Assembly (NCBI RefSeq): GCF_027812955.1 | Contig: NZ_JAPYZV010000005.1 | Coordinates: 1 to 64,000, forward strand | Reading direction: 5' to 3' | DNA from: Pedococcus sp. 5OH_020 | GTDB taxonomy: Bacteria > Actinomycetota > Actinomycetes > Actinomycetales > Dermatophilaceae | Length of the DNA stretch: 64,000 nucleotides | In this document: piece by piece, positions 1-64,000 of the stretch | Layout of the letters: each line of letters starts with the position of its first letter | How positions within the stretch are numbered: position 1 is the first letter of the stretch | Translations under genes and position numbers: made by a program | Notes under the pieces: model-generated | What the model was told of the DNA's origin: nothing | What the model saw: the letters and a program-made list of their open reading frames with translations, nothing else | The model's database searches: none

Positions 1-2
1 CC

Positions 3-131
3 TCCGAGAGCGAACGCCGAGCTGCGCTGCCAGCATGGCTGCACGAGTACAACCACCACCGACCCCACACCGCCTGCGGGAACCAACCACCCATCACCCG
101 CTTGACCAACCTGTCAGGGCAGTACAGCTAG
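3..131 (+). mobile_element. C-terminal fragment of an IS transposase (integrase-core type, IS481/IS3-like)
   Basis: Reading from base 3, the frame stays open to a TAG at 129-131. It encodes the usual end of DDE integrase-core transposases: a Trp-Leu-x-x-Tyr-Asn-x-x-Arg-Pro-His motif (WLHEYNHHRPH), then Asn-Gln-Pro-Pro and a final Arg-Leu-x-Asn-Leu. The gene begins outside the window, so the catalytic residues are not visible. Its stop overlaps, on the opposite strand, the stop codon of the gluconate permease (128-130). No terminal inverted repeat is visible after the stop, so the right end of the element looks lost. The family call (IS481 versus IS3) is approximate. Confidence 0.65.
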
Positions 132-1699
132 ACGACGAGGCTCAGGAGCATCACCAGGAGGAAGCCGACCACCGAGATGACGGTCTCCATGACGGACCAG
201 GACCGGATCGTCTCCCCGACGGTCAGGCCGAAGTACTCCTTCACCAGCCAGAAGCCCGCGTCGTTCACGTGGCTGAAGAAAAGCGACCCACAGCCGATCG
301 CGAGCACCAGGAGGGCGAGGTGGTTCGCGCTCAGGCTCGGCGCCAGCGGACCGACGATGCCCGCCGCCGTGATGGTGGCGACCGTCGCGGAGCCGGTGCC
401 GAGCCGGATGAGGACGGCCACGAGCCAGCCGAGGAAGAGTACGGAGATGTTGACGCCGGTGGCCCAGTCCTTGATGACGTTGCCCACCCCTGCGTCGACG
501 AGCGTCTGCTTGAAGCCGCCACCGGCGGCCACGATGAGGATGATCCCAGCGATGCCCGGCAGGCTCGCACCGAGCGAGTCACTCACCCGGGTCCTCGACA
601 TCCCTGAGGCCAGCCCGAGCGCGAAGTAGCAGAAGAGCACGGCGATGAGCAGGGCGACCACCGGAGTGCCGATGAAGTCGGCCACCTGTCGGAACCCGTT
701 GTTCTCGTCGGTGATGACGAGCTTGCTGATGGCGTCGACCAGCATGAGGACCACCGGCAGCGTGATGGCGATGATCGCCGAGGAGAACGGGACCTCTCGC
801 GATGGCCCCTCCGGCGACGCGACCGACCCGACGCCGGCTGTGCCGGAGAGGTCGTCGCCCCGAGCGTCGTCGACCGCAACGTCACGGCCGCCGCCGAGGC
901 CTCGACCCGTCGGCGTCCCGGCCTCCTCGCCCGTCACAGAGCCGAGGTCGCGACCTGCGGTCGCGCTGAACCCGCCCGTGTCGGACGCGCCGACCGCTAC
1001 GGGCTCACGCGTCTCGACGTACTTGGGCACCCACCGGTCCACGAGCTGCGCCAGGACGGGACCCGCCACGACGAGCGTAGGGACGGCGACGACCAGCCCG
1101 AAGAGCAGGGTGAGGCCGAGGTCGGCCTTGAGCAGGCCGATCGCCGTCAGCGGGCCGGGGTGGGGTGGGACGAGCCCGTGCAGCACGGACAGGCCCGCCA
1201 GCGCCGGGATTCCTACCTTCATCAGCGAGAGGCCGGTGCGCCGCGCCACCATGACGACGACCGGCACGAGCAGCACGACGCCGACCTCGAAGAACAGGGG
1301 CAGACCGAGGATGGCGGCGATGGCGGCCATCATCCACGGCAGGCCGCCCGGTCCCACCCGGCCCACCATGGTGGACACGATCTTGCGCGCGCCACCGGAC
1401 CGCTCCAGCATCATGCCGATCATCGCGCCGAGCGCGATCAGCACGCCGACGGAGCCGGTGGTCGAGCCGAACCCCTTGATGAAGCTGTCCACGATGTCGC
1501 CAGGCGGCATCGTGGCGATGGCACCCAGCACGGCGGACCCGAGCATGAGGGACAGGAACGGGTGGAGCTTCGCCAAGGTGATGAGCGCGACGACGGCGAG
1601 GATGCCGACGACGCAGGCGGCGAGCAGCTGGCCGTCCGGGGCGTAGGGCTTGTCCGCCGCGACGAGGGCGGCGACCGAGCTGACGACTGAGGCTGTCAT
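128..1699 (-). CDS. gntP: GntP-family gluconate:H+ symporter
   Basis: Very hydrophobic 523-residue membrane protein of the GntP family, which imports gluconate and related sugar acids with protons. The family motif HGLVPPHPGP is at residues 174-183, and many helices lie on both sides. An unusual Gly/Ala/Asp-rich hydrophilic stretch of about 75 residues (roughly 231-304) splits the two halves and makes the protein longer than the usual 440-450 residues. The start ATG overlaps the gluconokinase stop by 4 bases (ATGA at 1696-1699), so the two genes are translationally coupled. The stop codon overlaps the transposase remnant at the window edge. Substrate inferred from family and from the kinase next to it. 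Confidence 0.9.
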   Translation of the reverse strand: MTASVVSSVAALVAADKPYAPDGQLLAACVVGILAVVALITLAKLHPFLSLMLGSAVLGAIATMPPGDIVDSFIKGFGSTTGSVGVLIALGAMIGMMLERSGGARKIVSTMVGRVGPGGLPWMMAAIAAILGLPLFFEVGVVLLVPVVVMVARRTGLSLMKVGIPALAGLSVLHGLVPPHPGPLTAIGLLKADLGLTLLFGLVVAVPTLVVAGPVLAQLVDRWVPKYVETREPVAVGASDTGGFSATAGRDLGSVTGEEAGTPTGRGLGGGRDVAVDDARGDDLSGTAGVGSVASPEGPSREVPFSSAIIAITLPVVLMLVDAISKLVITDENNGFRQVADFIGTPVVALLIAVLFCYFALGLASGMSRTRVSDSLGASLPGIAGIILIVAAGGGFKQTLVDAGVGNVIKDWATGVNISVLFLGWLVAVLIRLGTGSATVATITAAGIVGPLAPSLSANHLALLVLAIGCGSLFFSHVNDAGFWLVKEYFGLTVGETIRSWSVMETVISVVGFLLVMLLSLVV

Positions 1700-2253
1700 G
1701 ACGATTCCTTCCGCAGGCCGAGGGCGACCAGTGCACGGTTGAGCACCTGTGCGGCCGTGCCCTCGTTGGTGATGACGACGCCGGGCTCATCGGGCTCCAG
1801 CGGTTCCAGCGTGGCAAGCTGGCTGGGGAGGAGCGACGCCGGCATGTAGTGGTCCGGGCGGTGCTCCATGCGGTCGCGGATGACTTCGGGGGCGGCTGTC
1901 ACGTGGAGGAACCGCACGTGGGGACGGTTCCGGCACAGGATGTCGCGGTAGGCGCGCCGGAGAGCGGAGCAGGTGACGACGGCCGGCTCGCCACGGGCCT
2001 CCTTCTCGCTGATCCACGCGCCGACCGCCTCGAGCCAGGGCCAGCGGTCGTCGTCGGTCAGGGGAATGCCGTCATGCATCTTCTCGACGTTCCCCTCGGA
2101 GTGGAAGGCATCACCCTCGGCGAACTCCCAGCCCATGACTGTGGAGATGCCCTTGGCAACCGTCGACTTGCCGCTCCCTGACACCCCCATCACGATGACG
2201 TGGTCCGGAACGGGATCAGGCGCCCGTGACTCTCCGTCACCCATGCTCGGCAC
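1696..2253 (-). CDS. gntK: Gluconokinase
   Basis: Gluconokinase phosphorylates gluconate to 6-phosphogluconate, which enters the pentose phosphate or Entner-Doudoroff route. The Walker A loop GVSGSGKST is at residues 23-31. The following region (AEGDAFHSEGNVEKM, then DDDRWPWL) matches the sugar-binding and lid signature of small GntK kinases. Length (185 aa) is slightly long because of a 10-15 residue N-terminal tail; the start may be the GTG at 2253 or the ATG at 2244, and neither has a strong ribosome binding site. It is the first gene of a gntK-gntP operon. No GntR-type regulator is nearby. Confidence 0.92.
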   Translation of the reverse strand: MPSMGDGESRAPDPVPDHVIVMGVSGSGKSTVAKGISTVMGWEFAEGDAFHSEGNVEKMHDGIPLTDDDRWPWLEAVGAWISEKEARGEPAVVTCSALRRAYRDILCRNRPHVRFLHVTAAPEVIRDRMEHRPDHYMPASLLPSQLATLEPLEPDEPGVVITNEGTAAQVLNRALVALGLRKESS

Positions 2254-2589
2254 TCTAGCGCCGGCCGTTGCAGTCGGCAGGACGGGAGAAGGCTGCTCGC
2301 GGGCGGTGAGGCGGACGAGATCGCCTCAGGTCGGCGGCCGGAGAACGAATCGCTTCCCCCATCGGTGGGTATGTGCGCCGCTGCGGCAGCACCACCAACC
2401 CAGGACTCGCAAACCTCCAACGGTGGTGCTGCCGTGCTGTGCCGGCCTGGGACAACGTCACGCGAGGTGCGAGACACTGCGTGCCAGACCCAGTGGACGG
2501 GACGGAGTGGATCGGACCCAGTGGACCAGGCGGGATGGAGCGGAGTTGATGGACCAGACGCGATGGGCCGCATCAGCTGGAGGGCGGCG
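2254..2589. other. Divergent intergenic region, gntK / mutarotase
   Basis: This 336-base region separates two divergent genes and should carry both promoters. I see no convincing gene. The right part (about 2487-2580) is unusually rich in GGA triplets and includes the direct repeats listed separately. Confidence 0.5.
2487..2526 (+). repeat. Direct repeat of GACCCAGTGGAC
   Basis: The 12-mer GACCCAGTGGAC occurs at 2487-2498 and again at 2515-2526, with start points 28 bases apart. GGA-rich sequence (GGAcGGGAcGGAgtGGA) fills the space and continues to 2560. It lies 63-100 bases upstream of the mutarotase start, a plausible position for a regulator site, but no regulator can be named. Confidence 0.5.
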
Positions 2590-3657
2590 ATGAACGAACC
2601 CACCCCGTTCGGGGAGCTTCCGGACGGGCGCCCCGTCACGGCGTACACGCTGGGCGGCGAGGGGGCTCCGGAGCTCCGCGTCCTCGACGTCGGTGCCACT
2701 GTGCAGTCGCTACGCCCGCACGACCCCCGCGGCGGCGGCGTCGATGGCTACGGGCCGAACCTGGTGCTGGGGCATCGGGAAGCATCGGCGTACGTCGCCC
2801 GGCCGCCCGCGTACCACGGCGCGGTGGTGGGGCGCTATGCCAACCGGATCGCGCAGGGACGGTTCTCGCTCGACGGCGTCACGCACCGGCTGGAACCCAA
2901 CGAGGGCGCCACCTGTCTGCACGGAGGCCCGGGCGGGTTCCACGCCCGCCTCTGGACCGTCAAGGACCTGCAGCCGGCCAGCATCACGTTCCAGCTGGTC
3001 AGCCAGGACGGCGACCAGGGCTTCCCCGGCGAGCTGACAGCCTGGGCCACGTACCGCGTCGAGCCGGACACCGTGGTGGTCGAGCTCTCTGCCAGTACCA
3101 CCAAGCCCACCGTGGTGAACCTCACGAACCACTCCTACTTCAACCTCTCGGGGGAAGGCTCCGGGTCCGTCGACGGTCACGTCCTCACGGTGGACGCCGA
3201 CCGCTACCTGCCCGTCGACAGCACGTCCATTCCCATCGGCGCACCGGCCGAGGTGGCGGGGACCCCGTTCGACCTGACCCGCGGCGCGCGCATCGGCGAG
3301 GTGGTCCGAGCACCGCACCGGGACATCGGGATCGTCGGGGGACTGGACCACAGCTTCGACCTTCGCGGTGAGGGCCTGCGGCGTGCGGCCCGCATCGAGG
3401 ACCCGGCCAGTGGCCGAAGCCTGGAGGTGCACACCGACCAGCCGGCCCTTCAGGTCTACAGCGGCAACTTCCTCGACGGCGTGACCGTCGGCTCCGGCGG
3501 AAAGCGGTACCGGCAAGGGGATGGGGTCGCGCTGGAGACGCAGCGCCACCCCGATGCGCCGAACCAGGACTGGCTGCCGTCTCCTGTCCTGCGGCCGGGG
3601 GAGACGTATCGTTCGCTCACGCTCTGGCGTCTTGGCGTATCAGCCGGCTCCCCGTAG
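2590..3657 (+). CDS. galM: Aldose 1-epimerase (galactose mutarotase)
   Basis: Interconverts alpha and beta anomers of hexoses. The family motif GRYANRIAQGRF is at residues 81-92, the catalytic His sits in NLTNHSYFNLSG (His at about 181), and the catalytic Glu near the C-terminus lies in LETQRHPDAPN. The frame is open further upstream to 2365, but I choose the ATG at 2590 because a good GGAGGG site (2579-2584) precedes it and the homologous N-terminus begins here, giving 355 residues, the normal family length. It is divergent from gntK and stands alone on its strand. Confidence 0.92.
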   Translation: MNEPTPFGELPDGRPVTAYTLGGEGAPELRVLDVGATVQSLRPHDPRGGGVDGYGPNLVLGHREASAYVARPPAYHGAVVGRYANRIAQGRFSLDGVTHRLEPNEGATCLHGGPGGFHARLWTVKDLQPASITFQLVSQDGDQGFPGELTAWATYRVEPDTVVVELSASTTKPTVVNLTNHSYFNLSGEGSGSVDGHVLTVDADRYLPVDSTSIPIGAPAEVAGTPFDLTRGARIGEVVRAPHRDIGIVGGLDHSFDLRGEGLRRAARIEDPASGRSLEVHTDQPALQVYSGNFLDGVTVGSGGKRYRQGDGVALETQRHPDAPNQDWLPSPVLRPGETYRSLTLWRLGVSAGSP

Positions 3658-3865
3658 AGCCTGCAGCTCGCCCCGCGACGCCTCGGCGACGTAGGCCACA
3701 GCCCTCGCAAAGAGGTGATCTTCACGCCGCCGATGCTCCGTGGGGCCTCGGGTCGTCTGAACGCGGTGTACCCGCCGGGAAAGCGGGTAGGGAAGGTGCC
3801 TCCCGCGGATCGCCGCAGCCGGCGCAGTCCCGCGGATCCCATCAGCGAGCCGAGGAGAGAACGGT

Positions 3866-4762
3866 ATGCCCAAGGACCAGTACACCGCGCAGGACCCCAC
3901 TGAGCAGCACGACCAGCCGGACAGTGAGGGTGAGCAGATCGAGCACCCCGGCACCACAGGAGCGATGGGGGACGAGCCGGACCACGGCGAGGACACCTAC
4001 CGCGGCAGTGGCCGGCTCGAAGGCAAGAAGGCCGTGATCACCGGAGGTGACTCCGGTATCGGTCGGGCAGTCGCCATCGCTTTCGCCCGGGAGGGAGCGG
4101 ACGTCCTCATCTCCTACCTCGAGGAAGAGGAGGAGGACGCCCAGGAGACCGCGCGCCTCGTCAAGGAGGCCGGTCGTACCGTGGTCACCTGCGCCGGTGA
4201 CCTGCGCGAGGAGCAGCAGTGCCAACGGGTCGTCGACCAGGCGGTGGAGGCTTTCGGAAAGATCGACGTCCTGGTGAACAACGCGGCATACCAGATGGCC
4301 CAGCCCGGCGGGATCGAGGACATCACGACGGAGCAGTTCGACCGCGTCCTCAAGACCAACCTCTACGCCATGTTCTGGTTGTGCAAGAAGGCCCTGCCGC
4401 ACATGGAGGCCGGGGCGAGCATCATCAACACGTCATCGATCCAGGCGTCCCAGCCTTCGCCGGAGCTGCTCGACTACGCCACGACGAAGGGCGGCATCGT
4501 CAACTTCACCAAGGGTCTGGCGCAGATGCTGGCCGAGAAGGGGATCAGGGTGAACTCGGTGGCTCCAGGCCCGATCTGGACCCCGCTGATCCCGGCCACC
4601 ATGCCGGAGGAGAAGGTCGGGTCGTTCGGCGAGCAGACCCCGATGGGGCGAGCCGGACAGCCGGCGGAGCTTGCACCGGCCTACGTGTTCTTCGCCTCTC
4701 AGGAGTCAAGCTATGTCAGCGGTGAGATTCTCGGCGTCACGGGAGGCCAGCCTCTGAAGTAG
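3866..4762 (+). CDS. SDR oxidoreductase, general-stress type with hydrophilic N-terminal extension
   Basis: Classical short-chain dehydrogenase, 298 aa. The NAD(P)-binding motif TGGDSGIG is at about residues 59-66, NNAA follows in the middle, and the catalytic Tyr-x-x-x-Lys is YATTK. About 45 acidic, disordered residues precede the Rossmann fold, the hallmark of the YhdF/YdaD/glucose-dehydrogenase-like stress SDR group. A GGAGAG site lies just before the ATG. It converges on the GH12 gene across a strong hairpin. The substrate is unknown; sugar or polyol oxidation is a family-based guess. Confidence 0.88.
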   Translation: MPKDQYTAQDPTEQHDQPDSEGEQIEHPGTTGAMGDEPDHGEDTYRGSGRLEGKKAVITGGDSGIGRAVAIAFAREGADVLISYLEEEEEDAQETARLVKEAGRTVVTCAGDLREEQQCQRVVDQAVEAFGKIDVLVNNAAYQMAQPGGIEDITTEQFDRVLKTNLYAMFWLCKKALPHMEAGASIINTSSIQASQPSPELLDYATTKGGIVNFTKGLAQMLAEKGIRVNSVAPGPIWTPLIPATMPEEKVGSFGEQTPMGRAGQPAELAPAYVFFASQESSYVSGEILGVTGGQPLK

Positions 4763-4800
4763 CCGGTCTCCTGGCTGTGGGAGGCGTCCTAGACGCGCCA

Positions 4801-4831
4801 GCGCCGCCGGCAGATGGCCTGCCGGCGGCGC
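4801..4831. terminator. Bidirectional hairpin terminator
   Basis: A perfect 13-bp inverted repeat, left arm 4801-4813 and right arm 4819-4831, with a 5-base loop. It sits between the convergent ends of the SDR gene (4762) and the GH12 gene (4871). There is no U-tract, as is common for terminators of high-GC actinobacteria. Confidence 0.8.
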
Positions 4832-4870
4832 CCGCGCCTGCGTTCTCGGGACTGCGTGTCCCGAGTGGTG

Positions 4871-6082
4871 TCAGGAGTCGGTGATGGAGAAGTCGGTGAA
4901 CTGCCACGTCGCCGCAGAGCCGCCCGTGTCGACGATCTCCACGCCGTAGCAGATCTGGTCGACCGTGGATCCCGAGGCGACCCGGCCCTGGCCGACCAGG
5001 TAGGTCAGCATGGCCTTGAGGTCGACGGTCCCCGAGGGGTACCGGGCCCCGCCTGAGGGGACGAAGGCGATGTACCCGTTGCCGCTGGTCGCGTACACGT
5101 CCCAGGTGTGGCCGCCGAGGCTGACCCCGGAGGCGAACCGGGACCCGGCCGGGACCTGGTTGTGGTTGTCGGTCCAGATCATCACCTCGTCGTTGGGCAC
5201 CCCGTTGAGCCACAGGTCGTAGGCGACGTTGTAGATCCCGACGCCAGGGGCGGTGGCGGCGTAGGTGGAGGTGAGCCGGGGGAAGCTGGAGATGGTCCGC
5301 CCGGAGTAGTCCTTGTGCACGTTGGGGTAGGTCTTGACAGCGCCGTCGCCGGTGTTGGTGGCCGTGCCCACGTGGTTCCAGGACCGATAGGAGCAGACCT
5401 GCGTGGTGCCCTTGGTGCCGGGATAGCTGGAGGCGTTCCACAGGTTGTTGTGCACGTAGTAGCCCCCGTTGCTGATCCCGCCGTTGGGGTCACTGGTGGT
5501 GAAGATCGGGCTCGTACAGGCCGCTCCGCTGGGCGCAGTGGTGGTGGTCGCCGTCGGCGTCGTGGTGGTCGTTGCCGTCGGCGTCGTGGTGGTCGTCGTG
5601 GGCGTCGGCGTAGTCGTCGTCGTGGCGGTCGGCGTGGCCGTCGTCGTCGTGCTGGGCGTGGGCGTGGCCGTCGTGGTGGGGGCTGGCTGCCCAGGCGTGG
5701 TGAACACCATGTCGGCGCCGTAGGCGGTCCCGTAGCCGTTCCGTGCGACGATCCGGTAGTGGTACGTGGCGCCGGCCGTGAGACCGGTCAGGGGGTCTGC
5801 CACAGCGACGGATGCCCGGCCGGAGCCCACGGACTGGTCGCGAGTGGCGGACCCGTAGGCAGCGCTGAGCCCGAAGTCGAAGTGTGCCGTGGTCGACGAG
5901 CGATTGGGGTTCACGCTGCCGTTGAGCGTCGCGCCGCTTGTCGTGACGGTCGTGGCGGCGCCGGTCGTGACGCTTGGGGTGCGGGCGGGCACAGCATCGG
6001 CGCTGCTGGCTCGGCCGATCACCCCCGCGGTTCCCACGAGGGCGAGCGTGGCCGAGGTGGCGACGACGAGTCGGGTCTTCAA
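4871..6082 (-). CDS. Secreted GH12-like endoglucanase with N-terminal Fn3-like domain
   Basis: Extracellular glycanase, 403 aa. In order: a signal peptide of about 33 residues (basic start, hydrophobic core, Ala-rich cleavage region); a fibronectin-III-like domain (about 38-135) ending in YHYRIVARNGYGTAYG and FTTPG; a Thr/Pro linker (about 135-190); and a C-terminal catalytic domain. That domain has GH12 features: a Trp/Tyr-rich N-terminal part, DEVMIWTDN with the probable nucleophile Glu, and GVEIVDTGG near the end with the probable acid/base Glu. I choose a TTG start at 6082 because GGAGG precedes it by a few bases and the signal peptide begins there; the frame is open upstream to 6700. Cellulose, xyloglucan or mixed-linkage glucan are possible substrates. 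It stands alone. Confidence 0.82.
   Translation of the reverse strand: MKTRLVVATSATLALVGTAGVIGRASSADAVPARTPSVTTGAATTVTTSGATLNGSVNPNRSSTTAHFDFGLSAAYGSATRDQSVGSGRASVAVADPLTGLTAGATYHYRIVARNGYGTAYGADMVFTTPGQPAPTTTATPTPSTTTTATPTATTTTTPTPTTTTTTPTATTTTTPTATTTTAPSGAACTSPIFTTSDPNGGISNGGYYVHNNLWNASSYPGTKGTTQVCSYRSWNHVGTATNTGDGAVKTYPNVHKDYSGRTISSFPRLTSTYAATAPGVGIYNVAYDLWLNGVPNDEVMIWTDNHNQVPAGSRFASGVSLGGHTWDVYATSGNGYIAFVPSGGARYPSGTVDLKAMLTYLVGQGRVASGSTVDQICYGVEIVDTGGSAATWQFTDFSITDS
5527..5690 (-). repeat. Low-complexity coding repeat (Thr/Pro linker)
   Basis: Repeats of GTGGTGGTCG, GTCGTCGTC and GGCGTCGGCG on the plus strand encode the TTTTPTP-type linker of the GH12 enzyme on the minus strand. This is ordinary for secreted multidomain glycanases and prone to slippage and assembly error. 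Confidence 0.85.
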
Positions 6083-6781
6083 GGGGCCTCCGTGGCTCTT
6101 CTCATGCGTGAATGGGCGTGGTTCCGGGCGGCCCCTGCTGCCACCTTGAATCCGCAAAACAGCGGATACACGATCACACCCCACCCATAGGGCGCAAATC
6201 GGCCCACCGCGACCAGAGGGCCGTATCACACATCGGAACGCACAGCGCGCCGGGCTCGGGAGAGGCCTCAGCCACGTCCGGGAAGTCACCGGGAAGTCGA
6301 TGTGGGCTGCCGGTGCAGAGAAGGAGCCTCGACCGCGTCGCAGGTCCTTCGTCACGGGCTGTCCGGGAGGGCGGGCCGCGCCGGGTACCTGGTTCGGGAG
6401 GTGGACCTGGGAGTCGCCCCGGTACGGCAGCTCCGAGTTGTGCGTCAGGTACCAGACCTTGCGGTCCATCTGCGCCGGGCGAGCGAAGCCGGCACGGGGT
6501 GTCTTGCCACTGAAAGTGCTGTTGCTGCGCCCATCTCTCCCACTCCGCTGAGGCGGAGACCTGCGCGCTTCCTCGCGCCCGTTGGCGCGGCCGCGGTCGG
6601 CCTTCGGCAACGGGGGCGAGTCTGGCCGCGTGGAGAAGCCGACCCTTGCACGGGTGGCGTCCGGTGGCCTTCCACTTTGTGATGCGTCGGGACGCCGCAA
6701 CGCTGGAAAGGCAAGGGGCGCCGTCGTGCCTACTGGCGTTCAGCTCTGCGCAGGCGTTATCGGGGCTTGGCGCCCCGCACG
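6083..6781. other. Long region upstream of GH12, with a coding-like minus-strand fragment
   Basis: Nearly 700 bases lie between the GH12 start and the end of the FAD gene. On the minus strand, from about 6500 down to 6230, one frame shows strong GC3 codon bias and reads like protein; an ATG at 6469 opens MDRKVWYLTHNSELPYRGD. The frame has no stop before the GH12 TTG, so this is either a decayed gene or a chance open frame. I do not recognise the family. The GH12 promoter must lie in here; no cellulase-type operator (TGGGAGCGCTCCCA) is visible. Confidence 0.35.
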
Positions 6782-8143
6782 TCAGTCGGGGGTGTCCAGC
6801 CCGACCCTGGGATGGCTAACTGCGTCGCCGGTCACGGCCGGGGAGCGTCGTGCGCTGGTGAGCACCCGAACCAGCATGTCGGGTCGAAGCAACACGGCAG
6901 GCGGGTCGCTCAGCTGAAGCACCCGGTTGAACGTGCGGGCCACCGGCAGAGAGACGTGGGCGGCCTGGACCACGCGCTGGCCATAGCGGTTGAGCTGGGC
7001 CGTCCCGAGCGGCCTGGGACCCGTCGTGGCGGGATGCGCGAAGTCGCCACCCACCGCGATGCGCCAGGGGCTGTCGATGATCTGAGCCGCCTTGCGATGG
7101 AACCGGTTCGGAAGCTCGGGCGACAGCACGCCGAGGGTCCTCGCCGCCTCGCCCAGGGCGGCGGCCTGCAGCGCCGCCGACGTCATTCCCTGACCGTAGA
7201 TGGGGTCGAAGCTGCTCGAAGCGTCGCCCAGTGTCACGAAGCCCTGAAGGAGGGGGGACTTCTCGTAGTGTCGGCGTTGGCTGGAAGGAAAGCGGTAGGT
7301 CGCCACAGGGGATAGTCGCTCGCAGCGGTCGAGGAGCTGCCCGACGACCGGGCTCGGGAGGGCCGCTGCAAAGGCATGGATCCCCTCGTCGTCGCACGGC
7401 GGCACGTCCCCGTGAACACCGCCGAGGGCGACCTGCCAGCGGTCGCCTTCCACCGGCAGGACAGAGGCTGCTCGGAACGAGCCTGGAGTGTCGATGCAGA
7501 CGACGGAGTCGCCCTCCAGGTCGTCAGGGGAGCGGCGCATGAAGAAGGAGGAGTAGCCGATGTCGATACCAACCCGGGTGATGGGCGGCATGAGCAGCCT
7601 CGAGGTCGCGAGGTCCTGGGCGATGCGGGAGCTGCGTCCGGAGCAGTCGACGACCAGCCCCGCGGGCCGCTCCACACCCGCGACGACCACTCCGGTGACA
7701 CGGCGTCCGGTGACGGTCACCCGCTCGGCCAGGCTCCCAGACTCGAGCGTGACGCCGCACGTGGCGGCCACTCGCTCGCGAACGACGTGCTCGAGCAGAG
7801 GCCGCGTCAGACACAGCACCGGCCGTCCCCAGTCCCCGCGGGCTCGGTAGGCACCACCCTGATGGACCCACGCCCGGTGGCCGTCGACGGGCACCGCTCC
7901 ACGAACCTTGAGATCCTCCTCGATGCCCGGGAACCACTGACGTAGCAGGTCGAGCCCGGCGGCGAGGAGCAGGTGCAGATGGCGGCCCTGCGGCACGTGA
8001 CCGCGCGGGGCGACCTCCTCAGTCAGCCGCTCACGCTCGAACACGACCACGGACGCGGCGTGGTCGGACAACGCTCGTGCGGCCAACAGTCCGGCCATGC
8101 TGCCACCGACGACCACCACCGTGGTTCCATCCGCTGCTGTCAT
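6782..8143 (-). CDS. FAD-dependent monooxygenase/dehydrogenase-like protein
   Basis: 453-residue flavoprotein of the group that includes aromatic hydroxylases, geranylgeranyl reductases and flavin halogenases. The dinucleotide-binding motif VGGSMAG is at about residues 11-17, followed by an acidic strand end (VVVFERE). The second FAD motif, GDASSSFDPIYGQGM, is about two-thirds along. No Trp-rich WxWxIP halogenase motif is visible, so halogenase activity is unlikely. The ATG at 8143 is followed directly by the FAD-binding strand. No partner gene is adjacent; the substrate is unknown. Confidence 0.8.
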   Translation of the reverse strand: MTAADGTTVVVVGGSMAGLLAARALSDHAASVVVFERERLTEEVAPRGHVPQGRHLHLLLAAGLDLLRQWFPGIEEDLKVRGAVPVDGHRAWVHQGGAYRARGDWGRPVLCLTRPLLEHVVRERVAATCGVTLESGSLAERVTVTGRRVTGVVVAGVERPAGLVVDCSGRSSRIAQDLATSRLLMPPITRVGIDIGYSSFFMRRSPDDLEGDSVVCIDTPGSFRAASVLPVEGDRWQVALGGVHGDVPPCDDEGIHAFAAALPSPVVGQLLDRCERLSPVATYRFPSSQRRHYEKSPLLQGFVTLGDASSSFDPIYGQGMTSAALQAAALGEAARTLGVLSPELPNRFHRKAAQIIDSPWRIAVGGDFAHPATTGPRPLGTAQLNRYGQRVVQAAHVSLPVARTFNRVLQLSDPPAVLLRPDMLVRVLTSARRSPAVTGDAVSHPRVGLDTPD

Positions 8144-8324
8144 GTACGCCTCGTATGCTCGCGACTAGCCTCAAGGCTAGACGCGCAGACGCCTGCAAAG
8201 CTGGACAGGCAACGCCGGTTATCGGCTTCATCGGACTTCGATGCTGCGCCTGCGGGGTGCAGGCCTGGACGTCGCAACACGATGGCATGTGACGACAGCT
8301 CGTCTCCCATGCGGGCAGTCCGGG

Positions 8325-8808
8325 TCAGGGGATGACGACCAGTTTGCCGACCGTGTGACCGTTCTCCGCGTGCTGGTGGGCAGCGCCGATGTCCTCGAGA
8401 GCGAACCTGCGTTCGATGTTGAGGGCGTAGTGAGTAAGGCTCACTGCTTCTGCGAGTCCAGCGCGGGGTCGGTGCTGCGGGTGGCGCCGGTGGATAGGCG
8501 GGCACCGAGGGTGGGGGCGGAGAAGTCGGCGATCGAGATCACCTCGGCGGGGGGTGGCCGACGAGGCTCACCAGGTCGGCGATGACGCCGGCGCCGGAGA
8601 TGTCGAATGCTCCGTTGACGCCTCCGGGTGCGACCGCTGAGACGCGCTCCACGAGTCCCGGGCCGTGCGCGATGCGAATCGCACCGAGGCGATCGAGGTG
8701 GTCGTGGTCCCTCGGGCTGGCCGTGCCGATGACGGTGAGCCCCCGCGCGATGGCCCGGGTGGCAGGCTCACTCACAACAGCATCCGCCGCGCCCGCACCC
8801 CCTAAGAC
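8325..8808 (-). pseudogene. Decayed NADPH:quinone reductase / zinc-type alcohol dehydrogenase (MDR)
   Basis: Minus-strand remnants of an MDR oxidoreductase. One frame gives a damaged Rossmann motif (VLGGAGAADAVV), then ARGLTVIGTASPRDHDHL and an NGAFDISGAG-like stretch ending at a stop near 8540. A second frame continues VISIADFSAPTLGARLSTGA, then meets a stop, and a third gives ALNIERRFALEDIGAAHQ and the typical MDR ending HTVGKLVVIP before TGA at 8325-8327. At least two frame breaks are present and the N-terminal catalytic half is missing, so the gene is not functional. It is on the same strand as the FAD gene but with opposite neighbours otherwise. Confidence 0.75.
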
Positions 8809-9027
8809 CTGACATTCGACAGATCGAGCAAGACGAGCCGATGACTGCTCGGCGTCTGTACCTGGTGGTGGGCTACAGAAGGAGTCATTCTCGCCGTTAC
8901 GAGCAATTCTCGCCGGTGCGGCGATCACGCGCGATCGTCACCTACAGACCTATCTGACTGGCTCGGCTGACGCGATGACGTCCTCATCGCCCCCACCAGA
9001 CTCCCGAACGGCAAAGGAACCCGTGAT
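8809..9027. other. Intergenic region before the esterase
   Basis: With the pseudogene, this makes an 880-base stretch without an intact gene. It is locally more AT-rich than its surroundings (for example 8870-8960), so it may hold the esterase promoter. I see no gene in it. Confidence 0.4.
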
Positions 9028-10176
9028 ATGGCACGTGACGAGTCAGTCTCAGCAGATGACCTGTCGGTTGGCACAGGTCCTCAATCTTCCCTTGGAACTT
9101 CAGCGAGAGTCCGCCCTGGCCTCCTTGGTCATCTCGCACGACCCGTCGATGGTGCTTCCCAGTCGGCCAGCGTCACTGAGGACGAAGCAGCCGTCGACGT
9201 GCCGGCACTGCGATTCGCCAGCGGGGCTGTCTCCGAGAGGACTGCAGAGCTCGAGCTGGTCGACCTGACGCACGGGCAGGCGGAGCAGGAGGCGGTGAAC
9301 GCCGACTTCTTCAAGGAGCACAGAATCTCCGGGAAGGACCTTGCGGCATACGCCCTAGCGGATGACGAGAACTCCGACTACAAGCTGAGCTGGGACTCGC
9401 TTCCGCGTCTGGAGGTGCCGGCGGGCGAGTACTACCACTTCCGGTGGGTGAGCCACACGGTGTACCCCGGCGTCGCCCGAAGCGTGTACCTCTACCTCCC
9501 ACAGGGCGCCGAGCAGGCGGAGTCCGTGAACCTCGTCGTGTTCCAGGACGGCCGCGACTATGTGGGTCCCCAGGTGCGTGCGACAACCGTGCTGGACAAC
9601 CTCGTGCACAACGGGGAGATCCCGATGTCTGCCGGCCTGTTCGTGTGCCCCGGAGAGACCGGACCGGGTTACCCCTCCTTCGGTGGGGACCACAACCGCA
9701 GCATCGAGTACGACGTGGTCAGCGGCGACTATGCACGCTTCCTCGTCGACGAGCTGTTCCCGGTCGTCCGTACCCGAATTCGGCTCACCGAGGATCCTCG
9801 CGGCCGGGTCATCTGCGGCATGAGCTCGGGTGGCGCCTGCGCCGTCACCGCCGCGTTCCACCGTCCCGAGGAGTTCGGCAACGTCATCTCGCACTGCGGC
9901 AGCTTCATCAATGTGCGAGGCGGTCACCAGCTTCCCACCATGTTCCGACAGAGTCCGCGTAAGGCCATCAGGATCTGGCACCAAACGGGCTCGCGCGACG
10001 TCGATGTCATCTTCGGCAACATCCCGATTGCGAACCACGACCTCGACGCATCTCTGAGGTACCGCCGATATGACTCTCAGTTCGTGTTCGGGAACGGCGG
10101 CCACACCCTTCGCCACGGCGGAGCGGTGTTCCCCGAAACCCTCCGGTGGATCTTCCGGGACCAGGTGCCGGCCTGA
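9028..10176 (+). CDS. Enterochelin-esterase-like alpha/beta hydrolase
   Basis: 382-residue member of the putative-esterase (esterase D/Fes-like) branch of alpha/beta hydrolases. The nucleophile elbow is GMSSGG with Ser at about residue 266; VVFQDGRDYV earlier matches the strand and loop typical of Fes-like enzymes, and GNGGHTLRHGG near the C-terminus provides the catalytic His. The start is uncertain: about the first 60 residues look disordered, and an internal start is possible. AAAGGAA precedes the ATG. There is no signal peptide, so it is probably cytoplasmic. It precedes two solute-binding proteins on the same strand, suggesting it acts on an imported ester. Confidence 0.8.
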   Translation: MARDESVSADDLSVGTGPQSSLGTSARVRPGLLGHLARPVDGASQSASVTEDEAAVDVPALRFASGAVSERTAELELVDLTHGQAEQEAVNADFFKEHRISGKDLAAYALADDENSDYKLSWDSLPRLEVPAGEYYHFRWVSHTVYPGVARSVYLYLPQGAEQAESVNLVVFQDGRDYVGPQVRATTVLDNLVHNGEIPMSAGLFVCPGETGPGYPSFGGDHNRSIEYDVVSGDYARFLVDELFPVVRTRIRLTEDPRGRVICGMSSGGACAVTAAFHRPEEFGNVISHCGSFINVRGGHQLPTMFRQSPRKAIRIWHQTGSRDVDVIFGNIPIANHDLDASLRYRRYDSQFVFGNGGHTLRHGGAVFPETLRWIFRDQVPA

Positions 10177-10190
10177 GACGTGGAAAGCCC

Positions 10191-10230
10191 TCTCCGCCCG
10201 CTGATGTCGGTCCGAAACGGCGAGCGGAGA
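10191..10230 (+). terminator. Possible hairpin after the esterase gene
   Basis: TCTCCGC at 10191-10197 pairs perfectly with GCGGAGA at 10224-10230, with a further weak GC pairing inside and a long loop. It lies just downstream of the esterase stop. A modest terminator or attenuator candidate. Confidence 0.35.
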
Positions 10231-10342
10231 CTGTAGAACCGACTGGAGAACCCGCGCGCCCTCATACCTTCTCCAAGTGACGCGGTCGTGGTGCATCCCT
10301 AGCCTCCCGGAGAAACACCATCGGGCCGCTGAAGGGATTCCC

Positions 10343-11953
10343 ATGACAGACTCGACCAGAAACCGCGAGCAGCTCGGCATCGTTGGAGGCACGAGCCTGT
10401 CCCGTCGCCAGGCGCTCACTGCTGGCGGTGTGAGCCTCGGTGCGCTGCTGTTCGCAGGCTGCAGCACCGCCAGCTCGTCGCAGAGCGACTCCTCGAGCGG
10501 TTCCGGGTCACCGAAGAGGGGTGGCACTCTGAGGCTGTCAGTGAGTGATGGGCAGTCCACGGACAGCCTCGACCCTGGCCTCATCATCTCGCAGAACTCT
10601 GCCATCGTGTGCAATGCGCTGTACGACCCGCTGACCAGGGTGGACGACAACTACATCCCACGGCCAGCCCTTGCCGAGTCGTGGGAGTCGAGCCCTGATG
10701 CGATGCAGTGGACGTTCCACCTGCGTAAAGGCGTGAAGTGGCATGACGGGAGCGAGCTCACATCGGCCGACGTGGTGGCGACGCTCAAGAGGTGGGTCGA
10801 CCCCAAGAGCGGCAATGAGATGTACGGCGGCATGAGCCCGTACATCGACCCGGTCGGGATCGCTGCGCCAGACGCGCATACCGTCGTCGTGAAGCTCAAG
10901 GCGCCCAACAGCATCCTGCCGGCACTGGTGGGCTCCAACTGGAACGCCAAGATCACCAAGGCCGGCACGGAGTCGTTCACCTCCAAGACGGCAATCGGCA
11001 CTGGACCGTTCAAGCTGACCTCGTGGGCTGCTGGCACGGGCTGGGCAGCCACGCGTCATGAGGCGTACTGGGACGGTGCCCCACATCTTGATGGGATCCA
11101 AGCCACGATCACCCCCGACCAGAGCGCGAAGCTACAAGGCGTCATGGCGGGGTCCACGGACGCCACCGATGACGTTCCGATCACCTTCTGGGCCAGCCTG
11201 AAGAGACAGCCGAATGTCTCGGTGCAGACGTTCAAGAACAAGAGCGCCTGGGTGTTCGCCTTCGACCAGCGGCGTGCACCGTTCAACAATGAGAAGGTGT
11301 TGCAGGCCCTCAAGCTGGCCACCGATCGAGAGACGATGCTTCGCGTCGCTCTCCAGGGCCAAGGGGTTGTGACGGATGACTTCGGTACGCCTCCGGGGTC
11401 GGTGTTCTACCCCCATGACCGCAAAGCGGAGTTCAACACCGAGAAGGCCAGGCGTCTCTTGGCCGAGGCTGGTTACCCGAACGGACTCGACATCGAGCTC
11501 AGCACCTCCAACGTCACGGCGGGAATGCTCGACGTGGCCCAGGTATGGCAGCAGGTCGTCAAACCGGCAGGCTTCAACATCAAGCTGAACCAGCTTCCGT
11601 TGAACACATACTGGGAGAAGGGCTGGATGGCTACGCCGGCGTTCCAGGACTACTGGAACAGGTTCCACCCGGCTCAGCTGCTGCAGCTGTTCTACACATC
11701 CTCGGGACCGTGGTGGGACACCCGCTATCAGGATCCTCGCCTGGCGGCCCAGATCGCCAAGATCATGAAGGAGACGGAGCCGACAGTACAAGCTCAGCTG
11801 ATCCGGGACGCCCTTGTCATGGTACGTGAGACCTACAGCTACATCGTCCCGTTCTATACCAATGGTGGCTGGGCGCAGTCGAACAAGGTCAAGGGCGTCG
11901 TGTGGGACTTCGTCCACCAGATGGACTTCAGGAAGGCCTGGATGACGGGCTGA
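10343..11953 (+). CDS. ABC transporter substrate-binding lipoprotein, family 5 (copy 1)
   Basis: 536-residue periplasmic-type binding protein of the dipeptide/oligopeptide/nickel group. The N-terminus has a twin-arginine-like SRRQALTAGG motif and the lipobox LLFAGC, so it is probably Tat-exported and lipid-anchored. The SBP_bac_5 core begins at GGTLRLSVSDG and includes WHDGSELTSADVV and GTGPFKL. I choose the ATG at 10343, preceded by GAAGGG; the frame is open 66 bases upstream. It is clearly paralogous to the next gene, so the pair is a tandem duplication. The cognate permease genes probably are the dipeptide-type operon at 18.5-22.3 kb. Confidence 0.92.
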   Translation: MTDSTRNREQLGIVGGTSLSRRQALTAGGVSLGALLFAGCSTASSSQSDSSSGSGSPKRGGTLRLSVSDGQSTDSLDPGLIISQNSAIVCNALYDPLTRVDDNYIPRPALAESWESSPDAMQWTFHLRKGVKWHDGSELTSADVVATLKRWVDPKSGNEMYGGMSPYIDPVGIAAPDAHTVVVKLKAPNSILPALVGSNWNAKITKAGTESFTSKTAIGTGPFKLTSWAAGTGWAATRHEAYWDGAPHLDGIQATITPDQSAKLQGVMAGSTDATDDVPITFWASLKRQPNVSVQTFKNKSAWVFAFDQRRAPFNNEKVLQALKLATDRETMLRVALQGQGVVTDDFGTPPGSVFYPHDRKAEFNTEKARRLLAEAGYPNGLDIELSTSNVTAGMLDVAQVWQQVVKPAGFNIKLNQLPLNTYWEKGWMATPAFQDYWNRFHPAQLLQLFYTSSGPWWDTRYQDPRLAAQIAKIMKETEPTVQAQLIRDALVMVRETYSYIVPFYTNGGWAQSNKVKGVVWDFVHQMDFRKAWMTG

Positions 11954-12097
11954 GCCGGCTTCCAGCCGCTCTTGGCGGAGTAACGGAATTCTGTCCGCGG
12001 CTCCTGAAGAATCACAGTTCACCGGGACAGGTCGGCCAACGAGACTTACTTCCAGTCGTCATCGGGTGTGCGATGCGCAGAAAATGGAGGAGCCGTC

Positions 12098-13714
12098 ATG
12101 GCCCAGAACCCTCACCGATCGTTCGAACCAGCATGTGCCAGGCCCACGAGAGTTCAGGTCACTCGACGTCAAACCCTTGCGCTGGGCGGCGTCAGTCTCG
12201 GCGCCCTCCTCCTTTCGGCGTGTGCCGGCGGTGCGTCAAGCGGGTCGCCGTCGACATCGCAGTCAGGAGGGACGCCCAAGAAGGGCGGGACCCTTCGCGT
12301 CTCGATCAGCGACGGGAGCAGCTCCGACAGCCTGGATCCGGGCGTCACGACCTCGATGAGCTCCTACATGGTTGTGGACTCCATCTACGACCAGCTGGTA
12401 ACGCTCACCGCTGATTTCCAGGCGCAGCCGGCGCTGGCGAAGTCGTGGAACGTGAACGCCGACGCGACGCAATGGACTCTTCACCTCCGCGAGGGCGTGA
12501 AGTGGCACGATGGCAGTGACTTCAGCTCGAAGGACGTCGTCTACACGATCAACCGCATGTTGGACCCGAAGTCCGGAAACCATGGCGCCGCCTTCCTGTC
12601 GCCATACCTCGACACCCATGGGGTCTCGGCCCCAGACGCCAACACCGTGGTCCTGAAGCTGAAGAAGCCGAACGGCACCCTGATTCAGACGATCGGAAAC
12701 CTTCCCTACGCCTCCGTCGTCAAGGACGGCGTCACGGCGTTCGGCGCAAAGAACTCCGTGGGCACCGGGCCGTTCAAGCTTACTGGCTGGACACCAGGAC
12801 AGGGCTGGAAGCTGGCGCGCAACGACCAGTACTGGGGCGGTGCGCCATACCTCGACGGGATCGATGCATCGATCACGCCCGACCAGAGCGCGAAGGTCCA
12901 GACGGTGCTGGCCGGATCCACCGACCTGACTGACCCGATCCCGGTCTCGCTCTGGGTGACGATGCAGGGGAAGAGCAACGTCCAGCTCGAGACGGTCAAG
13001 AACAAGAACAGCTGGATCTTCGCCTTCGACCAGAGCCAAAAGCCGTTCGATGACCCACGGGTGATTCAAGCCATCAAGCTGGCAACCGACCGAGAGAAGA
13101 TGGTGCAGACCGCGCTGCAGGGGCACGGCAAGGCCGTTGCAGACGTCCCGATCGACCCCGGCACCACGTGGTACCCCAAGGGGCTCAAGCCTGAGCACGA
13201 CGTCGCTAAGGCAAAGAGTCTGCTTGCCGAGGCGGGGTTCCCGAACGGCTTGGACATCACGCTGAGCACGACCGCAGCGGTCCCAGGCATGTTGGATGCC
13301 GCCCAGGCATGGCAGCAGATCGTCAAGGGTGCCGGCATCAATGTGAAGCTCAACCAGCTCCCGCTGGACACGTACTGGACCAAGGGGTGGATGGCGTCCT
13401 CAGCCTTCATGGACTACTGGACCAGCTTCTTCCCACCGGTCGGCTTCGGTGCCTTCTATGCCAAGGACGCCAGCTACCCCGAGACCCACCACTCCGACCC
13501 GACCGTCGAGAAGACCGTCGCCGAGCTCATGGCCGCCACAGACCCGCACAAGCAGATCGAGCTGACCCAGCAGGCCTACCTTGCGGCACGTGACTCCTAC
13601 GGCTTTCTCATCCCCGTGTTTGCCGACGCCGCCTACGCGAGGTCACCGAAGGTCAACGGAGTCATCTTCAACCCCGCTACGAACTTCAACTTCCGGAAGA
13701 CCTGGCTGGCCTGA
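12098..13714 (+). CDS. ABC transporter substrate-binding lipoprotein, family 5 (copy 2)
   Basis: 538-residue paralogue of the preceding gene, with a Tat-like TRRQTLALGG motif, lipobox LLLSAC and the same SBP_bac_5 landmarks (WHDGSDFSSKDVV, GTGPFKL, ITPDQSAK). I choose the ATG at 12098 because GGAGGAG lies just before it; a GTG at 12068 is in frame. The two copies differ in the N-terminal part of the mature domain and in the ligand-facing segments, which suggests related but not identical ligands. A strong hairpin follows the stop. Confidence 0.92.
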   Translation: MAQNPHRSFEPACARPTRVQVTRRQTLALGGVSLGALLLSACAGGASSGSPSTSQSGGTPKKGGTLRVSISDGSSSDSLDPGVTTSMSSYMVVDSIYDQLVTLTADFQAQPALAKSWNVNADATQWTLHLREGVKWHDGSDFSSKDVVYTINRMLDPKSGNHGAAFLSPYLDTHGVSAPDANTVVLKLKKPNGTLIQTIGNLPYASVVKDGVTAFGAKNSVGTGPFKLTGWTPGQGWKLARNDQYWGGAPYLDGIDASITPDQSAKVQTVLAGSTDLTDPIPVSLWVTMQGKSNVQLETVKNKNSWIFAFDQSQKPFDDPRVIQAIKLATDREKMVQTALQGHGKAVADVPIDPGTTWYPKGLKPEHDVAKAKSLLAEAGFPNGLDITLSTTAAVPGMLDAAQAWQQIVKGAGINVKLNQLPLDTYWTKGWMASSAFMDYWTSFFPPVGFGAFYAKDASYPETHHSDPTVEKTVAELMAATDPHKQIELTQQAYLAARDSYGFLIPVFADAAYARSPKVNGVIFNPATNFNFRKTWLA

Positions 13715-13735
13715 CCGCGCAGACTCTCGACGGGA

Positions 13736-13763
13736 AGCGGGACGCACATCGGTGCGTCCCGCT
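13736..13763 (+). terminator. Hairpin terminator after the binding-protein pair
   Basis: A perfect 12-bp stem (13736-13747 with 13752-13763) and a 4-base loop, 22 bases after the stop of the second binding protein. No U-tract follows. Confidence 0.75.
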
Positions 13764-13815
13764 CTCCGTCTCCATGGCCGACGCAGCGGCATTGGGGACG
13801 AGGGTCCAGGATCGG

Positions 13816-14020
13816 AACGTCTCGGAACCAGTTCTCCAACGGCGCCGCGGCTCGCGGACAAGTCGCCGGGCCGAAGGAAGACGGCCTCGAGCCGCTCCAC
13901 GGCCGGCGGATGGGAGAACTGGAGGGGTGCGGCGCGCACCTACTCGGCGCTGTCGACCAACGGCAGGACGACGCCGTCGGCGCCCAGGGCCAACCTGCCA
14001 CGCAGGTTCTCGTTCAGTCG
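13816..14020 (-). pseudogene. Remnant of an HpcH/HpaI-family aldolase
   Basis: In one minus-strand frame two blocks typical of 2-keto-3-deoxy-sugar-acid aldolases remain: ALGADGVVLPLVDSAE (compare the family's DLGADGVIVPMVDTAEQA), and after an in-frame TAG at 13940-13942, VERLEAVFLRPGDLSAS (compare GIDGIFIGPADLSASMG). The stretch that should separate them, including the metal-binding Glu region, is largely deleted. The remnant begins at the stop of the Zn dehydrogenase on the same strand, so the two once formed an operon. Motif-based; no alignment was run. Confidence 0.6.
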
Positions 14021-15129
14021 CTCTCCTGGTGCAGGGCCTCACGCGTCGGCGGACGTGAAGGGATAGTGCTGCCGGCACGTGGTTCGGAATCCGGGAGCGA
14101 GGGGTCCAGCAGCACTTTGCCGGCTTCACCGCGCATCAGGTCGAGTGCCTGCGGAAGCCCGTTGAGCGGCAGCCGGTGTGTGATGAGACCCTCGAGGTCC
14201 ACCTTCCCGGCGACGACTAGTGCGGCCAGTCGGTGCCAGGTGTCCCAGATGGACCGCCCCCAGCTGCCCCGCAGTGTGATCCCGCGAGAGATGAGCGTCC
14301 TGCTGACGTCGAGCGGGAGCTCACCCTTCACCAAGCCCACCGCGACCACCGTCGCCTCCCGACGGACAACCTCCAGGGCGTTGGCGAGCGCAGGCCTCGC
14401 ACCTGAACACTCCAGGGCGAGATCGAAGCCACCTCGCGCCTGCGTCATGGAGTCGGCGGCCTCGCGGGGGTCGGCCTCAGTGCCGATGGCGGCGCCGAAG
14501 CGCTGCGCCATACTGCGACGGTAGGCGTTGGGCTCGACCATGACGACCCGGCGCGCTCCCAGGGCATCAGCGACCTGTGCCGCCACCATGCCTACCGGCC
14601 CTGCTCCGGAGACCAGCACTGAGGCGCCTGCGAGGTTGACACCTGAGCGCAGCATTGCGTGCATGGCGCTTCCAGCCGACTCGAGCAGCGCGGCCACCTT
14701 GGGATCGATCTCGTCGGGAAGAACGAAGCAGCTTCGCGCCTGGACCACGAAGCGCTCGGCGAACGCACCGTCGACAGTCACGCCCAGCAGCTCCAGGCGC
14801 GCACAGTTGTGCCCATCGCCTGACAGGCAGCTGAAGCACTCACCACAGTGCAGGTGGGTCTCGACCGCGACCGGCATTCCGACCTCGATCCCGGCGGTGT
14901 GCGGTCCGGCTTCGACCACCACACCACCGACTTCGTGACCCATCGTCCGAGGGAACGTCATGCTGACGTCGCCGCCGGCGTAGCCGGACTGGAAGAACGC
15001 CGCGTCCGAACCACACACGGAGGCCGCAGCAACCTCGATCCGGACCTGACCTGACCCGAGCTCCAGTTCCTCCCGGTCGAGGACGTACTCGCATCCCGGT
15101 CCCGGGGCAACCTTGACCACTGCACGCAT
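14014..15129 (-). CDS. Zinc-dependent alcohol/polyol dehydrogenase (MDR family)
   Basis: 371-residue medium-chain dehydrogenase. Catalytic zinc ligands are visible as SVCGSD and GHEVGG, and the structural zinc site is complete (CGECFSC then C after eight residues). The NAD-binding motif is SGAGPVGMVAAQVA. The pattern resembles threonine/sorbitol/galactitol dehydrogenases. I choose the ATG at 15129, which matches the family's N-terminus; a GTG at 15165 is in frame and neither has a clear ribosome binding site. The decayed aldolase remnant directly behind it suggests a former two-step sugar-acid or polyol pathway that has lost its second enzyme. Confidence 0.87.
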   Translation of the reverse strand: MRAVVKVAPGPGCEYVLDREELELGSGQVRIEVAAASVCGSDAAFFQSGYAGGDVSMTFPRTMGHEVGGVVVEAGPHTAGIEVGMPVAVETHLHCGECFSCLSGDGHNCARLELLGVTVDGAFAERFVVQARSCFVLPDEIDPKVAALLESAGSAMHAMLRSGVNLAGASVLVSGAGPVGMVAAQVADALGARRVVMVEPNAYRRSMAQRFGAAIGTEADPREAADSMTQARGGFDLALECSGARPALANALEVVRREATVVAVGLVKGELPLDVSRTLISRGITLRGSWGRSIWDTWHRLAALVVAGKVDLEGLITHRLPLNGLPQALDLMRGEAGKVLLDPSLPDSEPRAGSTIPSRPPTREALHQESD

Positions 15130-15370
15130 ACCGCAAGCGTCGGCGCCGGAAGGCCGTACAGCCACCGCTTGCTGACGAAGCCTGGGAGCCCCCTTTGCTA
15201 CAGATGCAGAGAGTCACACCTGCGGTGCATCGCTATCGTTGGGCCAGCGAGCGGCAGCACTGGGCTCCGGCGGTATGACGCGACCGTGGAGTTCCGAACC
15301 GGCGGGCCTTGGCTGGGCCACATCGGACGCTCGCGACCCATCGCTCAATGCGGAGAACAAGGGGACACCT

Positions 15371-16195
15371 ATGCCAGGCACCGACCTCACGATGACGACC
15401 TCCGACGGAGTGCATATCGTCTTCGACGACGAGGGCGAGGGCAGCCCGTTCCTCTTGGTCCACGGCTACGACGGCCTTCGCGCTCACTGGGAGTTCCAGC
15501 GAGATGCGCTGTTGGCCGCCGGCCATCGCGTGGTGGCCCTGGACCAACGAGGGCATTGGGCCTCCGACAAGCCACTACACGGGCTGCGGATGTCGCGTCT
15601 CGGTCAGGACCTGCGCGAGCTCATCGAGCTCTTGGACCTGGACGACATCACCCTCGTCGGCCACTCCATGGGGGTGTCGGCCTCACTCGCCATGTTCTCG
15701 ATCTCCGGCGTCGACCCCGTGAAGCGGTTCGTAGCGATCGAGCAGTCGCCGAAGCTCACGAACGAGGACGGTTGGACCTGGGGCGCGCGAGGTCTCACCT
15801 GGGACAACGTCTACGACATGGCGTACAGGCGAGCGGTGTTGGGTCAGCCCGAACTCGAGCCGCCGATGCCCGAAGGTGCGGCGATGGGTATGACTGAGCA
15901 CACGTTCGACCACGAGAAGGTGTCCAAGCTACTGCTGGACCACATGGTCGCCGACTGGCGCGACGTCCTGCCCCGTATCCCCGTTCCGACGTGGGTCGTG
16001 GGCGGGCGACTGAGCCCTTACTACGACATGGACGGGATGGAGTGGTTCGCCGCGCAGGTGCGTGACAGCCGCCTCACCGTCTTCGAGAACAGCGGACATT
16101 CACCGCACGTCACGGAGGTGGAGGAGTTCAACCGCCGGCTCCTGGACTTCGTGACACTTCACCCAGGAGCACCCGGACCTGTCTCCCAGGACTGA
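15371..16195 (+). CDS. Alpha/beta-hydrolase
   Basis: 274-residue hydrolase. FLLVHGYDG provides the oxyanion region, GHSMG the nucleophile Ser (about residue 100), and NSGHSPHVTE near the C-terminus the catalytic His. The frame is open from 15239, but the ATG at 15371 follows AAGGGGA and begins at the expected first strand. It is divergent from the Zn dehydrogenase and converges with an SDR gene. The family covers esterases, lactonases and C-C hydrolases; the substrate is not predictable. Confidence 0.85.
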   Translation: MPGTDLTMTTSDGVHIVFDDEGEGSPFLLVHGYDGLRAHWEFQRDALLAAGHRVVALDQRGHWASDKPLHGLRMSRLGQDLRELIELLDLDDITLVGHSMGVSASLAMFSISGVDPVKRFVAIEQSPKLTNEDGWTWGARGLTWDNVYDMAYRRAVLGQPELEPPMPEGAAMGMTEHTFDHEKVSKLLLDHMVADWRDVLPRIPVPTWVVGGRLSPYYDMDGMEWFAAQVRDSRLTVFENSGHSPHVTEVEEFNRRLLDFVTLHPGAPGPVSQD

Positions 16196-16227
16196 CGCTC
16201 CAGCTCCATCCCGGGAGGAGTCGTCAG
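16192..16227. terminator. Possible hairpin between convergent genes
   Basis: CTGACG-CTCC (16192-16201) pairs with GGAG-T-CGTCAG (16217-16227), with one bulged base. It spans the ends of the hydrolase and SDR genes; the right arm includes the SDR stop codon. Confidence 0.45.
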
Positions 16228-17081
16228 AGGCAACGCGCAGACAGCCCGCCATCGACAGGCAGGCACACTCCGTTCACGTAGGACGCGGCATCGCTCGCAA
16301 GGAAGACCGACACGTTGGCCACGTCCCAGGGGGTCCCCATGCGACCCGTCGGACTGGCGGCATGTCTCGCCGCGAGGGCATCCGGATCGCTCGTGATCTG
16401 CTGCGAGACAAGCGGTGTGTCGATCAAGCCTGGTAGCACCGCGTTGGCGCGGATGCCGCGCGCCGCATAGGTGAGCGCCAAGGAAACGGTCAGCTGGTTC
16501 ACGCCAGCCTTGGTGGCGTTGTACGCAGGGTAGGTGTAGCCGGTGTCACGGATGCTTGCCGTCGAGGAGACGTTGATGATGGCCCCACGGCCTGACTCGA
16601 GCATTCCAGGAAGAACATGGCGGGCGGTCAGGTATGCGCTGGTGAGGTTCAAACGAACTGACGCGTCCCATGCTTCGAGCCCGAGCTCCAGGACCGAGCC
16701 CCTTCGAGCCACCCCGACGTTGTTGTGCAGAATGTCGAGGCCACCCAGCTGGACGGTCGCAACGCGGACCGCGTCCTGGACCTGGGCCTCGTCGGTGACG
16801 TCGGCCCTGATGGCGATCGCCACACCACCGGAGACGGTGATCTCTTCGGCGACGCGCTCGGCCTCACTCGCGTCGACGTCGACCGCAGCTACGGCGGCAC
16901 CCGCTAGCGCATAGGCCCGAGCGGCGGCCTCTCCATTACTGATGCGGGAGCCCGAGGAGCCCGCGCCGAAGACGATTGCAGTCCGGCCACGGAGGTCGAA
17001 GTGCGGATGCCACGGGCGGTCCTGCTCCGGCTGCCGAGTGTCGTCGCCCGTGGCGCCACCCTGGGTGGTCACTTGCTCCAT
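16224..17081 (-). CDS. SDR family oxidoreductase
   Basis: 285-residue short-chain dehydrogenase. The cofactor motif is expanded (FGAGSSGSRISNGEAAARAY), an insertion between the first and third glycines that is unusual for classical SDRs. NNVGVARRG and the catalytic Tyr-x-x-x-Lys in YNATKAGVNQL are normal, and the C-terminal NGVCLPVDGG ending is typical. I choose the ATG at 17081, preceded by GGAGCG; the frame is open to 17333. It diverges from the PucR regulator, so it is a likely target of it. Confidence 0.87.
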   Translation of the reverse strand: MEQVTTQGGATGDDTRQPEQDRPWHPHFDLRGRTAIVFGAGSSGSRISNGEAAARAYALAGAAVAAVDVDASEAERVAEEITVSGGVAIAIRADVTDEAQVQDAVRVATVQLGGLDILHNNVGVARRGSVLELGLEAWDASVRLNLTSAYLTARHVLPGMLESGRGAIINVSSTASIRDTGYTYPAYNATKAGVNQLTVSLALTYAARGIRANAVLPGLIDTPLVSQQITSDPDALAARHAASPTGRMGTPWDVANVSVFLASDAASYVNGVCLPVDGGLSARCL

Positions 17082-17265
17082 GCTTCGCTCCAGTGGTACT
17101 CGCCGACTATGGCCTGCGGGTCCCGACGCTTCGGCGAACACCTCGGACGGGAGCCCTCGTTCCGCACCCAACGGTCGTCCACACGACGCTCCGTGACTAC
17201 CGTCTCGGCGAGCGGAACTGGCGGGACCTTGCTCAGTTTGTCGAAGCCCATGGGATACTGGCGCC

Positions 17266-18486
17266 GTGAGCGTGGGCGCCGTCCAACAGCTGGTGGATGA
17301 CTTGGCTGCTCGCTTGCATCGTTCGGTGGTCATCGACGACCCGGAGGTGAGACTGCTTTACGCGAGCAGGCACTACGGCGACGACGACGAGGCACGCCGA
17401 CGCGCTGTCCTCGAGCACGACGCCGGCGCACGAACCATCGGCTACGTGCTTGCCCACGGAGTTGCGACGTGGACGACGGCTGGGATCATTCCAGCAAGCG
17501 CGGAGTTCGGGCTGCAGACTCGCGTCTGCGTTCCCATCCGCTGGCGCGGCACGCTCCTGGGACTGCTCATGGTGGTTGACAGGGAAGGCACCTTGACGAC
17601 GGCCGAGATGTCGCTGCTCACAGAGGCCTGCCAGGAGCTTGCCACGTTGATGTTCGGCGATCATGCACCAGAGGTGGACGATGATGCCCAGGCACTCTCG
17701 GACGCTCTGGACGACCTCGTCGCTTCCGAGCCCGCCCTTCGTCGAGCGGCAGTTCGGACGCTCACGGCTCGCCTGGGTGAGCATGGTGACCGGCATGTCC
17801 GGGCGCTCCAGCTCAACGCGTACGAGGGCCGGGTTCCGAGCAGCCCCGGACACATCTCCGCCGGCTTGAGACACGCGCTGGCGTCCGAGGCGCCTCGGCA
17901 CGGTGCTTGGACGCGGCTCACGGCGGTGCACGAACGGTCTGCGCTCGTTCTCCTTTCCAGCCGCACCGAGATCAGAACCGAGACGGTGACTGCGTATGCC
18001 GGCGATCTCGTCGCGCGGGTTCACGACGTCGCGGCAGGTCGCTTCAGATGCGTGGCGGGAATGGGCGGCTCGGCCGTGGGACTCGAACAGGCGCGAGCCT
18101 CCTTTCGCCAGGCAGAGCTGGCGGCGCGCGCCGGCAGAGACCTGCTCTCACAGCCCGTGGTCGCATGGGCGAACCTCGGCGAGCTCGCTGTCCTGCTCCA
18201 GCTGCCGCTGGCCCAGCTGGAGGAGGACTGCTTGCCTGAGGAGGTCCAGCGCCTGGTGGCGTCCGACAAAGACGGTCGCAGCATCGAGACGGTGCAGGCC
18301 TTCTTGGACCACGCCGGGTCTGCGCCCGAGACGGCCGATGCGCTTCACCTACACCGCACGGCGGTGTACTACCGGCTCGAACGAATTCGGGAGGCTACCG
18401 GTCTGGATCTGGATGACGGCCGCACGCGGTTGGCGCTGCACCTCGGCCTGCGCCTGCGAGAGCTGCTCAGGCTGCAGCACCACTAG
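17266..18486 (+). CDS. PucR/CdaR-type transcriptional regulator with GAF-like sensor
   Basis: 406-residue regulator. The N-terminal half resembles a GAF-type sensor (about 15-135). The C-terminal end has the PucR helix-turn-helix: FLDHAGSAPETADALHLHRT then VYYRLERIREATGLDL. It begins with GTG at 17266. Such proteins usually activate catabolic or transport operons in response to a small ligand. It lies between the divergent SDR and the convergent dipeptide-type ABC transporter, so either or both may be controlled by it. Confidence 0.87.
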   Translation: MSVGAVQQLVDDLAARLHRSVVIDDPEVRLLYASRHYGDDDEARRRAVLEHDAGARTIGYVLAHGVATWTTAGIIPASAEFGLQTRVCVPIRWRGTLLGLLMVVDREGTLTTAEMSLLTEACQELATLMFGDHAPEVDDDAQALSDALDDLVASEPALRRAAVRTLTARLGEHGDRHVRALQLNAYEGRVPSSPGHISAGLRHALASEAPRHGAWTRLTAVHERSALVLLSSRTEIRTETVTAYAGDLVARVHDVAAGRFRCVAGMGGSAVGLEQARASFRQAELAARAGRDLLSQPVVAWANLGELAVLLQLPLAQLEEDCLPEEVQRLVASDKDGRSIETVQAFLDHAGSAPETADALHLHRTAVYYRLERIREATGLDLDDGRTRLALHLGLRLRELLRLQHH

Positions 18487-18516
18487 CCGGCCCCTATCGG
18501 CCTCTGACCAATCCGT

Positions 18517-20388
18517 TCACGCCGCCGGATCTGCCGGTGGTGCGGCACCATGCCGCAGGCCGCTCGCTTGGAGACTCAAGCCGCCGGTTCGGGTGGCCCC
18601 GCCAGTGGGGATGGCATTGACGAGCTCCCGGGTGTACTCATCCTGCGGTGAGTCGAACAGCCGGGCGACCGGTCCGACCTCCCGCACCACGCCCTGCTGT
18701 AGGACGAGGGCGCGGTGCGCTACCGCCCTGACCAGTGCCAGGTCATGAGACACGAACACCACGGAGGTGCCATGTTCCGCCGACAGGGCCGACAGGAGAT
18801 CAATGATGGCAGCCTGAACGGAGACATCAAGTGCTGAGGTGATCTCGTCCGCGAGGATCAGCTTGGGGTTCGCTGCGAATGCCCTGGCGATCGCCACTCG
18901 CTGCTTCTGGCCACCCGAGAGCTCGTTGGGGTATCGATGCGCCATGGACGGTGGAAGGTTGACCTGTGCCAGGATCTGGCGGACCCGTTCCTCTCGGTCT
19001 CGCCGCGAAAGGCCTCGTTCAAACAGCTGCATGGGGCGCGCGATGAGGCTCATGACATCGTGCCGCGGGTTCAGTGACGTGTCGGGGTTCTGGAAGATGA
19101 TCTGCATGTCGCGCCGGACCGTCCTGCGCCGCTTGGCCGCGTTCGACGGCAGATCGGCTCCCTCGAACCGGATGCTGCCGGCCGAAGGCGGGTGTAGGCC
19201 CGCAACGGTTCGGATGAGCGTTGACTTTCCGCTACCCGACTCTCCGACGATGGCGAGGGTCTCACCCTGCGGCACGTCGAAACTCACCCCTTTGACCACC
19301 GGTGTCGTGCTTCTGTGCGAGCTGTACTCGCACCAAAGCTCCTCGACACTCAGCAGCGGAGAATGATCCTTGACCACAGGCAGCTCGAGCTTCCGATCGC
19401 GAACGGTCAGCACGATGTGCTCCGTCGCTCGAACACAACGCGCGCTGTGGGAGTCGCTGAGACTCACCAGTGCCGGGTTGGCCCGGATGCACGGGTCGAT
19501 GGTGTAGCCACACCGGGGAGCGAAGGGACAAGCCGACTCGACGACCCCCTGCGGTGGAGCGCCAGGGATGCCCGACAATGCGGTCTTGCCCGATGGGTCC
19601 GGAACGGCCGCGACAAGCGCTTGGGTGTATGGATGCACCGGCTGGGTCAGCAGAACAGCCGCCGGCCCCGCTTCCACGACCTGACCGCCGTACATGATCG
19701 CGGCGCGGTCGCAGACCTCCGCAAGGAGCGGGAGGTCGTGGCTGACAAGCAGTGCCGCAGTCTGGTGCTCGGCTATGACTCGCTTCAGGAGTCCCATGAT
19801 CCGGGCCTGGGTCGTGACGTCGAGTCCTGTGGTGGGTTCGTCCAGAATGAGCACTTCGGGGTTGCACGAGAGAGCAATGGCCAGGTTGATTCGCTGTTGT
19901 TGGCCGCCGCTGAACTGGTGCGGGTACCGTCGAAGGGCCGCGTCGGCGTTGGGAACGCCGACCTCGTTCAACAGCTCGAGCTGCCTGGCCCGCAGTTCCT
20001 TACCACCGATGCGCAGATGCAGCATCATCGGCTCGGCGAGCTGTGCCCCGATCGTGAGCGCCGGCGTCAGGGTCTGAGACGAGGCCTGCGGAACATAGAC
20101 GACTTTGCTACCCCATAGCCGGCGGAGCTTCGGCAACGGAAGACTGAGGAGGTCGAGGTCGCCCAGCAGAGCAGTGCCGCTGAGCACCTCCATGCCACCA
20201 GGCCGGTAGCCGATCGCCGCAAGAGCGGTGGTGCTCTTTCCGCAACCGGACTCTCCCGCCAGGCCGAGGACCTTCCCACGGGTCAGGGTCAGGTCCACGT
20301 CCCTGACCACCGTGTTGACCGAGCCGTCCCGCTGCCTATAGCCAACGGAGAGGGACTGGATATCCAACGCAACTGGCGACGTACTCAC
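18517..20388 (-). CDS. Fused double ATP-binding protein of a dipeptide-type ABC transporter
   Basis: 623-residue protein with two complete nucleotide-binding domains in tandem, the equivalents of DppD and DppF. First half: Walker A GESGCGKST, signature FSGGQQQR, Walker B VLILDEPTTGLD. Second half: Walker A GESGSGKST, signature LSGGQKQR, Walker B LILADEITSALD. The oligopeptide C-terminal Cys-containing motif (CPFAPRCGY) follows the first domain. The GTG start overlaps the preceding permease stop by 4 bases (GTGA). Last gene of the B-C-DF operon. Confidence 0.93.
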   Translation of the reverse strand: MSTSPVALDIQSLSVGYRQRDGSVNTVVRDVDLTLTRGKVLGLAGESGCGKSTTALAAIGYRPGGMEVLSGTALLGDLDLLSLPLPKLRRLWGSKVVYVPQASSQTLTPALTIGAQLAEPMMLHLRIGGKELRARQLELLNEVGVPNADAALRRYPHQFSGGQQQRINLAIALSCNPEVLILDEPTTGLDVTTQARIMGLLKRVIAEHQTAALLVSHDLPLLAEVCDRAAIMYGGQVVEAGPAAVLLTQPVHPYTQALVAAVPDPSGKTALSGIPGAPPQGVVESACPFAPRCGYTIDPCIRANPALVSLSDSHSARCVRATEHIVLTVRDRKLELPVVKDHSPLLSVEELWCEYSSHRSTTPVVKGVSFDVPQGETLAIVGESGSGKSTLIRTVAGLHPPSAGSIRFEGADLPSNAAKRRRTVRRDMQIIFQNPDTSLNPRHDVMSLIARPMQLFERGLSRRDREERVRQILAQVNLPPSMAHRYPNELSGGQKQRVAIARAFAANPKLILADEITSALDVSVQAAIIDLLSALSAEHGTSVVFVSHDLALVRAVAHRALVLQQGVVREVGPVARLFDSPQDEYTRELVNAIPTGGATRTGGLSLQASGLRHGAAPPADPAA

Positions 20389-21281
20389 AACATCGAGTCC
20401 TTCATGCCATCATGGCTTACGTAGCGCACCATTGAGTCCGCCATCAGGTTCAGCCCCACGGACAGTGCTGCCACACCGACGACTGGGGCCAGGGATGCGT
20501 AGGGCTGCACCTGGACGTAGGCGAGGTTCTGGGCGATGGACAGTCCCCAGTCGGGCGAAGGCGGCTGCGCCCCGAGGCCCAGGAAGTTCAGAGTCGCGAC
20601 GAAGATCACCCCATAGGTCACACGCAAGGCGAGGTCGGAGACCACCGGCGCAACGATGTTGGGCGCTATCTCTCGGACGACGATGGTGACGCGCCGCTCC
20701 CCGCGAGCGCGGGCTGCTTGCACGTAGTCGGATGACACGACGGCCAGCGTTGTGCCGCGGGCCACGCGGCCGATCTGGGGTGCGAAGATCAGTGCGATGG
20801 TCAGCACCAGCACGGCGGTGGAGGACCCGAACCCCGCGATGACCGCGAGCGCGATCAGGAGTGGTGGAAGGGTCAGCAGAATGTCGAAGACCCGAGCAAC
20901 CACGGCATCGAGAGCGCCACCGATATACCCGCACGTCATGCCGAGGAAGCCGCCGGAGATCGTGGCCAGCCCGACCGCGGCCAGTGGCACCAAGAGCACC
21001 ATCCGACCTCCGCTGAGGAAGCGGCTCCACACGTCGCGACCGAGGTTGTCGTTGCCAAGGACGAAGCCTCGGCCCGGCGGCGCGAGCGGAAGGCCCGCAG
21101 CAAGCTCGTTCGGATCATGCGGCGCAAGAACGGGACCCAACACGATCACGATCATCATGAGGGCGACGATGACCAGCCCGACTCGACCCGTCCAGGTGTG
21201 AGTCACGGGGTGGAGGACTCCACCGCGCCGGGACCTTCTGGGCACGGCGTCCATGCTCGGATCAGTCGCTGCAACGCTCAT
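20385..21281 (-). CDS. ABC transporter permease, DppC-like
   Basis: 298-residue inner-membrane permease. A cytoplasmic N-terminus and first helix precede an external segment with LAPHDPNEL and GNDNLGRDVWSRFLSGGR, the signature of DppC/OppC. The BPD_transp_1 domain follows, with the EAA loop around QAARARGERRVTIVVREIAP. The ATG overlaps the DppB-like stop (ATGA), and its own stop overlaps the ATPase start. Confidence 0.93.
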   Translation of the reverse strand: MSVAATDPSMDAVPRRSRRGGVLHPVTHTWTGRVGLVIVALMMIVIVLGPVLAPHDPNELAAGLPLAPPGRGFVLGNDNLGRDVWSRFLSGGRMVLLVPLAAVGLATISGGFLGMTCGYIGGALDAVVARVFDILLTLPPLLIALAVIAGFGSSTAVLVLTIALIFAPQIGRVARGTTLAVVSSDYVQAARARGERRVTIVVREIAPNIVAPVVSDLALRVTYGVIFVATLNFLGLGAQPPSPDWGLSIAQNLAYVQVQPYASLAPVVGVAALSVGLNLMADSMVRYVSHDGMKDSML

Positions 21282-22297
21282 CGACTGCCACCCTTCAGTC
21301 TTGGGTCGAGATACGTCACGACCACGTCGGCCACCAGACCGAGGACGATGAACACTGCTCCCAACAGCATGATGATTGCGAGTGCGAGGTTCGCATCACC
21401 CTGAGCGATCGCCTGCACCAGCAGCCGACCGAGGCCAGGGAACGCGAACACGTTCTCGACAACGATGACGCCGCCCATCAGGTAGATGATGTTGATGGCG
21501 ATGGCGTTGACGAGCGGCACGGAGGCGGAGCGCACAGCGTGCCTCCAGATGACTCGACGGCGGCGCAGGCCTCGCAAGATGGCAGATCTGGTGTACGGCG
21601 CAGCAAGGGCCTCGAGCATCGAAGCACGCGTGATGCGCCAGACATAGGCGACCACGCCAAGACCGAGGGTCAGTGAGGGGAGTACGAATGCCAGGAGCTT
21701 CTCACCGGCGCTGCCCTCGGCGACGGCGTTGGACGAGACAGGGAACCATCGGAGCTGAACCGCGAACGTGACCATCAGGCCAAGTCCGATCACGAACTCC
21801 GGGAGTGCCGCAAGGACGGTCATGCCGACGAAGAGGCTCTGGTCGACCGCTCCCCTGCGCCGAGCGGCTGCGACGCCGAGTGCGATGGCCAGCAACACCG
21901 ACCAGGCCAGGGTTATCAGGGCAAGCTCGCCCGTGTGGACGTAGGCCGGGAGTACCAGTGGTCGGACTTGTTGGTTGACAAGCGTTGCGCCCCAGTCCCC
22001 GCGAACGAAGTGGCCCAGCCAGCTGAGGTACTGCACCATCACCGGACGGTCGAGGCCGTGCGAGGTCGCATACGCGCGCAGCTGCGCAGGTGTGGCTCCC
22101 CGTCCGAGGACGTTGCGGGCGATCTGCACCGGCGAATGGTTCATCGCCACAAACGCGATGAAGGAGATCAGGAACAGCGTCAGCAGAGCGAGCCCGACCT
22201 GCCGTACCACGGCACGCGCACGCGCGGCCCTTCCTCGCGACGCTGTTGGTGCGGCCACCAAGGGGCCCTGCGTCGGCACTGGCGAAATCACGGACAC
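21278..22297 (-). CDS. ABC transporter permease, DppB-like
   Basis: 339-residue permease, first gene of the transporter operon. The N-terminal helix is followed by a periplasmic segment with YATSHGLDRPVMVQYLSWLG, typical of DppB/OppB, then five more helices and the EAA loop (TRSAILRGLRRRRVIWRHA). The GTG start at 22297 is preceded by GGAGGGAG. With DppC, the fused ATPase and either upstream binding protein it would form a complete importer. The ligand may be a peptide or another amide/ester. Confidence 0.93.
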   Translation of the reverse strand: MSVISPVPTQGPLVAAPTASRGRAARARAVVRQVGLALLTLFLISFIAFVAMNHSPVQIARNVLGRGATPAQLRAYATSHGLDRPVMVQYLSWLGHFVRGDWGATLVNQQVRPLVLPAYVHTGELALITLAWSVLLAIALGVAAARRRGAVDQSLFVGMTVLAALPEFVIGLGLMVTFAVQLRWFPVSSNAVAEGSAGEKLLAFVLPSLTLGLGVVAYVWRITRASMLEALAAPYTRSAILRGLRRRRVIWRHAVRSASVPLVNAIAINIIYLMGGVIVVENVFAFPGLGRLLVQAIAQGDANLALAIIMLLGAVFIVLGLVADVVVTYLDPRLKGGSR

Positions 22298-22735
22298 GAT
22301 CTACTCCCTCCAGGAAGCGGACGGAAACAGCATCATCAGCTCGACTCGCCTTGCGTCAAGGCAGACGCGGGGTGACACGAGGCACCTCGTGGCAGCTGCA
22401 TACTCCGGCGGAGGCCGACGAGCTGTTTCCCGAAACCTAGTTGAGCGTGTTCAGCGTCACCATGTAAGAATTCTGGACTTCGGACGTCAGCTCCGTTCAT
22501 CCGCCAAAGGCTGCGTTGCCCGCGGTGCTGAGGGGGCTCCCGTGCTCAGCCGTCTGCAGGGGCGGATTCGACAGTTGTTGCGGCCGTCGTTGCGGGCCCT
22601 CGGCACACGACGGTTGTGGCGCGGTGTCTGGGACGGCACTGTTGGGGCGATAACACGGTGTCCCGACCGTCGGGCTACACAGAACCGGGCCAGGTCGCCC
22701 GTGGCGCGCCGCCCAGCTGCTCCAGGAGGCAGACC
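22298..22735. other. Divergent promoter region, ABC operon / thiolase operon
   Basis: This 438-base region separates two divergent operons. I see no gene. A small palindrome GTTTC-CC-GAAAC lies at 22425-22436, about 130 bases upstream of the DppB-like start. A second short shared string, TCCCGAAA, recurs in the intergenic palindrome at 38529-38543. Confidence 0.4.
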
Positions 22736-22852
22736 ATGCCAAGACTCCCCACCGGGTCCGAGACGACTCTCTCCGAGATCGCCGGACAGGCCATGAGTAG
22801 ACGCGGGTCCGGGGATCAGGATGCCGCCCCTCATACAGGTGTCGTCAAGTGA
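22736..22852 (+). CDS. Possible 38-residue leader ORF coupled to the thiolase gene
   Basis: A small ORF, beginning at ATG 22736 with the excellent site AGGAGG at 22724-22729 and ending in TGA at 22850-22852. Its stop overlaps the thiolase GTG (22849-22851) in a GTGA arrangement like those later in this operon. The thiolase itself has no strong ribosome binding site, so ribosomes finishing the small ORF may restart on it. The peptide is hydrophilic (ends GDQDAAPHTGVVK) and resembles nothing I know. It may be a translated leader or the remnant of a former operon gene. Confidence 0.5.
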   Translation: MPRLPTGSETTLSEIAGQAMSRRGSGDQDAAPHTGVVK

Positions 22853-24021
22853 GCACGGGGGCCACGTCGATCATCGGCTGGGAGCACTCGGTCTTCGGCA
22901 AGCTCGAGCACCCAGACACCGCATCACTCATGGGGTCGGTCGTCCCCGGCGCGCTGAAGCACGCGGCCGTCGCGCCCGAGGAGGTCGACGGGATATTCGT
23001 CGGCGTCTACAACAACGGGTTCTCGACGCAGGACTTCCAGGCAGGCCTGGTCTCCATGGCCGTGCCCGCGCTGGCCGAGGTTCCCGCGACTCGCCTCGAG
23101 AACGCGTGCGCCACCGGCTCGGCAGCCCTCTACGCGGCACTCGACTTCGTCGAGTCTGGCCGTGGAAAGGTGGCTCTCGTCGTAGGCGCGGAGAAGATGA
23201 CCGGTGTCACCTCAACGCGCGCCGGCGAGATCCTTCTCTCAGGCTGCTACGGACCCGAGGAGGCCGCCGTGGAGAGCGGCTTCGCGGGAGTCTTCGCCGG
23301 CATCGCAGCGGCCTACGCGGACCGGTACGGCGACCCGAGCGAGACGTTGGCCCGCATCGCGGCCAAGAACCACCACAACGGTGTGACCAATCCATACGCG
23401 CAGATGCGCAAGGACCTCGGGTTCGACTTCTGCAACACGGTCTCGGAGAAGAACCCGATGGTCGCCCCACCGTTGCGACGTACCGACTGCTCACTGATCT
23501 CCGACGGGGCCGCCGCTCTGGTGGTAGCGGCCCCCGACGTCGCGCGGTCCGCACCGCGACGGGTGGGGTTCCGCGCCCGCGCCCAAGCCAACGACTTCAT
23601 GGCGCTTTCGAAGCGGGATCCCCTGGAGTTCGCCGGCGTTCGCCGCGCGTGGAGCGCTGCGATCGAGCAGGCCGGCATCACCACCCTGGAGCTGGACCTG
23701 CTGGAGACCCACGACTGCTTCACTATCGCCGAGCTCCTGCAGTACGAAGCGCTGGGCCTGGCAGACCGTGGGCAGGGCCATCGGGTCCTCGACGAGGGGT
23801 TGGTCTCGCCGGAGGGAAAGCTGCCCGTCAACCGATCTGGTGGTCTCAAGTCGAAGGGGCACCCGATCGGTGCAACAGGAGTCTCCATGCACGCCATCGC
23901 GGCGATGCAGCTGGCCGGCGAGGCGGGCGGGATGCAGCTCGAGGCAGTGGAGCTGGCGGGGGTTTTCAACATGGGGGGCTCGGCCGTCGCCAACTACGCA
24001 AGCATCCTGGAGGCCTGGTGA
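22849..24021 (+). CDS. Thiolase, SCP-x type
   Basis: 390-residue thiolase-fold enzyme that would cleave or condense acyl-CoAs. The nucleophilic Cys is in ENACATGSAAL, the second loop is ETHDCFTIAELL (HDCF in place of the NEAF of common thiolases), and the C-terminal His is in GGLKSKGHPIGATG. These are the marks of the sterol-carrier-protein-x/lipid-transfer branch. Thiolases of this branch often work with a DUF35 zinc-ribbon protein, but none is adjacent. GTG start, coupled to the small upstream ORF. The stop overlaps the CoA ligase start. Confidence 0.9.
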   Translation: MSTGATSIIGWEHSVFGKLEHPDTASLMGSVVPGALKHAAVAPEEVDGIFVGVYNNGFSTQDFQAGLVSMAVPALAEVPATRLENACATGSAALYAALDFVESGRGKVALVVGAEKMTGVTSTRAGEILLSGCYGPEEAAVESGFAGVFAGIAAAYADRYGDPSETLARIAAKNHHNGVTNPYAQMRKDLGFDFCNTVSEKNPMVAPPLRRTDCSLISDGAAALVVAAPDVARSAPRRVGFRARAQANDFMALSKRDPLEFAGVRRAWSAAIEQAGITTLELDLLETHDCFTIAELLQYEALGLADRGQGHRVLDEGLVSPEGKLPVNRSGGLKSKGHPIGATGVSMHAIAAMQLAGEAGGMQLEAVELAGVFNMGGSAVANYASILEAW

Positions 24022-25607
24022 CCCACGCCCGTACTGCCGCCGTCCCCCGGGGTACCAGCAACCTCTCGAGCCTCCTGCGGCAGACCGCGGCCCGCCTGCC
24101 CGACGAACCCGCACTTGTCCGCGGCGAGCTGGTGTGGACCTGGGCAGAGCTGGACTCCCGGGTCGACGCTCTGGCTGCCGCCTACGCGGCGGCCGGGCTC
24201 CGCCCGGGGGACGTGGTGATGCTTCATGCACCGAACAGTCGTGACTACCTGACGGTGCTGTTCGCGGCCTGGCGCGTGGGGGCCATCGTGACCCCGACGA
24301 ACTGCAAGCTCACCGCTCAGGAGCTAGCAGCGCTGGCCGAAGTGGTTCGCCCCGCCCTGCTGGTGGTCCAGGAGGGAGCGGACGCGCACGCAAAGGCGCT
24401 GCACCCCGTCCCCTGTTGGACGATTTCCGACGGCCCGGGCACCGACGCGACACCGCATGTGGGGAGACTTGTCGACAAGCACCGCGGCGCCCAGGTAGAG
24501 GACGCAGCCATGATGGTCGGCGACCCAGCCTGGTTCTTCTTCACGTCGGGCAGCTCAGGTCGCCCCAAAGCTGCTGTGCTCACCCACGACCACCTGGCGT
24601 TCATCGTCAACAACCACCTCGCCGACCTCATGCCGGGACTGTCCAGCCGCGACTCGACTCTTGTCCTGGCACCTCTCTCCCACGGCGCCGGTGTGCATGC
24701 GCTGACTCATGTCGCCCGGGGCGCTCGGCTGGTGTTGTTGCCGGGCGAGTCGCTCGATGCGTCGCAGGCATGGTCGCTCATCGCCAGGCACAGGGTGTCG
24801 ACGATGTTCACCGTGCCAACCATCCTGAACCGGCTGGTGGCGGCGGTCGCCGAGGACACCGACCGCTCCTCATTGCGACAGGTGATCTACGCCGGCGCGC
24901 CGATCACCCGCCAGGACCAGCGCCGGGCCTACGACGTGCTGGGCCCGGTCATCGAGCAGTACTACGGACTGGCGGAGGTGACTGGCGCGATCACCGTGCT
25001 ACCGCCCGAGCTCCACCACGACGTGCCGACCTACGAAGGAATCGTCACCGCGGGCTACCCGCGGACGGGGATGACGGTTTCCATCCGAGACCTCGAGGGC
25101 AATGCGGTCCCGACAGGTGAGCGGGGGGAGATCTGCGTGGTCGGCCCGGCAGTCTTCGCCGGCTATCTGGACAACGACGATGCCAACGCCAACGCTTTCC
25201 GCGACGGTTGGTTCCGCACCGGTGACCTAGGCGTCGTAGACCAGCGTGGAATGCTCTACATCACCGGGCGAGCCTCGGACATGTACATCTCCGGCGGCTC
25301 CAACATCGACCCCCGCGAGGTGGAGGAGAAGATCCTGGCCCACCCACAGGTCCGGGCAGTCGGCGTCGTCGGCGCGCCCGACGCGGAGTGGGGCGAGGTG
25401 GGATATGCCGTTGCGGTGGTCAGTGGCGCGCTCACCGCAGAGGAGCTGCTGGCGTGGTGCCGCGAGCATATGGCTCGCTACAAGGCGCCGAAGGTGGTCC
25501 ACCTGGTCGATCAGCTGCCCACCACGGCGTATGGCAAGGTCACCACGCCGGTGCTGCGGGAGCTGCTCCGCAAGGCCGGTCGCTGGCCGCAGGTGCGGGT
25601 CAGGTGA
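24018..25607 (+). CDS. Acyl-CoA synthetase (AMP-forming)
   Basis: 529-residue AMP-dependent ligase that activates a carboxylic acid to its CoA thioester. Visible motifs: P-loop FFTSGSSGRPKAAVLTHDH, the YYGLAEVTG adenine-binding region, DGWFRTGDLG hinge-proximal motif, and the catalytic Lys region near the C-terminus (TAYGKVTTPVL). I choose the GTG at 24018, which overlaps the thiolase stop (GTGA). The frame is open far upstream through the thiolase, but that part is shadow. Together with the thiolase it points to beta-oxidation-like degradation of an unknown acid. Confidence 0.9.
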   Translation: MTHARTAAVPRGTSNLSSLLRQTAARLPDEPALVRGELVWTWAELDSRVDALAAAYAAAGLRPGDVVMLHAPNSRDYLTVLFAAWRVGAIVTPTNCKLTAQELAALAEVVRPALLVVQEGADAHAKALHPVPCWTISDGPGTDATPHVGRLVDKHRGAQVEDAAMMVGDPAWFFFTSGSSGRPKAAVLTHDHLAFIVNNHLADLMPGLSSRDSTLVLAPLSHGAGVHALTHVARGARLVLLPGESLDASQAWSLIARHRVSTMFTVPTILNRLVAAVAEDTDRSSLRQVIYAGAPITRQDQRRAYDVLGPVIEQYYGLAEVTGAITVLPPELHHDVPTYEGIVTAGYPRTGMTVSIRDLEGNAVPTGERGEICVVGPAVFAGYLDNDDANANAFRDGWFRTGDLGVVDQRGMLYITGRASDMYISGGSNIDPREVEEKILAHPQVRAVGVVGAPDAEWGEVGYAVAVVSGALTAEELLAWCREHMARYKAPKVVHLVDQLPTTAYGKVTTPVLRELLRKAGRWPQVRVR

Positions 25608-25614
25608 TGCCGAC

Positions 25615-26532
25615 ATGATGGCCACGGACATGCTAGGACTGCGTCCGGGGGCAGCGCGGCTGAAGCACCCTGGCCCGGTGGCAGCCGAGCGCGTCGTCTG
25701 CGTGCCGACGCGCCTCACCGGGTATGACATCGAGCTGCCCGCTGGTACCCCGCTGCTCCAGGCGCTGCAACAGCTGCTCGACGCCACGGGCTGCGTGTCC
25801 GCCAACGGCCAGCTCGTCGGCGGTGAGCTGAGCGAGTTCTCCTACTACATCCCCGACCTCGGCCCCGAGGGGGGGCCGGTTGCGAACTTCAGCCGGCTGT
25901 ACGTGGGAGCCGCGCCTGGGCGGATGATTCGCGGGGGGATCACCGTCGGTCGCCGCGACGGCGCAGTGTTCTGCCACAGCCACTCGCTCTTCGTGGACGC
26001 CGAGGGGACCGAGCGCGCAGGCCACCTCAATCCCGAGGAGGTGGTCCTCGGCTCCGGCGTGCGTGCGCAGGTGTGGGGCGGACCCGACGTGGTGGTGGAG
26101 GTCCAACCCGACCCCGAGACGCAGATGTCGCTTTTCACGCCCCGCCGGGTCGCCGATACGGGCGGCGGAGAGGTCTCCGCGGTGGTGTGTCGCATTCGGC
26201 CGAACGTCGACCTTGTCGGCGTGGTCGAACGCCTGACGGAAGCGCAGGGCTGGCTTGGGGCACACGTGCGCGGACAGGTCGGGTCGCTCGTGGGTGGCCG
26301 GCTCCAACAGCCCGACGGCTCGGTCGTGACAGTGGAGGGGCCGGCGACCGAGGTGATGTTCCTCGACGGGACGGTGCAGAGCGTCGAGGGGCGGATGACA
26401 GCTGACCTCAGCGCTCACCTGGTGGACCGCCACGCGGTCGTGCACAGCGGCCGCGTGTTGCCGGGGGAGAACGCCGTGGCGCTGACCTACGAGCTGGTGT
26501 TGACCGAGGCTGGCAACGGCGGCGACAGGTGA
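25615..26532 (+). CDS. Tandem PCC (DUF296) domain protein
   Basis: 305-residue protein with two PCC/DUF296-like halves. First half (about 30-180): LPAGTPLLQALQQLLDATGC at the start and the His-rich FCHSHSLFVDAEG then RAGHL, where PCC proteins usually bind metal. Second half (about 190-300): VVERLTEAQGWLGAHVRGQV, GSL and DLSAHLVDRHAVVHSGRVL, again the PCC His motif. Plant PCC domains sit in DNA-binding AT-hook proteins; bacterial forms are free-standing and mostly uncharacterised. There is no AT-hook here. ATG at 25615 follows AGGTGA. It sits between a CoA ligase and an FAD/Fe-S dehydrogenase, so a metabolic rather than regulatory role is likely. Function unknown. Confidence 0.75.
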   Translation: MMATDMLGLRPGAARLKHPGPVAAERVVCVPTRLTGYDIELPAGTPLLQALQQLLDATGCVSANGQLVGGELSEFSYYIPDLGPEGGPVANFSRLYVGAAPGRMIRGGITVGRRDGAVFCHSHSLFVDAEGTERAGHLNPEEVVLGSGVRAQVWGGPDVVVEVQPDPETQMSLFTPRRVADTGGGEVSAVVCRIRPNVDLVGVVERLTEAQGWLGAHVRGQVGSLVGGRLQQPDGSVVTVEGPATEVMFLDGTVQSVEGRMTADLSAHLVDRHAVVHSGRVLPGENAVALTYELVLTEAGNGGDR

Positions 26533-29285
26533 GTGTCGCGTCCCGACTGACAGGACGGGGCGTCGAACCGACGTCGGTACGCGACCGGCCGCTCGACCTG
26601 GTTGCCGCCGCGGCTGACGCCTCGCACTACCTGCTCACGCCGCAGGCTGTCGTGGTTGCGCGCGACGAGGCCGCGGTAGCGCGCGTCTTGGCGGCCTGCG
26701 CTGCCGAGGCGCTGCCGGTGACCTTCCGCAGCGGTGGTACGAGCCTCTCAGGCCAAGCGGGTAGTGACGGCGTGCTGCTGGACGTACGCCAAGGGTTCCG
26801 AGGGATCGAGGTCCTCGACGACGGGGCGCGGGTGCGAGTCGCCCCCGGCAGCACCGTGCGGTCGGTGAACGCTGCCCTGCGCCACCACGGGAGGATGCTG
26901 GGACCCGACCCAGCCAGTGAGTCGGCCTGCACGATCGGCGGCGTGGTGGCCAACAACTCCAGCGGGATGAGCTGCGGGATAGCGGGGAACACGTACCACA
27001 CCCTTGACGCCGTCCGGCTGGTCCTGGCCAGCGGCACGGTCGTCGACACGGCACATCGCGACGCCGACGCCCGCCTGGCTCACGACGAGCCGGCGCTGCA
27101 CGCGGGACTGCTGAGACTGCGCGACACGGTCCGCAACGATGCTGCCCTGCGGTCGCAGGTCGAGAGGCTCTTCTCCATCAAGAACACGATGGGGTACGGC
27201 GTCAACGCCTTTCTCGACCATGACTCACCGGCTGAGCTGTTGGCGCACCTCATAGTCGGCTCGGAGGGGACGCTGGCCTTCGTATCCTCAGCCACCTTCC
27301 GGACGCTGCCGGTTCGTCCTCACGCGGCCACCGGGCTGTTGGTCCTTCCCAACCTCGCCGCGGCCACCGACGTACTACCGGAGCTGGTCGCCTCCGGTGC
27401 CTCGGCCATCGAGCTGCTCGATACGCGGTCGCTGCAGCTGGCGGCTCGAGACCCGCGCGCCGTACCCGCACTGACCCACGTCGAGCTGGTCGCTCATGCA
27501 GCTCTGCTGGTGGAGTACCAGGCAGAGTCTGCCGCAACACTCGAGGCTCTGCTCGCCACGGCGGCGCCGCTGCTGAGCGGGGTCAGTACGACAACGGATG
27601 CCGCCACTCGTGCCGACCTGTGGCACGTCCGCAAGGGGCTGTACGCAACGGTTGCAGGCGCCCGACGTCCTGGGACGACTGCTCTGCTCGAGGATGTAGC
27701 CGTCCCTGTGGAGGCCCTCACGGACGCGTGCTCGGCGCTGGAGGAGGTCTTCTCCGCGCACGGCTACGACGCGGATGACACCGTCGTCTTCGGCCATGCC
27801 AAGGACGGCAACATTCATTTCATGGTCACCGAGGACCTCGGTTCCGAGGCCGGCGTGGCCCGCTATGCGGCGTTCACTGAGGACATGGTGGACGTGGTTC
27901 TCACCCGCGGCGGCACGCTGAAGGCGGAGCACGGCACGGGCCGCGTGATGGCGCCCTACGTCGAGCGACAGTACGGCGCGGCGCTGCACGGCGTCATGCG
28001 CGAGCTCAAGGCGCTCTGCGACCCGGAGGCGGTGCTGAACCCGGGCGTCGTCCTGACTGACGATCCGCAGGCCCATGTGCGCCACCTGAAGACGGTCAGT
28101 CCCATCGAGCCCGAGGTGGACCGGTGCGTCGAGTGCGGCTTCTGCGAGCCGGTGTGTCCATCTCAGGACCTGACGCTCACCCCGCGGCAGCGCATCGTCG
28201 CCCGCCGGGCAGAAGCGGCACTTCGAGCGAGCGGCGACCAGTCCGGAGCTGACGCGATCGCTGCCGACTACTCCTATGACGGCATACAGACGTGTGCTGC
28301 CGACGGGATGTGCCAGACCGTGTGCCCCGTGAGGATCGACACCGGCTCCCTGGTGCGCCGACTCCGCGCGTCCGAGCAGGGCCGTGCAGCTCAAGCGGGA
28401 GGCCGATCCGCTGCCCGGCACTGGACTGGCGCCACCGTGGTGGCGGCGCGGGGCATCTCAGCCGCCCACGCCGCACCGCGCCTGGCCACGGCGATGTCCC
28501 GGCTTGGCCGCCGCGTACTCGGCGAGGACCTCGTCCCCCTGTGGTCATCCGAGCTTCCTGGCGCAGGATCCGTCCGCCGTCAGGTGGGCGCCGCCGCCGC
28601 CGAGATCGTGCTGCTACCCAGCTGCACCGGAACGATGTTCGGTGGCGACGCTCCGACGACCGAGGCCTTCTTGGCGCTGTGCCGACGCGTCGGCGTACAG
28701 GTCAGGGTCCCCGACGAAGTGGCGTCGCTGTGTTGCGGGATGCCCTGGAGCTCGAAGGGGCTCACCGACGGCGCCGCGGTCATGGCGGCGAAGGCACGTG
28801 ACGTGTTGACCGCGGCCACCCGGGAGGGTTCGCTGACCGTCGTATCGGACGCGGCGTCGTGCAGCGAGGGGCTGGTGAAGTCGTTGCCCGACGCCCCGTT
28901 CGTGGTCGAGGACGCGGTGCCCTTCACCGCGCGGGTGCTGTTGCCCCGGCTGTCGCCTCGTCGGGTGGTCGAACGTCTGGCGCTTCATCCGACCTGCTCC
29001 TCGACCCGCACCGGTGGTAATGACGCCCTGCATGCGCTGGCGGCCGCGGTGGCGAAGGAGGTGTTCGTGCCGCCCTCGTGGGGCTGCTGCGGCTTCGCCG
29101 GCGACCGCGGTCTCCTGCACCCCGAGCTCACCGCGTCGGCCACCGCACGGCAGGCCGAAGAGGTCCGGGAGTATGGCGCCGACGCGCATGCCTCGTGTAA
29201 CCGAACCTGCGAGCTCGGCATGAGCCGCGCCGTGGGGACGCAGTACCGTCACGTGCTGACGTACCTAGAGCAAGCAACGAGGTGA
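26529..29285 (+). CDS. FAD/4Fe-4S D-2-hydroxyacid dehydrogenase (GlcD-GlcF fusion type)
   Basis: 918-residue fusion. Residues about 30-210 are a VAO-type FAD domain (TFRSGGTSLSGQAG and GPDPASESACTIGGVVANNS), followed by the FAD-oxidase C-terminal domain ending in HGTGR. Next are two 4Fe-4S motifs: CVECGFCEPVCPSQDL and CAADGMCQTVCPV. The end carries two CCG-type cysteine clusters (LCCGMPWSS and WGCCGFAGDRG, then SCNRTC). The architecture matches D-lactate/D-2-hydroxyacid dehydrogenases that pass electrons to the respiratory chain. The GTG start overlaps the PCC gene stop. It probably oxidises a hydroxyacid made or used by this operon. Confidence 0.9.
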   Translation: MSVASRLTGRGVEPTSVRDRPLDLVAAAADASHYLLTPQAVVVARDEAAVARVLAACAAEALPVTFRSGGTSLSGQAGSDGVLLDVRQGFRGIEVLDDGARVRVAPGSTVRSVNAALRHHGRMLGPDPASESACTIGGVVANNSSGMSCGIAGNTYHTLDAVRLVLASGTVVDTAHRDADARLAHDEPALHAGLLRLRDTVRNDAALRSQVERLFSIKNTMGYGVNAFLDHDSPAELLAHLIVGSEGTLAFVSSATFRTLPVRPHAATGLLVLPNLAAATDVLPELVASGASAIELLDTRSLQLAARDPRAVPALTHVELVAHAALLVEYQAESAATLEALLATAAPLLSGVSTTTDAATRADLWHVRKGLYATVAGARRPGTTALLEDVAVPVEALTDACSALEEVFSAHGYDADDTVVFGHAKDGNIHFMVTEDLGSEAGVARYAAFTEDMVDVVLTRGGTLKAEHGTGRVMAPYVERQYGAALHGVMRELKALCDPEAVLNPGVVLTDDPQAHVRHLKTVSPIEPEVDRCVECGFCEPVCPSQDLTLTPRQRIVARRAEAALRASGDQSGADAIAADYSYDGIQTCAADGMCQTVCPVRIDTGSLVRRLRASEQGRAAQAGGRSAARHWTGATVVAARGISAAHAAPRLATAMSRLGRRVLGEDLVPLWSSELPGAGSVRRQVGAAAAEIVLLPSCTGTMFGGDAPTTEAFLALCRRVGVQVRVPDEVASLCCGMPWSSKGLTDGAAVMAAKARDVLTAATREGSLTVVSDAASCSEGLVKSLPDAPFVVEDAVPFTARVLLPRLSPRRVVERLALHPTCSSTRTGGNDALHALAAAVAKEVFVPPSWGCCGFAGDRGLLHPELTASATARQAEEVREYGADAHASCNRTCELGMSRAVGTQYRHVLTYLEQATR

Positions 29286-29292
29286 TGCAGTG

Positions 29293-29796
29293 ATGACCCC
29301 ACCCCTGCAGTGGAAGGTGTCCGTCGACCCGACCGCCTGGGTCGCCACCAACGCAACTCTGGTCGGCGCGGTCACGGTCGGCCCGGAGGCGTCGGTCTGG
29401 TATGGCGCGGTACTACGCGGCGACGGTGATGCCATCGTCGTCGGGCCGCGCTCGAACCTGCAGGACGGCTGCGTGGTGCACGCCGACCCGGGGGTAGCGG
29501 TGCGCATCGGCGCCGGCGTCTCGGTCGGCCACCGGGCCGTACTCCACGGGTGCACCATTGAGGACGACGTCCTGGTCGGAATGGGTGCGATCGTCATGAA
29601 CCACGTGGTGATCGGCGCAGGGTCCGTCGTCGCTGCCGGCGCGCTGCTGCCTGAGGGACTGGTCGTTCCACCGCGGTCGCTGGTGCTCGGAATGCCGGCA
29701 AAGGTTCGGCGCGAGACGAATGACCATGAGGTCGCCGGGAACCGCGCGAACGCAGCCTCCTACGTCTCGCTGGCGGCGGCCCACCGGTCCCAGTAG
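29293..29796 (+). CDS. Gamma-carbonic-anhydrase-fold protein
   Basis: 167-residue left-handed beta-helix protein of hexapeptide repeats. The three zinc-binding His positions of gamma-class carbonic anhydrases are visible: VVHADPG, and both in VGHRAVLHGC. It resembles PaaY/YrdA proteins, some of which are thioesterases in phenylacetate and carnitine pathways, so it might serve the acyl-CoA pathway here. I prefer the ATG at 29293; a GTG at 29290 is immediately before it. It follows the dehydrogenase stop by 7 bases and is the last gene of the operon. Confidence 0.88.
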   Translation: MTPPLQWKVSVDPTAWVATNATLVGAVTVGPEASVWYGAVLRGDGDAIVVGPRSNLQDGCVVHADPGVAVRIGAGVSVGHRAVLHGCTIEDDVLVGMGAIVMNHVVIGAGSVVAAGALLPEGLVVPPRSLVLGMPAKVRRETNDHEVAGNRANAASYVSLAAAHRSQ

Positions 29797-29835
29797 GCGG
29801 CAGGACGTCCTAGTAACCCTCTCGAAGTGTCATGC

Positions 29836-29946
29836 ATGAGCGTTCACCCCGACCTGGTGCTCGGCAAGAAGAAGGAGAACCGTGAGCTCGACGCCCGGCG
29901 CCGAGTTGCGGTGGCGACCCGCACGGTCCGTCACCTCATGAGCTGA
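29836..29946 (+). CDS. Possible 36-residue basic ORF
   Basis: Between convergent genes, an ATG at 29836 opens a frame ending in TGA at 29944-29946. Codons carry the strong GC3 bias of real genes here (CTG GTG CTC GGC AAG AAG AAG GAG). The peptide is rich in Lys and Arg ([14 protein letters not shown]). It overlaps the last 11 bases of the acyl-CoA dehydrogenase gene on the other strand. There is no good ribosome binding site, so it may be a remnant. I do not recognise it. Confidence 0.25.
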
Positions 29947-31114
29947 GGAGCTCGCGCGCCATGACGACCCGCTGGATCTGGTTGGTGCCCTCGTAGATCT
30001 GGGTGATCTTCGCGTCACGCATCATCCGCTCGACCGGGAAGTCTCGGACATACCCTGCGCCCCCGAGAAGCTGCACGGCGTCAGTGGTGACCTGCATGGC
30101 GACGTCCGAGGCGTAGCACTTGGCCGCGGCACCGAAGAACGGCAGGTCCGCGTCACCGCGCTGAGACTTCGCGGCCGCCACATAAACCAGCTGGCGAGCC
30201 GCCTGCACGGTCATAGCCATGTCGGCGAGCATGAACTGGATGCCCTGGAACTCGGCGACGTGCTTGCCGAACTGCTTGCGCTCCTTGACGTAGCCGACGG
30301 CGAAGTCGAGCGCGCCCTGGGCGATCCCTACGGCCTGAGCACCGATGGTCACGCGGGTGTGGTCCAGCGTCCGCAACGCGATCTTGAGACCCTCGCCGAC
30401 CTGGCCGACGACGCGGTCGGACGCGATGGGCACGCCGTCGAAGTGCAGCTCGCGGGTCGGGCTGCCCTTGATGCCGAGCTTGCGCTCCTTCTCCCCGAAG
30501 GTGAAGCCGGCGTCTCCCTTCTCGACCACGAACGCCGTGACGTTGCTGCCGCGCGCGCCCTCCGGATCGGTGACAGCCAGCACCGTGTAGTAGTCCGAGA
30601 CGCCGGCGTTGGTGATCCAGGACTTCTGCCCGTTGAGAACCCAGCCGTCGCCGGCCGGCGTGGCTCGGCACCTCATAGAGGCGGTGTCGGACCCGGCCTC
30701 GCGCTCTGAGAGGGCATAGGAGAACGCCGAGCGGCCCTCTCCCACGGGAGTCAGGTAGCGCTGCTTGACCTCCTCACTGGCCGCGAGGATCAGGGGCATC
30801 GTGCCGAGCTTGTTGACCGCCGGGATGAGCGATGCGGACGCGTCGACCCGGGCGACCTCCTCGATGACGATGCAGGTCGCCAGGGCGTCGGCGCCCACGC
30901 CGCCATACTGCTCGGGGATGTGCGGTGCGAAGAAGTCGGCCGCAACGAGGGCGTCGTGCGCCTCCCGCGGGTAGCGAGCCTCCTCGTCGACCTCCGCCGC
31001 GTACGGAGCGATCTTGTCCCTGGCAACCGCGCGGACGGCCTCACGCAGCGCCTCGTGGTCCTCGGAGATCGTGAACAGGTCGAAGTCAGGGGTCATTTTC
31101 GTCGTCCGGTTCAC
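29936..31114 (-). CDS. Acyl-CoA dehydrogenase
   Basis: 392-residue FAD enzyme that forms trans-2-enoyl-CoA. [16 protein letters not shown] and WITNAG are the usual FAD/substrate motifs, and the catalytic Glu is in [10 protein letters not shown] near the C-terminus, as in short/medium-chain enzymes. The GTG at 31114 overlaps the stop of the preceding dehydrogenase gene (GTGA); an ATG at 31096 is an alternative start. Co-operonic with the 3-hydroxyacyl-CoA dehydrogenase, which catalyses the third step of beta-oxidation. No enoyl-CoA hydratase is nearby on this strand. Probably controlled by the divergent TetR gene. Confidence 0.93.
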
Positions 31115-31959
31115 GCGTACGTGTAGAAGCCGCGGCCGCTCTTGCGGCCGAGCAGGCCGGCGTCGACCATCCGGGCAAGAAGCGGGGGAGCGGCGTACAA
31201 CGGCTCCTTGAACTCGTCGTAGAGCGACTCGGCAACGGCCTTGGTCGTGTCCAGGCCGATGAGGTCCGCCAGCGCCAGGGGTCCCTGCGGGTGCGCCGCT
31301 CCCAGTACCAGCCCCTTGTCGATGTCCTCGGCCGTCGCGAAACCCGACTCGAGCATTCGTATGGCCGACAGGACGAAGGGGACCAGCAGCGCGTTCACCA
31401 CGAACCCGGCCCTGTCCTGGCAGTTGATCGCCTGTTTGCCGAGAACGTCTTCAGCGAGCGCTCGCGTCCGCTCGGTCGTCTCCGTGGACGTCAGCAGGCT
31501 GGGTACGAGCTCGACCAGCTTGAGCACCGGCACCGGGTTGAAGAAGTGCATTCCGATGACGTTCTCCGGGCGTGAGGTCACCACGCCGAGCTTCATGATC
31601 GGGATCGAGGAAGTGTTCGATGCAAGGATTGCCGACGACGAGACCACGATCGCATCGAGCCGACGGAAGAGCTCGGTCTTGGCAGTCTCCTCCTCGATGA
31701 TGGCCTCGATGACCACCTCACGGTCCGCCAGCGCCCCGAGGTCGGTCACGACCGCCAGTCGACCCAGGACCTCACTCGAAGAGACGATCTTCCCTCGAGA
31801 CTCCGCCCGCTCCAAGGACTTACGCAGCCGAGACAGGCCCGCCTGAGCCGCACCTTCGGTGGACTCCACGACGACCACGTCGAGCCCCGCACGGGCACAG
31901 ACCTCCGCGACCCCGGCACCCATCAGCCCGCAGCCGACCACACCGATCTTCTCAGTCAT
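31111..31959 (-). CDS. 3-hydroxybutyryl-CoA dehydrogenase
   Basis: 282-residue NAD-dependent 3-hydroxyacyl-CoA dehydrogenase of the Hbd/FadB2/PaaH type. The NAD-binding motif [19 protein letters not shown] is at the N-terminus, [13 protein letters not shown] carries the catalytic His, and [13 protein letters not shown] is the signature region. It oxidises 3-hydroxyacyl-CoA to 3-ketoacyl-CoA. It is the first gene of a two-gene operon, and its start lies 78 bases from the divergent TetR gene. Confidence 0.93.
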
Positions 31960-31984
31960 CCTTCAACCTCCACGCGGTACGGGA

Positions 31985-32009
31985 TACCATCGTTATGGTA
32001 CTCAGTACC
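31985..32009. promoter_or_regulatory. Overlapping palindromes, probable TetR operator
   Basis: Two inverted repeats overlap in the 78-base divergent intergenic region: TACCAT-CGTT-ATGGTA (31985-32000) and GGTAC-TCA-GTACC (31997-32009). The partly repeated GGTAC theme also appears at 31976-31980. A TetR regulator gene starts 29 bases away, and TetR proteins usually bind such palindromes to repress themselves and the divergent operon. Confidence 0.65.
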
Positions 32010-32037
32010 GCCGTACAGGACAAGTGCAGGAGGACAG

Positions 32038-32706
32038 ATGACCAGCACCACGACAGAGAGGCTCACGGATGCAGCGTTCGCGCTTTTCGACCAGCGGGGC
32101 TTCGCAGAGACCACCGTTGACGAGATCGCCCAGCGGGCCGGAACGGGGAGGACGACCTTCTTCAGGCACTTCGCCACCAAGGAGGATGTGATCTTTCCCG
32201 ACCACGACGCGTTGCTCGCCGAGGTGGACGAGCACCTGCGCGCCTCGACGAGCCCGAGTGTCTCAGTGGCGGTGGCGGGCGCCGCTCGCCAGGTGCTTCT
32301 GCACTACCTGGGCGAGGGCAGCCGGGCTCGAAGCCGGTACCGGCTGACTTCGACCGTCCCGGCCCTTCGTGACCGAGAGATCGCAGGGCAGCACCGGTAC
32401 GAGCGCACCTTTCGCGAGTACATCCGCGAACGGATGGGCGACGGCCCGGACGCCGACCTGCTGGCCGAGCTCATGGCCAGCGCGGTGGTGACCACTCACA
32501 ACCACGTTCTCCGGTGCTGGCTGCGCGGCCAGACCACCACTCCTGAGCAGGACTTCGAAACCGCGATGGCCCGCACCATCCAGCTCTTCGAAGGCGGGGC
32601 CGCGGACTCCGTGGGTGCGGCTCAGGCCGCGGAGGTCATCGTCGTGCGGACAACCGGTACGGTCGCTGACATTCTCGGCGCGTTGGCTCCCTTCACCGCC
32701 GCCTAG
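32038..32706 (+). CDS. TetR/AcrR-family regulator
   Basis: 222-residue TetR regulator. The N-terminal helix-turn-helix is RGFAETTVDEIAQRAGTGRT then FFRHFATKEDV, a canonical recognition helix. The C-terminal ligand domain is unassigned. An excellent AGGAGG (32028-32033) precedes the ATG. Divergent from the acyl-CoA dehydrogenase operon, so an acyl-CoA is the likely ligand. Confidence 0.9.
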   Translation: MTSTTTERLTDAAFALFDQRGFAETTVDEIAQRAGTGRTTFFRHFATKEDVIFPDHDALLAEVDEHLRASTSPSVSVAVAGAARQVLLHYLGEGSRARSRYRLTSTVPALRDREIAGQHRYERTFREYIRERMGDGPDADLLAELMASAVVTTHNHVLRCWLRGQTTTPEQDFETAMARTIQLFEGGAADSVGAAQAAEVIVVRTTGTVADILGALAPFTAA

Positions 32707-32722
32707 GGTTGGACCGGAATCA

Positions 32723-32751
32723 GCTGCGTCGCACCCGGTGACGGACGCAGC
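32723..32751. terminator. Hairpin between convergent genes
   Basis: GCTGCGTC (32723-32730) pairs perfectly with GACGCAGC (32744-32751) around a 13-base loop, between the TetR stop (32706) and the CocE-1 stop (32761). Confidence 0.5.
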
Positions 32752-32760
32752 CGACTGGGG

Positions 32761-34404
32761 TTACCCGGGGACCACTGGAAGCGTGATGAACGACCCGGTG
32801 TGCTGACCGAGGTGAATTGTTTGCGTGGCGACCTTCATGGCGCCCGAATCGCGGCCGTCCAGGGTGTTCAAGTTCCGGTCCCATCGCGGGAAGCAGCTGG
32901 AGGTCACCTGCACGCGGATGCGGTGTCCCTTAGCGAACACCATGCTGGTGGACCACAGGTCGATGCCGACGTCTTGGGCGACCCCAGGCTCCATGAGCAG
33001 TCGCGTGATCCCATCGGTCACATTGTAGGAGCGCCCGTCCGGGTGGACATCGCACAGGCGCACGACCCAGTCACAGGTTGGTGCGTCTGACTCCACGGTG
33101 AGCGTTGCGGAGACCCTTCCCGTCACCTCAACGTCGTGAACAAGCACCTCCGAGGTGAACACCACGACGTCGTCTCGGCTCTCCACACGTGCCTGGTCGA
33201 ACACGCCGGCAGGGAACCCCGCCATGAGCGTCGCACCGCCGCACGTCGGCACCGGATCGCGCGGATCGTAGGCATAGTGCCGGCTACCGGGCTTGAGCGT
33301 GTCTCGGCTGCCGAGGGAGCCGTCGGCAGCCAGGAAGTACGCAGTGTCTACGGCTCGCGCCGGAGGCCATTCGGCCTCGTAGCGCCACTCGTTCGCCCCC
33401 ATCACGAAGATCTGCACCGGCTGACCGCCTGTCCCGGCAGCATCCGTCGACAGCTGGTGCTGCAGCCAGTCGAAGGCCATCCCGGGTATCCAGGCCGTCG
33501 AGCCTTGGCTCGAACCGTCCGAAGCGACGCCGAAGTCCGCCTCACCTTGGCAGGGTGCCTGGCTGACGTGCTGCCACGGTCCGATGACGAGCTTGGCGAC
33601 CACGCGGTCGCTGATCTCGAGAAAGTTGTCGATGGTCCCCTGGAGGAAGACGTCGAACCAGCCGCCGATGTTGAGGCTGGGCACCTGCACCTGGTCGACC
33701 AGGTCGGCGGCCTGCGCTGCGGCCCGGGCATCTGGACGCGTCAGTGATGGCGCACCGTGGCGGTCCAGCACAGGGTCGATCGCTGTGAGTAGCTCCCAGT
33801 ACGTGCGACTGGCGAGGTGGTCGAAGTCGTCGACCATCGAGGCCAAGCGTTCGGCTCGCCGCAGCTCGTCGTCCGAATGCTCGCGTGCCACGACATCGAA
33901 GCCAGTGAGCAGCCCCCAGAAGGTGTTCAGACCAAGCTCTTCTGCCCCACCGCGGGCCGCGAGCCCGTCATCGGGATCCCGCCACGTCATGGTTGGCACG
34001 ATGGCGCGTAGGGAAGGGGGTTGCTGGGACGCGGCCTGCCATTGGGCATTCCCCAGGTAGCTCATTCCCCACATCCCGACTCGGCCGCTCGAACCGGGCA
34101 GCGTGGCCGCCCATTCGATCGTGTCTGCCCCGTCGAGGTCCTCGCCGACGAATGGCTTCCAGGGACCGTCCCCTTCCGAGGCGTACCGCCCGCGGGTGTC
34201 CTGGACCACGGTGATGAACCCTCTACGGACTGCTGCCCACGGGTCCAGATGAAGGATCTCGATGGAGCTCAAGCGGTCGTAGGGAGTGCGCGCGACGATC
34301 ACTGGCCAAGGTCCGTCGCCCATCGGACGGTAGACATCAGCGCGCAGGAGGACGCCATCGCGCATTCTGACCTCCACGTCATACTCGATGACGGCACCAG
34401 CCAT
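32761..34404 (-). CDS. CocE/NonD-family hydrolase (copy 1)
   Basis: 547-residue serine hydrolase of the cocaine esterase / X-Pro dipeptidyl-peptidase family, acting on esters or amides. Near the start, RMRDGVLLRADVYRP and VIVARTPYD are family motifs. The nucleophile lies in GMWGMSYLGN, and the C-terminal jelly-roll domain ends with QVTSSCFPRWDRN. I choose the ATG at 34404 because the CocE core begins here and it falls 7 bases after the upstream gene's stop; the frame is open upstream to 34569. No signal peptide, so probably cytoplasmic. A close paralogue of similar length lies at 58.0 kb. Confidence 0.9.
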   Translation of the reverse strand: MAGAVIEYDVEVRMRDGVLLRADVYRPMGDGPWPVIVARTPYDRLSSIEILHLDPWAAVRRGFITVVQDTRGRYASEGDGPWKPFVGEDLDGADTIEWAATLPGSSGRVGMWGMSYLGNAQWQAASQQPPSLRAIVPTMTWRDPDDGLAARGGAEELGLNTFWGLLTGFDVVAREHSDDELRRAERLASMVDDFDHLASRTYWELLTAIDPVLDRHGAPSLTRPDARAAAQAADLVDQVQVPSLNIGGWFDVFLQGTIDNFLEISDRVVAKLVIGPWQHVSQAPCQGEADFGVASDGSSQGSTAWIPGMAFDWLQHQLSTDAAGTGGQPVQIFVMGANEWRYEAEWPPARAVDTAYFLAADGSLGSRDTLKPGSRHYAYDPRDPVPTCGGATLMAGFPAGVFDQARVESRDDVVVFTSEVLVHDVEVTGRVSATLTVESDAPTCDWVVRLCDVHPDGRSYNVTDGITRLLMEPGVAQDVGIDLWSTSMVFAKGHRIRVQVTSSCFPRWDRNLNTLDGRDSGAMKVATQTIHLGQHTGSFITLPVVPG

Positions 34405-34411
34405 GGGACTC

Positions 34412-36832
34412 TCAATCTGTACGGTCTCGAATGACGCGGTCTGCGGGTGTTCCCCCAGGTTCAGATCCGTGAGCGCTTCTCGCCGGACGTCGCTCGGTGA
34501 ACCGCGGCGGCTTGTCGACGGAGATGGGGGGAAGCGGGCCCTCCCAGCGCTCGACCTCGACGAGTGCATGCTGAGCAGTGGTGCCCTGCGAGAGCGCCGA
34601 CGAGGGCAGGTCCGCCGTCAGCACATTGGGGTTCCCGTGTCGGCAGAATGAGGGGTCGTTCGGATCGGGGTCGTACCAGGCGCCGGTGGAGAGCTGTACT
34701 ACGCCGGCACGGAGCGCCTCGGAGACGACCAGGCCTGCCAGACAGGCGCCTCGCTCGTTGCGAATGACGACCACGTCACCTGTTGAAAGTCCCCGAGCAT
34801 CCGCGTCGGCAGGACTCATGCGAGCCGGCTCTCGACCGCTGATCTTGCTCCTCTGGCTCGTCTCGCCGACATCGAGCTGGCTGTGCAGACGTGTCTTGGG
34901 CTGGTTGGAGATGAGGTGCAAGGGATACCGCTTGTCCCGCTGGCCCAGCCACTCGTACGGTTCGAGCCAGACGGGGTGGCCAGGACAGTCGTCGTAGCCG
35001 AAGGACTCGATCACGTCGGACGAGATCTCGATGCGTCCGGAAGGCGTTGCCAGGGGACTCTCCACCGGATCGGACCTGAACTCGGCGTGCAGCACCTGGT
35101 GCCGGTCCTTCACCGGGATCTTGATGTACTCCGACTTCATGAACTGGGCGAAGTCGGGGACGTCATGGCCGAGCTCGGCGAGGTGGGCCCTCCAGTCGGT
35201 GTACAGGTGGTCGAGCCACTGGTCCGCGGACCGCCCTTCAGTGAATGACTGGTCGAGTCCCAGGCGCTCCTCCAGGGCGGAGAAGATGGCGTAGTCGTCA
35301 CGCGCCTCGCCCACGGGTGCGGTCAACGCCGGCATGGGGAAGAAGTAGGGGTCGTTACGACCCGCGCCGAAGTCGTTGCGCTCGATCGTCATCGTGGCAG
35401 GCAGAACGATGTCTGCGTGGCGCGCGGTACTCGTCCAGAACTGCTCATGCACGACGACCGTCGACGGGGTCTGGAAGGCGCGGTGCAGCTTGGCGAGATC
35501 CTGGTGGTGGTGGAACGGGTTGCCACCGACCCAGTAGACGAGGTCGATGCGGGGAAAGGTCACTTCCGTTCCGTTGAACGGGATGACGCTTCCCGGGTTC
35601 AGCAGCATGTCGGCGATGCGGGCGACCGGGATGTAGCTCGACTCGCGGTTGCGGCCCTGCGGCAGCCGGGGTGGGCTGACGACGCGCCGTGCCAGCCCGA
35701 CATCAGCCGAGGAACCGTAACCGTGTTGGAACCCGCCGCCGGGGAGGCCGATCTGGCCCAGCATTGCGGCAAGGGTGACCCCCAGCCAGATCGGCTGCTC
35801 CCCGTGATGCTGGCGCTGCATGGACCAGCTGACGTTGATCATGGTGCGCGACCGGGCCATACGACGGGCCAGGTCTGTGATGGTGGAGGCGGGAACCTCC
35901 GTGATAGCGGCGGCCCATTCGGGCGACTTGGGCACACCGTCGGACTCCCCGCGGACGTAGGCGATGAAGCGGTCGTACCCGACGGTGTACTCGTCCAAGA
36001 ACTGGCGGTCTGCGGCGCCCTCGGCATCGACGGTGTACGCGAGACCTAGCATCAGTGCGGCGTCGGAGCCGGGCCGCGGTGCTATCCACTCGACGCCTGC
36101 CTCGGCGAACGTGTCATCCTGAATCGGCGTGATGTCGACGAAGTGACAGCCCGCAGCACGGGCACGGCCCACCTCCGAGCGGTTCCCGTGCCTGGCGATG
36201 CCGCCCGGCCCCACCGCCGAGTTCTTCTCGGAGAGACCGCCGAACGAGAGGAACAGCTCGGTGTTGGCGCAGATGACCTCCCACGTCGTAGCGCCTTCCA
36301 TCACGTGCGCGGGCGAGCTTCCGAGCACATGGGGCAGTAGCGCTCCCGAGGTTCCGTAGCTGTAGTCACCCACGGCTGACACGTAGCCGCCCAGGCAGTT
36401 CAGGAACCGGTGGAGCTGGCTCTGGCCGTGGTGGAAGCGACCCGCGCTCGACCAGCCATAGGAGTCTCCGTAGACAGCGGAGGAGCCGTACGCGGTGTAG
36501 ACCCGCCGCAGCTCGGCACTCACGAGATCCAGGGCTTCGCCCCAGCTGACCTCGACGAACGGCTCACTGCCGCGTCCACCACCGCCCGGCCCGCCTTCGA
36601 GCCAACCCTGTCGTACCGCAGGGCGTCGGACCCGGGTGGGATGATGCTGGCTGCTCGCCACGTTGTTGATGATGAGCCTGGGGTCGGGGTCTCCCGCCCA
36701 GCCCGTCACATCGCGGAGTGACTCGCCGGTCGAGGTGGCCTCGAGGACGCCGAAGTGCGTCAGGTGACGTGACCTGATGGACCGTCCTTCCGGCGATGGA
36801 CGGGCTGCCGGTCCGCTGGCTTCCGGCCTCAC
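34412..36832 (-). CDS. Molybdopterin oxidoreductase, BisC/TorZ-like (S- or N-oxide reductase type)
   Basis: 806-residue DMSO-reductase-family enzyme with bis-MGD cofactor. There is no N-terminal Cys cluster and no Tat leader, as in the cytoplasmic biotin-sulfoxide-reductase branch. Key regions: SSQHHPTRVRRPAVRQGWLE; YGWSSAGRFHHGQSQLHRFLN; GDYSYGTSG, where the Ser should ligate molybdenum; and VYWVGGNPFHHHQDL. The frame extends upstream to 37222, but I choose the GTG at 36832: it forms a GTGA overlap with the permease stop and matches the conserved start. It may reduce an S-oxide or N-oxide in the same pathway as the hydrolase behind it. Confidence 0.88.
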   Translation of the reverse strand: MRPEASGPAARPSPEGRSIRSRHLTHFGVLEATSTGESLRDVTGWAGDPDPRLIINNVASSQHHPTRVRRPAVRQGWLEGGPGGGGRGSEPFVEVSWGEALDLVSAELRRVYTAYGSSAVYGDSYGWSSAGRFHHGQSQLHRFLNCLGGYVSAVGDYSYGTSGALLPHVLGSSPAHVMEGATTWEVICANTELFLSFGGLSEKNSAVGPGGIARHGNRSEVGRARAAGCHFVDITPIQDDTFAEAGVEWIAPRPGSDAALMLGLAYTVDAEGAADRQFLDEYTVGYDRFIAYVRGESDGVPKSPEWAAAITEVPASTITDLARRMARSRTMINVSWSMQRQHHGEQPIWLGVTLAAMLGQIGLPGGGFQHGYGSSADVGLARRVVSPPRLPQGRNRESSYIPVARIADMLLNPGSVIPFNGTEVTFPRIDLVYWVGGNPFHHHQDLAKLHRAFQTPSTVVVHEQFWTSTARHADIVLPATMTIERNDFGAGRNDPYFFPMPALTAPVGEARDDYAIFSALEERLGLDQSFTEGRSADQWLDHLYTDWRAHLAELGHDVPDFAQFMKSEYIKIPVKDRHQVLHAEFRSDPVESPLATPSGRIEISSDVIESFGYDDCPGHPVWLEPYEWLGQRDKRYPLHLISNQPKTRLHSQLDVGETSQRSKISGREPARMSPADADARGLSTGDVVVIRNERGACLAGLVVSEALRAGVVQLSTGAWYDPDPNDPSFCRHGNPNVLTADLPSSALSQGTTAQHALVEVERWEGPLPPISVDKPPRFTERRPARSAHGSEPGGTPADRVIRDRTD

Positions 36833-38277
36833 TGACGCCCGATGCGCTGGTACACGTCCGGCCGCGACCTGCGGTACACCATCGCCATGAGGACACCCGC
36901 CCCGAAGATCGCGACGATAACGACGAGGAGCCAGTTCGAGAGCGCGTCGGAACCACCGGTGAGAACCTTGAAGTTCTTCACGCCGAGCACGAGCGTCGTG
37001 CCGAGTCCGAGCGCCGCGAGAACCGGCAGGACAATCCGGTGAAGTGCCGTCTCTCGCGTGCCGACCGAACGCATGTAGCGCATCACGGCTGCATTGCTCG
37101 CGAAGAAGACGATCAAGGCCGCGATCGACGCGATTCCCAGGATCGCGGCGTAGAACGCGTACGGGTCGATGTGCAGGGCGACGATCGGAACGAAGATGAG
37201 CGCCGTTGCGATGGTCACCCACAGGGAGGCGACATGCGGCGAGCCCTGACGCCTGTGTATGCCGGACAAGGCGCGAGGAAGGATGCCGTCAGCGCTCAGG
37301 TTGAACGCGTAGCGCGCCGCGACGTTGTGGGCGGTCAGCAGGACGGCGAATGAGCTGGTGTTGACGAGAGCGTGGGCGGCGTCCGCGGTGAACTTGCCGC
37401 TGAACTGGCTGATGCTCGCGTGGATCGCCCCTTCCGGGTCAGCGGCGGCTGTCGCGACAGCATGGTCGACGCCCAGGGAGCTGATGAAGAGCCAAGCCGT
37501 CACCGTGTACACGATCCCGGCGGCAGCGATCACGCCATACGTCGCCTGCGGGATGGTGCGGTCCGGGTTGCGTACCTCGTCGCGGAACAGCACGGCGACC
37601 TCGAAGCCGCCGAACATGCCCATAGCGAACAGCATGCCGATGGGGAATGACCCGTTGAAAATGTGGCTGGGAGAGAGCGGCGCGGTACTCAGCCCTCCAG
37701 GACCGCCGCCGTGGAGCACCACACCGAGGTCGAACACCGCGACGACGACCAGTTCGCAGAACAGCAGGATGGTGGTCAGCTTGGCCGAGAAGTCGATGCG
37801 CAGATATCCGAAGATGGCGGTCAGCAGCCAGAAGACCGCGCCCCACACGTACCATGGGGCCTTCGGCCCGTGGAGGGTGTCGGTCACGAGCGCGCCCAGG
37901 ACGATGCCTCCGAACGCGACCGTGCCCGCCGCGACCGCGAAGTACGCCGCGAGCATGATGAGACCCGAGCCGAGGCCGATCTCTCGTCCCAGGCCGGCGG
38001 TGATGAAGGAGTAGAAGGCGCCCGGACGAGGAAGCCTCTTCGACATGCGGATGAAGCCGTCGGCGAACGCGGCGAGGATCACGCCGGAGATCACGAATAC
38101 GAGCGGCGTTCCGATGCCGTTCCCGACGATCAGCATCACGGGGATGACGCCGATGACCACGACCAGGGGTGCGTTGTAGGCCATGATGCTGAAGAAGAGC
38201 TCCAGGGTGCCGAGGTTCCCGTGGAGGCGGGGTCCCGTCCCGTGTTCGGCGACAGTGGGGATCGTTTTGGTGTCCAC
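36829..38277 (-). CDS. Amino acid/polyamine (APC-superfamily) permease
   Basis: 482-residue permease with about 12 hydrophobic helices. LHGNLGTLELFFSIMAYNAP at the start, SKRLPRPGAFYSFITAGLGR and the later LFRDEVRNPDRTIPQATYG are the usual APC consensus positions. I choose GTG at 38277 (AAAGGGAAACCGGA upstream); the frame is open to 38487. First gene of the permease-Mo enzyme-CocE operon, so it probably imports that pathway's substrate. The substrate could be an amino acid, amine or derivative. Confidence 0.9.
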   Translation of the reverse strand: MDTKTIPTVAEHGTGPRLHGNLGTLELFFSIMAYNAPLVVVIGVIPVMLIVGNGIGTPLVFVISGVILAAFADGFIRMSKRLPRPGAFYSFITAGLGREIGLGSGLIMLAAYFAVAAGTVAFGGIVLGALVTDTLHGPKAPWYVWGAVFWLLTAIFGYLRIDFSAKLTTILLFCELVVVAVFDLGVVLHGGGPGGLSTAPLSPSHIFNGSFPIGMLFAMGMFGGFEVAVLFRDEVRNPDRTIPQATYGVIAAAGIVYTVTAWLFISSLGVDHAVATAAADPEGAIHASISQFSGKFTADAAHALVNTSSFAVLLTAHNVAARYAFNLSADGILPRALSGIHRRQGSPHVASLWVTIATALIFVPIVALHIDPYAFYAAILGIASIAALIVFFASNAAVMRYMRSVGTRETALHRIVLPVLAALGLGTTLVLGVKNFKVLTGGSDALSNWLLVVIVAIFGAGVLMAMVYRRSRPDVYQRIGRQ

Positions 38278-38737
38278 TCCGGTTTCCCTTTCGTGCGGGT
38301 CTACGGCCAGGACGCTTGCTCGCTCGAGCCTTCGCGATCCTGGCGGCTGTGGCCCGCAATCCACCGGTGCTGCGGGTTCGCCCAGTGTGGGGAGGCCTCT
38401 CTGAGCCGGGCCAGTGGCGTGATTACCACGTCGCCGGGCGGCTGCTGGTATTTCACCAGCGTACGATCGTGCAGTGGTCAGACGCAACGGCGTCGACGCG
38501 CGTCATGACGGTCCGACCGGGGCAAGTTGTCCCGAAATGGGACGTCGAGTGTCCCCGTCGTGCGCGCCGCTAAGGCGCCCGTGCCGCGAGGTGTGATGGG
38601 CGCGACTACCTAGGCGGGGCGCGTTCCTTCGGCAAATTCACAGTGGAGATCTGCAGTTCGGCCGGTCAGGGTAGTCGCGAGTCAGCATTCCAGCAGGCCG
38701 CGCGATCGATCGGCTGGCCGCCACGAGGAACGGAAAG
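38278..38737. other. Divergent intergenic region, permease operon / GMC gene
   Basis: This 460-base region holds promoters for two divergent operons. I recognise no gene. A perfect palindrome sits inside it (listed separately), and an ACGATCGT palindrome at 38463-38470. Confidence 0.45.
38529..38543. promoter_or_regulatory. Palindrome GTCCC-GAAAT-GGGAC
   Basis: A perfect 5-bp inverted repeat with a 5-base centre, in the middle of the divergent region between the permease and GMC genes. A related sequence (TTGTCCCAATGGG) appears at 43195-43207, upstream of the NMO-like gene. A possible shared operator; evidence is limited to this likeness. Confidence 0.35.
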
Positions 38738-40405
38738 ATGCCACTTATGGAGCGCAGCTACGACTACATCATCGTCGGTGGCGGTTCAGCGGGCTGTGTG
38801 CTGGCGAACCGCCTGACAGCTGATGGGCAGGCCCGAGTCCTCGTCCTGGAGGCCGGCCACCGCTATTCCCGGTTCGACTATCCGGTGCGCGTGCCGGCCG
38901 CGTTCCTCTTCGTCATGGGCAACCGCTTCTACGACTGGCGCTACAGGTCCGAGCCGGAGCCGATGCTGGGGAACCGGCAGATCGAGCACTACCGCGGCAG
39001 GCTCATGGGAGGCAGCAGCTGCATGAACGGCATGTTCTTCCAGCGTGCCAACCCCCTCGTCTACGAAAGCTGGGGCCAGGCGCCCGGCATGGAGTCGTGG
39101 GACTACGCCCACACCCTTCCCTACTTCAAGCGCATCGAGCGCTTCGTGGGCACCGATCCGACCGGGCTCTACCGCGGACGGTCAGGGCCGATTCCGGTTC
39201 ACCGCCACAAGGTCGAGAACCCCCTGTTCGGGGCCTTGTTCGAGGCGGCGAGCCAGGCCGGCCACGAGGTGGTCGAGGATGTCAACGGCTATCGCCAAGA
39301 GGGCTTCGGTCCGTTCGACTCGAACATCGAGAACGGCGAGCGCTATGACGCCGCACGCACCTACATCGCTCCGGTCCGGCACCGGAAGAACCTTGAGGTG
39401 ATGACGGGCGCGCTCGTGAGCCGGGTGGTCTTCGAGGGCAAGCGCGCGATCGGTGTGGAGCTCCGCTCGAGGCGTGAGGGCACGACCGTGGTTCGCGGCG
39501 GCGAGGTCATCCTGGCCGGTGGCGCGTTCAACTCACCACAGCTGCTGCAGCTCTCCGGTGTGGGCAACGCGCCGGAGCTGAGCAAGCTCGGTATCGAGGT
39601 CGTCGAGGACCTGCCGGGCGTCGGCGAGAACCTGCAGGACCATCTGGAGGCCTTCGTCATGTACGCCTGCACCCAGCCGGTCTCCATGGCGGGCATCCTC
39701 CGCAAGCGGACGTGGCCCAGCACCGGCCTCAAGTGGCTCACTCGGCGAAGCGGACCGGCAGCGACCAACCACTTCGAGGCCGGCGGCTTCATCCGTTCGA
39801 ACGACGACGCCCCCATGCCCAACCAGATGTTGACGATGCTTCCACTCGGCGTCAGGAACGACGGAACTGCGGCGCCTACGCCGCATTCGTACCAGATCAA
39901 CCTGGGTCCGCAGCAGCCCGAGTCGGTCGGGCACGTGAGGCTCCGTGCCAACGACCCGTTCCAGGCCCCGGTACTCACGTTCAACTACCTGTCCACCGAG
40001 CGGGACCGTCGCGACTGGGTCGAGGGTGTCCAGCTCACTCGCGAGCTCCTCAACCAGCCCGCATTCGCGCCGTACAACGGTGGCGAGCTCTCCCCGGGAC
40101 CGCAGGTCAAGACCGAGCAGGAGATTCTGGAGTGGGTCGCGCGCGATGCCGAGACCACATACCACCCCTGCGGGACCTGCAAGATGGGCACTGACGAGCA
40201 CGCCGTGGTCGACCCGCAGACGATGCGTGTCCATGGTGTCGACGGCCTGCGGGTGGTCGACGCCTCTGTCATGCCCCGCATCCCGAACGCGAACCTCTAC
40301 GCGCCCGTCATGATGATCGCCGAAAGAGCCGCGGACCTCATCCTCGGGAACGAGCCGCTGGCCCCTCAACATGTCGACTTCTACCGCCCGGCCGAGGTCT
40401 CATGA
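38738..40405 (+). CDS. GMC oxidoreductase (choline-dehydrogenase-like)
   Basis: 555-residue FAD enzyme that oxidises primary alcohols to aldehydes. YDYIIVGGGSAGCVLANRL is the FAD site; GGSSCMNGMFFQRANP and GGAFNSPQLLQLSGVGN are the two GMC signatures; the active-site His is in YHPCGTCKMG. The second catalytic position near the end is Asn in PRIPNANLYAPVMMIAE. GAGGAACGG precedes the ATG at 38738. The aldehyde dehydrogenase gene follows 138 bases later, so the pair would take an alcohol to its acid. Choline, an amino alcohol or a glycol are candidate substrates. Confidence 0.9.
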   Translation: MPLMERSYDYIIVGGGSAGCVLANRLTADGQARVLVLEAGHRYSRFDYPVRVPAAFLFVMGNRFYDWRYRSEPEPMLGNRQIEHYRGRLMGGSSCMNGMFFQRANPLVYESWGQAPGMESWDYAHTLPYFKRIERFVGTDPTGLYRGRSGPIPVHRHKVENPLFGALFEAASQAGHEVVEDVNGYRQEGFGPFDSNIENGERYDAARTYIAPVRHRKNLEVMTGALVSRVVFEGKRAIGVELRSRREGTTVVRGGEVILAGGAFNSPQLLQLSGVGNAPELSKLGIEVVEDLPGVGENLQDHLEAFVMYACTQPVSMAGILRKRTWPSTGLKWLTRRSGPAATNHFEAGGFIRSNDDAPMPNQMLTMLPLGVRNDGTAAPTPHSYQINLGPQQPESVGHVRLRANDPFQAPVLTFNYLSTERDRRDWVEGVQLTRELLNQPAFAPYNGGELSPGPQVKTEQEILEWVARDAETTYHPCGTCKMGTDEHAVVDPQTMRVHGVDGLRVVDASVMPRIPNANLYAPVMMIAERAADLILGNEPLAPQHVDFYRPAEVS

Positions 40406-40543
40406 CACGTGCGGGGACGCCTGAGATGGCGAGCACCCGCGTTGGATGCCGAGTTGGCCGCTCTTATGGCCCACCGCCCTGATGCTTCCCGAGACCGCCC
40501 AGAGCGCCTCGGGTTGGTTCGAACCGAAGAACGGAGAAGGAAC

Positions 40544-41986
40544 ATGAGCACCCCCACCACGACCGGACACACGGCGCAGGACTGGCTGGGTACGCCGGCG
40601 GACGCGGACATCTCGGTGGTGATCAACCCCGCGACTGAGCGTCCCATCGCGACGTATCGCAACGCGTCCACGGAGGACGTCCACGACGCCGTCATGCGAG
40701 CGTATGCCGCCAGGACGGACTGGGGCCGGACGCCGCCGGTGGACCGTGCGGAGATCCTCCTCAAGATCGCTGACGCGATCGAGCAGGAGGCGGAGGAGTT
40801 CGCGCGGATCGAGTCTGAGAATGTAGGCAAGCCGATCACGCATGCGCGAGACGAGATGCCGTGGGTGTGGGACGTGATCCGGTTCAGTGCCGGCGCAGCG
40901 CGTGTTTCCCACGCCCCTGCGGCCGGTGAGTATGCCAACGGGAGCACGTCGTGGCTCCGACGTGAACCGCTCGGCGTCGTCGGGCTGATCACCCCGTGGA
41001 ACTACCCGCTGCTGATGGCAACCTGGAAGCTGGCGCCGGCCATAGCCGCCGGCAATGCCGTGGTGATCAAACCGTCCGAGCTGACGCCGGAGACGACGAT
41101 CAGGCTGGTCGACCTCATGAATCGCTTCCTGCCACCAGGTGTGGTGAACCTGGTGCTGGGCGATGCGAATGCAGGAAGGGCGATCGTCGAGCACCCGAAG
41201 GTCCGCCTGGTAGCACTGACCGGCGACGTATCGACCGGAAAGGCGGTCGCGGCCAGCGCCGCTGCGACGTTGAAGCGGGCCAGCTTGGAGCTGGGAGGCA
41301 AGGCGCCAGTTCTGGTGTTCGCCGACAGCCCCGTGGCCCAGACAGCGCGAGACCTGGTCGAGTTCAGCTACGCGAACAGTGGCCAGGACTGCACGGCGGC
41401 CTGCCGCATCATCGTCGAAGACCGCGCATACGACGAGTTCCTGGATGCCTACGTCGCCGAGGTGCACAGGATCGCGGTAGGGGACCCCGGCGACGTAGAG
41501 ACGACGATGGGCCCGCTCATCTCGGAACGGCAGCTGGAGCGCGTTGCCGGCTTCGTCGAGCGAGCCCGTGGCTATGGGGCGGTCGTCCGAACGGGCGGCG
41601 AGCGCCTGCCGCGCGCAGGCTGGTACTACGCGCCGACCGTCGTCACTGACATCGAGCAGAGCTCGGAGATCATCCAAAGGGAGGTCTTCGGGCCCGTCGT
41701 GACGGTCCAGCGCGGCCGCAACGACGACGAAATGCTGGCCATGGCGAACGGTGTCGACTACGGCCTCTCGGCGAGCGTGTGGACCACCAACCTGGCGCGG
41801 ACGATGCGGTTCACCCGCGAGCTGGACTTCGGAACGGTGTGGGTGAACCAGCAGATCTTCACCGCGTCGGAGATGCCGTTCGGCGGCTTCCGGGACTCGG
41901 GCTACGGCAAGGAGCTCTCGGGCCATGGCCTGGACGAGTACTCGCAGTTCAAGCACGTCATGGTGAAGCCGGAGCTTGCGCCTTGA
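40544..41986 (+). CDS. Aldehyde dehydrogenase, gamma-aminobutyraldehyde-dehydrogenase-like
   Basis: 480-residue NAD(P)-dependent aldehyde dehydrogenase. The catalytic Cys is in NSGQDCTAACRI, a pattern typical of gamma-aminobutyraldehyde dehydrogenases (PatD/Prr). LELGGKAPVLVFAD contains the general-base Glu, and PWNYPLLMATWKLAPA is also a good match to that branch. A GGAGAAGG site (40533-40540) precedes the ATG at 40544; the frame is open from 40409. It probably oxidises the aldehyde made by the GMC enzyme or by an amine oxidase of this island. An amine-derived aldehyde is favoured. Confidence 0.9.
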   Translation: MSTPTTTGHTAQDWLGTPADADISVVINPATERPIATYRNASTEDVHDAVMRAYAARTDWGRTPPVDRAEILLKIADAIEQEAEEFARIESENVGKPITHARDEMPWVWDVIRFSAGAARVSHAPAAGEYANGSTSWLRREPLGVVGLITPWNYPLLMATWKLAPAIAAGNAVVIKPSELTPETTIRLVDLMNRFLPPGVVNLVLGDANAGRAIVEHPKVRLVALTGDVSTGKAVAASAAATLKRASLELGGKAPVLVFADSPVAQTARDLVEFSYANSGQDCTAACRIIVEDRAYDEFLDAYVAEVHRIAVGDPGDVETTMGPLISERQLERVAGFVERARGYGAVVRTGGERLPRAGWYYAPTVVTDIEQSSEIIQREVFGPVVTVQRGRNDDEMLAMANGVDYGLSASVWTTNLARTMRFTRELDFGTVWVNQQIFTASEMPFGGFRDSGYGKELSGHGLDEYSQFKHVMVKPELAP

Positions 41987-42025
41987 GGCGCGGCGTACGA
42001 CTCCACACGAGGCGAAGGTCGACAA

Positions 42026-43138
42026 GTGCAGACTGATGTTGTGGTCCCTACTCGGATGCGGGCTGTCGTTCTCACCGGTCATGGTGGCATCGACCGCCTT
42101 GTCGCCCGGGACGATGTTCCGACACCGCAGCCGGGTCACGACGAGGTCGTCGTGCGTGTCGGAGCCTGCGGTCTCAACAACACTGACATCAACACGCGAA
42201 CCGGGTGGTACGACTCCAAGGTCGAGTCGAGCGTCACGGAAGAGCTGGGACTTCACGGTCGGGACGACGGGGCCGCTGCGTCGTGGAACAAGAGCACCGT
42301 GACGTTCCCTCGGATCCAGGGCGCCGCCGTGGCAGGCGTGATCACTGCAGTGGGCGGGAGCGTGGAACCGTCGAGGATCGGGCAGCGGGTCCTGGTGGAC
42401 CCCTCCGTCCGGGATCCTTCGCTTCCGCGACGAGCTCAGCTCGTCGAGTATCTGGGCAGTGAGCGGGATGGCGGGTTCGCGGAGTTCGTCGCCGTTCCTT
42501 CGGTGAACGCCCATGCCGTCGAGACTTCGCTGACCGACGCGGAGCTGGCGACCTTCCCCTGTTCGTACGACACCGCCGAGGAGATGCTCTCGCGCGCAGC
42601 CCTCGCGGCCGGTGAGACGATCCTGGTCACCGGCGCGGGAGGTGGAGTGGGAACGGCGCTCATCCAGCTGGCGCTGGTGCGCGGTGCCCAGGTTGTCGCT
42701 GTCGCAAGCCGGTCGAAGCAGCAACGGCTCGAGGCCCTCGGCGTCCACCATTTCGTTGCCAGGGACGAGGGCGATCTGCGAGCCTCCGTGGAACACCTGG
42801 TGGGCGAGCGCGGTGTTGATGTCGTCGCCGACGTGGTCGGCGGAAGCCTCTTCGGCCCGGTGCTGAAAGTCCTGCGTCGCGGTGGCCGGTACACCAGTTC
42901 TGGGGCTATCGGAGGACCCATGGCGGCAATGGACCTCCGGGACCTCATCTATAAGGACCTCGAGATGTACGGCATCACGAACCCGACCGCGGACACGTTC
43001 CGACGTCTGGTGCACCTCATCGAAGAGGGCCTTCTACGTCCCTTGCTTGACGCGGCCTACCCACTTGAGGATCTGCGGATGGCACAGGAGCAGCTGCTCA
43101 AGCGGGCGCACGTGGGAAAGCTGGTCGTGGTTCCATGA
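42026..43138 (+). CDS. MDR oxidoreductase, quinone-reductase-like, lacking catalytic zinc
   Basis: 370-residue medium-chain reductase. The catalytic zinc Cys is replaced (GACGLNNTDIN) and there is no Cys4 structural site, so it belongs with quinone oxidoreductases and enoyl reductases. The NADPH motif is VTGAGGGVGTALIQLA. An insertion of about 35 residues (about 65-100) after the first strands is unusual. GTG at 42026 follows GAAGG; the ATG at 42056 is an alternative. It is 39 bases behind the aldehyde dehydrogenase and in the same operon. Confidence 0.85.
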   Translation: MQTDVVVPTRMRAVVLTGHGGIDRLVARDDVPTPQPGHDEVVVRVGACGLNNTDINTRTGWYDSKVESSVTEELGLHGRDDGAAASWNKSTVTFPRIQGAAVAGVITAVGGSVEPSRIGQRVLVDPSVRDPSLPRRAQLVEYLGSERDGGFAEFVAVPSVNAHAVETSLTDAELATFPCSYDTAEEMLSRAALAAGETILVTGAGGGVGTALIQLALVRGAQVVAVASRSKQQRLEALGVHHFVARDEGDLRASVEHLVGERGVDVVADVVGGSLFGPVLKVLRRGGRYTSSGAIGGPMAAMDLRDLIYKDLEMYGITNPTADTFRRLVHLIEEGLLRPLLDAAYPLEDLRMAQEQLLKRAHVGKLVVVP

Positions 43139-43349
43139 CCAGTCGATGCTTCGGTCTGTGAAAACTTCTGTCTGACTGCCAGATGTTTCGCGATTGTCCC
43201 AATGGGCAGGCGAACAGGGTGCTTCTAACCTTGCGTGAAAGGCCGTGCCGGAGCGACCCACGAGCGGTTGCACCGCGGCCGACCGCTTCACGTCAAGCCA
43301 GGGCTCGAGCTACTCGATGCCATACCAACTCTGAGGGACAAGATTCACG

Positions 43350-44465
43350 ATGAAGTCCAAAGTCGCCGAGAGCCTCGGCATCGAGCTCCCCATCTTTGCG
43401 TTCTCGCACTGCCGGGACGTCATTGCCGCCGTGACGAACGCTGGCGGCATGGGCGTTCTCGGAGCGGCATGGATGACTCCTGAGGAGCTCGACATGTCGA
43501 TCGAGTGGCTCGAGAACGAGGTGAACGGCAAGCCGTTCGGCGTGGACCTGGTCTTTCCCGGCACCGGAGGCGACGAGAAGTCTCCTGAGGAGTACCTCGC
43601 GTCGATCCCTGCTGAGTACCTGAGCTTCGTACAGCACATGCTGGACGACGGTGGACTCAGTGACCTCACACCTGAAGACCGCGATGAGTACATGGCCGAG
43701 AACGCCCGGAAGATGGCCATGACCAACAAGAAGAGCCGCGACCAGCTCGACGTCACCCTGGCTCGTCCTTCGGTGAGCCTCATCGTGGGTGCTCTGGGCT
43801 TGACTCCGGACTGGGTCGTCAAGGACGCACACGCCCGCAACGTCCAGGTGGGGGCGCTCGTGGGCACGGGGCGGCACGCAGCCAAGCAGGTCGAGGCCGG
43901 AGTCGACGTGCTGGTCGCCCAGGGCACCGAGGCGGGCGGCAGTGTCGGTGACGTCGCCTCGATGGTGTTGTGGCCGCAGGTCGTGGAGGCCGCCGCCGGC
44001 GTCCCTGTGCTGGCCGCGGGCGGCATCTCGCGAGGGTCGCAGATCCTCGCCGCACTTTCGATGGGCTGCCAAGGGGTGTGGCTCGGCTCTCTGTGGCTCG
44101 GCACCGCCGAGAGTGAGCTCAGTCTCGAGGCACGCGAGAAGCTCTTCGCTGCCAGCTCGGACGACGCCGTCCTGGCCAACGTCATGACCGGCAAGCAGGG
44201 CCGCATGCTGCGCACCAAGTATGTGGAGACGTGGCGCGCCTCAGACTCACCGGCTCCGCTCACGTGGCCCATGCAGTCGATCTTGAACGGCTACTCCTAC
44301 AAGCGCGCGGAAAGAGCGAAGGACCTGGACTACTGGACCTACGCCGTCGGGCAGGTCGTGGGGGACATGAAGGGGCACACCACCGTCAAGCGCGAGATCG
44401 AACGGATGCTCAACGAGTACGGAGATGCCCTCGAGCAGCTACTGGAGGTCACGGATCTCGGCTAG
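43350..44465 (+). CDS. NMO/2-nitropropane-dioxygenase-family flavoprotein
   Basis: 371-residue FMN TIM-barrel protein. FSHCRDVIAAVTNAGGMGVL is the N-terminal motif and LAAGGISRGSQILAALSMGC the phosphate-binding region. The family's catalytic loop usually reads GxEAGGH; here it is QGTEAGGSVGD, with Ser in place of His, so true nitronate oxidation is doubtful. Similar proteins (IpdC in mycobacterial steroid degradation) act as CoA-thioester desaturases or hydroxylases, a more fitting role beside thioesterase, MaoC and CoA-ligase genes. GAGGGACAAG lies upstream of the ATG. It is preceded by a 211-base gap with a possible promoter. Confidence 0.85.
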   Translation: MKSKVAESLGIELPIFAFSHCRDVIAAVTNAGGMGVLGAAWMTPEELDMSIEWLENEVNGKPFGVDLVFPGTGGDEKSPEEYLASIPAEYLSFVQHMLDDGGLSDLTPEDRDEYMAENARKMAMTNKKSRDQLDVTLARPSVSLIVGALGLTPDWVVKDAHARNVQVGALVGTGRHAAKQVEAGVDVLVAQGTEAGGSVGDVASMVLWPQVVEAAAGVPVLAAGGISRGSQILAALSMGCQGVWLGSLWLGTAESELSLEAREKLFAASSDDAVLANVMTGKQGRMLRTKYVETWRASDSPAPLTWPMQSILNGYSYKRAERAKDLDYWTYAVGQVVGDMKGHTTVKREIERMLNEYGDALEQLLEVTDLG

Positions 44466-44501
44466 CTCGCTCAAGCCATTGTGGAGAGAGACGTGAAAGC
44501 G

Positions 44502-45008
44502 ATGGTCGACAACCGGATCGACGAGCCGGACGCCCTGCTCCGGGGTGACGCGACGGCCTACGAAGCGGGCGCGGCGCCCAGCGCGAGGGTCGTCTACCGC
44601 CACCGAGTCCGGTACCACGAGGCGGATGCCCAGGGGTTCCTCTTCAACAGTCGCTTCCTCGAGCTCGCCGATGTCGCGATGACCGAGTACTTTCGCGCTC
44701 TGGGGTTCCCCTACCTCGCCCTCGTGGCGGCCGGCGCTGACCCGTCCGTCGTCCGCGCGGACCTCACGTTCATGGCGCCAGCGCGTTTCGAGGACGACCT
44801 GTCGGTCTCGGCGACCTGTGTGCGGGTCGGTACGTCGAGCTTTGTGCTGGCCATGGAGGTATGGCGTGACCACAGCAGGCTGGCGGAGCTGACCCTGACC
44901 TACGTCAACGTCGATCCCGTATCCGCGACATCGCGACCGCTTCCCGAGCCTGTGGCCGAAGCGCTGGTGCGCGATCGCGGTAGATCGGCACCCAGGTTGG
45001 CAAAATGA
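44502..45008 (+). CDS. Hot-dog-fold acyl-CoA thioesterase (4HBT type)
   Basis: 168-residue thioesterase. YRHRVRYHEADAQGFLFNSR contains the catalytic Asp and the family's usual spacing, followed by the long helix FLELADVAMTEYFRALG. I choose the ATG at 44502 because GGAGAGAG (44483-44490) lies at a good distance; earlier GTGs at 44481 and 44493 are in frame. It would release a free acid from a CoA thioester. It is 36 bases behind the flavoprotein gene. Confidence 0.87.
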   Translation: MVDNRIDEPDALLRGDATAYEAGAAPSARVVYRHRVRYHEADAQGFLFNSRFLELADVAMTEYFRALGFPYLALVAAGADPSVVRADLTFMAPARFEDDLSVSATCVRVGTSSFVLAMEVWRDHSRLAELTLTYVNVDPVSATSRPLPEPVAEALVRDRGRSAPRLAK

Positions 45009-45185
45009 CGATGATCTGGCCGATCCACGATAATTCGGACGATGCGGCTGTGGTCGATCCAGCCCCATGCTGTCCGTGTGGGTTGGGACGCAGCCGAGCG
45101 TCGACCTGACCCCAGCTCTCCGGCGTCGCCGCAGCAGCTTTCCCTCCTGGCTTCACCATCACAATGCAGTAAGGACGTGACCAAG

Positions 45186-46445
45186 ATGTCGGTCAACGCA
45201 TCGAGTGCCCAGTCGGTCACTCGGCCGGAGAGTGTCATCATCGTCGGCGCTGGGATCATCGGTGCCTCGACGGCCCTGTACCTGGCGCGCGAGGGCGTGA
45301 GCGTGACACTGGTCGACCAGCACTCGATCGGCTGGGGCGCCTCCGGCCGCAACGCCGGCTACATCTCGATGCTGAGCCGGGCTCCGGGAGCGGAGCTGGA
45401 GCTGGCGCAGCTCTCACGCAGCCTCTATCCGCAGCTGGCCGACGAGATTGACGACTTCGAGTTCCAGGCCAACGGTGCGGTGGTGTTCTACTACGAGGAC
45501 CAGCTCCCGTTGATCGACGGCTTCGTCGCACGCCGCACGGCGGACGGGCTGCCGATGGAGATCGTCGACGGCGACCGTGCCCGCGAGCTCTGTCCGCTGC
45601 TTCCCGAGGACGTCGTGGGTGCCATCCACTCCAAGAGCGACTGCTACATCCATCCCGGCAAGTTCACCGAGGCGCTCGTCGCCGCGGCAGTGAAGGAAGG
45701 CGCCAACGTCGTCTTCGCGGACGGGCTCGGCCTCGAGCTCCGCGACGGCCGCTGCGTCGGGGTCGATACCAGCGAGGGCCTGCTCACGGCGGACGCGGTC
45801 GCGGTCTGCACCGGCTCCTGGACCTCCCAGCTGCTCGCCAAGGCGGGGCTGCCGTTCCATCTGGTCCATCTACGGATGCAGATGGCGCAGACCGCACCGG
45901 TCGAGGACACCCGCTTCGACGTCGCGGTATACGGCCCGAGCCTGTTCCACGAGTACGCGTTCGTCCGGGAGCTTCCGGGATACGACGACGATCTCGTTCT
46001 GCACCCCCTGCAGCACATCATGCCGGAGGTCGGCCTGCTGGAGCTGGTGTGCCAGCGTGCCGATGGGCGCCTTTGGCTCGGCTGCCCGATCGAGTTCGTC
46101 GACGGCCCCGACGACTCCCAGGAGCCCACCGTCGCAGGCATGGCGCAGACGTTCGCAGTTCTTGGGGACCACATCCCGGCGCTGCAGCACCTTCCGGTCG
46201 AGCGGATCTGGGCCGGGATCGCGCCGCAGACGGGTGACGGAAAGCCGGTCCTCTCCAAGGTCCCTTCGCTGCCCGGACTCTTCATCGGCGCGGGACATGC
46301 CTACGGCGCAACGGTCGGTCCTGGCAGCGGTCGCGTCCTGGCCGACCTGGTGCTCGGCCAGGAGCCGTCGATCGACGCGGAGCCCTTCCGCTACGACCGT
46401 GCCGTCATCACCGAGGGCGTATCTCGCTCAGTCACGCTCGGCTGA
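45186..46445 (+). CDS. DAO-family FAD oxidoreductase (copy 1)
   Basis: 419-residue flavoprotein of the glycine/D-amino acid oxidase family, oxidising amines or amino acids. The FAD motif is SVIIVGAGIIGASTALYLAR, then WGASGRNAGYIS, and near the C-terminus PQTGDGKPVLS and GAGHAYGATVGPGSGRVLADL. I choose the ATG at 45186, with AAGGACG upstream; the frame is open to 45042. It leads a seven-gene run with short gaps. The substrate is probably a secondary amine or an amino acid. Confidence 0.9.
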   Translation: MSVNASSAQSVTRPESVIIVGAGIIGASTALYLAREGVSVTLVDQHSIGWGASGRNAGYISMLSRAPGAELELAQLSRSLYPQLADEIDDFEFQANGAVVFYYEDQLPLIDGFVARRTADGLPMEIVDGDRARELCPLLPEDVVGAIHSKSDCYIHPGKFTEALVAAAVKEGANVVFADGLGLELRDGRCVGVDTSEGLLTADAVAVCTGSWTSQLLAKAGLPFHLVHLRMQMAQTAPVEDTRFDVAVYGPSLFHEYAFVRELPGYDDDLVLHPLQHIMPEVGLLELVCQRADGRLWLGCPIEFVDGPDDSQEPTVAGMAQTFAVLGDHIPALQHLPVERIWAGIAPQTGDGKPVLSKVPSLPGLFIGAGHAYGATVGPGSGRVLADLVLGQEPSIDAEPFRYDRAVITEGVSRSVTLG

Positions 46446-46465
46446 CCTACAGAAATGGACCAAGC

Positions 46466-47065
46466 ATGACCAGCACTCGACGCGCCGACTGGAGCAAGCG
46501 CACGGCGAAGAAGCCTCCGGGCGCGGAGGTCGCACTGGAAGATGTTCTCGAGCTTCCGGTGACACCTCAGACGGCATGGAGGCGGCTCGATGACGTCCCC
46601 CTCGTCGCTGCCTGCATCCCCGGCCTCGACCCGGCCACCCTCGTCGACATGGGCCAGGGCGTCTACCGAGCCACCATGACCAACACCGTCATGGGGATCA
46701 CCGCGAACTGGGACCTCGAAGCGACGATCAGGCCGCTCGCCGCCACAAAGACCCTGAGCGTCCAGCTTCGCGGCGAGGACCCGAAGATGAGGATGAAGCT
46801 CGACGGCCATGCTGACGTGGTCGTGACCTCGGGGGCCGATGGCGGTGCGCTCCTGCGCTACGAGGCGCAGCTTCGTGTCGAAGGCAGCCTCGCCGCGATG
46901 GGCGGTCCAGTGATCCGCACGATCCTGGCTGACACCATCACGCAGTTCGTCCAGGTCGTCAGCGGCGAGGACGCCAGCCCCCGTCGCTCCCTACTGGGCC
47001 GCCTGCTCGACCGCCTGACCCAGCGCTGGCGCCGGATCTTCAACGTCGCGGAAGGACGTGCCTGA
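46466..47065 (+). CDS. CoxG-like SRPBCC-domain protein
   Basis: 199-residue protein with an SRPBCC (START-like) domain of the CoxG type, about residues 25-160: LPVTPQTAWRRLDDVPLVAACIPG at the start, YRATMTNTVMGITANWD in the middle. CoxG proteins help mature or localise molybdenum CO dehydrogenases. No CoxL-type molybdenum hydroxylase gene is visible in the window, so this one may bind a hydrophobic ligand or serve another enzyme of the operon. Gap of 20 bases from the oxidase; the MaoC gene follows at once. Confidence 0.85.
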   Translation: MTSTRRADWSKRTAKKPPGAEVALEDVLELPVTPQTAWRRLDDVPLVAACIPGLDPATLVDMGQGVYRATMTNTVMGITANWDLEATIRPLAATKTLSVQLRGEDPKMRMKLDGHADVVVTSGADGGALLRYEAQLRVEGSLAAMGGPVIRTILADTITQFVQVVSGEDASPRRSLLGRLLDRLTQRWRRIFNVAEGRA

Positions 47066-47066
47066 G

Positions 47067-47594
47067 ATGACCGCCTCGCACGCGCAAACAGCGCTACACG
47101 CCAGGGGACTCTTCCTGGACGAGTTCACCGTCGGCCAACGGTGGGTCACGGCGGCTCGCACGATCACCGAGACTGACCTGGTCACGTTCGCCGGCTGGTC
47201 GGGTGACTACAACCCCCTGCATACCGACGAGGAGTTCGCTCGCAGCACTGCCTTCGGCGGACGGATCTTTCACGGTCCTGGAGTCTTCTCCGTCGCCATC
47301 GGACTGGAGTCGCGCCTCGGCCTCAAGGACGGGACGGCGCTGGCGTTCCTGGGGATGAACTGGAGCCTGTCCGGACCGGTCCGCATCGGCGACACGATCC
47401 GCGTCGTCCAGACGGTCGCCGAGGTGAGGCCCTCGCGGTCCAAACCCGACCGAGGGGTCGTGACCTTCGATGTGGAGGTCAGGAACCAGCACGACGAGGT
47501 CTGTCAGCACGGTCAGTGGTTGGTGATGTTCCGACGTGAGGACTTTGCCGACCGCGGCGCGACCCAGGCAGCCGCCGGTTTCCGGCCCTCGTGA
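47067..47594 (+). CDS. MaoC-family enoyl-CoA hydratase/dehydratase
   Basis: 175-residue hot-dog hydratase. The catalytic Asp-x5-His motif is in GDYNPLHTDEEFA, followed by IFHGPGVFSVAIG. It would hydrate an enoyl-CoA, or remove water in the reverse. I choose the ATG at 47067, with GGAAGG at 47050-47055; a GTG at 47058 is also in frame and would overlap the CoxG-like gene. Confidence 0.88.
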   Translation: MTASHAQTALHARGLFLDEFTVGQRWVTAARTITETDLVTFAGWSGDYNPLHTDEEFARSTAFGGRIFHGPGVFSVAIGLESRLGLKDGTALAFLGMNWSLSGPVRIGDTIRVVQTVAEVRPSRSKPDRGVVTFDVEVRNQHDEVCQHGQWLVMFRREDFADRGATQAAAGFRPS

Positions 47595-47628
47595 TGTACC
47601 GACGCAGCTCGAGCTCAGGAGTTTCCTT

Positions 47629-48408
47629 GTGACCACCCGCACTGTCGCGATCACCGGAGCCGGCTCTGGCATCGGCCAAGCCATCACGAAGGCCTTCCTG
47701 GACGAGAGCTACGAGGTTTTCGCCAGCGACATCTCCCAAGCCCGGCTGGAGGCCACTGCTGAGGCCCTAGGCCAGCCGAACAATCTCAACGTACGGGTCG
47801 TCGACGTCAGCGACTATGCGGCCGTGGACGCCTTCGTCGAGGAAGCGAGCAAGCACAATGGCGTTCTGGACGCCATGGTGAACTCCGCGGGCGTGTTCGA
47901 CGGCTATGCCGATGTCCAGGAGACGACCCCCGACCTATGGCAGAAGATCATCGGGATCAACCTGGGCGGAGCCTTCCACGGCTGTCGGGCAGCGGCCCTG
48001 CGGATGATCGAACAGGGCTCAGGTCGGATCATCACGATCGGCTCCGTCGCAGGTCAGCGTGGCGCCGCAGACGGTCTCTCGTACGTGGCATCGAAGGCCG
48101 GCATCGAAGGCATGAACCGACGCCTTGCCATCGATGTGGGGCCGCACAACGTCACCGCCAACGTCGTAGCCCCCGGCGTCATCAGGACCAGCCTGCGAGC
48201 CACCTCCGAGGAGGTTCTGGGCGAGATGGTCCCCACGCAGCAACGTGGCATCGGTGTGTCGCCCGAGATCATGGACTTCCTGATCCCGGCGAAGCGCTCG
48301 GCTGGCCCTGATGAGGTCGCCGGCCTCGTCGTGTTCCTCGCCTCGGAGTCAGCCGGCTACATCAACGGCCAGGTCATCGCCGTTGATGGCGGCTGGTCCG
48401 CGACCTGA
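47629..48408 (+). CDS. SDR family oxidoreductase (FabG-like)
   Basis: 259-residue classical short-chain dehydrogenase. VAITGAGSGIGQAITKAF is the cofactor site, MVNSAGVFDG the middle motif (Asn-Ser-Ala-Gly), ITIGSVAGQRGAADGLSYVA then SK the catalytic region, and GQVIAVDGGWSA the C-terminus. I choose the GTG at 47629, preceded by AGGAG. With the MaoC and CoA-ligase genes around it, it probably oxidises a 3-hydroxyacyl-CoA. Confidence 0.9.
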   Translation: MTTRTVAITGAGSGIGQAITKAFLDESYEVFASDISQARLEATAEALGQPNNLNVRVVDVSDYAAVDAFVEEASKHNGVLDAMVNSAGVFDGYADVQETTPDLWQKIIGINLGGAFHGCRAAALRMIEQGSGRIITIGSVAGQRGAADGLSYVASKAGIEGMNRRLAIDVGPHNVTANVVAPGVIRTSLRATSEEVLGEMVPTQQRGIGVSPEIMDFLIPAKRSAGPDEVAGLVVFLASESAGYINGQVIAVDGGWSAT

Positions 48409-48416
48409 CGGGCGGT

Positions 48417-49973
48417 GTGCGGCGGATGATGGTTGACGGAGCCGATCCCATCTTGGACAGCTGCGCGGCAGCGTTCAGGCGTTCGGTGCGGCGCCACGCG
48501 GATCGCGTGGCGGTCGTCGACGGAGACGTAAGGCTGACGTACCAACAGCTACAGCATGAGGTCGAGCGTCGTGCCAGCGCCCTGCGGCGGGCGGGGCTCC
48601 AGGCCGGCCATCGGGTCGCTCTCGTGGCGGAGAGCTCCATCCAGTTCCTGGCTACGGCCCTTGCCGTCTGGGATGGGGGTGGTGTCCTGGTCACGATCTA
48701 CCCGTCGAGCGGCCATGACGACCTCGCCTACGCGCTCACGTGCAGCGATCCGGTCCTGGTGGTCCTCGGACCGCAGGTCGACCATGGCCTTGTCCGCCGC
48801 ATCGCCCCGAACGTTCCGGTGGTGGACATCGAGCCATTTGCGCCAACAGCGGTGAGACTCGACACGACCCCGAACCCCGCAGATCTTCGGGAGCCGCTCG
48901 AGCTGATCTGCTTCTCGTCCGGCACCACCAGCCGACCCAAGGCCATCATGGTAAGCGGTCGCACGTTGGTGAACTGTGCCCTGACCTACTCAGAGGTCTG
49001 GCACCTCGACGCCGCGGACTGCGGCGTCGTGTGCCTCCCGATGTCGTGGCTCTATGGCCTGGCGAGCACCTCGATGGCGCTGCTGTTCTCCGGAGCGACC
49101 GTCGTCGTGGTTCGGCGAGCTCGCCCCGAGCCGCTGCTTGACGCTATCGCCGCCAACAGGGCGACCTTCGTCGCCGGTGTCACAGCGACCTTCGCGAAGC
49201 TGGTTCGGCATCTCGAGGAAGCTGGTTCCCGGGTCCTCTCCACCAGCTCCCTGCGGCTGTGCATCTCGGGTGGCGAAGCTCGCAACGAAGGAGTGTTCCA
49301 GCGCTGGGCGGATCTGACCGGCGTCTCTGTCCTGGACGCCTACTGCGCCTCCGAGTGTCTCCCTCTCGTCACCTACGACCCGACCACGGACCCCGTGCCG
49401 CGTCCCGGCTCGGCAGGCAAGCTGGTGCCTCGGGCGAAACTCAGGGTCGTCGGCCCGGACGGAAGCGACGTTCCCCCAGGCGTGGTGGGGGAGGGCCTGT
49501 CCTCCGGACCGGGTCTGATGCTCGGCTACTGGCGAGAGCCTGAGCTGACGGCCGAGGCGCTGACGGACGATGGCTGGTACCGCACCAAGGACCTCCTTCG
49601 GATCGATGAAGAGGGGTACGTCCACGTCGTCGGACGCCTGTCGGACCTCATCATCCGCGGCGGCGTCAACATCTCGCCGGCCGAGGTGGAGCACACGATC
49701 CGGACGTGCGACGACGTCGAGGACGTAGCTGTCGTGGGGCTTCCGGACGACGTCTACGGCCAGCGAGTGGTCGCGGCAGTCGTCGGGCGACCGCAGCTGG
49801 ATCTCGGCGTCCTGCGCGAGCAGGTCGCGGCACGGCTCAGTGGCTACAAGGTCCCCAGCGACTTCGTCGCCGTGGAGGCACTTCCGGTGAGCTCGACCAC
49901 TGGCAAGACCAAGCGGAGTGCTGTGGCGGAGATGCTCTCCGCGCGATCTCCGAACCCGTTCACGACGAGCTGA
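48417..49973 (+). CDS. Acyl-CoA synthetase (AMP-forming)
   Basis: 518-residue AMP-dependent ligase. CFSSGTTSRPKAIMVSG is the P-loop (Arg in place of the common Gly), YCASECLPL the adenine-side motif, DGWYRTKDLL the DGWxRTxD hinge, and SSTTGKTKRSAV the C-terminal Lys region. The sequence between the P-loop and hinge has few aromatic residues, so a small or aliphatic acid may be the substrate. GTG start at 48417, or ATG at 48426 or 48429. Confidence 0.88.
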   Translation: MRRMMVDGADPILDSCAAAFRRSVRRHADRVAVVDGDVRLTYQQLQHEVERRASALRRAGLQAGHRVALVAESSIQFLATALAVWDGGGVLVTIYPSSGHDDLAYALTCSDPVLVVLGPQVDHGLVRRIAPNVPVVDIEPFAPTAVRLDTTPNPADLREPLELICFSSGTTSRPKAIMVSGRTLVNCALTYSEVWHLDAADCGVVCLPMSWLYGLASTSMALLFSGATVVVVRRARPEPLLDAIAANRATFVAGVTATFAKLVRHLEEAGSRVLSTSSLRLCISGGEARNEGVFQRWADLTGVSVLDAYCASECLPLVTYDPTTDPVPRPGSAGKLVPRAKLRVVGPDGSDVPPGVVGEGLSSGPGLMLGYWREPELTAEALTDDGWYRTKDLLRIDEEGYVHVVGRLSDLIIRGGVNISPAEVEHTIRTCDDVEDVAVVGLPDDVYGQRVVAAVVGRPQLDLGVLREQVAARLSGYKVPSDFVAVEALPVSSTTGKTKRSAVAEMLSARSPNPFTTS

Positions 49974-50000
49974 CCGGACAACGGTAACGAGGAGGCAACG

Positions 50001-50861
50001 GTGGCAATGTACGACGCCCCCTACTGGGCCACGCACGTCAGCACCGTCAGCGACGACAAGGTCTCGATTCGGGGGTACGACCTCGAGTCCATCCTTGGCG
50101 CCGGCCTGCCGTTCACCGCGGCTACGTACCTGCTGATCCGCGGCCGGCTGCCGACGCCGTCACAGGTACGCACGCTCGATGCGGCGCTCAGCGCGGTGCT
50201 GGACTTCGGGCTCGAGAAACCTGGGACGGTCGCCGCTCGGTTCGCGGTGTCGGCGAACCCGAGCGTCCCTGCCGGGCTTGCTGCCGCCTGCCTCTCCGTG
50301 GGCGCCCATACCTTGGCGACCGAAGGGACGGGCCGGTATGTCGCGGACCTGCACCGGCGATTTCAGGACTCTGGCGAGGACCTCGGGCGGTTTGCCGATG
50401 CAGAGGTACGTCGCCTGCGTGCCGAGGGGGAGCGGATCCCGGGCCTGGGGCATCCGGTGTTCAAGCGGGTCGATCCGCGGGCTGCTGCCCTGAAGAAGGT
50501 CGCCGCCGCCGAGGGTTGCTGGCCACAGGCGGGGGCCACGTACGAAGCGGTGCATGCGTCATTCACCGCCATCCCGGGCAAGGCGGACATCTGCATCAAC
50601 GACGTCGGGGTATTGGCAGTCGTCCTCCTGGGCCTCGGCTTCACTCCCGAGGAAGGGACCGGGCTGGCCATCCTGTCGACCCTGCCGGGCGTGATTGCGC
50701 ACATCTCCGAGGAGCTTGCGGATGGTAGGCGGATCCGGGTCGTGCCTCGAGCCGATGTCGCCTACGACCCCGCCTGCACCCGAGACATCGACGCGGATCG
50801 CGCTCTGGCGGGGTGGGCAGCCGACTGGACTCCCGTGGCGGAGAGTGTGACGCCCGCATGA
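50001..50861 (+). CDS. Citrate-synthase-like protein (citryl-CoA-lyase type)
   Basis: 286-residue short member of the citrate synthase family. IPGLGHPVFKRVDPRA has the catalytic His and is typical of citryl-CoA-lyase and methylcitrate-type minimal proteins; the region corresponding to the third catalytic residue is PGVIAHISEELA. It lacks the N-terminal part of full citrate synthases. Such proteins often accompany acyl-CoA synthetases and may cleave or form a C-C bond in a CoA thioester. GAGGAGG (49989-49995) precedes the GTG. The stop overlaps the next gene. Confidence 0.82.
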   Translation: MAMYDAPYWATHVSTVSDDKVSIRGYDLESILGAGLPFTAATYLLIRGRLPTPSQVRTLDAALSAVLDFGLEKPGTVAARFAVSANPSVPAGLAAACLSVGAHTLATEGTGRYVADLHRRFQDSGEDLGRFADAEVRRLRAEGERIPGLGHPVFKRVDPRAAALKKVAAAEGCWPQAGATYEAVHASFTAIPGKADICINDVGVLAVVLLGLGFTPEEGTGLAILSTLPGVIAHISEELADGRRIRVVPRADVAYDPACTRDIDADRALAGWAADWTPVAESVTPA

Positions 50862-51700
50862 CCGTCGCCATGCCGGAGGGAAAGCGGCTCGCAGTCTGTC
50901 TCAGCCCGGACTTCGACGCCCAGAGCGTCTGGCTCGCCACGTTCCAGTCGCAGTCGCAGTCGCTGATGTCACGTGGCGAGTTCGGTGCAGAGGTGGGGGC
51001 GCCCCGGTTGCTGGACCTCCTGCGCCGGTACGGCATCACGACCACCTGGTGCATCCCGACCCACACCATGCTCACCTTTCCGCACGCGCTGGAGCGGGTT
51101 CTGGCGGACGGGCACGAGGTCGCGGCCCACGGCGTCTACCACGAGTACATCCCGAAGCTTCAGCTGGACGAGGAGCGTGAGCTTCTTGCGGTGCAGGTCG
51201 AGCAGCACCAGCGCTTGGTCGGGCGCCCGCCGCGCGGCTACCGTTCACCGGCACTCGACATCACCGACCACACGCTGGCTCTGCTGGCCGAGTTCGGGTT
51301 CCACTGGGACTCATCGCTCATGGGCCGCGACTTCACGCCCTACCATCCTCGTATGGTCGTGGACTTCGACCTACGGAAGGGCAATAGCTTCGGCCCTCCC
51401 AGCGAGGTCCTGGAGCTGCCGGTCTCGTGGGTACTGGACGACTTTCCAGAGCTCGAGTCGTTCAAGGGCAGCCCGCTCATGCAAAGCAACGACGCCGTGC
51501 TGTCGCGGTGGATCGACAGCTTCGACTTCGCCTACGAGAGCTGCCCGGGTGGAGTGATGACGTGGACCTTGCACCCACAGACCATCGGACGTGCCCACAA
51601 TCTGGTGATGCTCCAGCGGTTCGTCGACCACGTCGCATCGCACTCGGGAGTGTGGTTCCCGACACTGTCCGAGGTGTTCGACGCGTACCAGCCCTCGTAG
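50858..51700 (+). CDS. Polysaccharide-deacetylase (NodB-fold) hydrolase, allantoinase-PuuE-like
   Basis: 280-residue NodB-fold hydrolase with metal ligands visible: Asp in SPDFDAQSVW, and the two His of HGVYHEYIPK. Next come PPRGYRSPALDITDHTLALL and a Trp/His-rich ending (TWTLHPQTIGR). There is no signal peptide, so a cytoplasmic amide hydrolase (as in PuuE allantoinases) is likelier than a peptidoglycan deacetylase. The ATG at 50858 overlaps the previous stop (ATGA), so the two are coupled. Last gene of the seven-gene run. Confidence 0.87.
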   Translation: MTVAMPEGKRLAVCLSPDFDAQSVWLATFQSQSQSLMSRGEFGAEVGAPRLLDLLRRYGITTTWCIPTHTMLTFPHALERVLADGHEVAAHGVYHEYIPKLQLDEERELLAVQVEQHQRLVGRPPRGYRSPALDITDHTLALLAEFGFHWDSSLMGRDFTPYHPRMVVDFDLRKGNSFGPPSEVLELPVSWVLDDFPELESFKGSPLMQSNDAVLSRWIDSFDFAYESCPGGVMTWTLHPQTIGRAHNLVMLQRFVDHVASHSGVWFPTLSEVFDAYQPS

Positions 51701-51707
51701 GCCGCCC

Positions 51708-51740
51708 GAGCGCAGGGCACCCGGTGCTCCTGCGGCGCTC
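51708..51740. terminator. Imperfect hairpin between convergent genes
   Basis: GAGCGC-AGG-GCACC pairs with GGTGC-CCT-GCGCTC (51708-51740) with small bulges, between the NodB stop and the end of the PucR gene. Confidence 0.4.
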
Positions 51741-51744
51741 TCTG

Positions 51745-53406
51745 CTAGGGGCGTTCGGGACTCAGGACCACGCCGAGCTGCTCGAGCGACGGGTCCGAGT
51801 AGCCATGGAACTGATGCGGCGCATCGACATCCACCGGACGTTCTGCGGCGCCTCGCACGGTTGGGACGTTCGTCGTTCCCATCTCGTGCTCGAGGGCAGT
51901 GGACGCCAAGAAGAGCGAAGAGAAGGTCGCCGGCTCGCGCAGCGAGACGTTCAGGAGCTCCTCGATCTTCGCCAGCCGATAGCGCAGTGAGTTGTGATGG
52001 ATGCTGAGCGCGTCCGCGGCGGCATTCATGTTCTGGCTGTGCCTGAAGTAGGCGCTCAACCCTTCCAGTAGTGCTGGGCGGTCGACGAGCGGACGCAGGA
52101 AGTCGCGCGCCCAGACGCCCATGCGCTCCACACCGACTTCCGAGAACAGGCGCATGGCGAAGTCGAAGTCCTCATAGCCAAGTACCCGCGGCCCTCGGGG
52201 ACCGCGTTGCAGCGTCCGTATCGCCAGCCTTGCATCACCGTGCGACAGGGGTATCTCTCCAATACTCAGGGCGACCCGTCCGACGCCAATGAGGGTGTTC
52301 GGTATCGAAGGGGAGGCGACAACGGCCCGCTTCAACATCGCCGGTGAGCATTGCACCGCCACGACGAGGTGTCGCTCGCGGCGGCTGAGGAGGTGAGGGA
52401 TCGACGCATCTCGTAGGGCCTGCGCCAGGTCCTCGGCGGTTGCCTCGAGAGCCGGGGCTCCCCGGGCGGTCGGTGCAGCGCGAAGTGGCTTCAGGATGGC
52501 GATGCGGACCCCTTCGGCGACGTTGAGGCCGAAGCTGGCGGCCCGTCCGGCAAGATCTGGGTCGTCAGGTACCCTGCGTAACGCCAGGGCTTCTTCGAGA
52601 ACCGCCGCCTTGATCGCTCGTTCCTGCTGGCGTGCCACAAGAGTCATGCGGTAGCAGGCTTCGACAAGCGCCGCGGCAACGTGTACGGCGGCGGCGGAGT
52701 ACTGGTCCGGAAAATCCGAACGTCGACTCGTCACGATCAGCCAGCCGATGTACTCGCCGGGCCGGTCAGGATCGTGAATCTTGTCCGCAACACCCCTCCA
52801 GCCGTCGACGTCGAGCATCTGGCTGTCGGCCCCGGTCCGCGAGATCTCCTCGAACAGCAGGGATAGCGGGACCGGCCCGGTGGCGTGGAGCGACCGGCCC
52901 TGCTTGTCCACGAGAGCGACGTGCGCGTTACTGGCGCTGCGCAGTCGTCCCAGGAGGGCAGGGAGAGGTTCCGAAGCCGCCAGCGCCTGCGTCAGCGAGC
53001 GTTGGAGAGTCGCCAGACGTCGTGTGACGTTCTCGGCCGGCGCTCCTGCGGCCCGCGAGACGGCGAGCACGACGTCGGCCGGGTCGACCGTTCCACCCGC
53101 CTCGAGAACCGTGTGTCGCCCTGCCAGCCTCTGCAGCTCAGGCGTCGGCAGGGGAGACGGTGACGTCAGTACCAGAATGCGCTGGGGCTCGTCGGGCAAG
53201 CGCGACAACAAGGCCTGAAGCTCGTCCCCTTCTTCTCCGTTCGCCACGACCAGGATCACCTGCGGGTCCGGTGCGAGCGCGCGCCCCGCCCAGATGCTCG
53301 CACCGGCGACCGGCAGGGCGAGCGAGTCCTCTCGCTCCACCAGCACCTTGGCCTCCGGGCCGAGCTCGGTGAGAACCACGCCGAGGGAAGGGGGCATGAG
53401 CGTCAT
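51745..53406 (-). CDS. PucR-family transcriptional regulator (copy 2)
   Basis: 553-residue regulator of the PucR group: an N-terminal PucR-like domain (about 1-120), a middle GGDEF-like region, and the C-terminal helix-turn-helix FRHSQNMNAAADALSIHHNS then LRYRLAKIEELLNVSL. I choose the ATG at 53406; a TTG at 53451 is in frame. It diverges from DAO-2 (start 53691), with two palindromes between them, and converges on the NodB gene. A likely controller of the island. Confidence 0.88.
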   Translation of the reverse strand: MTLMPPSLGVVLTELGPEAKVLVEREDSLALPVAGASIWAGRALAPDPQVILVVANGEEGDELQALLSRLPDEPQRILVLTSPSPLPTPELQRLAGRHTVLEAGGTVDPADVVLAVSRAAGAPAENVTRRLATLQRSLTQALAASEPLPALLGRLRSASNAHVALVDKQGRSLHATGPVPLSLLFEEISRTGADSQMLDVDGWRGVADKIHDPDRPGEYIGWLIVTSRRSDFPDQYSAAAVHVAAALVEACYRMTLVARQQERAIKAAVLEEALALRRVPDDPDLAGRAASFGLNVAEGVRIAILKPLRAAPTARGAPALEATAEDLAQALRDASIPHLLSRRERHLVVAVQCSPAMLKRAVVASPSIPNTLIGVGRVALSIGEIPLSHGDARLAIRTLQRGPRGPRVLGYEDFDFAMRLFSEVGVERMGVWARDFLRPLVDRPALLEGLSAYFRHSQNMNAAADALSIHHNSLRYRLAKIEELLNVSLREPATFSSLFLASTALEHEMGTTNVPTVRGAAERPVDVDAPHQFHGYSDPSLEQLGVVLSPERP

Positions 53407-53488
53407 CAGGGTGTGCTTCCCGGACTGGGGTGGGGTTGAGGGATCCCACAACCCTAGGCGAACCGGCGTGTACCTGCTTAGGAGATGT

Positions 53489-53501
53489 CATAGTCACTAT
53501 G
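53489..53501. promoter_or_regulatory. Palindrome CATAGT-C-ACTATG
   Basis: A 6-bp perfect inverted repeat around one base, in the divergent region between the PucR-2 and DAO-2 genes, 83 bases from the regulator start and about 190 from the oxidase start. Confidence 0.5.
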
Positions 53502-53509
53502 GCGTACGG

Positions 53510-53524
53510 TTGTGAACTTCACAA
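53510..53524. promoter_or_regulatory. Palindrome TTGTGAA-C-TTCACAA
   Basis: A perfect 7-bp inverted repeat around one base, 8 bases from the previous palindrome. Two compact palindromes in one divergent region strongly suggest operators; PucR-2 is the obvious candidate binder. The short TTGTGAA arm also resembles a CRP-type half-site, but the spacing is wrong for that. Confidence 0.6.
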
Positions 53525-53690
53525 TGAGCTTGTGCGCGTTGGTGCGTAGCGTTCGAGCATGGCTCACTATCGGTGGCAAGGCGTTGACGACTGAACCGTC
53601 GCTCGGCGCCACCCACCGCGTGGGCGCCACACATCGCAGGGAGTACGGCGCTCGGGGCACAGGGGGCCGAACTGTGGGAAGGAAGCCTTG

Positions 53691-54908
53691 ATGAGCAGCG
53701 ATAGCGTTCTCGCGAACACCGACATCGTGGTGGTCGGTGCCGGTCTCTCTGGGTTGTGTACCGCGTGGGAGCTGCGTCAGCGTGGGTTCGGTGTGGTTGT
53801 GGTCGAACAGCGGTTCCCCGCATACGGCGCCTCTGGCCGCAACCCCGGCGCGCTGTGGCTTCAGACGAGGCGATCCGGCCTCGAGCTCGGCCTTGCCCGA
53901 CATGGGAAGAGGAAGTACGAGGAGTACGTCAGCATCGTCGGCGATGTCTTCGACTATCGCTGCGAAGGAGGCCTGTTCTTCTTCGAGACAGAAGAGCAGG
54001 GTGCGGTCCTGCAGTCCTACGTGCAGGACCGCCGCGCCGCCGGGCTGGAGATCGAGATGCTGGACCACGCCGCGGCGGCCAAGAAGTCGAGAGTCCTTCC
54101 ACGCAGTGCGATCGGCGCTGTCTTCTGCGCCGACGACGCGCAGGTGGACTCCTTGCAGTTCATCTCGGCGATCGAGGCAGCCTGTATCAGAGCCGGCGTC
54201 CGCGTGTTCCGCAACACTGCCGTCCTGACGACGCTGCGTGACCGTGACCAGGCGATCGGTGTCCGAACGGTGCGCGGTGATGTGCTCGCCTCGGGAGTCG
54301 TCTGGGCCACCGGGGCCTGGGCCAAGACCCTGATCTCTGAAGGCATCCACGTTCCGGTCCAGACGGTCCGCATCGGACAGCTCATGATGCAGCCGGTGGA
54401 GACTGGGACCACCCCACTGCTTCACGGCCCACAGGGTGTCCACGGAAGCGGTGCGCTGGTGGAGCTTGCGGACTTCGACCCGGAGGCGTTCGCGACGCCC
54501 CTGAGCGGAGAGGGCGACGGGGCCTACGAGTCGTACAACGACACCGCCATGCTGAACCGCGCCGGAGCGCTCTACGTCGGCCACAGCATTGACGGGCGCG
54601 GCTCTCTCAACCCGCACATCAGCCTGGCGTCGACGAACGTCATGGCGGCACTTGCCGCGGAGCGATATCCCTCGTACTCCGACCATGGCGTCACCGGCCT
54701 TTGGGCTGGGTTGGGCAGTGAGACCCCGGACCAGCTGCCCATCGTCGGTCGGATCGACTCGATCTATCTCAATGTGGGGCACGACTGGGGCGTCTCGAGT
54801 GCCCCCGCCTGCGCAGAGGTGCTCGCCGCGATCGTTGCAGGTGAGACGAACGAGTTCGGCGCTGCGCTTGCACCGGACCGCGCTGCGCTGCAAGGCGCCA
54901 CCGACTGA
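53691..54908 (+). CDS. DAO-family FAD oxidoreductase (copy 2)
   Basis: 405-residue amine/amino-acid oxidase-like flavoprotein. DIVVVGAGLSGLCTAWELRQ is the FAD motif, then YGASGRNPGALWLQTR, and GHDWGVSSAPACAEVLAAI near the C-terminus. A GGGAAGGAAG site precedes the ATG at 53691. It is related to DAO-1 at 45.2 kb but clearly different. The next genes (nitrilase, cupin, dehydrogenase) are co-directional. It is probably regulated by PucR-2. Confidence 0.9.
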   Translation: MSSDSVLANTDIVVVGAGLSGLCTAWELRQRGFGVVVVEQRFPAYGASGRNPGALWLQTRRSGLELGLARHGKRKYEEYVSIVGDVFDYRCEGGLFFFETEEQGAVLQSYVQDRRAAGLEIEMLDHAAAAKKSRVLPRSAIGAVFCADDAQVDSLQFISAIEAACIRAGVRVFRNTAVLTTLRDRDQAIGVRTVRGDVLASGVVWATGAWAKTLISEGIHVPVQTVRIGQLMMQPVETGTTPLLHGPQGVHGSGALVELADFDPEAFATPLSGEGDGAYESYNDTAMLNRAGALYVGHSIDGRGSLNPHISLASTNVMAALAAERYPSYSDHGVTGLWAGLGSETPDQLPIVGRIDSIYLNVGHDWGVSSAPACAEVLAAIVAGETNEFGAALAPDRAALQGATD

Positions 54909-55027
54909 CGAACACGGTGCGTCAGAAGAACTCCAAGCGGTGGGCCGGCCTGGCAGAAGGTGACCAATGTGCCGCCGGCCTCTCCGCGGCTAGCGTCAAC
55001 ACCGCTAGTCCGCCGAAAGGAAACAAG

Positions 55028-55921
55028 ATGTCGTCGTTGACAGTCGCCTCGGTCCAGCTCGGGCTTCGACCCGAGAAGTCCGTGGCGGGGTTTCTCGCCC
55101 ACCTGGAGTCGCTCGTTCAGGCCAGTGTCGAGCGAGGTGCAGAGCTGGTGCTCTTTCCGGAGCTGGCGAGTACCGGCCTCCTCGGCGCCATCGAGGACCA
55201 CGAGGTGACGACGCGGACCATCACGTCGGACTACTGGCGGGTGCTGCCACAGCACATGGAGGCCATCACCACGAGGCTCTCGGAGCTGGCCGAACAGTAT
55301 GGTGTGGTGCTTGTGGGCGGAAGCCACAACCGCGTTGCCTCCGACGGCACTCTCCGAAACACGGCGGTTGTCGCTCACCCTGACGGCCGAGTGGAAACCC
55401 AGGACAAGACGCACCTGACGCCTCAGGAGCATGACTTGGGTGCGCGCGGTGGAGACGACCTCCTGATCACCACGATCGGGCCGTTCACCGCCGGAGTGTT
55501 GATCTGCGCAGACATCCAGTACCCCGAGCTCGCGCGCTTCCTCGTCCGCAAGGGCGTCGACCTCCTCCTCTGCCCTTCACTGACGTGGAACCGTCGGGGC
55601 GTTCACCGGGTTCGCACGGGTTGTCAGGCGCGCGCCATAGAGAACCAGCTGTACGTCGTGATGTCACCGCTGGTGGGAAACAACGGCCTACCGACGGATG
55701 CGCCGATGTACGCGGTTGGGCGTGCACTAGTCGCTGGCCCGGTCGACAGGACCATCGGCGTCAACGACGGGCTTCTGGCGTTCGCCGAGAGCGACGAGGA
55801 ACAGATCGTCCTCGTGACCCTGGACCATGATCTGTTGATGGCGTCGCGCGCCAGACCAGAGGCGCCGGGACTCGCCCTGCGTCGCCTCGACTTCTTCGCC
55901 GAGCTGGCGTCGCGCAGCTGA
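55028..55921 (+). CDS. Carbon-nitrogen hydrolase (nitrilase superfamily)
   Basis: 297-residue nitrilase-fold amidase. The Glu-Lys-Cys triad is visible: Glu in LVLFPELAST, Lys in QDKTHLTPQE, Cys in VLICADIQYPE. The last pattern is typical of aliphatic amidase or omega-amidase-like enzymes; N-carbamoyl compounds or amides are candidates. I choose the ATG at 55028, preceded by AAAGGAAAC; the frame is open to 54917. It would release ammonia and a carboxylic acid from an amide. Confidence 0.9.
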   Translation: MSSLTVASVQLGLRPEKSVAGFLAHLESLVQASVERGAELVLFPELASTGLLGAIEDHEVTTRTITSDYWRVLPQHMEAITTRLSELAEQYGVVLVGGSHNRVASDGTLRNTAVVAHPDGRVETQDKTHLTPQEHDLGARGGDDLLITTIGPFTAGVLICADIQYPELARFLVRKGVDLLLCPSLTWNRRGVHRVRTGCQARAIENQLYVVMSPLVGNNGLPTDAPMYAVGRALVAGPVDRTIGVNDGLLAFAESDEEQIVLVTLDHDLLMASRARPEAPGLALRRLDFFAELASRS

Positions 55922-55968
55922 GTCGCCGACGCCGGTCGCAGCAACCCCCACCTAACCCGGAGCATCCC

Positions 55969-56325
55969 ATGACCGCGCCTGTCTCCCTGCCCACCTACAA
56001 CCAAGACAACGACAAGCCCTTCGGGCCGGCCTCGATCGAGCACGCCACTGCGGGCTGTGGGCTCGATGCGCTCGGGACCTACTTCATGGAGTTCCACGCC
56101 GACGGCCACAGCGAACCCTGGACCGTCCAGTACGAGGAGACCATCTACGTGATCGAGGGCCGTGCGCGCCTTCTGGTGCATGAGGAGGGCGGCGTTCGCA
56201 AGGTGGTCGCCAACGCCGGTGGCCTGATCGCGATCCCGAAGGGCACCACCGTGCAGTACGGCGCTCTGGTGGGCAGCCGGTTCCTCTTGTCGATCTCGCC
56301 AGTGAACTGGCGGGACCAGGCATGA
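55969..56325 (+). CDS. Cupin-domain protein (EutQ-like)
   Basis: 118-residue single-domain cupin. TVQYEETIYVIEGRARLLVH matches cupin motif 1 with EutQ-like features, and AIPKGTTVQYGALVGSRFLL motif 2. Metal ligands are not obvious, and this group is often metal-poor. Its stop overlaps the dehydrogenase start (ATGA), so they are coupled. Function unknown; a small-molecule or sugar-acid role is likely. Confidence 0.82.
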   Translation: MTAPVSLPTYNQDNDKPFGPASIEHATAGCGLDALGTYFMEFHADGHSEPWTVQYEETIYVIEGRARLLVHEEGGVRKVVANAGGLIAIPKGTTVQYGALVGSRFLLSISPVNWRDQA

Positions 56326-57383
56326 GCACGACGTACACCATCGACGTCATCGCTGGAGATGGCATCGGGCAGGAGGTCATGCCGGCCGCGATCGAGTGCA
56401 TCGACGCACTCGCCGGTGTGAACGACTTCGCGATCACGTGGAGAGAACGGGACTGGGGCTCCCAGCGCTACCTTGACGTGGGGGAGATGATGCCGAAGAA
56501 CGGCATCGAGGAGCTGGCCGACGGCGACGGCATCTTCCTCGGTGCGGTAGGGATGCCCGGCATCCCCGACCACGTGACCCTCTGGGGTCTGCTGATCCCC
56601 ATCCGGCGTGAGTTCATGCAGTACGTCAACCTTCGCCCCGTGCGCTGCCTCCCCGGCGTCCGGCCGCGAGTTCTGGGGGCAGGCGACCTGGATGCCGTCA
56701 TCGTCCGCGAGAATGTCGAAGGGGAGTACTCGGAGATCGGTGGGCGTGCGTATCGTGGGCGCCCTGAGGAAGTGGCGATCCAGCAGGCGTTGTTCACCCG
56801 CGCCGGCATCGAGCGCGTCGCGGGCTTCGCAGCGCGGCTTGCGGAGCGTCGCTCGGGACGAGTCACGTCCGCGACCAAGTCCAACGGGATCATCCACTCG
56901 ATGCCGTTCTGGGACGAGGTTGTGGACGGTGTTCTGGCCGAACACCCGGGCGTGACTCACGAACATGTGCTGATCGATGCACTCGCGGCGCGGGCGGTGC
57001 TCAAACCTGCATCCTTGGACGTTGTCGTGGCTTCGAACCTCTTCGGAGACATTCTCTCGGATCTTCTTGCGGCGGTGGCAGGGTCGATCGGCGTCGCGCC
57101 GTCTGCGAACCTGAACCCCGAGCGCGACTTTCCCTCCATGTTCGAGCCGGTCCATGGCTCGGCTCCGGATATCGCCGGACGCGGGATCGCCAATCCCGTC
57201 GGTCAGATGTGGGCTGGCGCCATGATGCTCGAGCACCTTGGGCAGGAGAAGGCTGCGGCGACCCTGGTGAGCGCCTTCGAGGGCGCATTGACCGCTGGCG
57301 TTCGCACGGCTGACCTCGGAGGCAGCGCCACCACCCGGGAGTTCACGGCCGAGGTCAAAGCCCGACTTGTCCACGGCCAGTAA
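56322..57383 (+). CDS. Tartrate/D-malate dehydrogenase-like protein (IMDH/ICDH family)
   Basis: 353-residue NAD-dependent beta-decarboxylating dehydrogenase. GAVGMPGIPDHVTLWGLLIP then IRREFMQYVNLRPVR is typical of the TtuC/D-malate dehydrogenase subgroup. The metal and catalytic residues lie in ATKSNGIIHSMPFWDEV and SNLFGDILSDL, and EPVHGSAPDIAGRGIANPVG is the family signature. It likely oxidises a hydroxy-diacid such as tartrate or D-malate. Confidence 0.92.
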   Translation: MSTTYTIDVIAGDGIGQEVMPAAIECIDALAGVNDFAITWRERDWGSQRYLDVGEMMPKNGIEELADGDGIFLGAVGMPGIPDHVTLWGLLIPIRREFMQYVNLRPVRCLPGVRPRVLGAGDLDAVIVRENVEGEYSEIGGRAYRGRPEEVAIQQALFTRAGIERVAGFAARLAERRSGRVTSATKSNGIIHSMPFWDEVVDGVLAEHPGVTHEHVLIDALAARAVLKPASLDVVVASNLFGDILSDLLAAVAGSIGVAPSANLNPERDFPSMFEPVHGSAPDIAGRGIANPVGQMWAGAMMLEHLGQEKAAATLVSAFEGALTAGVRTADLGGSATTREFTAEVKARLVHGQ

Positions 57384-57443
57384 AGAGGCGCCAGACGCTC
57401 CCTTCTGCCTGGGACCGATCCTGCCCCCGGGCGGCGGTTTGCG

Positions 57444-57772
57444 TCAGGGACCTGATTGGGGCCGGATCACCTCCTCGACCCACCGAAGGGCTGCCACGGC
57501 CGTCGGAAAGCCGCAGGTCGTGATCGCCTCCAGGGCCACGGCGCGCGCAGCTCCTCGACGGTGACCCCTTGGTCGAGCGCCTTCCGCACATTGGACCGTA
57601 CGGCGCCCGGCGACTGCGCGCCTACCGCAAGGGCGAGCTTCACGAGTCGATCCGTCCGGTCGTCGAACGGAGTCTGTTCCCTGATGACGCGAGCCAGTGC
57701 ACCTTGTGCCTTCGCCACGTCGGCGAAGCGCTCCTGGAACTCGACGTAGATCTCTGGCAGGTAGTCGTCCAT
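57444..57772 (-). pseudogene. Carboxymuconolactone-decarboxylase-like protein, frameshifted
   Basis: A CMD/AhpD-family gene with one break. From ATG 57772, DDYLPEIYVEFQERFADVAK then TDRLVKLALAVGAQSPGAVR, GVTVEELR matches the family. The frame then leaves the homology within a GCGCGC run at 57540-57548; two bases later the correct continuation VALEAITTCGFPTAVAAL is present in another frame and stops at 57444-57446. Removing one GC pair restores a 108-residue protein. GAGGGAG lies before the start. Either a natural slippage mutation or a sequencing error. Likely role when intact: a small oxidoreductase or decarboxylase linked to diacid degradation. Confidence 0.7.
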
Positions 57773-58030
57773 GACTGCTCCCTCGGCAGTAGGAGGTGCG
57801 TAGGAGTATGACACCGGCAAGATGTTCGCGACGACAACCGACGTGCGCGACAAACCGATGGTCACGCTGAAGTGCGAGCCTGAGTACGGCGTGGCTCTGC
57901 GGCAGGTGACCGGCTGGGGACCGGAGTTGGCAACTTCACGACGCACGCCCGGAAGTCTGGAAACACCGGCAGTGCACGTCGATGGCCGCCGCCGTAGCGT
58001 GCCTTCTCACGACGCAGCGAGAGGCCACCG
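57773..58030. other. Intergenic region before CocE-2
   Basis: 258 bases between divergent CMD-like and CocE-2 genes. I see no gene and no clear palindrome. Confidence 0.3.
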
Positions 58031-59677
58031 ATGGGAAGCGTGACCATAGAGTACGACGTGCCGGTTCGCATGCGGGACGGCGTGACGCTGAGGGCGGACG
58101 TGTACCGGCCCCACGGGGACGGTCCGTGGCCGGTGATCGTCGCGCGGACTCCGTACAACAAGAACGACGTTCCTGAGCTGGAGTTCCTGGATCCGGTGCT
58201 GGCGGCTCGGCGCGGCTTCGTCGCGGTGGTGCAGGACGTGCGCGGACGTTTCGCCTCAGAGGGCGAGTTCGTGCCCTTCGTCCATGAGGCGACCGATGGA
58301 GCCGACACTGTCGAGTGGGCCGCCACCCTGCCGGGTTCGAGCGGGTCAGTGGGGATGTGGGGGCTGAGCTACCTGGGAAACGTGCAGTGGCAGGCCGCGG
58401 GCCAGCAGCCCGCTGCACTCAAAGCCATCGCACCCGAGCGGACCTTCCGAGAGGCCGACGCCGGTATCGCGTCTCGCAGCGGTGCGCACGAGCTCGGTCT
58501 GGCCCGCAGCTGGGCCATCATGATGGGTTTCGACCTTCTCCAGCGGCGGTATGCCGACGATCCGGATGAGCTGAAGAAGCGCGTGGCCAGCCTTGCTGCG
58601 GAGGCGGACGGCATCCCCGGACCGACCTACCGGGAGCTGCCGACCGGCACCGACCCGGTCATCGCACGCTATGACCTGCGCAGCTTGGCGGCTCCGGAGT
58701 CGGTTACGGCCGCTGAGGTTCCTGGTCATCAGGAGAACGTGACGGTGCCGAGCCTTCACCTGGCGGGCTGGTACGACCTGTTCCTCCAGCCGACGATAGA
58801 CAACTACTCAGCGGCCGTGCAGAGGACCCCCGCGAAACTCGTCGTGGGCCCGTGGAACCACTTCGGTCAGACGTCCCTGCAAGGTGACATCAACTTCGGG
58901 CTCGCGGGCGACGGCTACGCCATCGACTACGAGACGTCCATCCTCGACCTCACCTTCGACTGGCTTCACTCGTGGCTGGTGGAAGGAAAGGCGCCGCAGG
59001 ATGAGCCGCCGGTGAAGATCTACGTCATGGGTGCCAACGAATGGCGTTCGGAGCCCGAGTGGCCGCTGAGCCGAGCCGTCGACACGCGCTTCTTCCTGGC
59101 CGGCGACAGTGACCTCGCCTCCGAGGATGAGCTGCCGGCGTCAAACCTCAGGTTCACGTATGACCCGGAGAACCCGGTGCCGACGGTGGGGGGTGCCATG
59201 CCGCATCCGCAGCCGGGATCCTTGGACCAGCGCCTCGTCGAGGAGCGTGCGGACGTGCTGGTGTTCACGACTGACCCCCTGACGGAGGATATCGAGGTCA
59301 CCGGCCGGGTCACCGCCACCTTGACGGCGGCAACCGACGGCCCGACGACTGACTGGGTGGTGCGGCTTTGTGACGTCCACCCCGATGGTGGCTCGTTCAA
59401 CGTCGTGGACGGAATCAGCCGGGTGCAGACCATTCCCGGCGAAGCCACCACGGTGGAGGTCGACCTTTGGTCCACCAGCATGCTGTTCAAGAAGGGCCAC
59501 CGCATCCGCGTCCAGGTCACCTCCAGCTGCTTTCCGCGCTGGGACCGTAACCCGAACACCGCAGACGGCCTGGTGAACGGCGAGCTGAGGCCTGCAGCCC
59601 AGACGGTCCACGTCGGGGGCCGAGCATCGTTCGTGACCCTTCCCATCGTGTTCCGTGGGAGCCACGACCAAGGGTAG
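58031..59677 (+). CDS. CocE/NonD-family hydrolase (copy 2)
   Basis: 548-residue paralogue of CocE-1. RMRDGVTLRADVYRPHG at the start, the nucleophile in GMWGLSYLGNVQWQAAG (compare GMWGMSYLGNAQWQAAS in copy 1), and VQVTSSCFPRWDRNPNT at the end. The ATG at 58031 follows GAGAGG. It converges with a LysR gene, only 4 bases between stops. The two CocE genes flank the amine/acid island, suggesting a duplicated first hydrolytic step for related substrates. Confidence 0.9.
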   Translation: MGSVTIEYDVPVRMRDGVTLRADVYRPHGDGPWPVIVARTPYNKNDVPELEFLDPVLAARRGFVAVVQDVRGRFASEGEFVPFVHEATDGADTVEWAATLPGSSGSVGMWGLSYLGNVQWQAAGQQPAALKAIAPERTFREADAGIASRSGAHELGLARSWAIMMGFDLLQRRYADDPDELKKRVASLAAEADGIPGPTYRELPTGTDPVIARYDLRSLAAPESVTAAEVPGHQENVTVPSLHLAGWYDLFLQPTIDNYSAAVQRTPAKLVVGPWNHFGQTSLQGDINFGLAGDGYAIDYETSILDLTFDWLHSWLVEGKAPQDEPPVKIYVMGANEWRSEPEWPLSRAVDTRFFLAGDSDLASEDELPASNLRFTYDPENPVPTVGGAMPHPQPGSLDQRLVEERADVLVFTTDPLTEDIEVTGRVTATLTAATDGPTTDWVVRLCDVHPDGGSFNVVDGISRVQTIPGEATTVEVDLWSTSMLFKKGHRIRVQVTSSCFPRWDRNPNTADGLVNGELRPAAQTVHVGGRASFVTLPIVFRGSHDQG

Positions 59678-59681
59678 AACG

Positions 59682-60581
59682 CTACTCGACCCCGGGAGGC
59701 CGGACCGCCTCTCCGTACCGCGTGATGCAGAAGGTGCTGAGCCGTCCTGCCAGCCCGGCGATGACCGCTGCGCCGTGGTGGCCCGTCGACCACGCGGCGT
59801 ACAACCTGATGTGCACAGCACCGTGCGGCCCGTCGACGGCCACGGGGTGCAGCCCGAACCGGACGTCGTCGGACACCACGGCGACGCCGCGACCTGACGC
59901 GGCAACGGCCTGCGCTACCTCGGCCGTTCCGAACTCATGGAGGGTGCGGTAGCCGAGGCCTGCCGCGGCCACCGCCTGGTCGAGGGCCCGCCGGGGGTGG
60001 AACTCGCGGCTCTGGGTGAGCAGTGCCTCTCCGACGAGCTCGTTGACGTCGGCGCGGGCCCGGTCGGCCCAAGGATGCGTCGTCGGGACGTAGGCCCAGA
60101 CAGGCAGGTCGGCGAGCGCGACGCCCGTGAGGGGTTCGGGTGGCGGGGTGGTGCCGATCGCGAGGTCGGCGCCCCGCCCGAGCGTGCCGTAGACCGACGC
60201 GGGCACTTCCTGCCAGACGGTCGGCATCGGGTCGTCGCGCTCGAGAGTCGCGAGGAAGGGTGCCACGACGTCGGTCAGCGTCGTCCCTGGAGCCGCGATC
60301 GTGAGGCGGAGCATCCGCCCGGCGGCGATGGCCGCTGCGGTCTCGACCGCCGCGTCCGCCTCCGCCACAACGCCGCGGGCCACGGGAAGGAACTCACGTC
60401 CCGCCGCACTGAGCCGCAGCCGCCCGTCCTCACGCACGAAGAGCTCAAGCCTCAGGTCGCGCTCCAGCTGCCGGAGCTGGCGCGAGAGGGAGGGCTGCGT
60501 CACGTGGACGTCGCGGGCCGCTGCGGTGACCGAGCCGGCATCGGCCACCGCGAGGAGGTACCGCAGGGTTCGCAGTTCCAT
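59682..60581 (-). CDS. LysR-family transcriptional regulator
   Basis: 299-residue LysR regulator. MELRTLRYLLAVADAGSVTA then AARDVHVTQPSLSRQLRQLE is the helix-turn-helix. The C-terminal effector domain is more divergent. I choose the ATG at 60581; the frame is open to 60632. It diverges from gabT, and a pair of direct repeats lies in the 136-base intergenic region. It probably activates gabT-gabD in response to GABA or an intermediate. Confidence 0.9.
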   Translation of the reverse strand: MELRTLRYLLAVADAGSVTAAARDVHVTQPSLSRQLRQLERDLRLELFVREDGRLRLSAAGREFLPVARGVVAEADAAVETAAAIAAGRMLRLTIAAPGTTLTDVVAPFLATLERDDPMPTVWQEVPASVYGTLGRGADLAIGTTPPPEPLTGVALADLPVWAYVPTTHPWADRARADVNELVGEALLTQSREFHPRRALDQAVAAAGLGYRTLHEFGTAEVAQAVAASGRGVAVVSDDVRFGLHPVAVDGPHGAVHIRLYAAWSTGHHGAAVIAGLAGRLSTFCITRYGEAVRPPGVE

Positions 60582-60596
60582 CGATATGCCCCCAAG

Positions 60597-60637
60597 GCAT
60601 GACATCGGTTCAACACAAGTATTGGACAGCATGACAT
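60597..60637. promoter_or_regulatory. Direct repeat GCATGACAT x2, candidate LysR sites
   Basis: GCATGACAT occurs at 60597-60605 and 60629-60637. The 32-base spacing is close to three DNA turns. It lies between the divergent LysR and gabT genes, the usual place of LysR binding. No typical T-N11-A box is more convincing. Confidence 0.5.
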
Positions 60638-60717
60638 GGCTGGATCAGGCTGGGTGCACTCGGCCAGGCCGCAGCCCGTCCGCCCGCAGCCCGTCCCGCC
60701 GGCCTCAGGAGAAACTC

Positions 60718-62061
60718 TTGACCACCACCGCAGTCGACCAGCGCCGTCGGCTTCTCACCCAGATCCCCGGCCCGCGCTCAAGGGCTCTGCAGGCCCGCAA
60801 GCTGGCCAGCGTCTCGGCCGGTGTCGGCACTGCGCTCCCGGTCTACATCGAACGTGCCGGCGGGGGCGTCCTTGTCGACGTCGACGGAAACCACCTCATC
60901 GACTTCGGGTCTGGGATCGCGGTCACGACCGTGGGCAACTCGGCCCCCCGCGTCGTGGAGGGGGTCCGACAGCAGGTCGCGGACTTCACCCACACCTGCT
61001 TCATGGTCACGCCGTACGAGGAGTACGTCGCAGTGTGCGAGAAGCTGGCTGAGCTGACCCCCGGCACGCATGAGAAGCGCTCCGCGCTTTTCAACTCAGG
61101 ATCTGAGGCCGTCGAGAACGCCGTCAAGATCGCGCGCGCCTTCACCGGCCGGTCGGCTCTCGTCGCCTTCGACCACGCCTACCACGGCCGGACGAACCTC
61201 ACGATGGCGCTGACCGCCAAGAACATGCCCTACAAGCAGGGCTTCGGACCGTTCGTGTCCGAGGTGTACCGGATGCCGATGGCCTACCCGTACCGCTGGC
61301 CGGGCGACCCGGAACGGGTGGCCCAGGAGGCGTTCGAGGCGCTCGCCGCCCAGGTCCACGCCCAGGTGGGCGAGCAGAACGTCGCCGCCGTCATCATCGA
61401 GCCCATCCAGGGCGAGGGTGGCTTCATCGTTCCCCCGCCCGGCTGGCTACCGCGCGTGGCTGACTGGTGCCGGCAGCACGGGATCCTCTTGGTCGCCGAC
61501 GAGATCCAGACGGGGTTCTGCCGCACCGGCGAGTGGTTCGCCTGTGACCACGAGAGCGTCGTGCCGGACCTCATCACTACGGCGAAGGGGATCGCCGGTG
61601 GCCTCCCGCTCGCGGCCGTGACGGGACGGGCCGACGTCATGGACGCTGTCCACGCGGGCGGCCTCGGCGGGACGTACGGCGGCAACCCGGTTGCCTGCGC
61701 CGCCGCCCTCGGGGCGATCGAGACCATGGAGGTCGAGAACCTCCGCGGCCGGGCCCGTGAGATCGAGGCGCTGATGACACCCCGGCTGCGAACCCTGGCC
61801 GAGAAGTTCAGCGTCATCGGGGACGTTCGCGGACGCGGTGCGATGCTGGCCGTCGAGCTCGTGACGGCCGGGGGCGACCGGACGCCGGATGCAGCGCTTG
61901 CGGCCGCGGTCAACAAGCACTGCCACTCGGAGGGGCTGGTCACCCTGACGGCAGGGACGCACGGCAACGTGCTGCGCTTCCTGCCGCCTCTTGACATCTC
62001 CGACGACCTGCTCCACGAGGGACTGGACATCCTCGAGGGCGCCTTCCTGTCCAGCGTCTGA
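60718..62061 (+). CDS. gabT: 4-aminobutyrate aminotransferase
   Basis: 447-residue class III PLP aminotransferase that passes the amino group of GABA to 2-oxoglutarate, making succinate semialdehyde. FNSGSEAVENAVKIARAFTG and DEIQTGFCRTG are typical, and the PLP Lys is in TTAKGIAGGLPLAAV. The start is unusual: TTG at 60718 with AGGAGAAACTC just before it, which gives the expected N-terminus; the frame is open upstream to 60301. The gabD gene follows at once. Confidence 0.9.
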   Translation: MTTTAVDQRRRLLTQIPGPRSRALQARKLASVSAGVGTALPVYIERAGGGVLVDVDGNHLIDFGSGIAVTTVGNSAPRVVEGVRQQVADFTHTCFMVTPYEEYVAVCEKLAELTPGTHEKRSALFNSGSEAVENAVKIARAFTGRSALVAFDHAYHGRTNLTMALTAKNMPYKQGFGPFVSEVYRMPMAYPYRWPGDPERVAQEAFEALAAQVHAQVGEQNVAAVIIEPIQGEGGFIVPPPGWLPRVADWCRQHGILLVADEIQTGFCRTGEWFACDHESVVPDLITTAKGIAGGLPLAAVTGRADVMDAVHAGGLGGTYGGNPVACAAALGAIETMEVENLRGRAREIEALMTPRLRTLAEKFSVIGDVRGRGAMLAVELVTAGGDRTPDAALAAAVNKHCHSEGLVTLTAGTHGNVLRFLPPLDISDDLLHEGLDILEGAFLSSV

Positions 62062-62086
62062 GTCGACTGACCGCAAGGACATGCGC

Positions 62087-63553
62087 ATGACCATCACCGA
62101 CGTGGAGCAGGAGCTCGTCGCGTCTGTGCCCACGGGGCTCTTCATCGCGGGCACGTGGCGCGAGGCCTCGGACGGCGCACGTATCGAGGTGGAGGACCCC
62201 TCCACCGGCTTGGTCTTCGCCTCGGTGGCAGACGCCACGGTTGCCGACGGTGACGCCGCGCTGGCGGCCGCTTCGGCCGCCCAGGACGAGTGGGCACACA
62301 CCGCGCCGCGGGAACGTGCCGAGCTGCTCCGGCGAGCGTTCGAGCTGCTCACCTCGCGCGCGCAGGACTTCGCCACCCTCATGACGCTCGAGGTGGGAAA
62401 GCCGCTGGCCGAGTCCCGAGCCGAGGTCGGGTACGGCGCCGAGTTCCTGCGGTGGTTCTCGGAGGAGGCGGTCCGGATCAGCGGGTCCTGGACGACTGCG
62501 CCCGACGGCCAGGGCCGGCTGCTCACCATGAAGAAGCCCGTCGGGCCAACCCTCATGGTGACGCCGTGGAACTTCCCGCTCGCGATGGGTACGCGCAAGG
62601 TGGGGCCAGCGCTGGCCGCCGGCTGCTCGATGGTCGTCAAGCCCGCGAGCCAGACGCCCCTGACGATGCTCGCTTTCGCAGACCTCCTGCGTGAGGCCGG
62701 ACTGCCGGCCGGCGTCCTCAACGTCATCACGACAACCCGCACGAGGGAGGGGATGGAGCCGCTCGTCCGCGACCCGCGTACCCGCAAGCTGACCTTCACC
62801 GGGTCGACCCCCGTCGGGCGGCGCTTGGTGGAGCAGTCGGCGAGCCAGCTGCTTCGCGTCTCTATGGAGCTCGGGGGGAATGCCCCCTTCATCGTTTTCG
62901 AGGACGCCGATCTCGACGCCGCCGTCGAGGGCGCCATGCTGGCGAAGATGCGCAACATGGGGGAAGCGTGCACGGCCGCGAACCGCTTCCTGGTGCACGA
63001 GTCCGTCGTCGGGACTTTCGTCGAGGCCCTGACCGCACGTATGGCCCAGCTCGTCGTAGGACGGGGCTCCGACGACGGTGTCACGGTCGGACCTCTCATC
63101 GACTCAACGGCACTCGCCAAGGTCGCCCAGCTGGTCGACGACGCGGTGGTACGCGGAGCACGGGTGGTCTGCGGAGGCAAGGTTGTCGGCGACTCGGGCT
63201 ACTTCTACGCCCCCACCGTGGTGACCGACGTCCCGCCAGAGGCGGCCCTGCACGGCGAGGAGATCTTCGGCCCTGTGGCACCTGTGACCACCTTCCGCAC
63301 GGAGGAGGAGGCGCTGGCAGCCGCCAACGCCACAGAGTACGGGCTCGCTGCGTACGTCTACACCCGCGACGTGTCCCGTGTCATCCGCGTGTGCGAGGCC
63401 CTCGAGGTCGGCATGGTCGGGGTGAACCAGGGCAGCGTCTCCAACGCCGCCGCTCCCTTCGGGGGTGTCAAGGCCTCAGGCTTCGGCCGCGAGGGAGGAC
63501 CGGACGGTATCGAGGAGTACCTCGAGACCACGTACGTCGGACTGGCGACCTAG
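62087..63553 (+). CDS. gabD: Succinate-semialdehyde dehydrogenase
   Basis: 488-residue NAD(P)-dependent aldehyde dehydrogenase, oxidising succinate semialdehyde to succinate. PWNFPLAMGTRKVGPALAAG, MELGGNAPFIVFEDADLDAA and NMGEACTAANRFLVHES (catalytic Cys) match GabD closely. AAGGA lies before the start; I choose the ATG at 62087 over 62081 on spacing. With gabT it forms a complete GABA shunt exit. Confidence 0.92.
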   Translation: MTITDVEQELVASVPTGLFIAGTWREASDGARIEVEDPSTGLVFASVADATVADGDAALAAASAAQDEWAHTAPRERAELLRRAFELLTSRAQDFATLMTLEVGKPLAESRAEVGYGAEFLRWFSEEAVRISGSWTTAPDGQGRLLTMKKPVGPTLMVTPWNFPLAMGTRKVGPALAAGCSMVVKPASQTPLTMLAFADLLREAGLPAGVLNVITTTRTREGMEPLVRDPRTRKLTFTGSTPVGRRLVEQSASQLLRVSMELGGNAPFIVFEDADLDAAVEGAMLAKMRNMGEACTAANRFLVHESVVGTFVEALTARMAQLVVGRGSDDGVTVGPLIDSTALAKVAQLVDDAVVRGARVVCGGKVVGDSGYFYAPTVVTDVPPEAALHGEEIFGPVAPVTTFRTEEEALAAANATEYGLAAYVYTRDVSRVIRVCEALEVGMVGVNQGSVSNAAAPFGGVKASGFGREGGPDGIEEYLETTYVGLAT

Positions 63554-63656
63554 TACGCGCCTTCCGTCGGTGGCGTCTGCCCGTAGAGCAGGACAGCATG
63601 GCCGACGCCGTGCGGCTCGGGTACTACTTCAAGCGCCACGCCCTCCAAGGCGCTCG

Positions 63657-63730
63657 GGCGCTCTGAACACCTGGGCTGCGTCTCGGGACCCCTCCAGGTG
63701 ACTGCGAGGACCCGGGGGATGTGTTCAGCG
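63657..63730. terminator. Inverted repeat between convergent gabD and MFS genes
   Basis: TGAACAC (63664-63670) pairs with GTGTTCA (63721-63727), flanked by GCGCT and AGCGC, around a long loop of about 50 bases. A weak terminator or operator candidate. Confidence 0.3.
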
Positions 63731-63737
63731 CTGCCTA

Positions 63738-64000
63738 TCAAGAGTCACCTCCTGAAGCTGCTTGATGGCTGTGGTGAAGGGTCCAGCGGTCGCGGTGCAA
63801 CGTGCAAAGGAGACTGCCGACGAGCACGGCCGCCGCCGCCGCGGCGAATGACCACTGAAGCCCGAGGCGGTCAATGAGAACCCCGGCCACGGCTGTGCCT
63901 GCGGCCGCACCGGTCGTTCCCGCTGTCGAGAGCCACGCCTGCGCCTCGCTGGCCTGGTTCTGCGATGTAAGCCGGTCTATGAGGTTCTGGGAGATGATCA
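63738..64000 (-). CDS. MFS transporter, C-terminal part (truncated by the window edge)
   Basis: From the right edge, one minus-strand frame reads SEAQAWLSTAGTTGAAAGTA then VAGVLIDRLGLQWSFAAAAA and ends in TGA at 63738-63740. The alternating small-residue and hydrophobic segments are those of the last two helices of an MFS permease. The rest lies outside the window, so the substrate is unknown. Confidence 0.65.
   Translation of the reverse strand, partial: IISQNLIDRLTSQNQASEAQAWLSTAGTTGAAAGTAVAGVLIDRLGLQWSFAAAAAAVLVGSLLCTLHRDRWTLHHSHQAASGGDS

Follow-up and report, generated by a model that had tools for sequence, protein, structure and literature searches.

Analysis of a 64,000-nucleotide stretch of the Pedococcus sp. 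5OH_020 genome (hereafter, the window) and its comparison with other loci indicated a recurring gene set consisting of a thiolase and a ligase, usually accompanied by a PCC (DUF296) protein, an SDR dehydrogenase, a regulator, and a transporter. The set was found in Alpha- and Betaproteobacteria and in a few Actinobacteria, and it seems to be a mobile or horizontally spread catabolic module in two distant phyla. Tentatively, and with somewhat less than even confidence, we infer that this module catabolizes a small acid carrying a tertiary 2-hydroxyl together with a 3-hydroxyl or 3-oxo group. The substrate, all of the steps, and the activity of the PCC protein were proposed from the gene content, synteny, metal-site conservation, and transporter family observed. 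The elements that are new relative to the first-pass annotation of this DNA are the SDR, the putative link through TRAP transporters to acetolactate-type ligands, and the metal site in the N-terminal half of the PCC protein. The gene set is apparently undescribed so far, as the first-pass annotation had thought most likely: among the titles listed from the literature searched, a scope outside which bioRxiv preprints and most subscription papers fell, none described this operon or its gene order, thiolysis of acetolactate, or a PCC protein with catalytic function, and no paper was found on DUF296 together with a thiolase.

Gene cluster organization and enzyme families

Six ORFs on the forward strand followed one another in the same orientation, separated by -4 to +7 bp, as read from the sequence and translations. 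From the leader to the last gene, the junctions were -4, -4, +7, -4, and +4 bp, and three of them were GTGA overlaps (22849, 24018, and 26529). This confirmed the abutting and overlapping arrangement that had first been described, and the spacing fits one transcription unit, in keeping with the original claim that the genes are made together. A fourth GTGA (25604) does not begin a gene, since the PCC reading frame opens at the ATG at 25615.

The leader ORF (22736..22852; 38 aa) had no Pfam match and was preceded by a strong Shine-Dalgarno sequence, ccaggaggcagaccATG. In Nocardioides pocheonensis (L002; comparison loci carry L numbers), the same ccaggagg-ATG serves as the thiolase's own start, and a conserved leader peptide was rejected on that comparison. 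The leader assigned to the operon is thus present but not conserved, and it probably reflects a shift of the thiolase start that is peculiar to the window.

The SCP2-type thiolase (22849..24021) passed NCBIfam PRK07516 (616.7 bits, curated cut-off 412), a model that specifies no substrate, and kept the motifs ENACATG, HDCF, GHPIGATG, and NMGG. The acyl-CoA synthetase, an AMP-binding ligase (24018..25607), passed PF00501 and missed PRK07470, its nearest NCBIfam model (690.3 against a cut-off of 774). It was followed by the tandem PCC protein (25615..26532), identified by Pfam, profile-profile comparison, and motifs, and by a fused FAD-linked oxidase/4Fe-4S/CCG protein (26529..29285) resembling D-2-hydroxyacid (lactate/glycolate-type) dehydrogenases, with the Pfam domains FAD_binding_4, FAD-oxidase_C, Fer4, and CCG. 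The FAD part of this protein matched D-lactate dehydrogenase/glycolate oxidase entries (8jdc, E 9e-28; 9qgz, E 1.1e-26), and Fe-S and CCG domains were a further feature shared with this group, which includes GlcD; however, it is a 918-aa fusion and fell below every NCBIfam equivalog cut-off shown (GlcD, 183.9 against 567.9; YdiJ, 172.4 against 1350). The last gene (29290..29796) encodes a gamma-carbonic-anhydrase/PaaY-like hexapeptide protein (gamma-CA), a candidate thioesterase, which shared hexapeptide repeats (Pfam) and His residues with PaaY, CaiE, and gamma carbonic anhydrase but lay under all three NCBIfam equivalog cut-offs (152.4 against 250 for gamma carbonic anhydrase, 121.8 against 319.6 for PaaY). 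A housekeeping carbonic anhydrase was rejected because the gene occurred in only 3 of 11 genomes of the genus, one copy being partial. The family searches supported the ligase, thiolase, and 2-hydroxyacid-type dehydrogenase as pathway parts, as initially proposed.

The upstream neighborhood contained two SBP_bac_5 solute-binding proteins, possible ABC transporter partners (10277..13714, forward strand); a Zn-dependent, threonine-dehydrogenase-like alcohol dehydrogenase (14014..15165, reverse; 71% in L002, 50% in L071); an alpha/beta hydrolase (15239..16195, forward; 62% in L002); the SDR dehydrogenase of the recurring set (16224..17075, reverse, start approximate); a CdaR/PucR-type regulator (17266..18486, forward; also in L002, L071, and L072, 38-45%); and an ABC transporter, identified by reading the translations, whose parts are fused ATPases and two permeases (18517..22297, reverse; ATPase part 77% in L002). 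Homologues of the SDR occurred at other loci, with identities of 76% in L002, 61% in L071, and 47-55% in seven TRAP loci (L004, L006, L008, L010, L011, L022, and L079). Judged by synteny, the SDR, alcohol dehydrogenase, hydrolase, regulator, and ABC transporter (14014-22297) belong to the same neighborhood as the operon, all five kinds being present in L002.

Conservation and distribution of the gene set

The order thiolase-ligase-PCC-FAD was retained in L002, the nearest locus by synteny, with identities of 88, 79, 84, and 78%, respectively, which is more than chance; the thiolases matched at 19 further loci were 57-71% identical. On plasmids, 49 of the 60 thiolase records listed (of 87) had a PCC gene within 8 kb, and a thiolase lay within 8 kb in 49 of the 63 PCC records listed (of 64), these records being redundant, with many from Paracoccus and Roseomonas. 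Homologues were therefore co-localized and not scattered, scatter being the outcome that the first-pass annotation had named as speaking against it. Only the plasmid figures are counts over listings. Most proteobacterial loci were fetched through a PCC match, many thiolase matches were picked deliberately without PCC, and the genome searches scored at most five candidates from each genome among the matches listed. The neighborhood matrix leaves out L073-L078 (G536, G591, G007, two of G559, and G587), whose thiolases were 50-55% identical and whose gene lists showed no PCC (L073 spanning only 3.7 kb), and in it L012 was replaced by L079, a longer stretch of the same genome. In a tree that included five of these six thiolases, four of the five were placed outside, with L019. 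No relative was found in the viral contigs scanned.

The PCC gene recurred among these enzymes in other genomes, which upheld its proposed place inside the pathway. The idea that it always lies between ligase and dehydrogenase failed when placement was checked locus by locus: the order was ligase-PCC-FAD in the window and L002 and ligase-PCC-SDR-FAD in L071, and PCC directly followed the ligase in L005, L007, L011, and L018, followed an SDR in L006, L008, L010, L017, and L022, preceded the thiolase in L009, and lay on the opposite strand in L079. A local PCC was absent at seven thiolase loci (L013-L016, L019, L020, and L072), and L021 had only a fragment. The TRAP loci L004 and L006 carried a ligase, SDRs, and PCC, and the stretch read there showed no thiolase. 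An obligatory partnership of PCC with the thiolase was rejected, given the many thiolase loci without PCC and these two loci without a thiolase. The five genes also did not form the conserved unit: the leader is not conserved, L002 gave no gamma-CA match, and the recurring set differs. The initial interpretation was thus partly supported, standing for the co-localized enzymes and PCC but not for a fixed five-gene unit.

Transporters and the proposed pathway

A TRAP transporter was present at 12 of the 16 proteobacterial loci fetched. When five TRAP binding proteins were tested, the best PDB match was 4oan for L007, L010, and L018 (472, 427, and 463 bits) and 4p8b for L005 and L016 (234 and 243 bits). 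We take 4OAN and 4P8B to be 2-acetolactate complexes, and one paper reportedly assigned 2-acetolactate to TRAP proteins. According to a review, one cluster of TRAP binding proteins has been assigned 2-acetolactate. The TRAP proteins at ten loci were of the 4oan type (58-68% identity to that of L007), which suggested one small ligand class. Candidate substrates would be 2-acetolactate, 2,3-dihydroxy-2-methylbutyrate, or a 2-alkyl homologue; the second features, among the literature matches listed, in work on human samples and on patients, and none of the titles there concerned bacterial breakdown.

In the proposed pathway, the SDR would oxidize the 3-hydroxyl to a ketone, the ligase would form 2-alkyl-2-hydroxy-3-oxobutyryl-CoA, and the SCP2-type thiolase would yield acetyl-CoA and a 2-hydroxyacyl-CoA, in the simplest case lactoyl-CoA. 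A thioesterase, here plausibly the gamma-CA/PaaY-like protein, would release the 2-hydroxyacid, which the FAD/Fe-S dehydrogenase would turn into a 2-oxoacid (pyruvate). No SDR match was found in four of the seven non-TRAP actinobacterial loci (L013, L014, L015, and L072).

The same chemistry of SDR, ligase, and thiolase could act on another branched or larger hydroxy acid, such as a 2-alkyl-2,3-dihydroxy acid freed from an ester or amide by neighboring hydrolases, with the acetolactate-like binding a mere resemblance. The window transporter is an SBP_bac_5-type ABC transporter, not TRAP, and therefore the window substrate may be larger or different. Besides this transporter, the genes flanking the operon of the window include an alpha/beta hydrolase and an esterase, a Peptidase_S15/PepX_C hydrolase lies upstream in L002, and L010 continues directly with genes annotated as acyl-CoA dehydrogenase, enoyl-CoA hydratases, and mmsB. 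We nevertheless consider a different substrate possible but somewhat unlikely, as the single small ligand class suggested by the ten loci with 4oan-type proteins argues against it.

The tandem PCC protein

Pfam PF03479 matched the C-terminal half only (residues 193-302; 34.9 bits against a cut-off of 25). The N-half is also a PCC domain, as hhalign against single-domain PCC proteins gave E 1.4e-13 for this half and 3.8e-10 for the C-half; L009, L017, and L018 encode each half in a gene of its own. H121-X-H123...G136-H137 and D166-X-E168-T169 of the N-half were invariant in all 12 tandem proteins, with a three-His spacing of 2+14 in 11 of the 12 (2+13 in L007), and 11 of the 12 C-halves were without any HxH. 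The L006 tandem protein, missed by the split motif, was left out of the half-domain alignments. The single-domain alignment was selected for the His motif (20 of 28 loci), because eight loci (L045, L053-L058, and L061) gave no ORF with it, and the three-His site may thus not be universal in the PCC family. An AlphaFold2 model of the window protein, from an alignment with one relative (L002), had a mean pLDDT of 31.8.

The invariant His-X-His...Gly-His site led us to predict a metal enzyme acting on the pathway substrate, with the first half catalytic and the second degenerate. Such an enzyme might, for example, move or invert the tertiary-ketol center, making both enantiomers usable.

PCC may be kin to acetolactate decarboxylase (PF03306), with which it shares the SCOP fold d.290. 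In the profile alignment, the HxH..GGH of the decarboxylase was in register with PCC, whereas the His spacing was 2+11 in the former and 2+14 in the latter. The window PCC protein had no Pfam match to PF03306, and local hhalign P values were not significant (0.015 for all PCC, 0.02 for single-domain, 0.055 for N-half, and 0.026 for C-half) against a selected set of 26 decarboxylases, kept only if showing HxHF..GGH. Global mode found nothing (P 0.19-0.99), and 1 of 120 column shuffles outscored the all-PCC run. A more specific proposal, in which the tandem protein would be a metal enzyme of the acetolactate-decarboxylase superfamily acting on 2-acetolactate or its CoA thioester, within an undescribed route from an acetolactate-type acid to acetyl-CoA and lactoyl-CoA and on to pyruvate, is rather doubtful.

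PCC/DUF296 proteins are found in archaea as well as in bacteria and plants; in the latter two the domain is known to bind DNA, and we know of no other activity. The window N-half shared the domain family and the three-His 2+14 site with the single-domain proteins 2h6l (which we take to be AF0104), PH0802 (2dt4), and LmiA; the window protein differs in that a single chain carries two domains, of which the second lacks HxH, and in its setting amid a CoA-thioester pathway. The DUF296 protein LmiA, from enterohaemorrhagic E. coli, has been described as a virulence regulator and putative DNA-binding protein with a three-His zinc site (85, 87, and 101), and DUF296 as otherwise described is DNA-binding. 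The spacing shared with this regulator, together with some split PCC genes annotated as DNA-binding, would be consistent with PCC being no enzyme and instead serving the operon as a metal-dependent regulator or as a DNA-binding protein that senses a ligand. We regard this role as unlikely, because an IclR or CdaR regulator is already present at 14 of the 15 loci with PCC (window, L002, L004-L011, L017, L018, L022, L071, and L079; the exception is L009), the window PCC gene overlaps the dehydrogenase gene within an enzyme operon, and invariance in all 12 tandem proteins extends beyond the metal site to D.ET and other residues.

The dehydrogenase and gamma-CA genes

In L015, LutB and LUD lactate genes lay about 7 kb away, and in L020 a gene of the gamma-CA family lay about 3 kb from the thiolase-ligase pair. 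It is quite improbable that the FAD/Fe-S and gamma-CA genes serve functions of their own and merely abut a core of thiolase-ligase, PCC, and SDR, as the lack of a gamma-CA match in 18.9 kb of L002 (part masked) and of an FAD match in 13 TRAP loci might suggest, since the FAD gene order is kept in L002, FAD D-2-hydroxyacid-dehydrogenase-type genes occur at five of the seven actinobacterial loci without TRAP (window, L002, L013, L071, and L072; three whole genomes held 4, 5, and 5 genes of this kind), and gamma-CA adjoins the thiolase-ligase pair in L015 and L072.

To our knowledge, thiolytic breakdown of tertiary 2-hydroxy-3-oxo acids would be a new route. If the tandem protein does belong to the acetolactate-decarboxylase superfamily as an enzyme, this would be, as far as we know, the first catalytic role for the PCC/DUF296 domain. 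A recurring operon that combines a PCC protein bearing a metal site with a CoA ligase, a thiolase, dehydrogenases, and transporters whose class of ligand can be guessed makes the question of PCC activity directly testable.

Operon layout and the leader ORF

The six ORFs of the operon (22736..29796) were confirmed at the positions given by the first-pass annotation; they lie on the plus strand, with junctions of -4, -4, +7, -4 and +4 bp. The thiolase was SCP2-type (PRK07516, 616.7 bits against the NCBIfam cut-off of 412), and the other family matches (Pfam, NCBIfam) were an AMP-binding ligase, the PCC protein, an FAD-oxidase/4Fe-4S/CCG fusion and a hexapeptide gamma-CA/PaaY-like protein; specific NCBIfam equivalog cut-offs were not reached by the FAD, ligase and gamma-CA proteins. 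Immediately 3' of the operon (29936-32706), acyl-CoA dehydrogenase-like and 3-hydroxybutyryl-CoA dehydrogenase-like genes (minus strand) and a TetR-like gene were recognized from their translations.

The window leader opens with ccaggaggcagaccATG, with an overlapping GTGA as the restart of the thiolase. In Nocardioides pocheonensis (L002), the nearest relative, the matching sequence (ccaggaggtagccgATG) starts the thiolase itself. On the basis of this one close relative, the leader is more likely a locally displaced start with reinitiation than a conserved gene.

Recurrence and spread of the gene set

When 19 reference proteins were mapped by tblastn onto 23 fetched loci and the window, the recurring set was a thiolase-ligase pair, usually with PCC and an SDR. 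PCC was encoded in tandem form or as two adjacent genes (L009, L017, L018), and both forms occurred in L008, an Agrobacterium plasmid (7968-9866: a tandem gene and, on the other strand, a split pair beside an Lrp-type regulator). The window SDR (16224-17075, minus strand) showed 76% identity to L002, 61% to L071 and 47-55% to seven loci with TRAP transporter genes; five TRAP loci (L005, L007, L009, L017, L018) carried another SDR type only, and L016 gave a 33% match.

TRAP genes were present in 13 loci (L004-L011, L016, L017, L018, L022 and the actinobacterial L079); these include 12 of the 16 proteobacterial loci that were retrieved. An IclR regulator was present in 11 of the 13, all except L009 and L016. 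Among the seven non-TRAP actinobacterial loci, a CdaR regulator was found in the window, L002, L071 and L072 and IclR in L013 and L014, while tblastn matched neither in L015. Five of the seven (window, L002, L013, L071, L072) encoded an FAD-type 2-hydroxyacid dehydrogenase, and the SDR was unmatched by tblastn in four (L013, L014, L015, L072). Gene order was thiolase-ligase-PCC-SDR-FAD in L071, thiolase-ligase-gammaCA-FAD in L072, where gamma-CA occupies the PCC position, and thiolase-ligase-gammaCA in L015, with LUD and LutB lactate genes ~7 kb further on.

The thiolase occurred without a local PCC in L013-L016, L019, L020 and L072; L019 also lacked the ligase, and in Skermanella mucosa (L016) a PCC gene was located on a different plasmid (L003) of the same strain. 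L021 (Aminobacter MSH1 plasmid) contained only a PCC fragment (4438-4707; 62% to the second PCC half), and transposase genes are annotated elsewhere in that stretch. L004 (Phyllobacterium) and L006 (Chelatococcus) contained PCC, ligase, SDRs and TRAP genes with no thiolase match within the stretch read, and therefore PCC may go with the ligase and SDR instead of the thiolase.

In a thiolase tree of 26 rows, the window and L002 (PCC) clustered with L013 and L014 (no PCC; support 99/96), and L071 (PCC) with L015 and L072 (no PCC; support 100/100). Acquisition or loss of PCC thus leaves the thiolase-ligase pair in place.

Few Actinobacteria had PCC relatives of the operon kind: two among 98 relatives, counting the window's own genome, and that genome alone among 396 of the phylum. 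The gene was absent from all 10 other genomes of the genus. Eight of 345 members of the class, again counting the window's own genome, had the thiolase at a threshold of E 1e-100; in the rows listed for the phylum PCC and class thiolase scans, up to five candidates per genome were scored. On plasmids, PCC lay within 8 kb of the thiolase in 49 of 60 thiolase records listed, and a listed thiolase within 8 kb of PCC in 49 of 63 PCC records listed (both sets redundant). Scattered occurrence and plasmid location speak for horizontal spread of the gene set.

The tandem PCC protein

Pfam detected the second PCC domain only, and hhalign against single-domain PCC proteins recovered the first (E 1.4e-13, probability 98%) as well as the second half (E 3.8e-10). 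In the region of the His motif, the tandem-family profile also matched PDB entries 2dt4 and 2h6l. Residues invariant in the N-half of all 12 tandem proteins included H121, H123, G136, H137, D166, E168, T169, R26, Y77 and P80. The His spacing was 2+14 in 11 of 12 (2+13 in L007), as in LmiA of enterohaemorrhagic E. coli, for which the published description places a three-His zinc site at 85, 87 and 101. HxH was absent from the second half in 11 of 12 tandem proteins, L007 having one HGH. Judged from these residues, the first domain looks functional and the second degenerate. Among 28 single-domain PCC loci, eight (L045, L053-L058, L061) had no ORF bearing the HxH..GH motif, and therefore part of the PCC family may be without the metal site.

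Transport, and the proposed substrate and pathway

Three TRAP binding proteins matched PDB 4oan far better than any other entry: L007 at 472, L010 at 427 and L018 at 463 bits, with runners-up at 144 and 147 bits in two of the searches and no second entry at E 1e-50 in the third. For L005 (234 bits) and L016 (243 bits) the best match was 4p8b, ahead of entries at 196 and 188 bits. By similarity, the 4oan type occurred in 10 of 13 TRAP loci (L007, plus nine with 58-68% identity to its protein) and the 4p8b type in three (L005; L016, 75%, and L079, only 36%, to L005). Both structures were reportedly solved with (S)-2-acetolactate by the Enzyme Function Initiative. According to a review (PMC5812351), 2-acetolactate is one of the ligands that have been attributed to TRAP proteins. 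In the window, no TRAP match was found in the 28 kb searched; its transporter is ABC type with two SBP_bac_5 proteins, which may import a larger form of the substrate. Roseomonas mucosa (L018) carries a PRK07586 acetolactate-synthase-large-subunit family gene (13597-15138; 749.9 bits, cut-off 363) ~2 kb past its two split PCC genes. In Rhizobium leguminosarum (L010:7745-11542), genes annotated as mmsB, enoyl-CoA hydratases and an acyl-CoA dehydrogenase lie 3' of PCC, a hint of an isobutyryl-CoA-type product there.

SCOP groups AF0104, a single-domain PCC protein, with acetolactate decarboxylase at the superfamily level; if that grouping is true, PCC beside an acetolactate-type transporter would be a striking coincidence. 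Profile comparison gave weak support for such kinship. The best local profile alignment, from alignments selected for the motif, placed HxH..GGH of both in register (P 0.015 for all PCC, 0.02 single-domain, 0.055 N-half, 0.026 C-half). Global alignment gave no match (P 0.19 to 0.99), and one of 120 column-shuffled controls outscored the all-PCC run (22.0 vs 21.9).

In the proposed pathway, the ligase would activate an acid with CoA, the SDR could supply the 3-oxo group of the 3-oxoacyl-CoA required by the thiolase, and 2-hydroxy-2-methyl-3-oxobutyryl-CoA would yield acetyl-CoA and lactoyl-CoA. Such a scheme predicts lactate/glycolate-type FAD dehydrogenases, LutB, LUD and PaaY-like proteins, as present in actinobacterial loci. 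Three whole genomes had 4, 5 and 5 FAD-oxidase_C genes, and three of the 11 genomes examined in the genus carried a gamma-CA homologue (one partial). The gamma-CA genes outside the operon in genomes G708 and G007 had apparently CoA-related neighbours (gene lists, by eye), which fits a possible thioester role. By eye, the gene lists also point to a group of gamma-CA, FAD oxidase, 2-oxoacid-dehydrogenase-like and CoA-transferase-like genes at L107 (G708:C8), outside the PCC locus.

The gene system is real and recurrent and, as far as our searches reach, undescribed in the literature. It would be a new form of CoA-dependent acid breakdown by thiolysis, with a substrate and steps that we infer from sequence, and its PCC member is the central question that the system raises.
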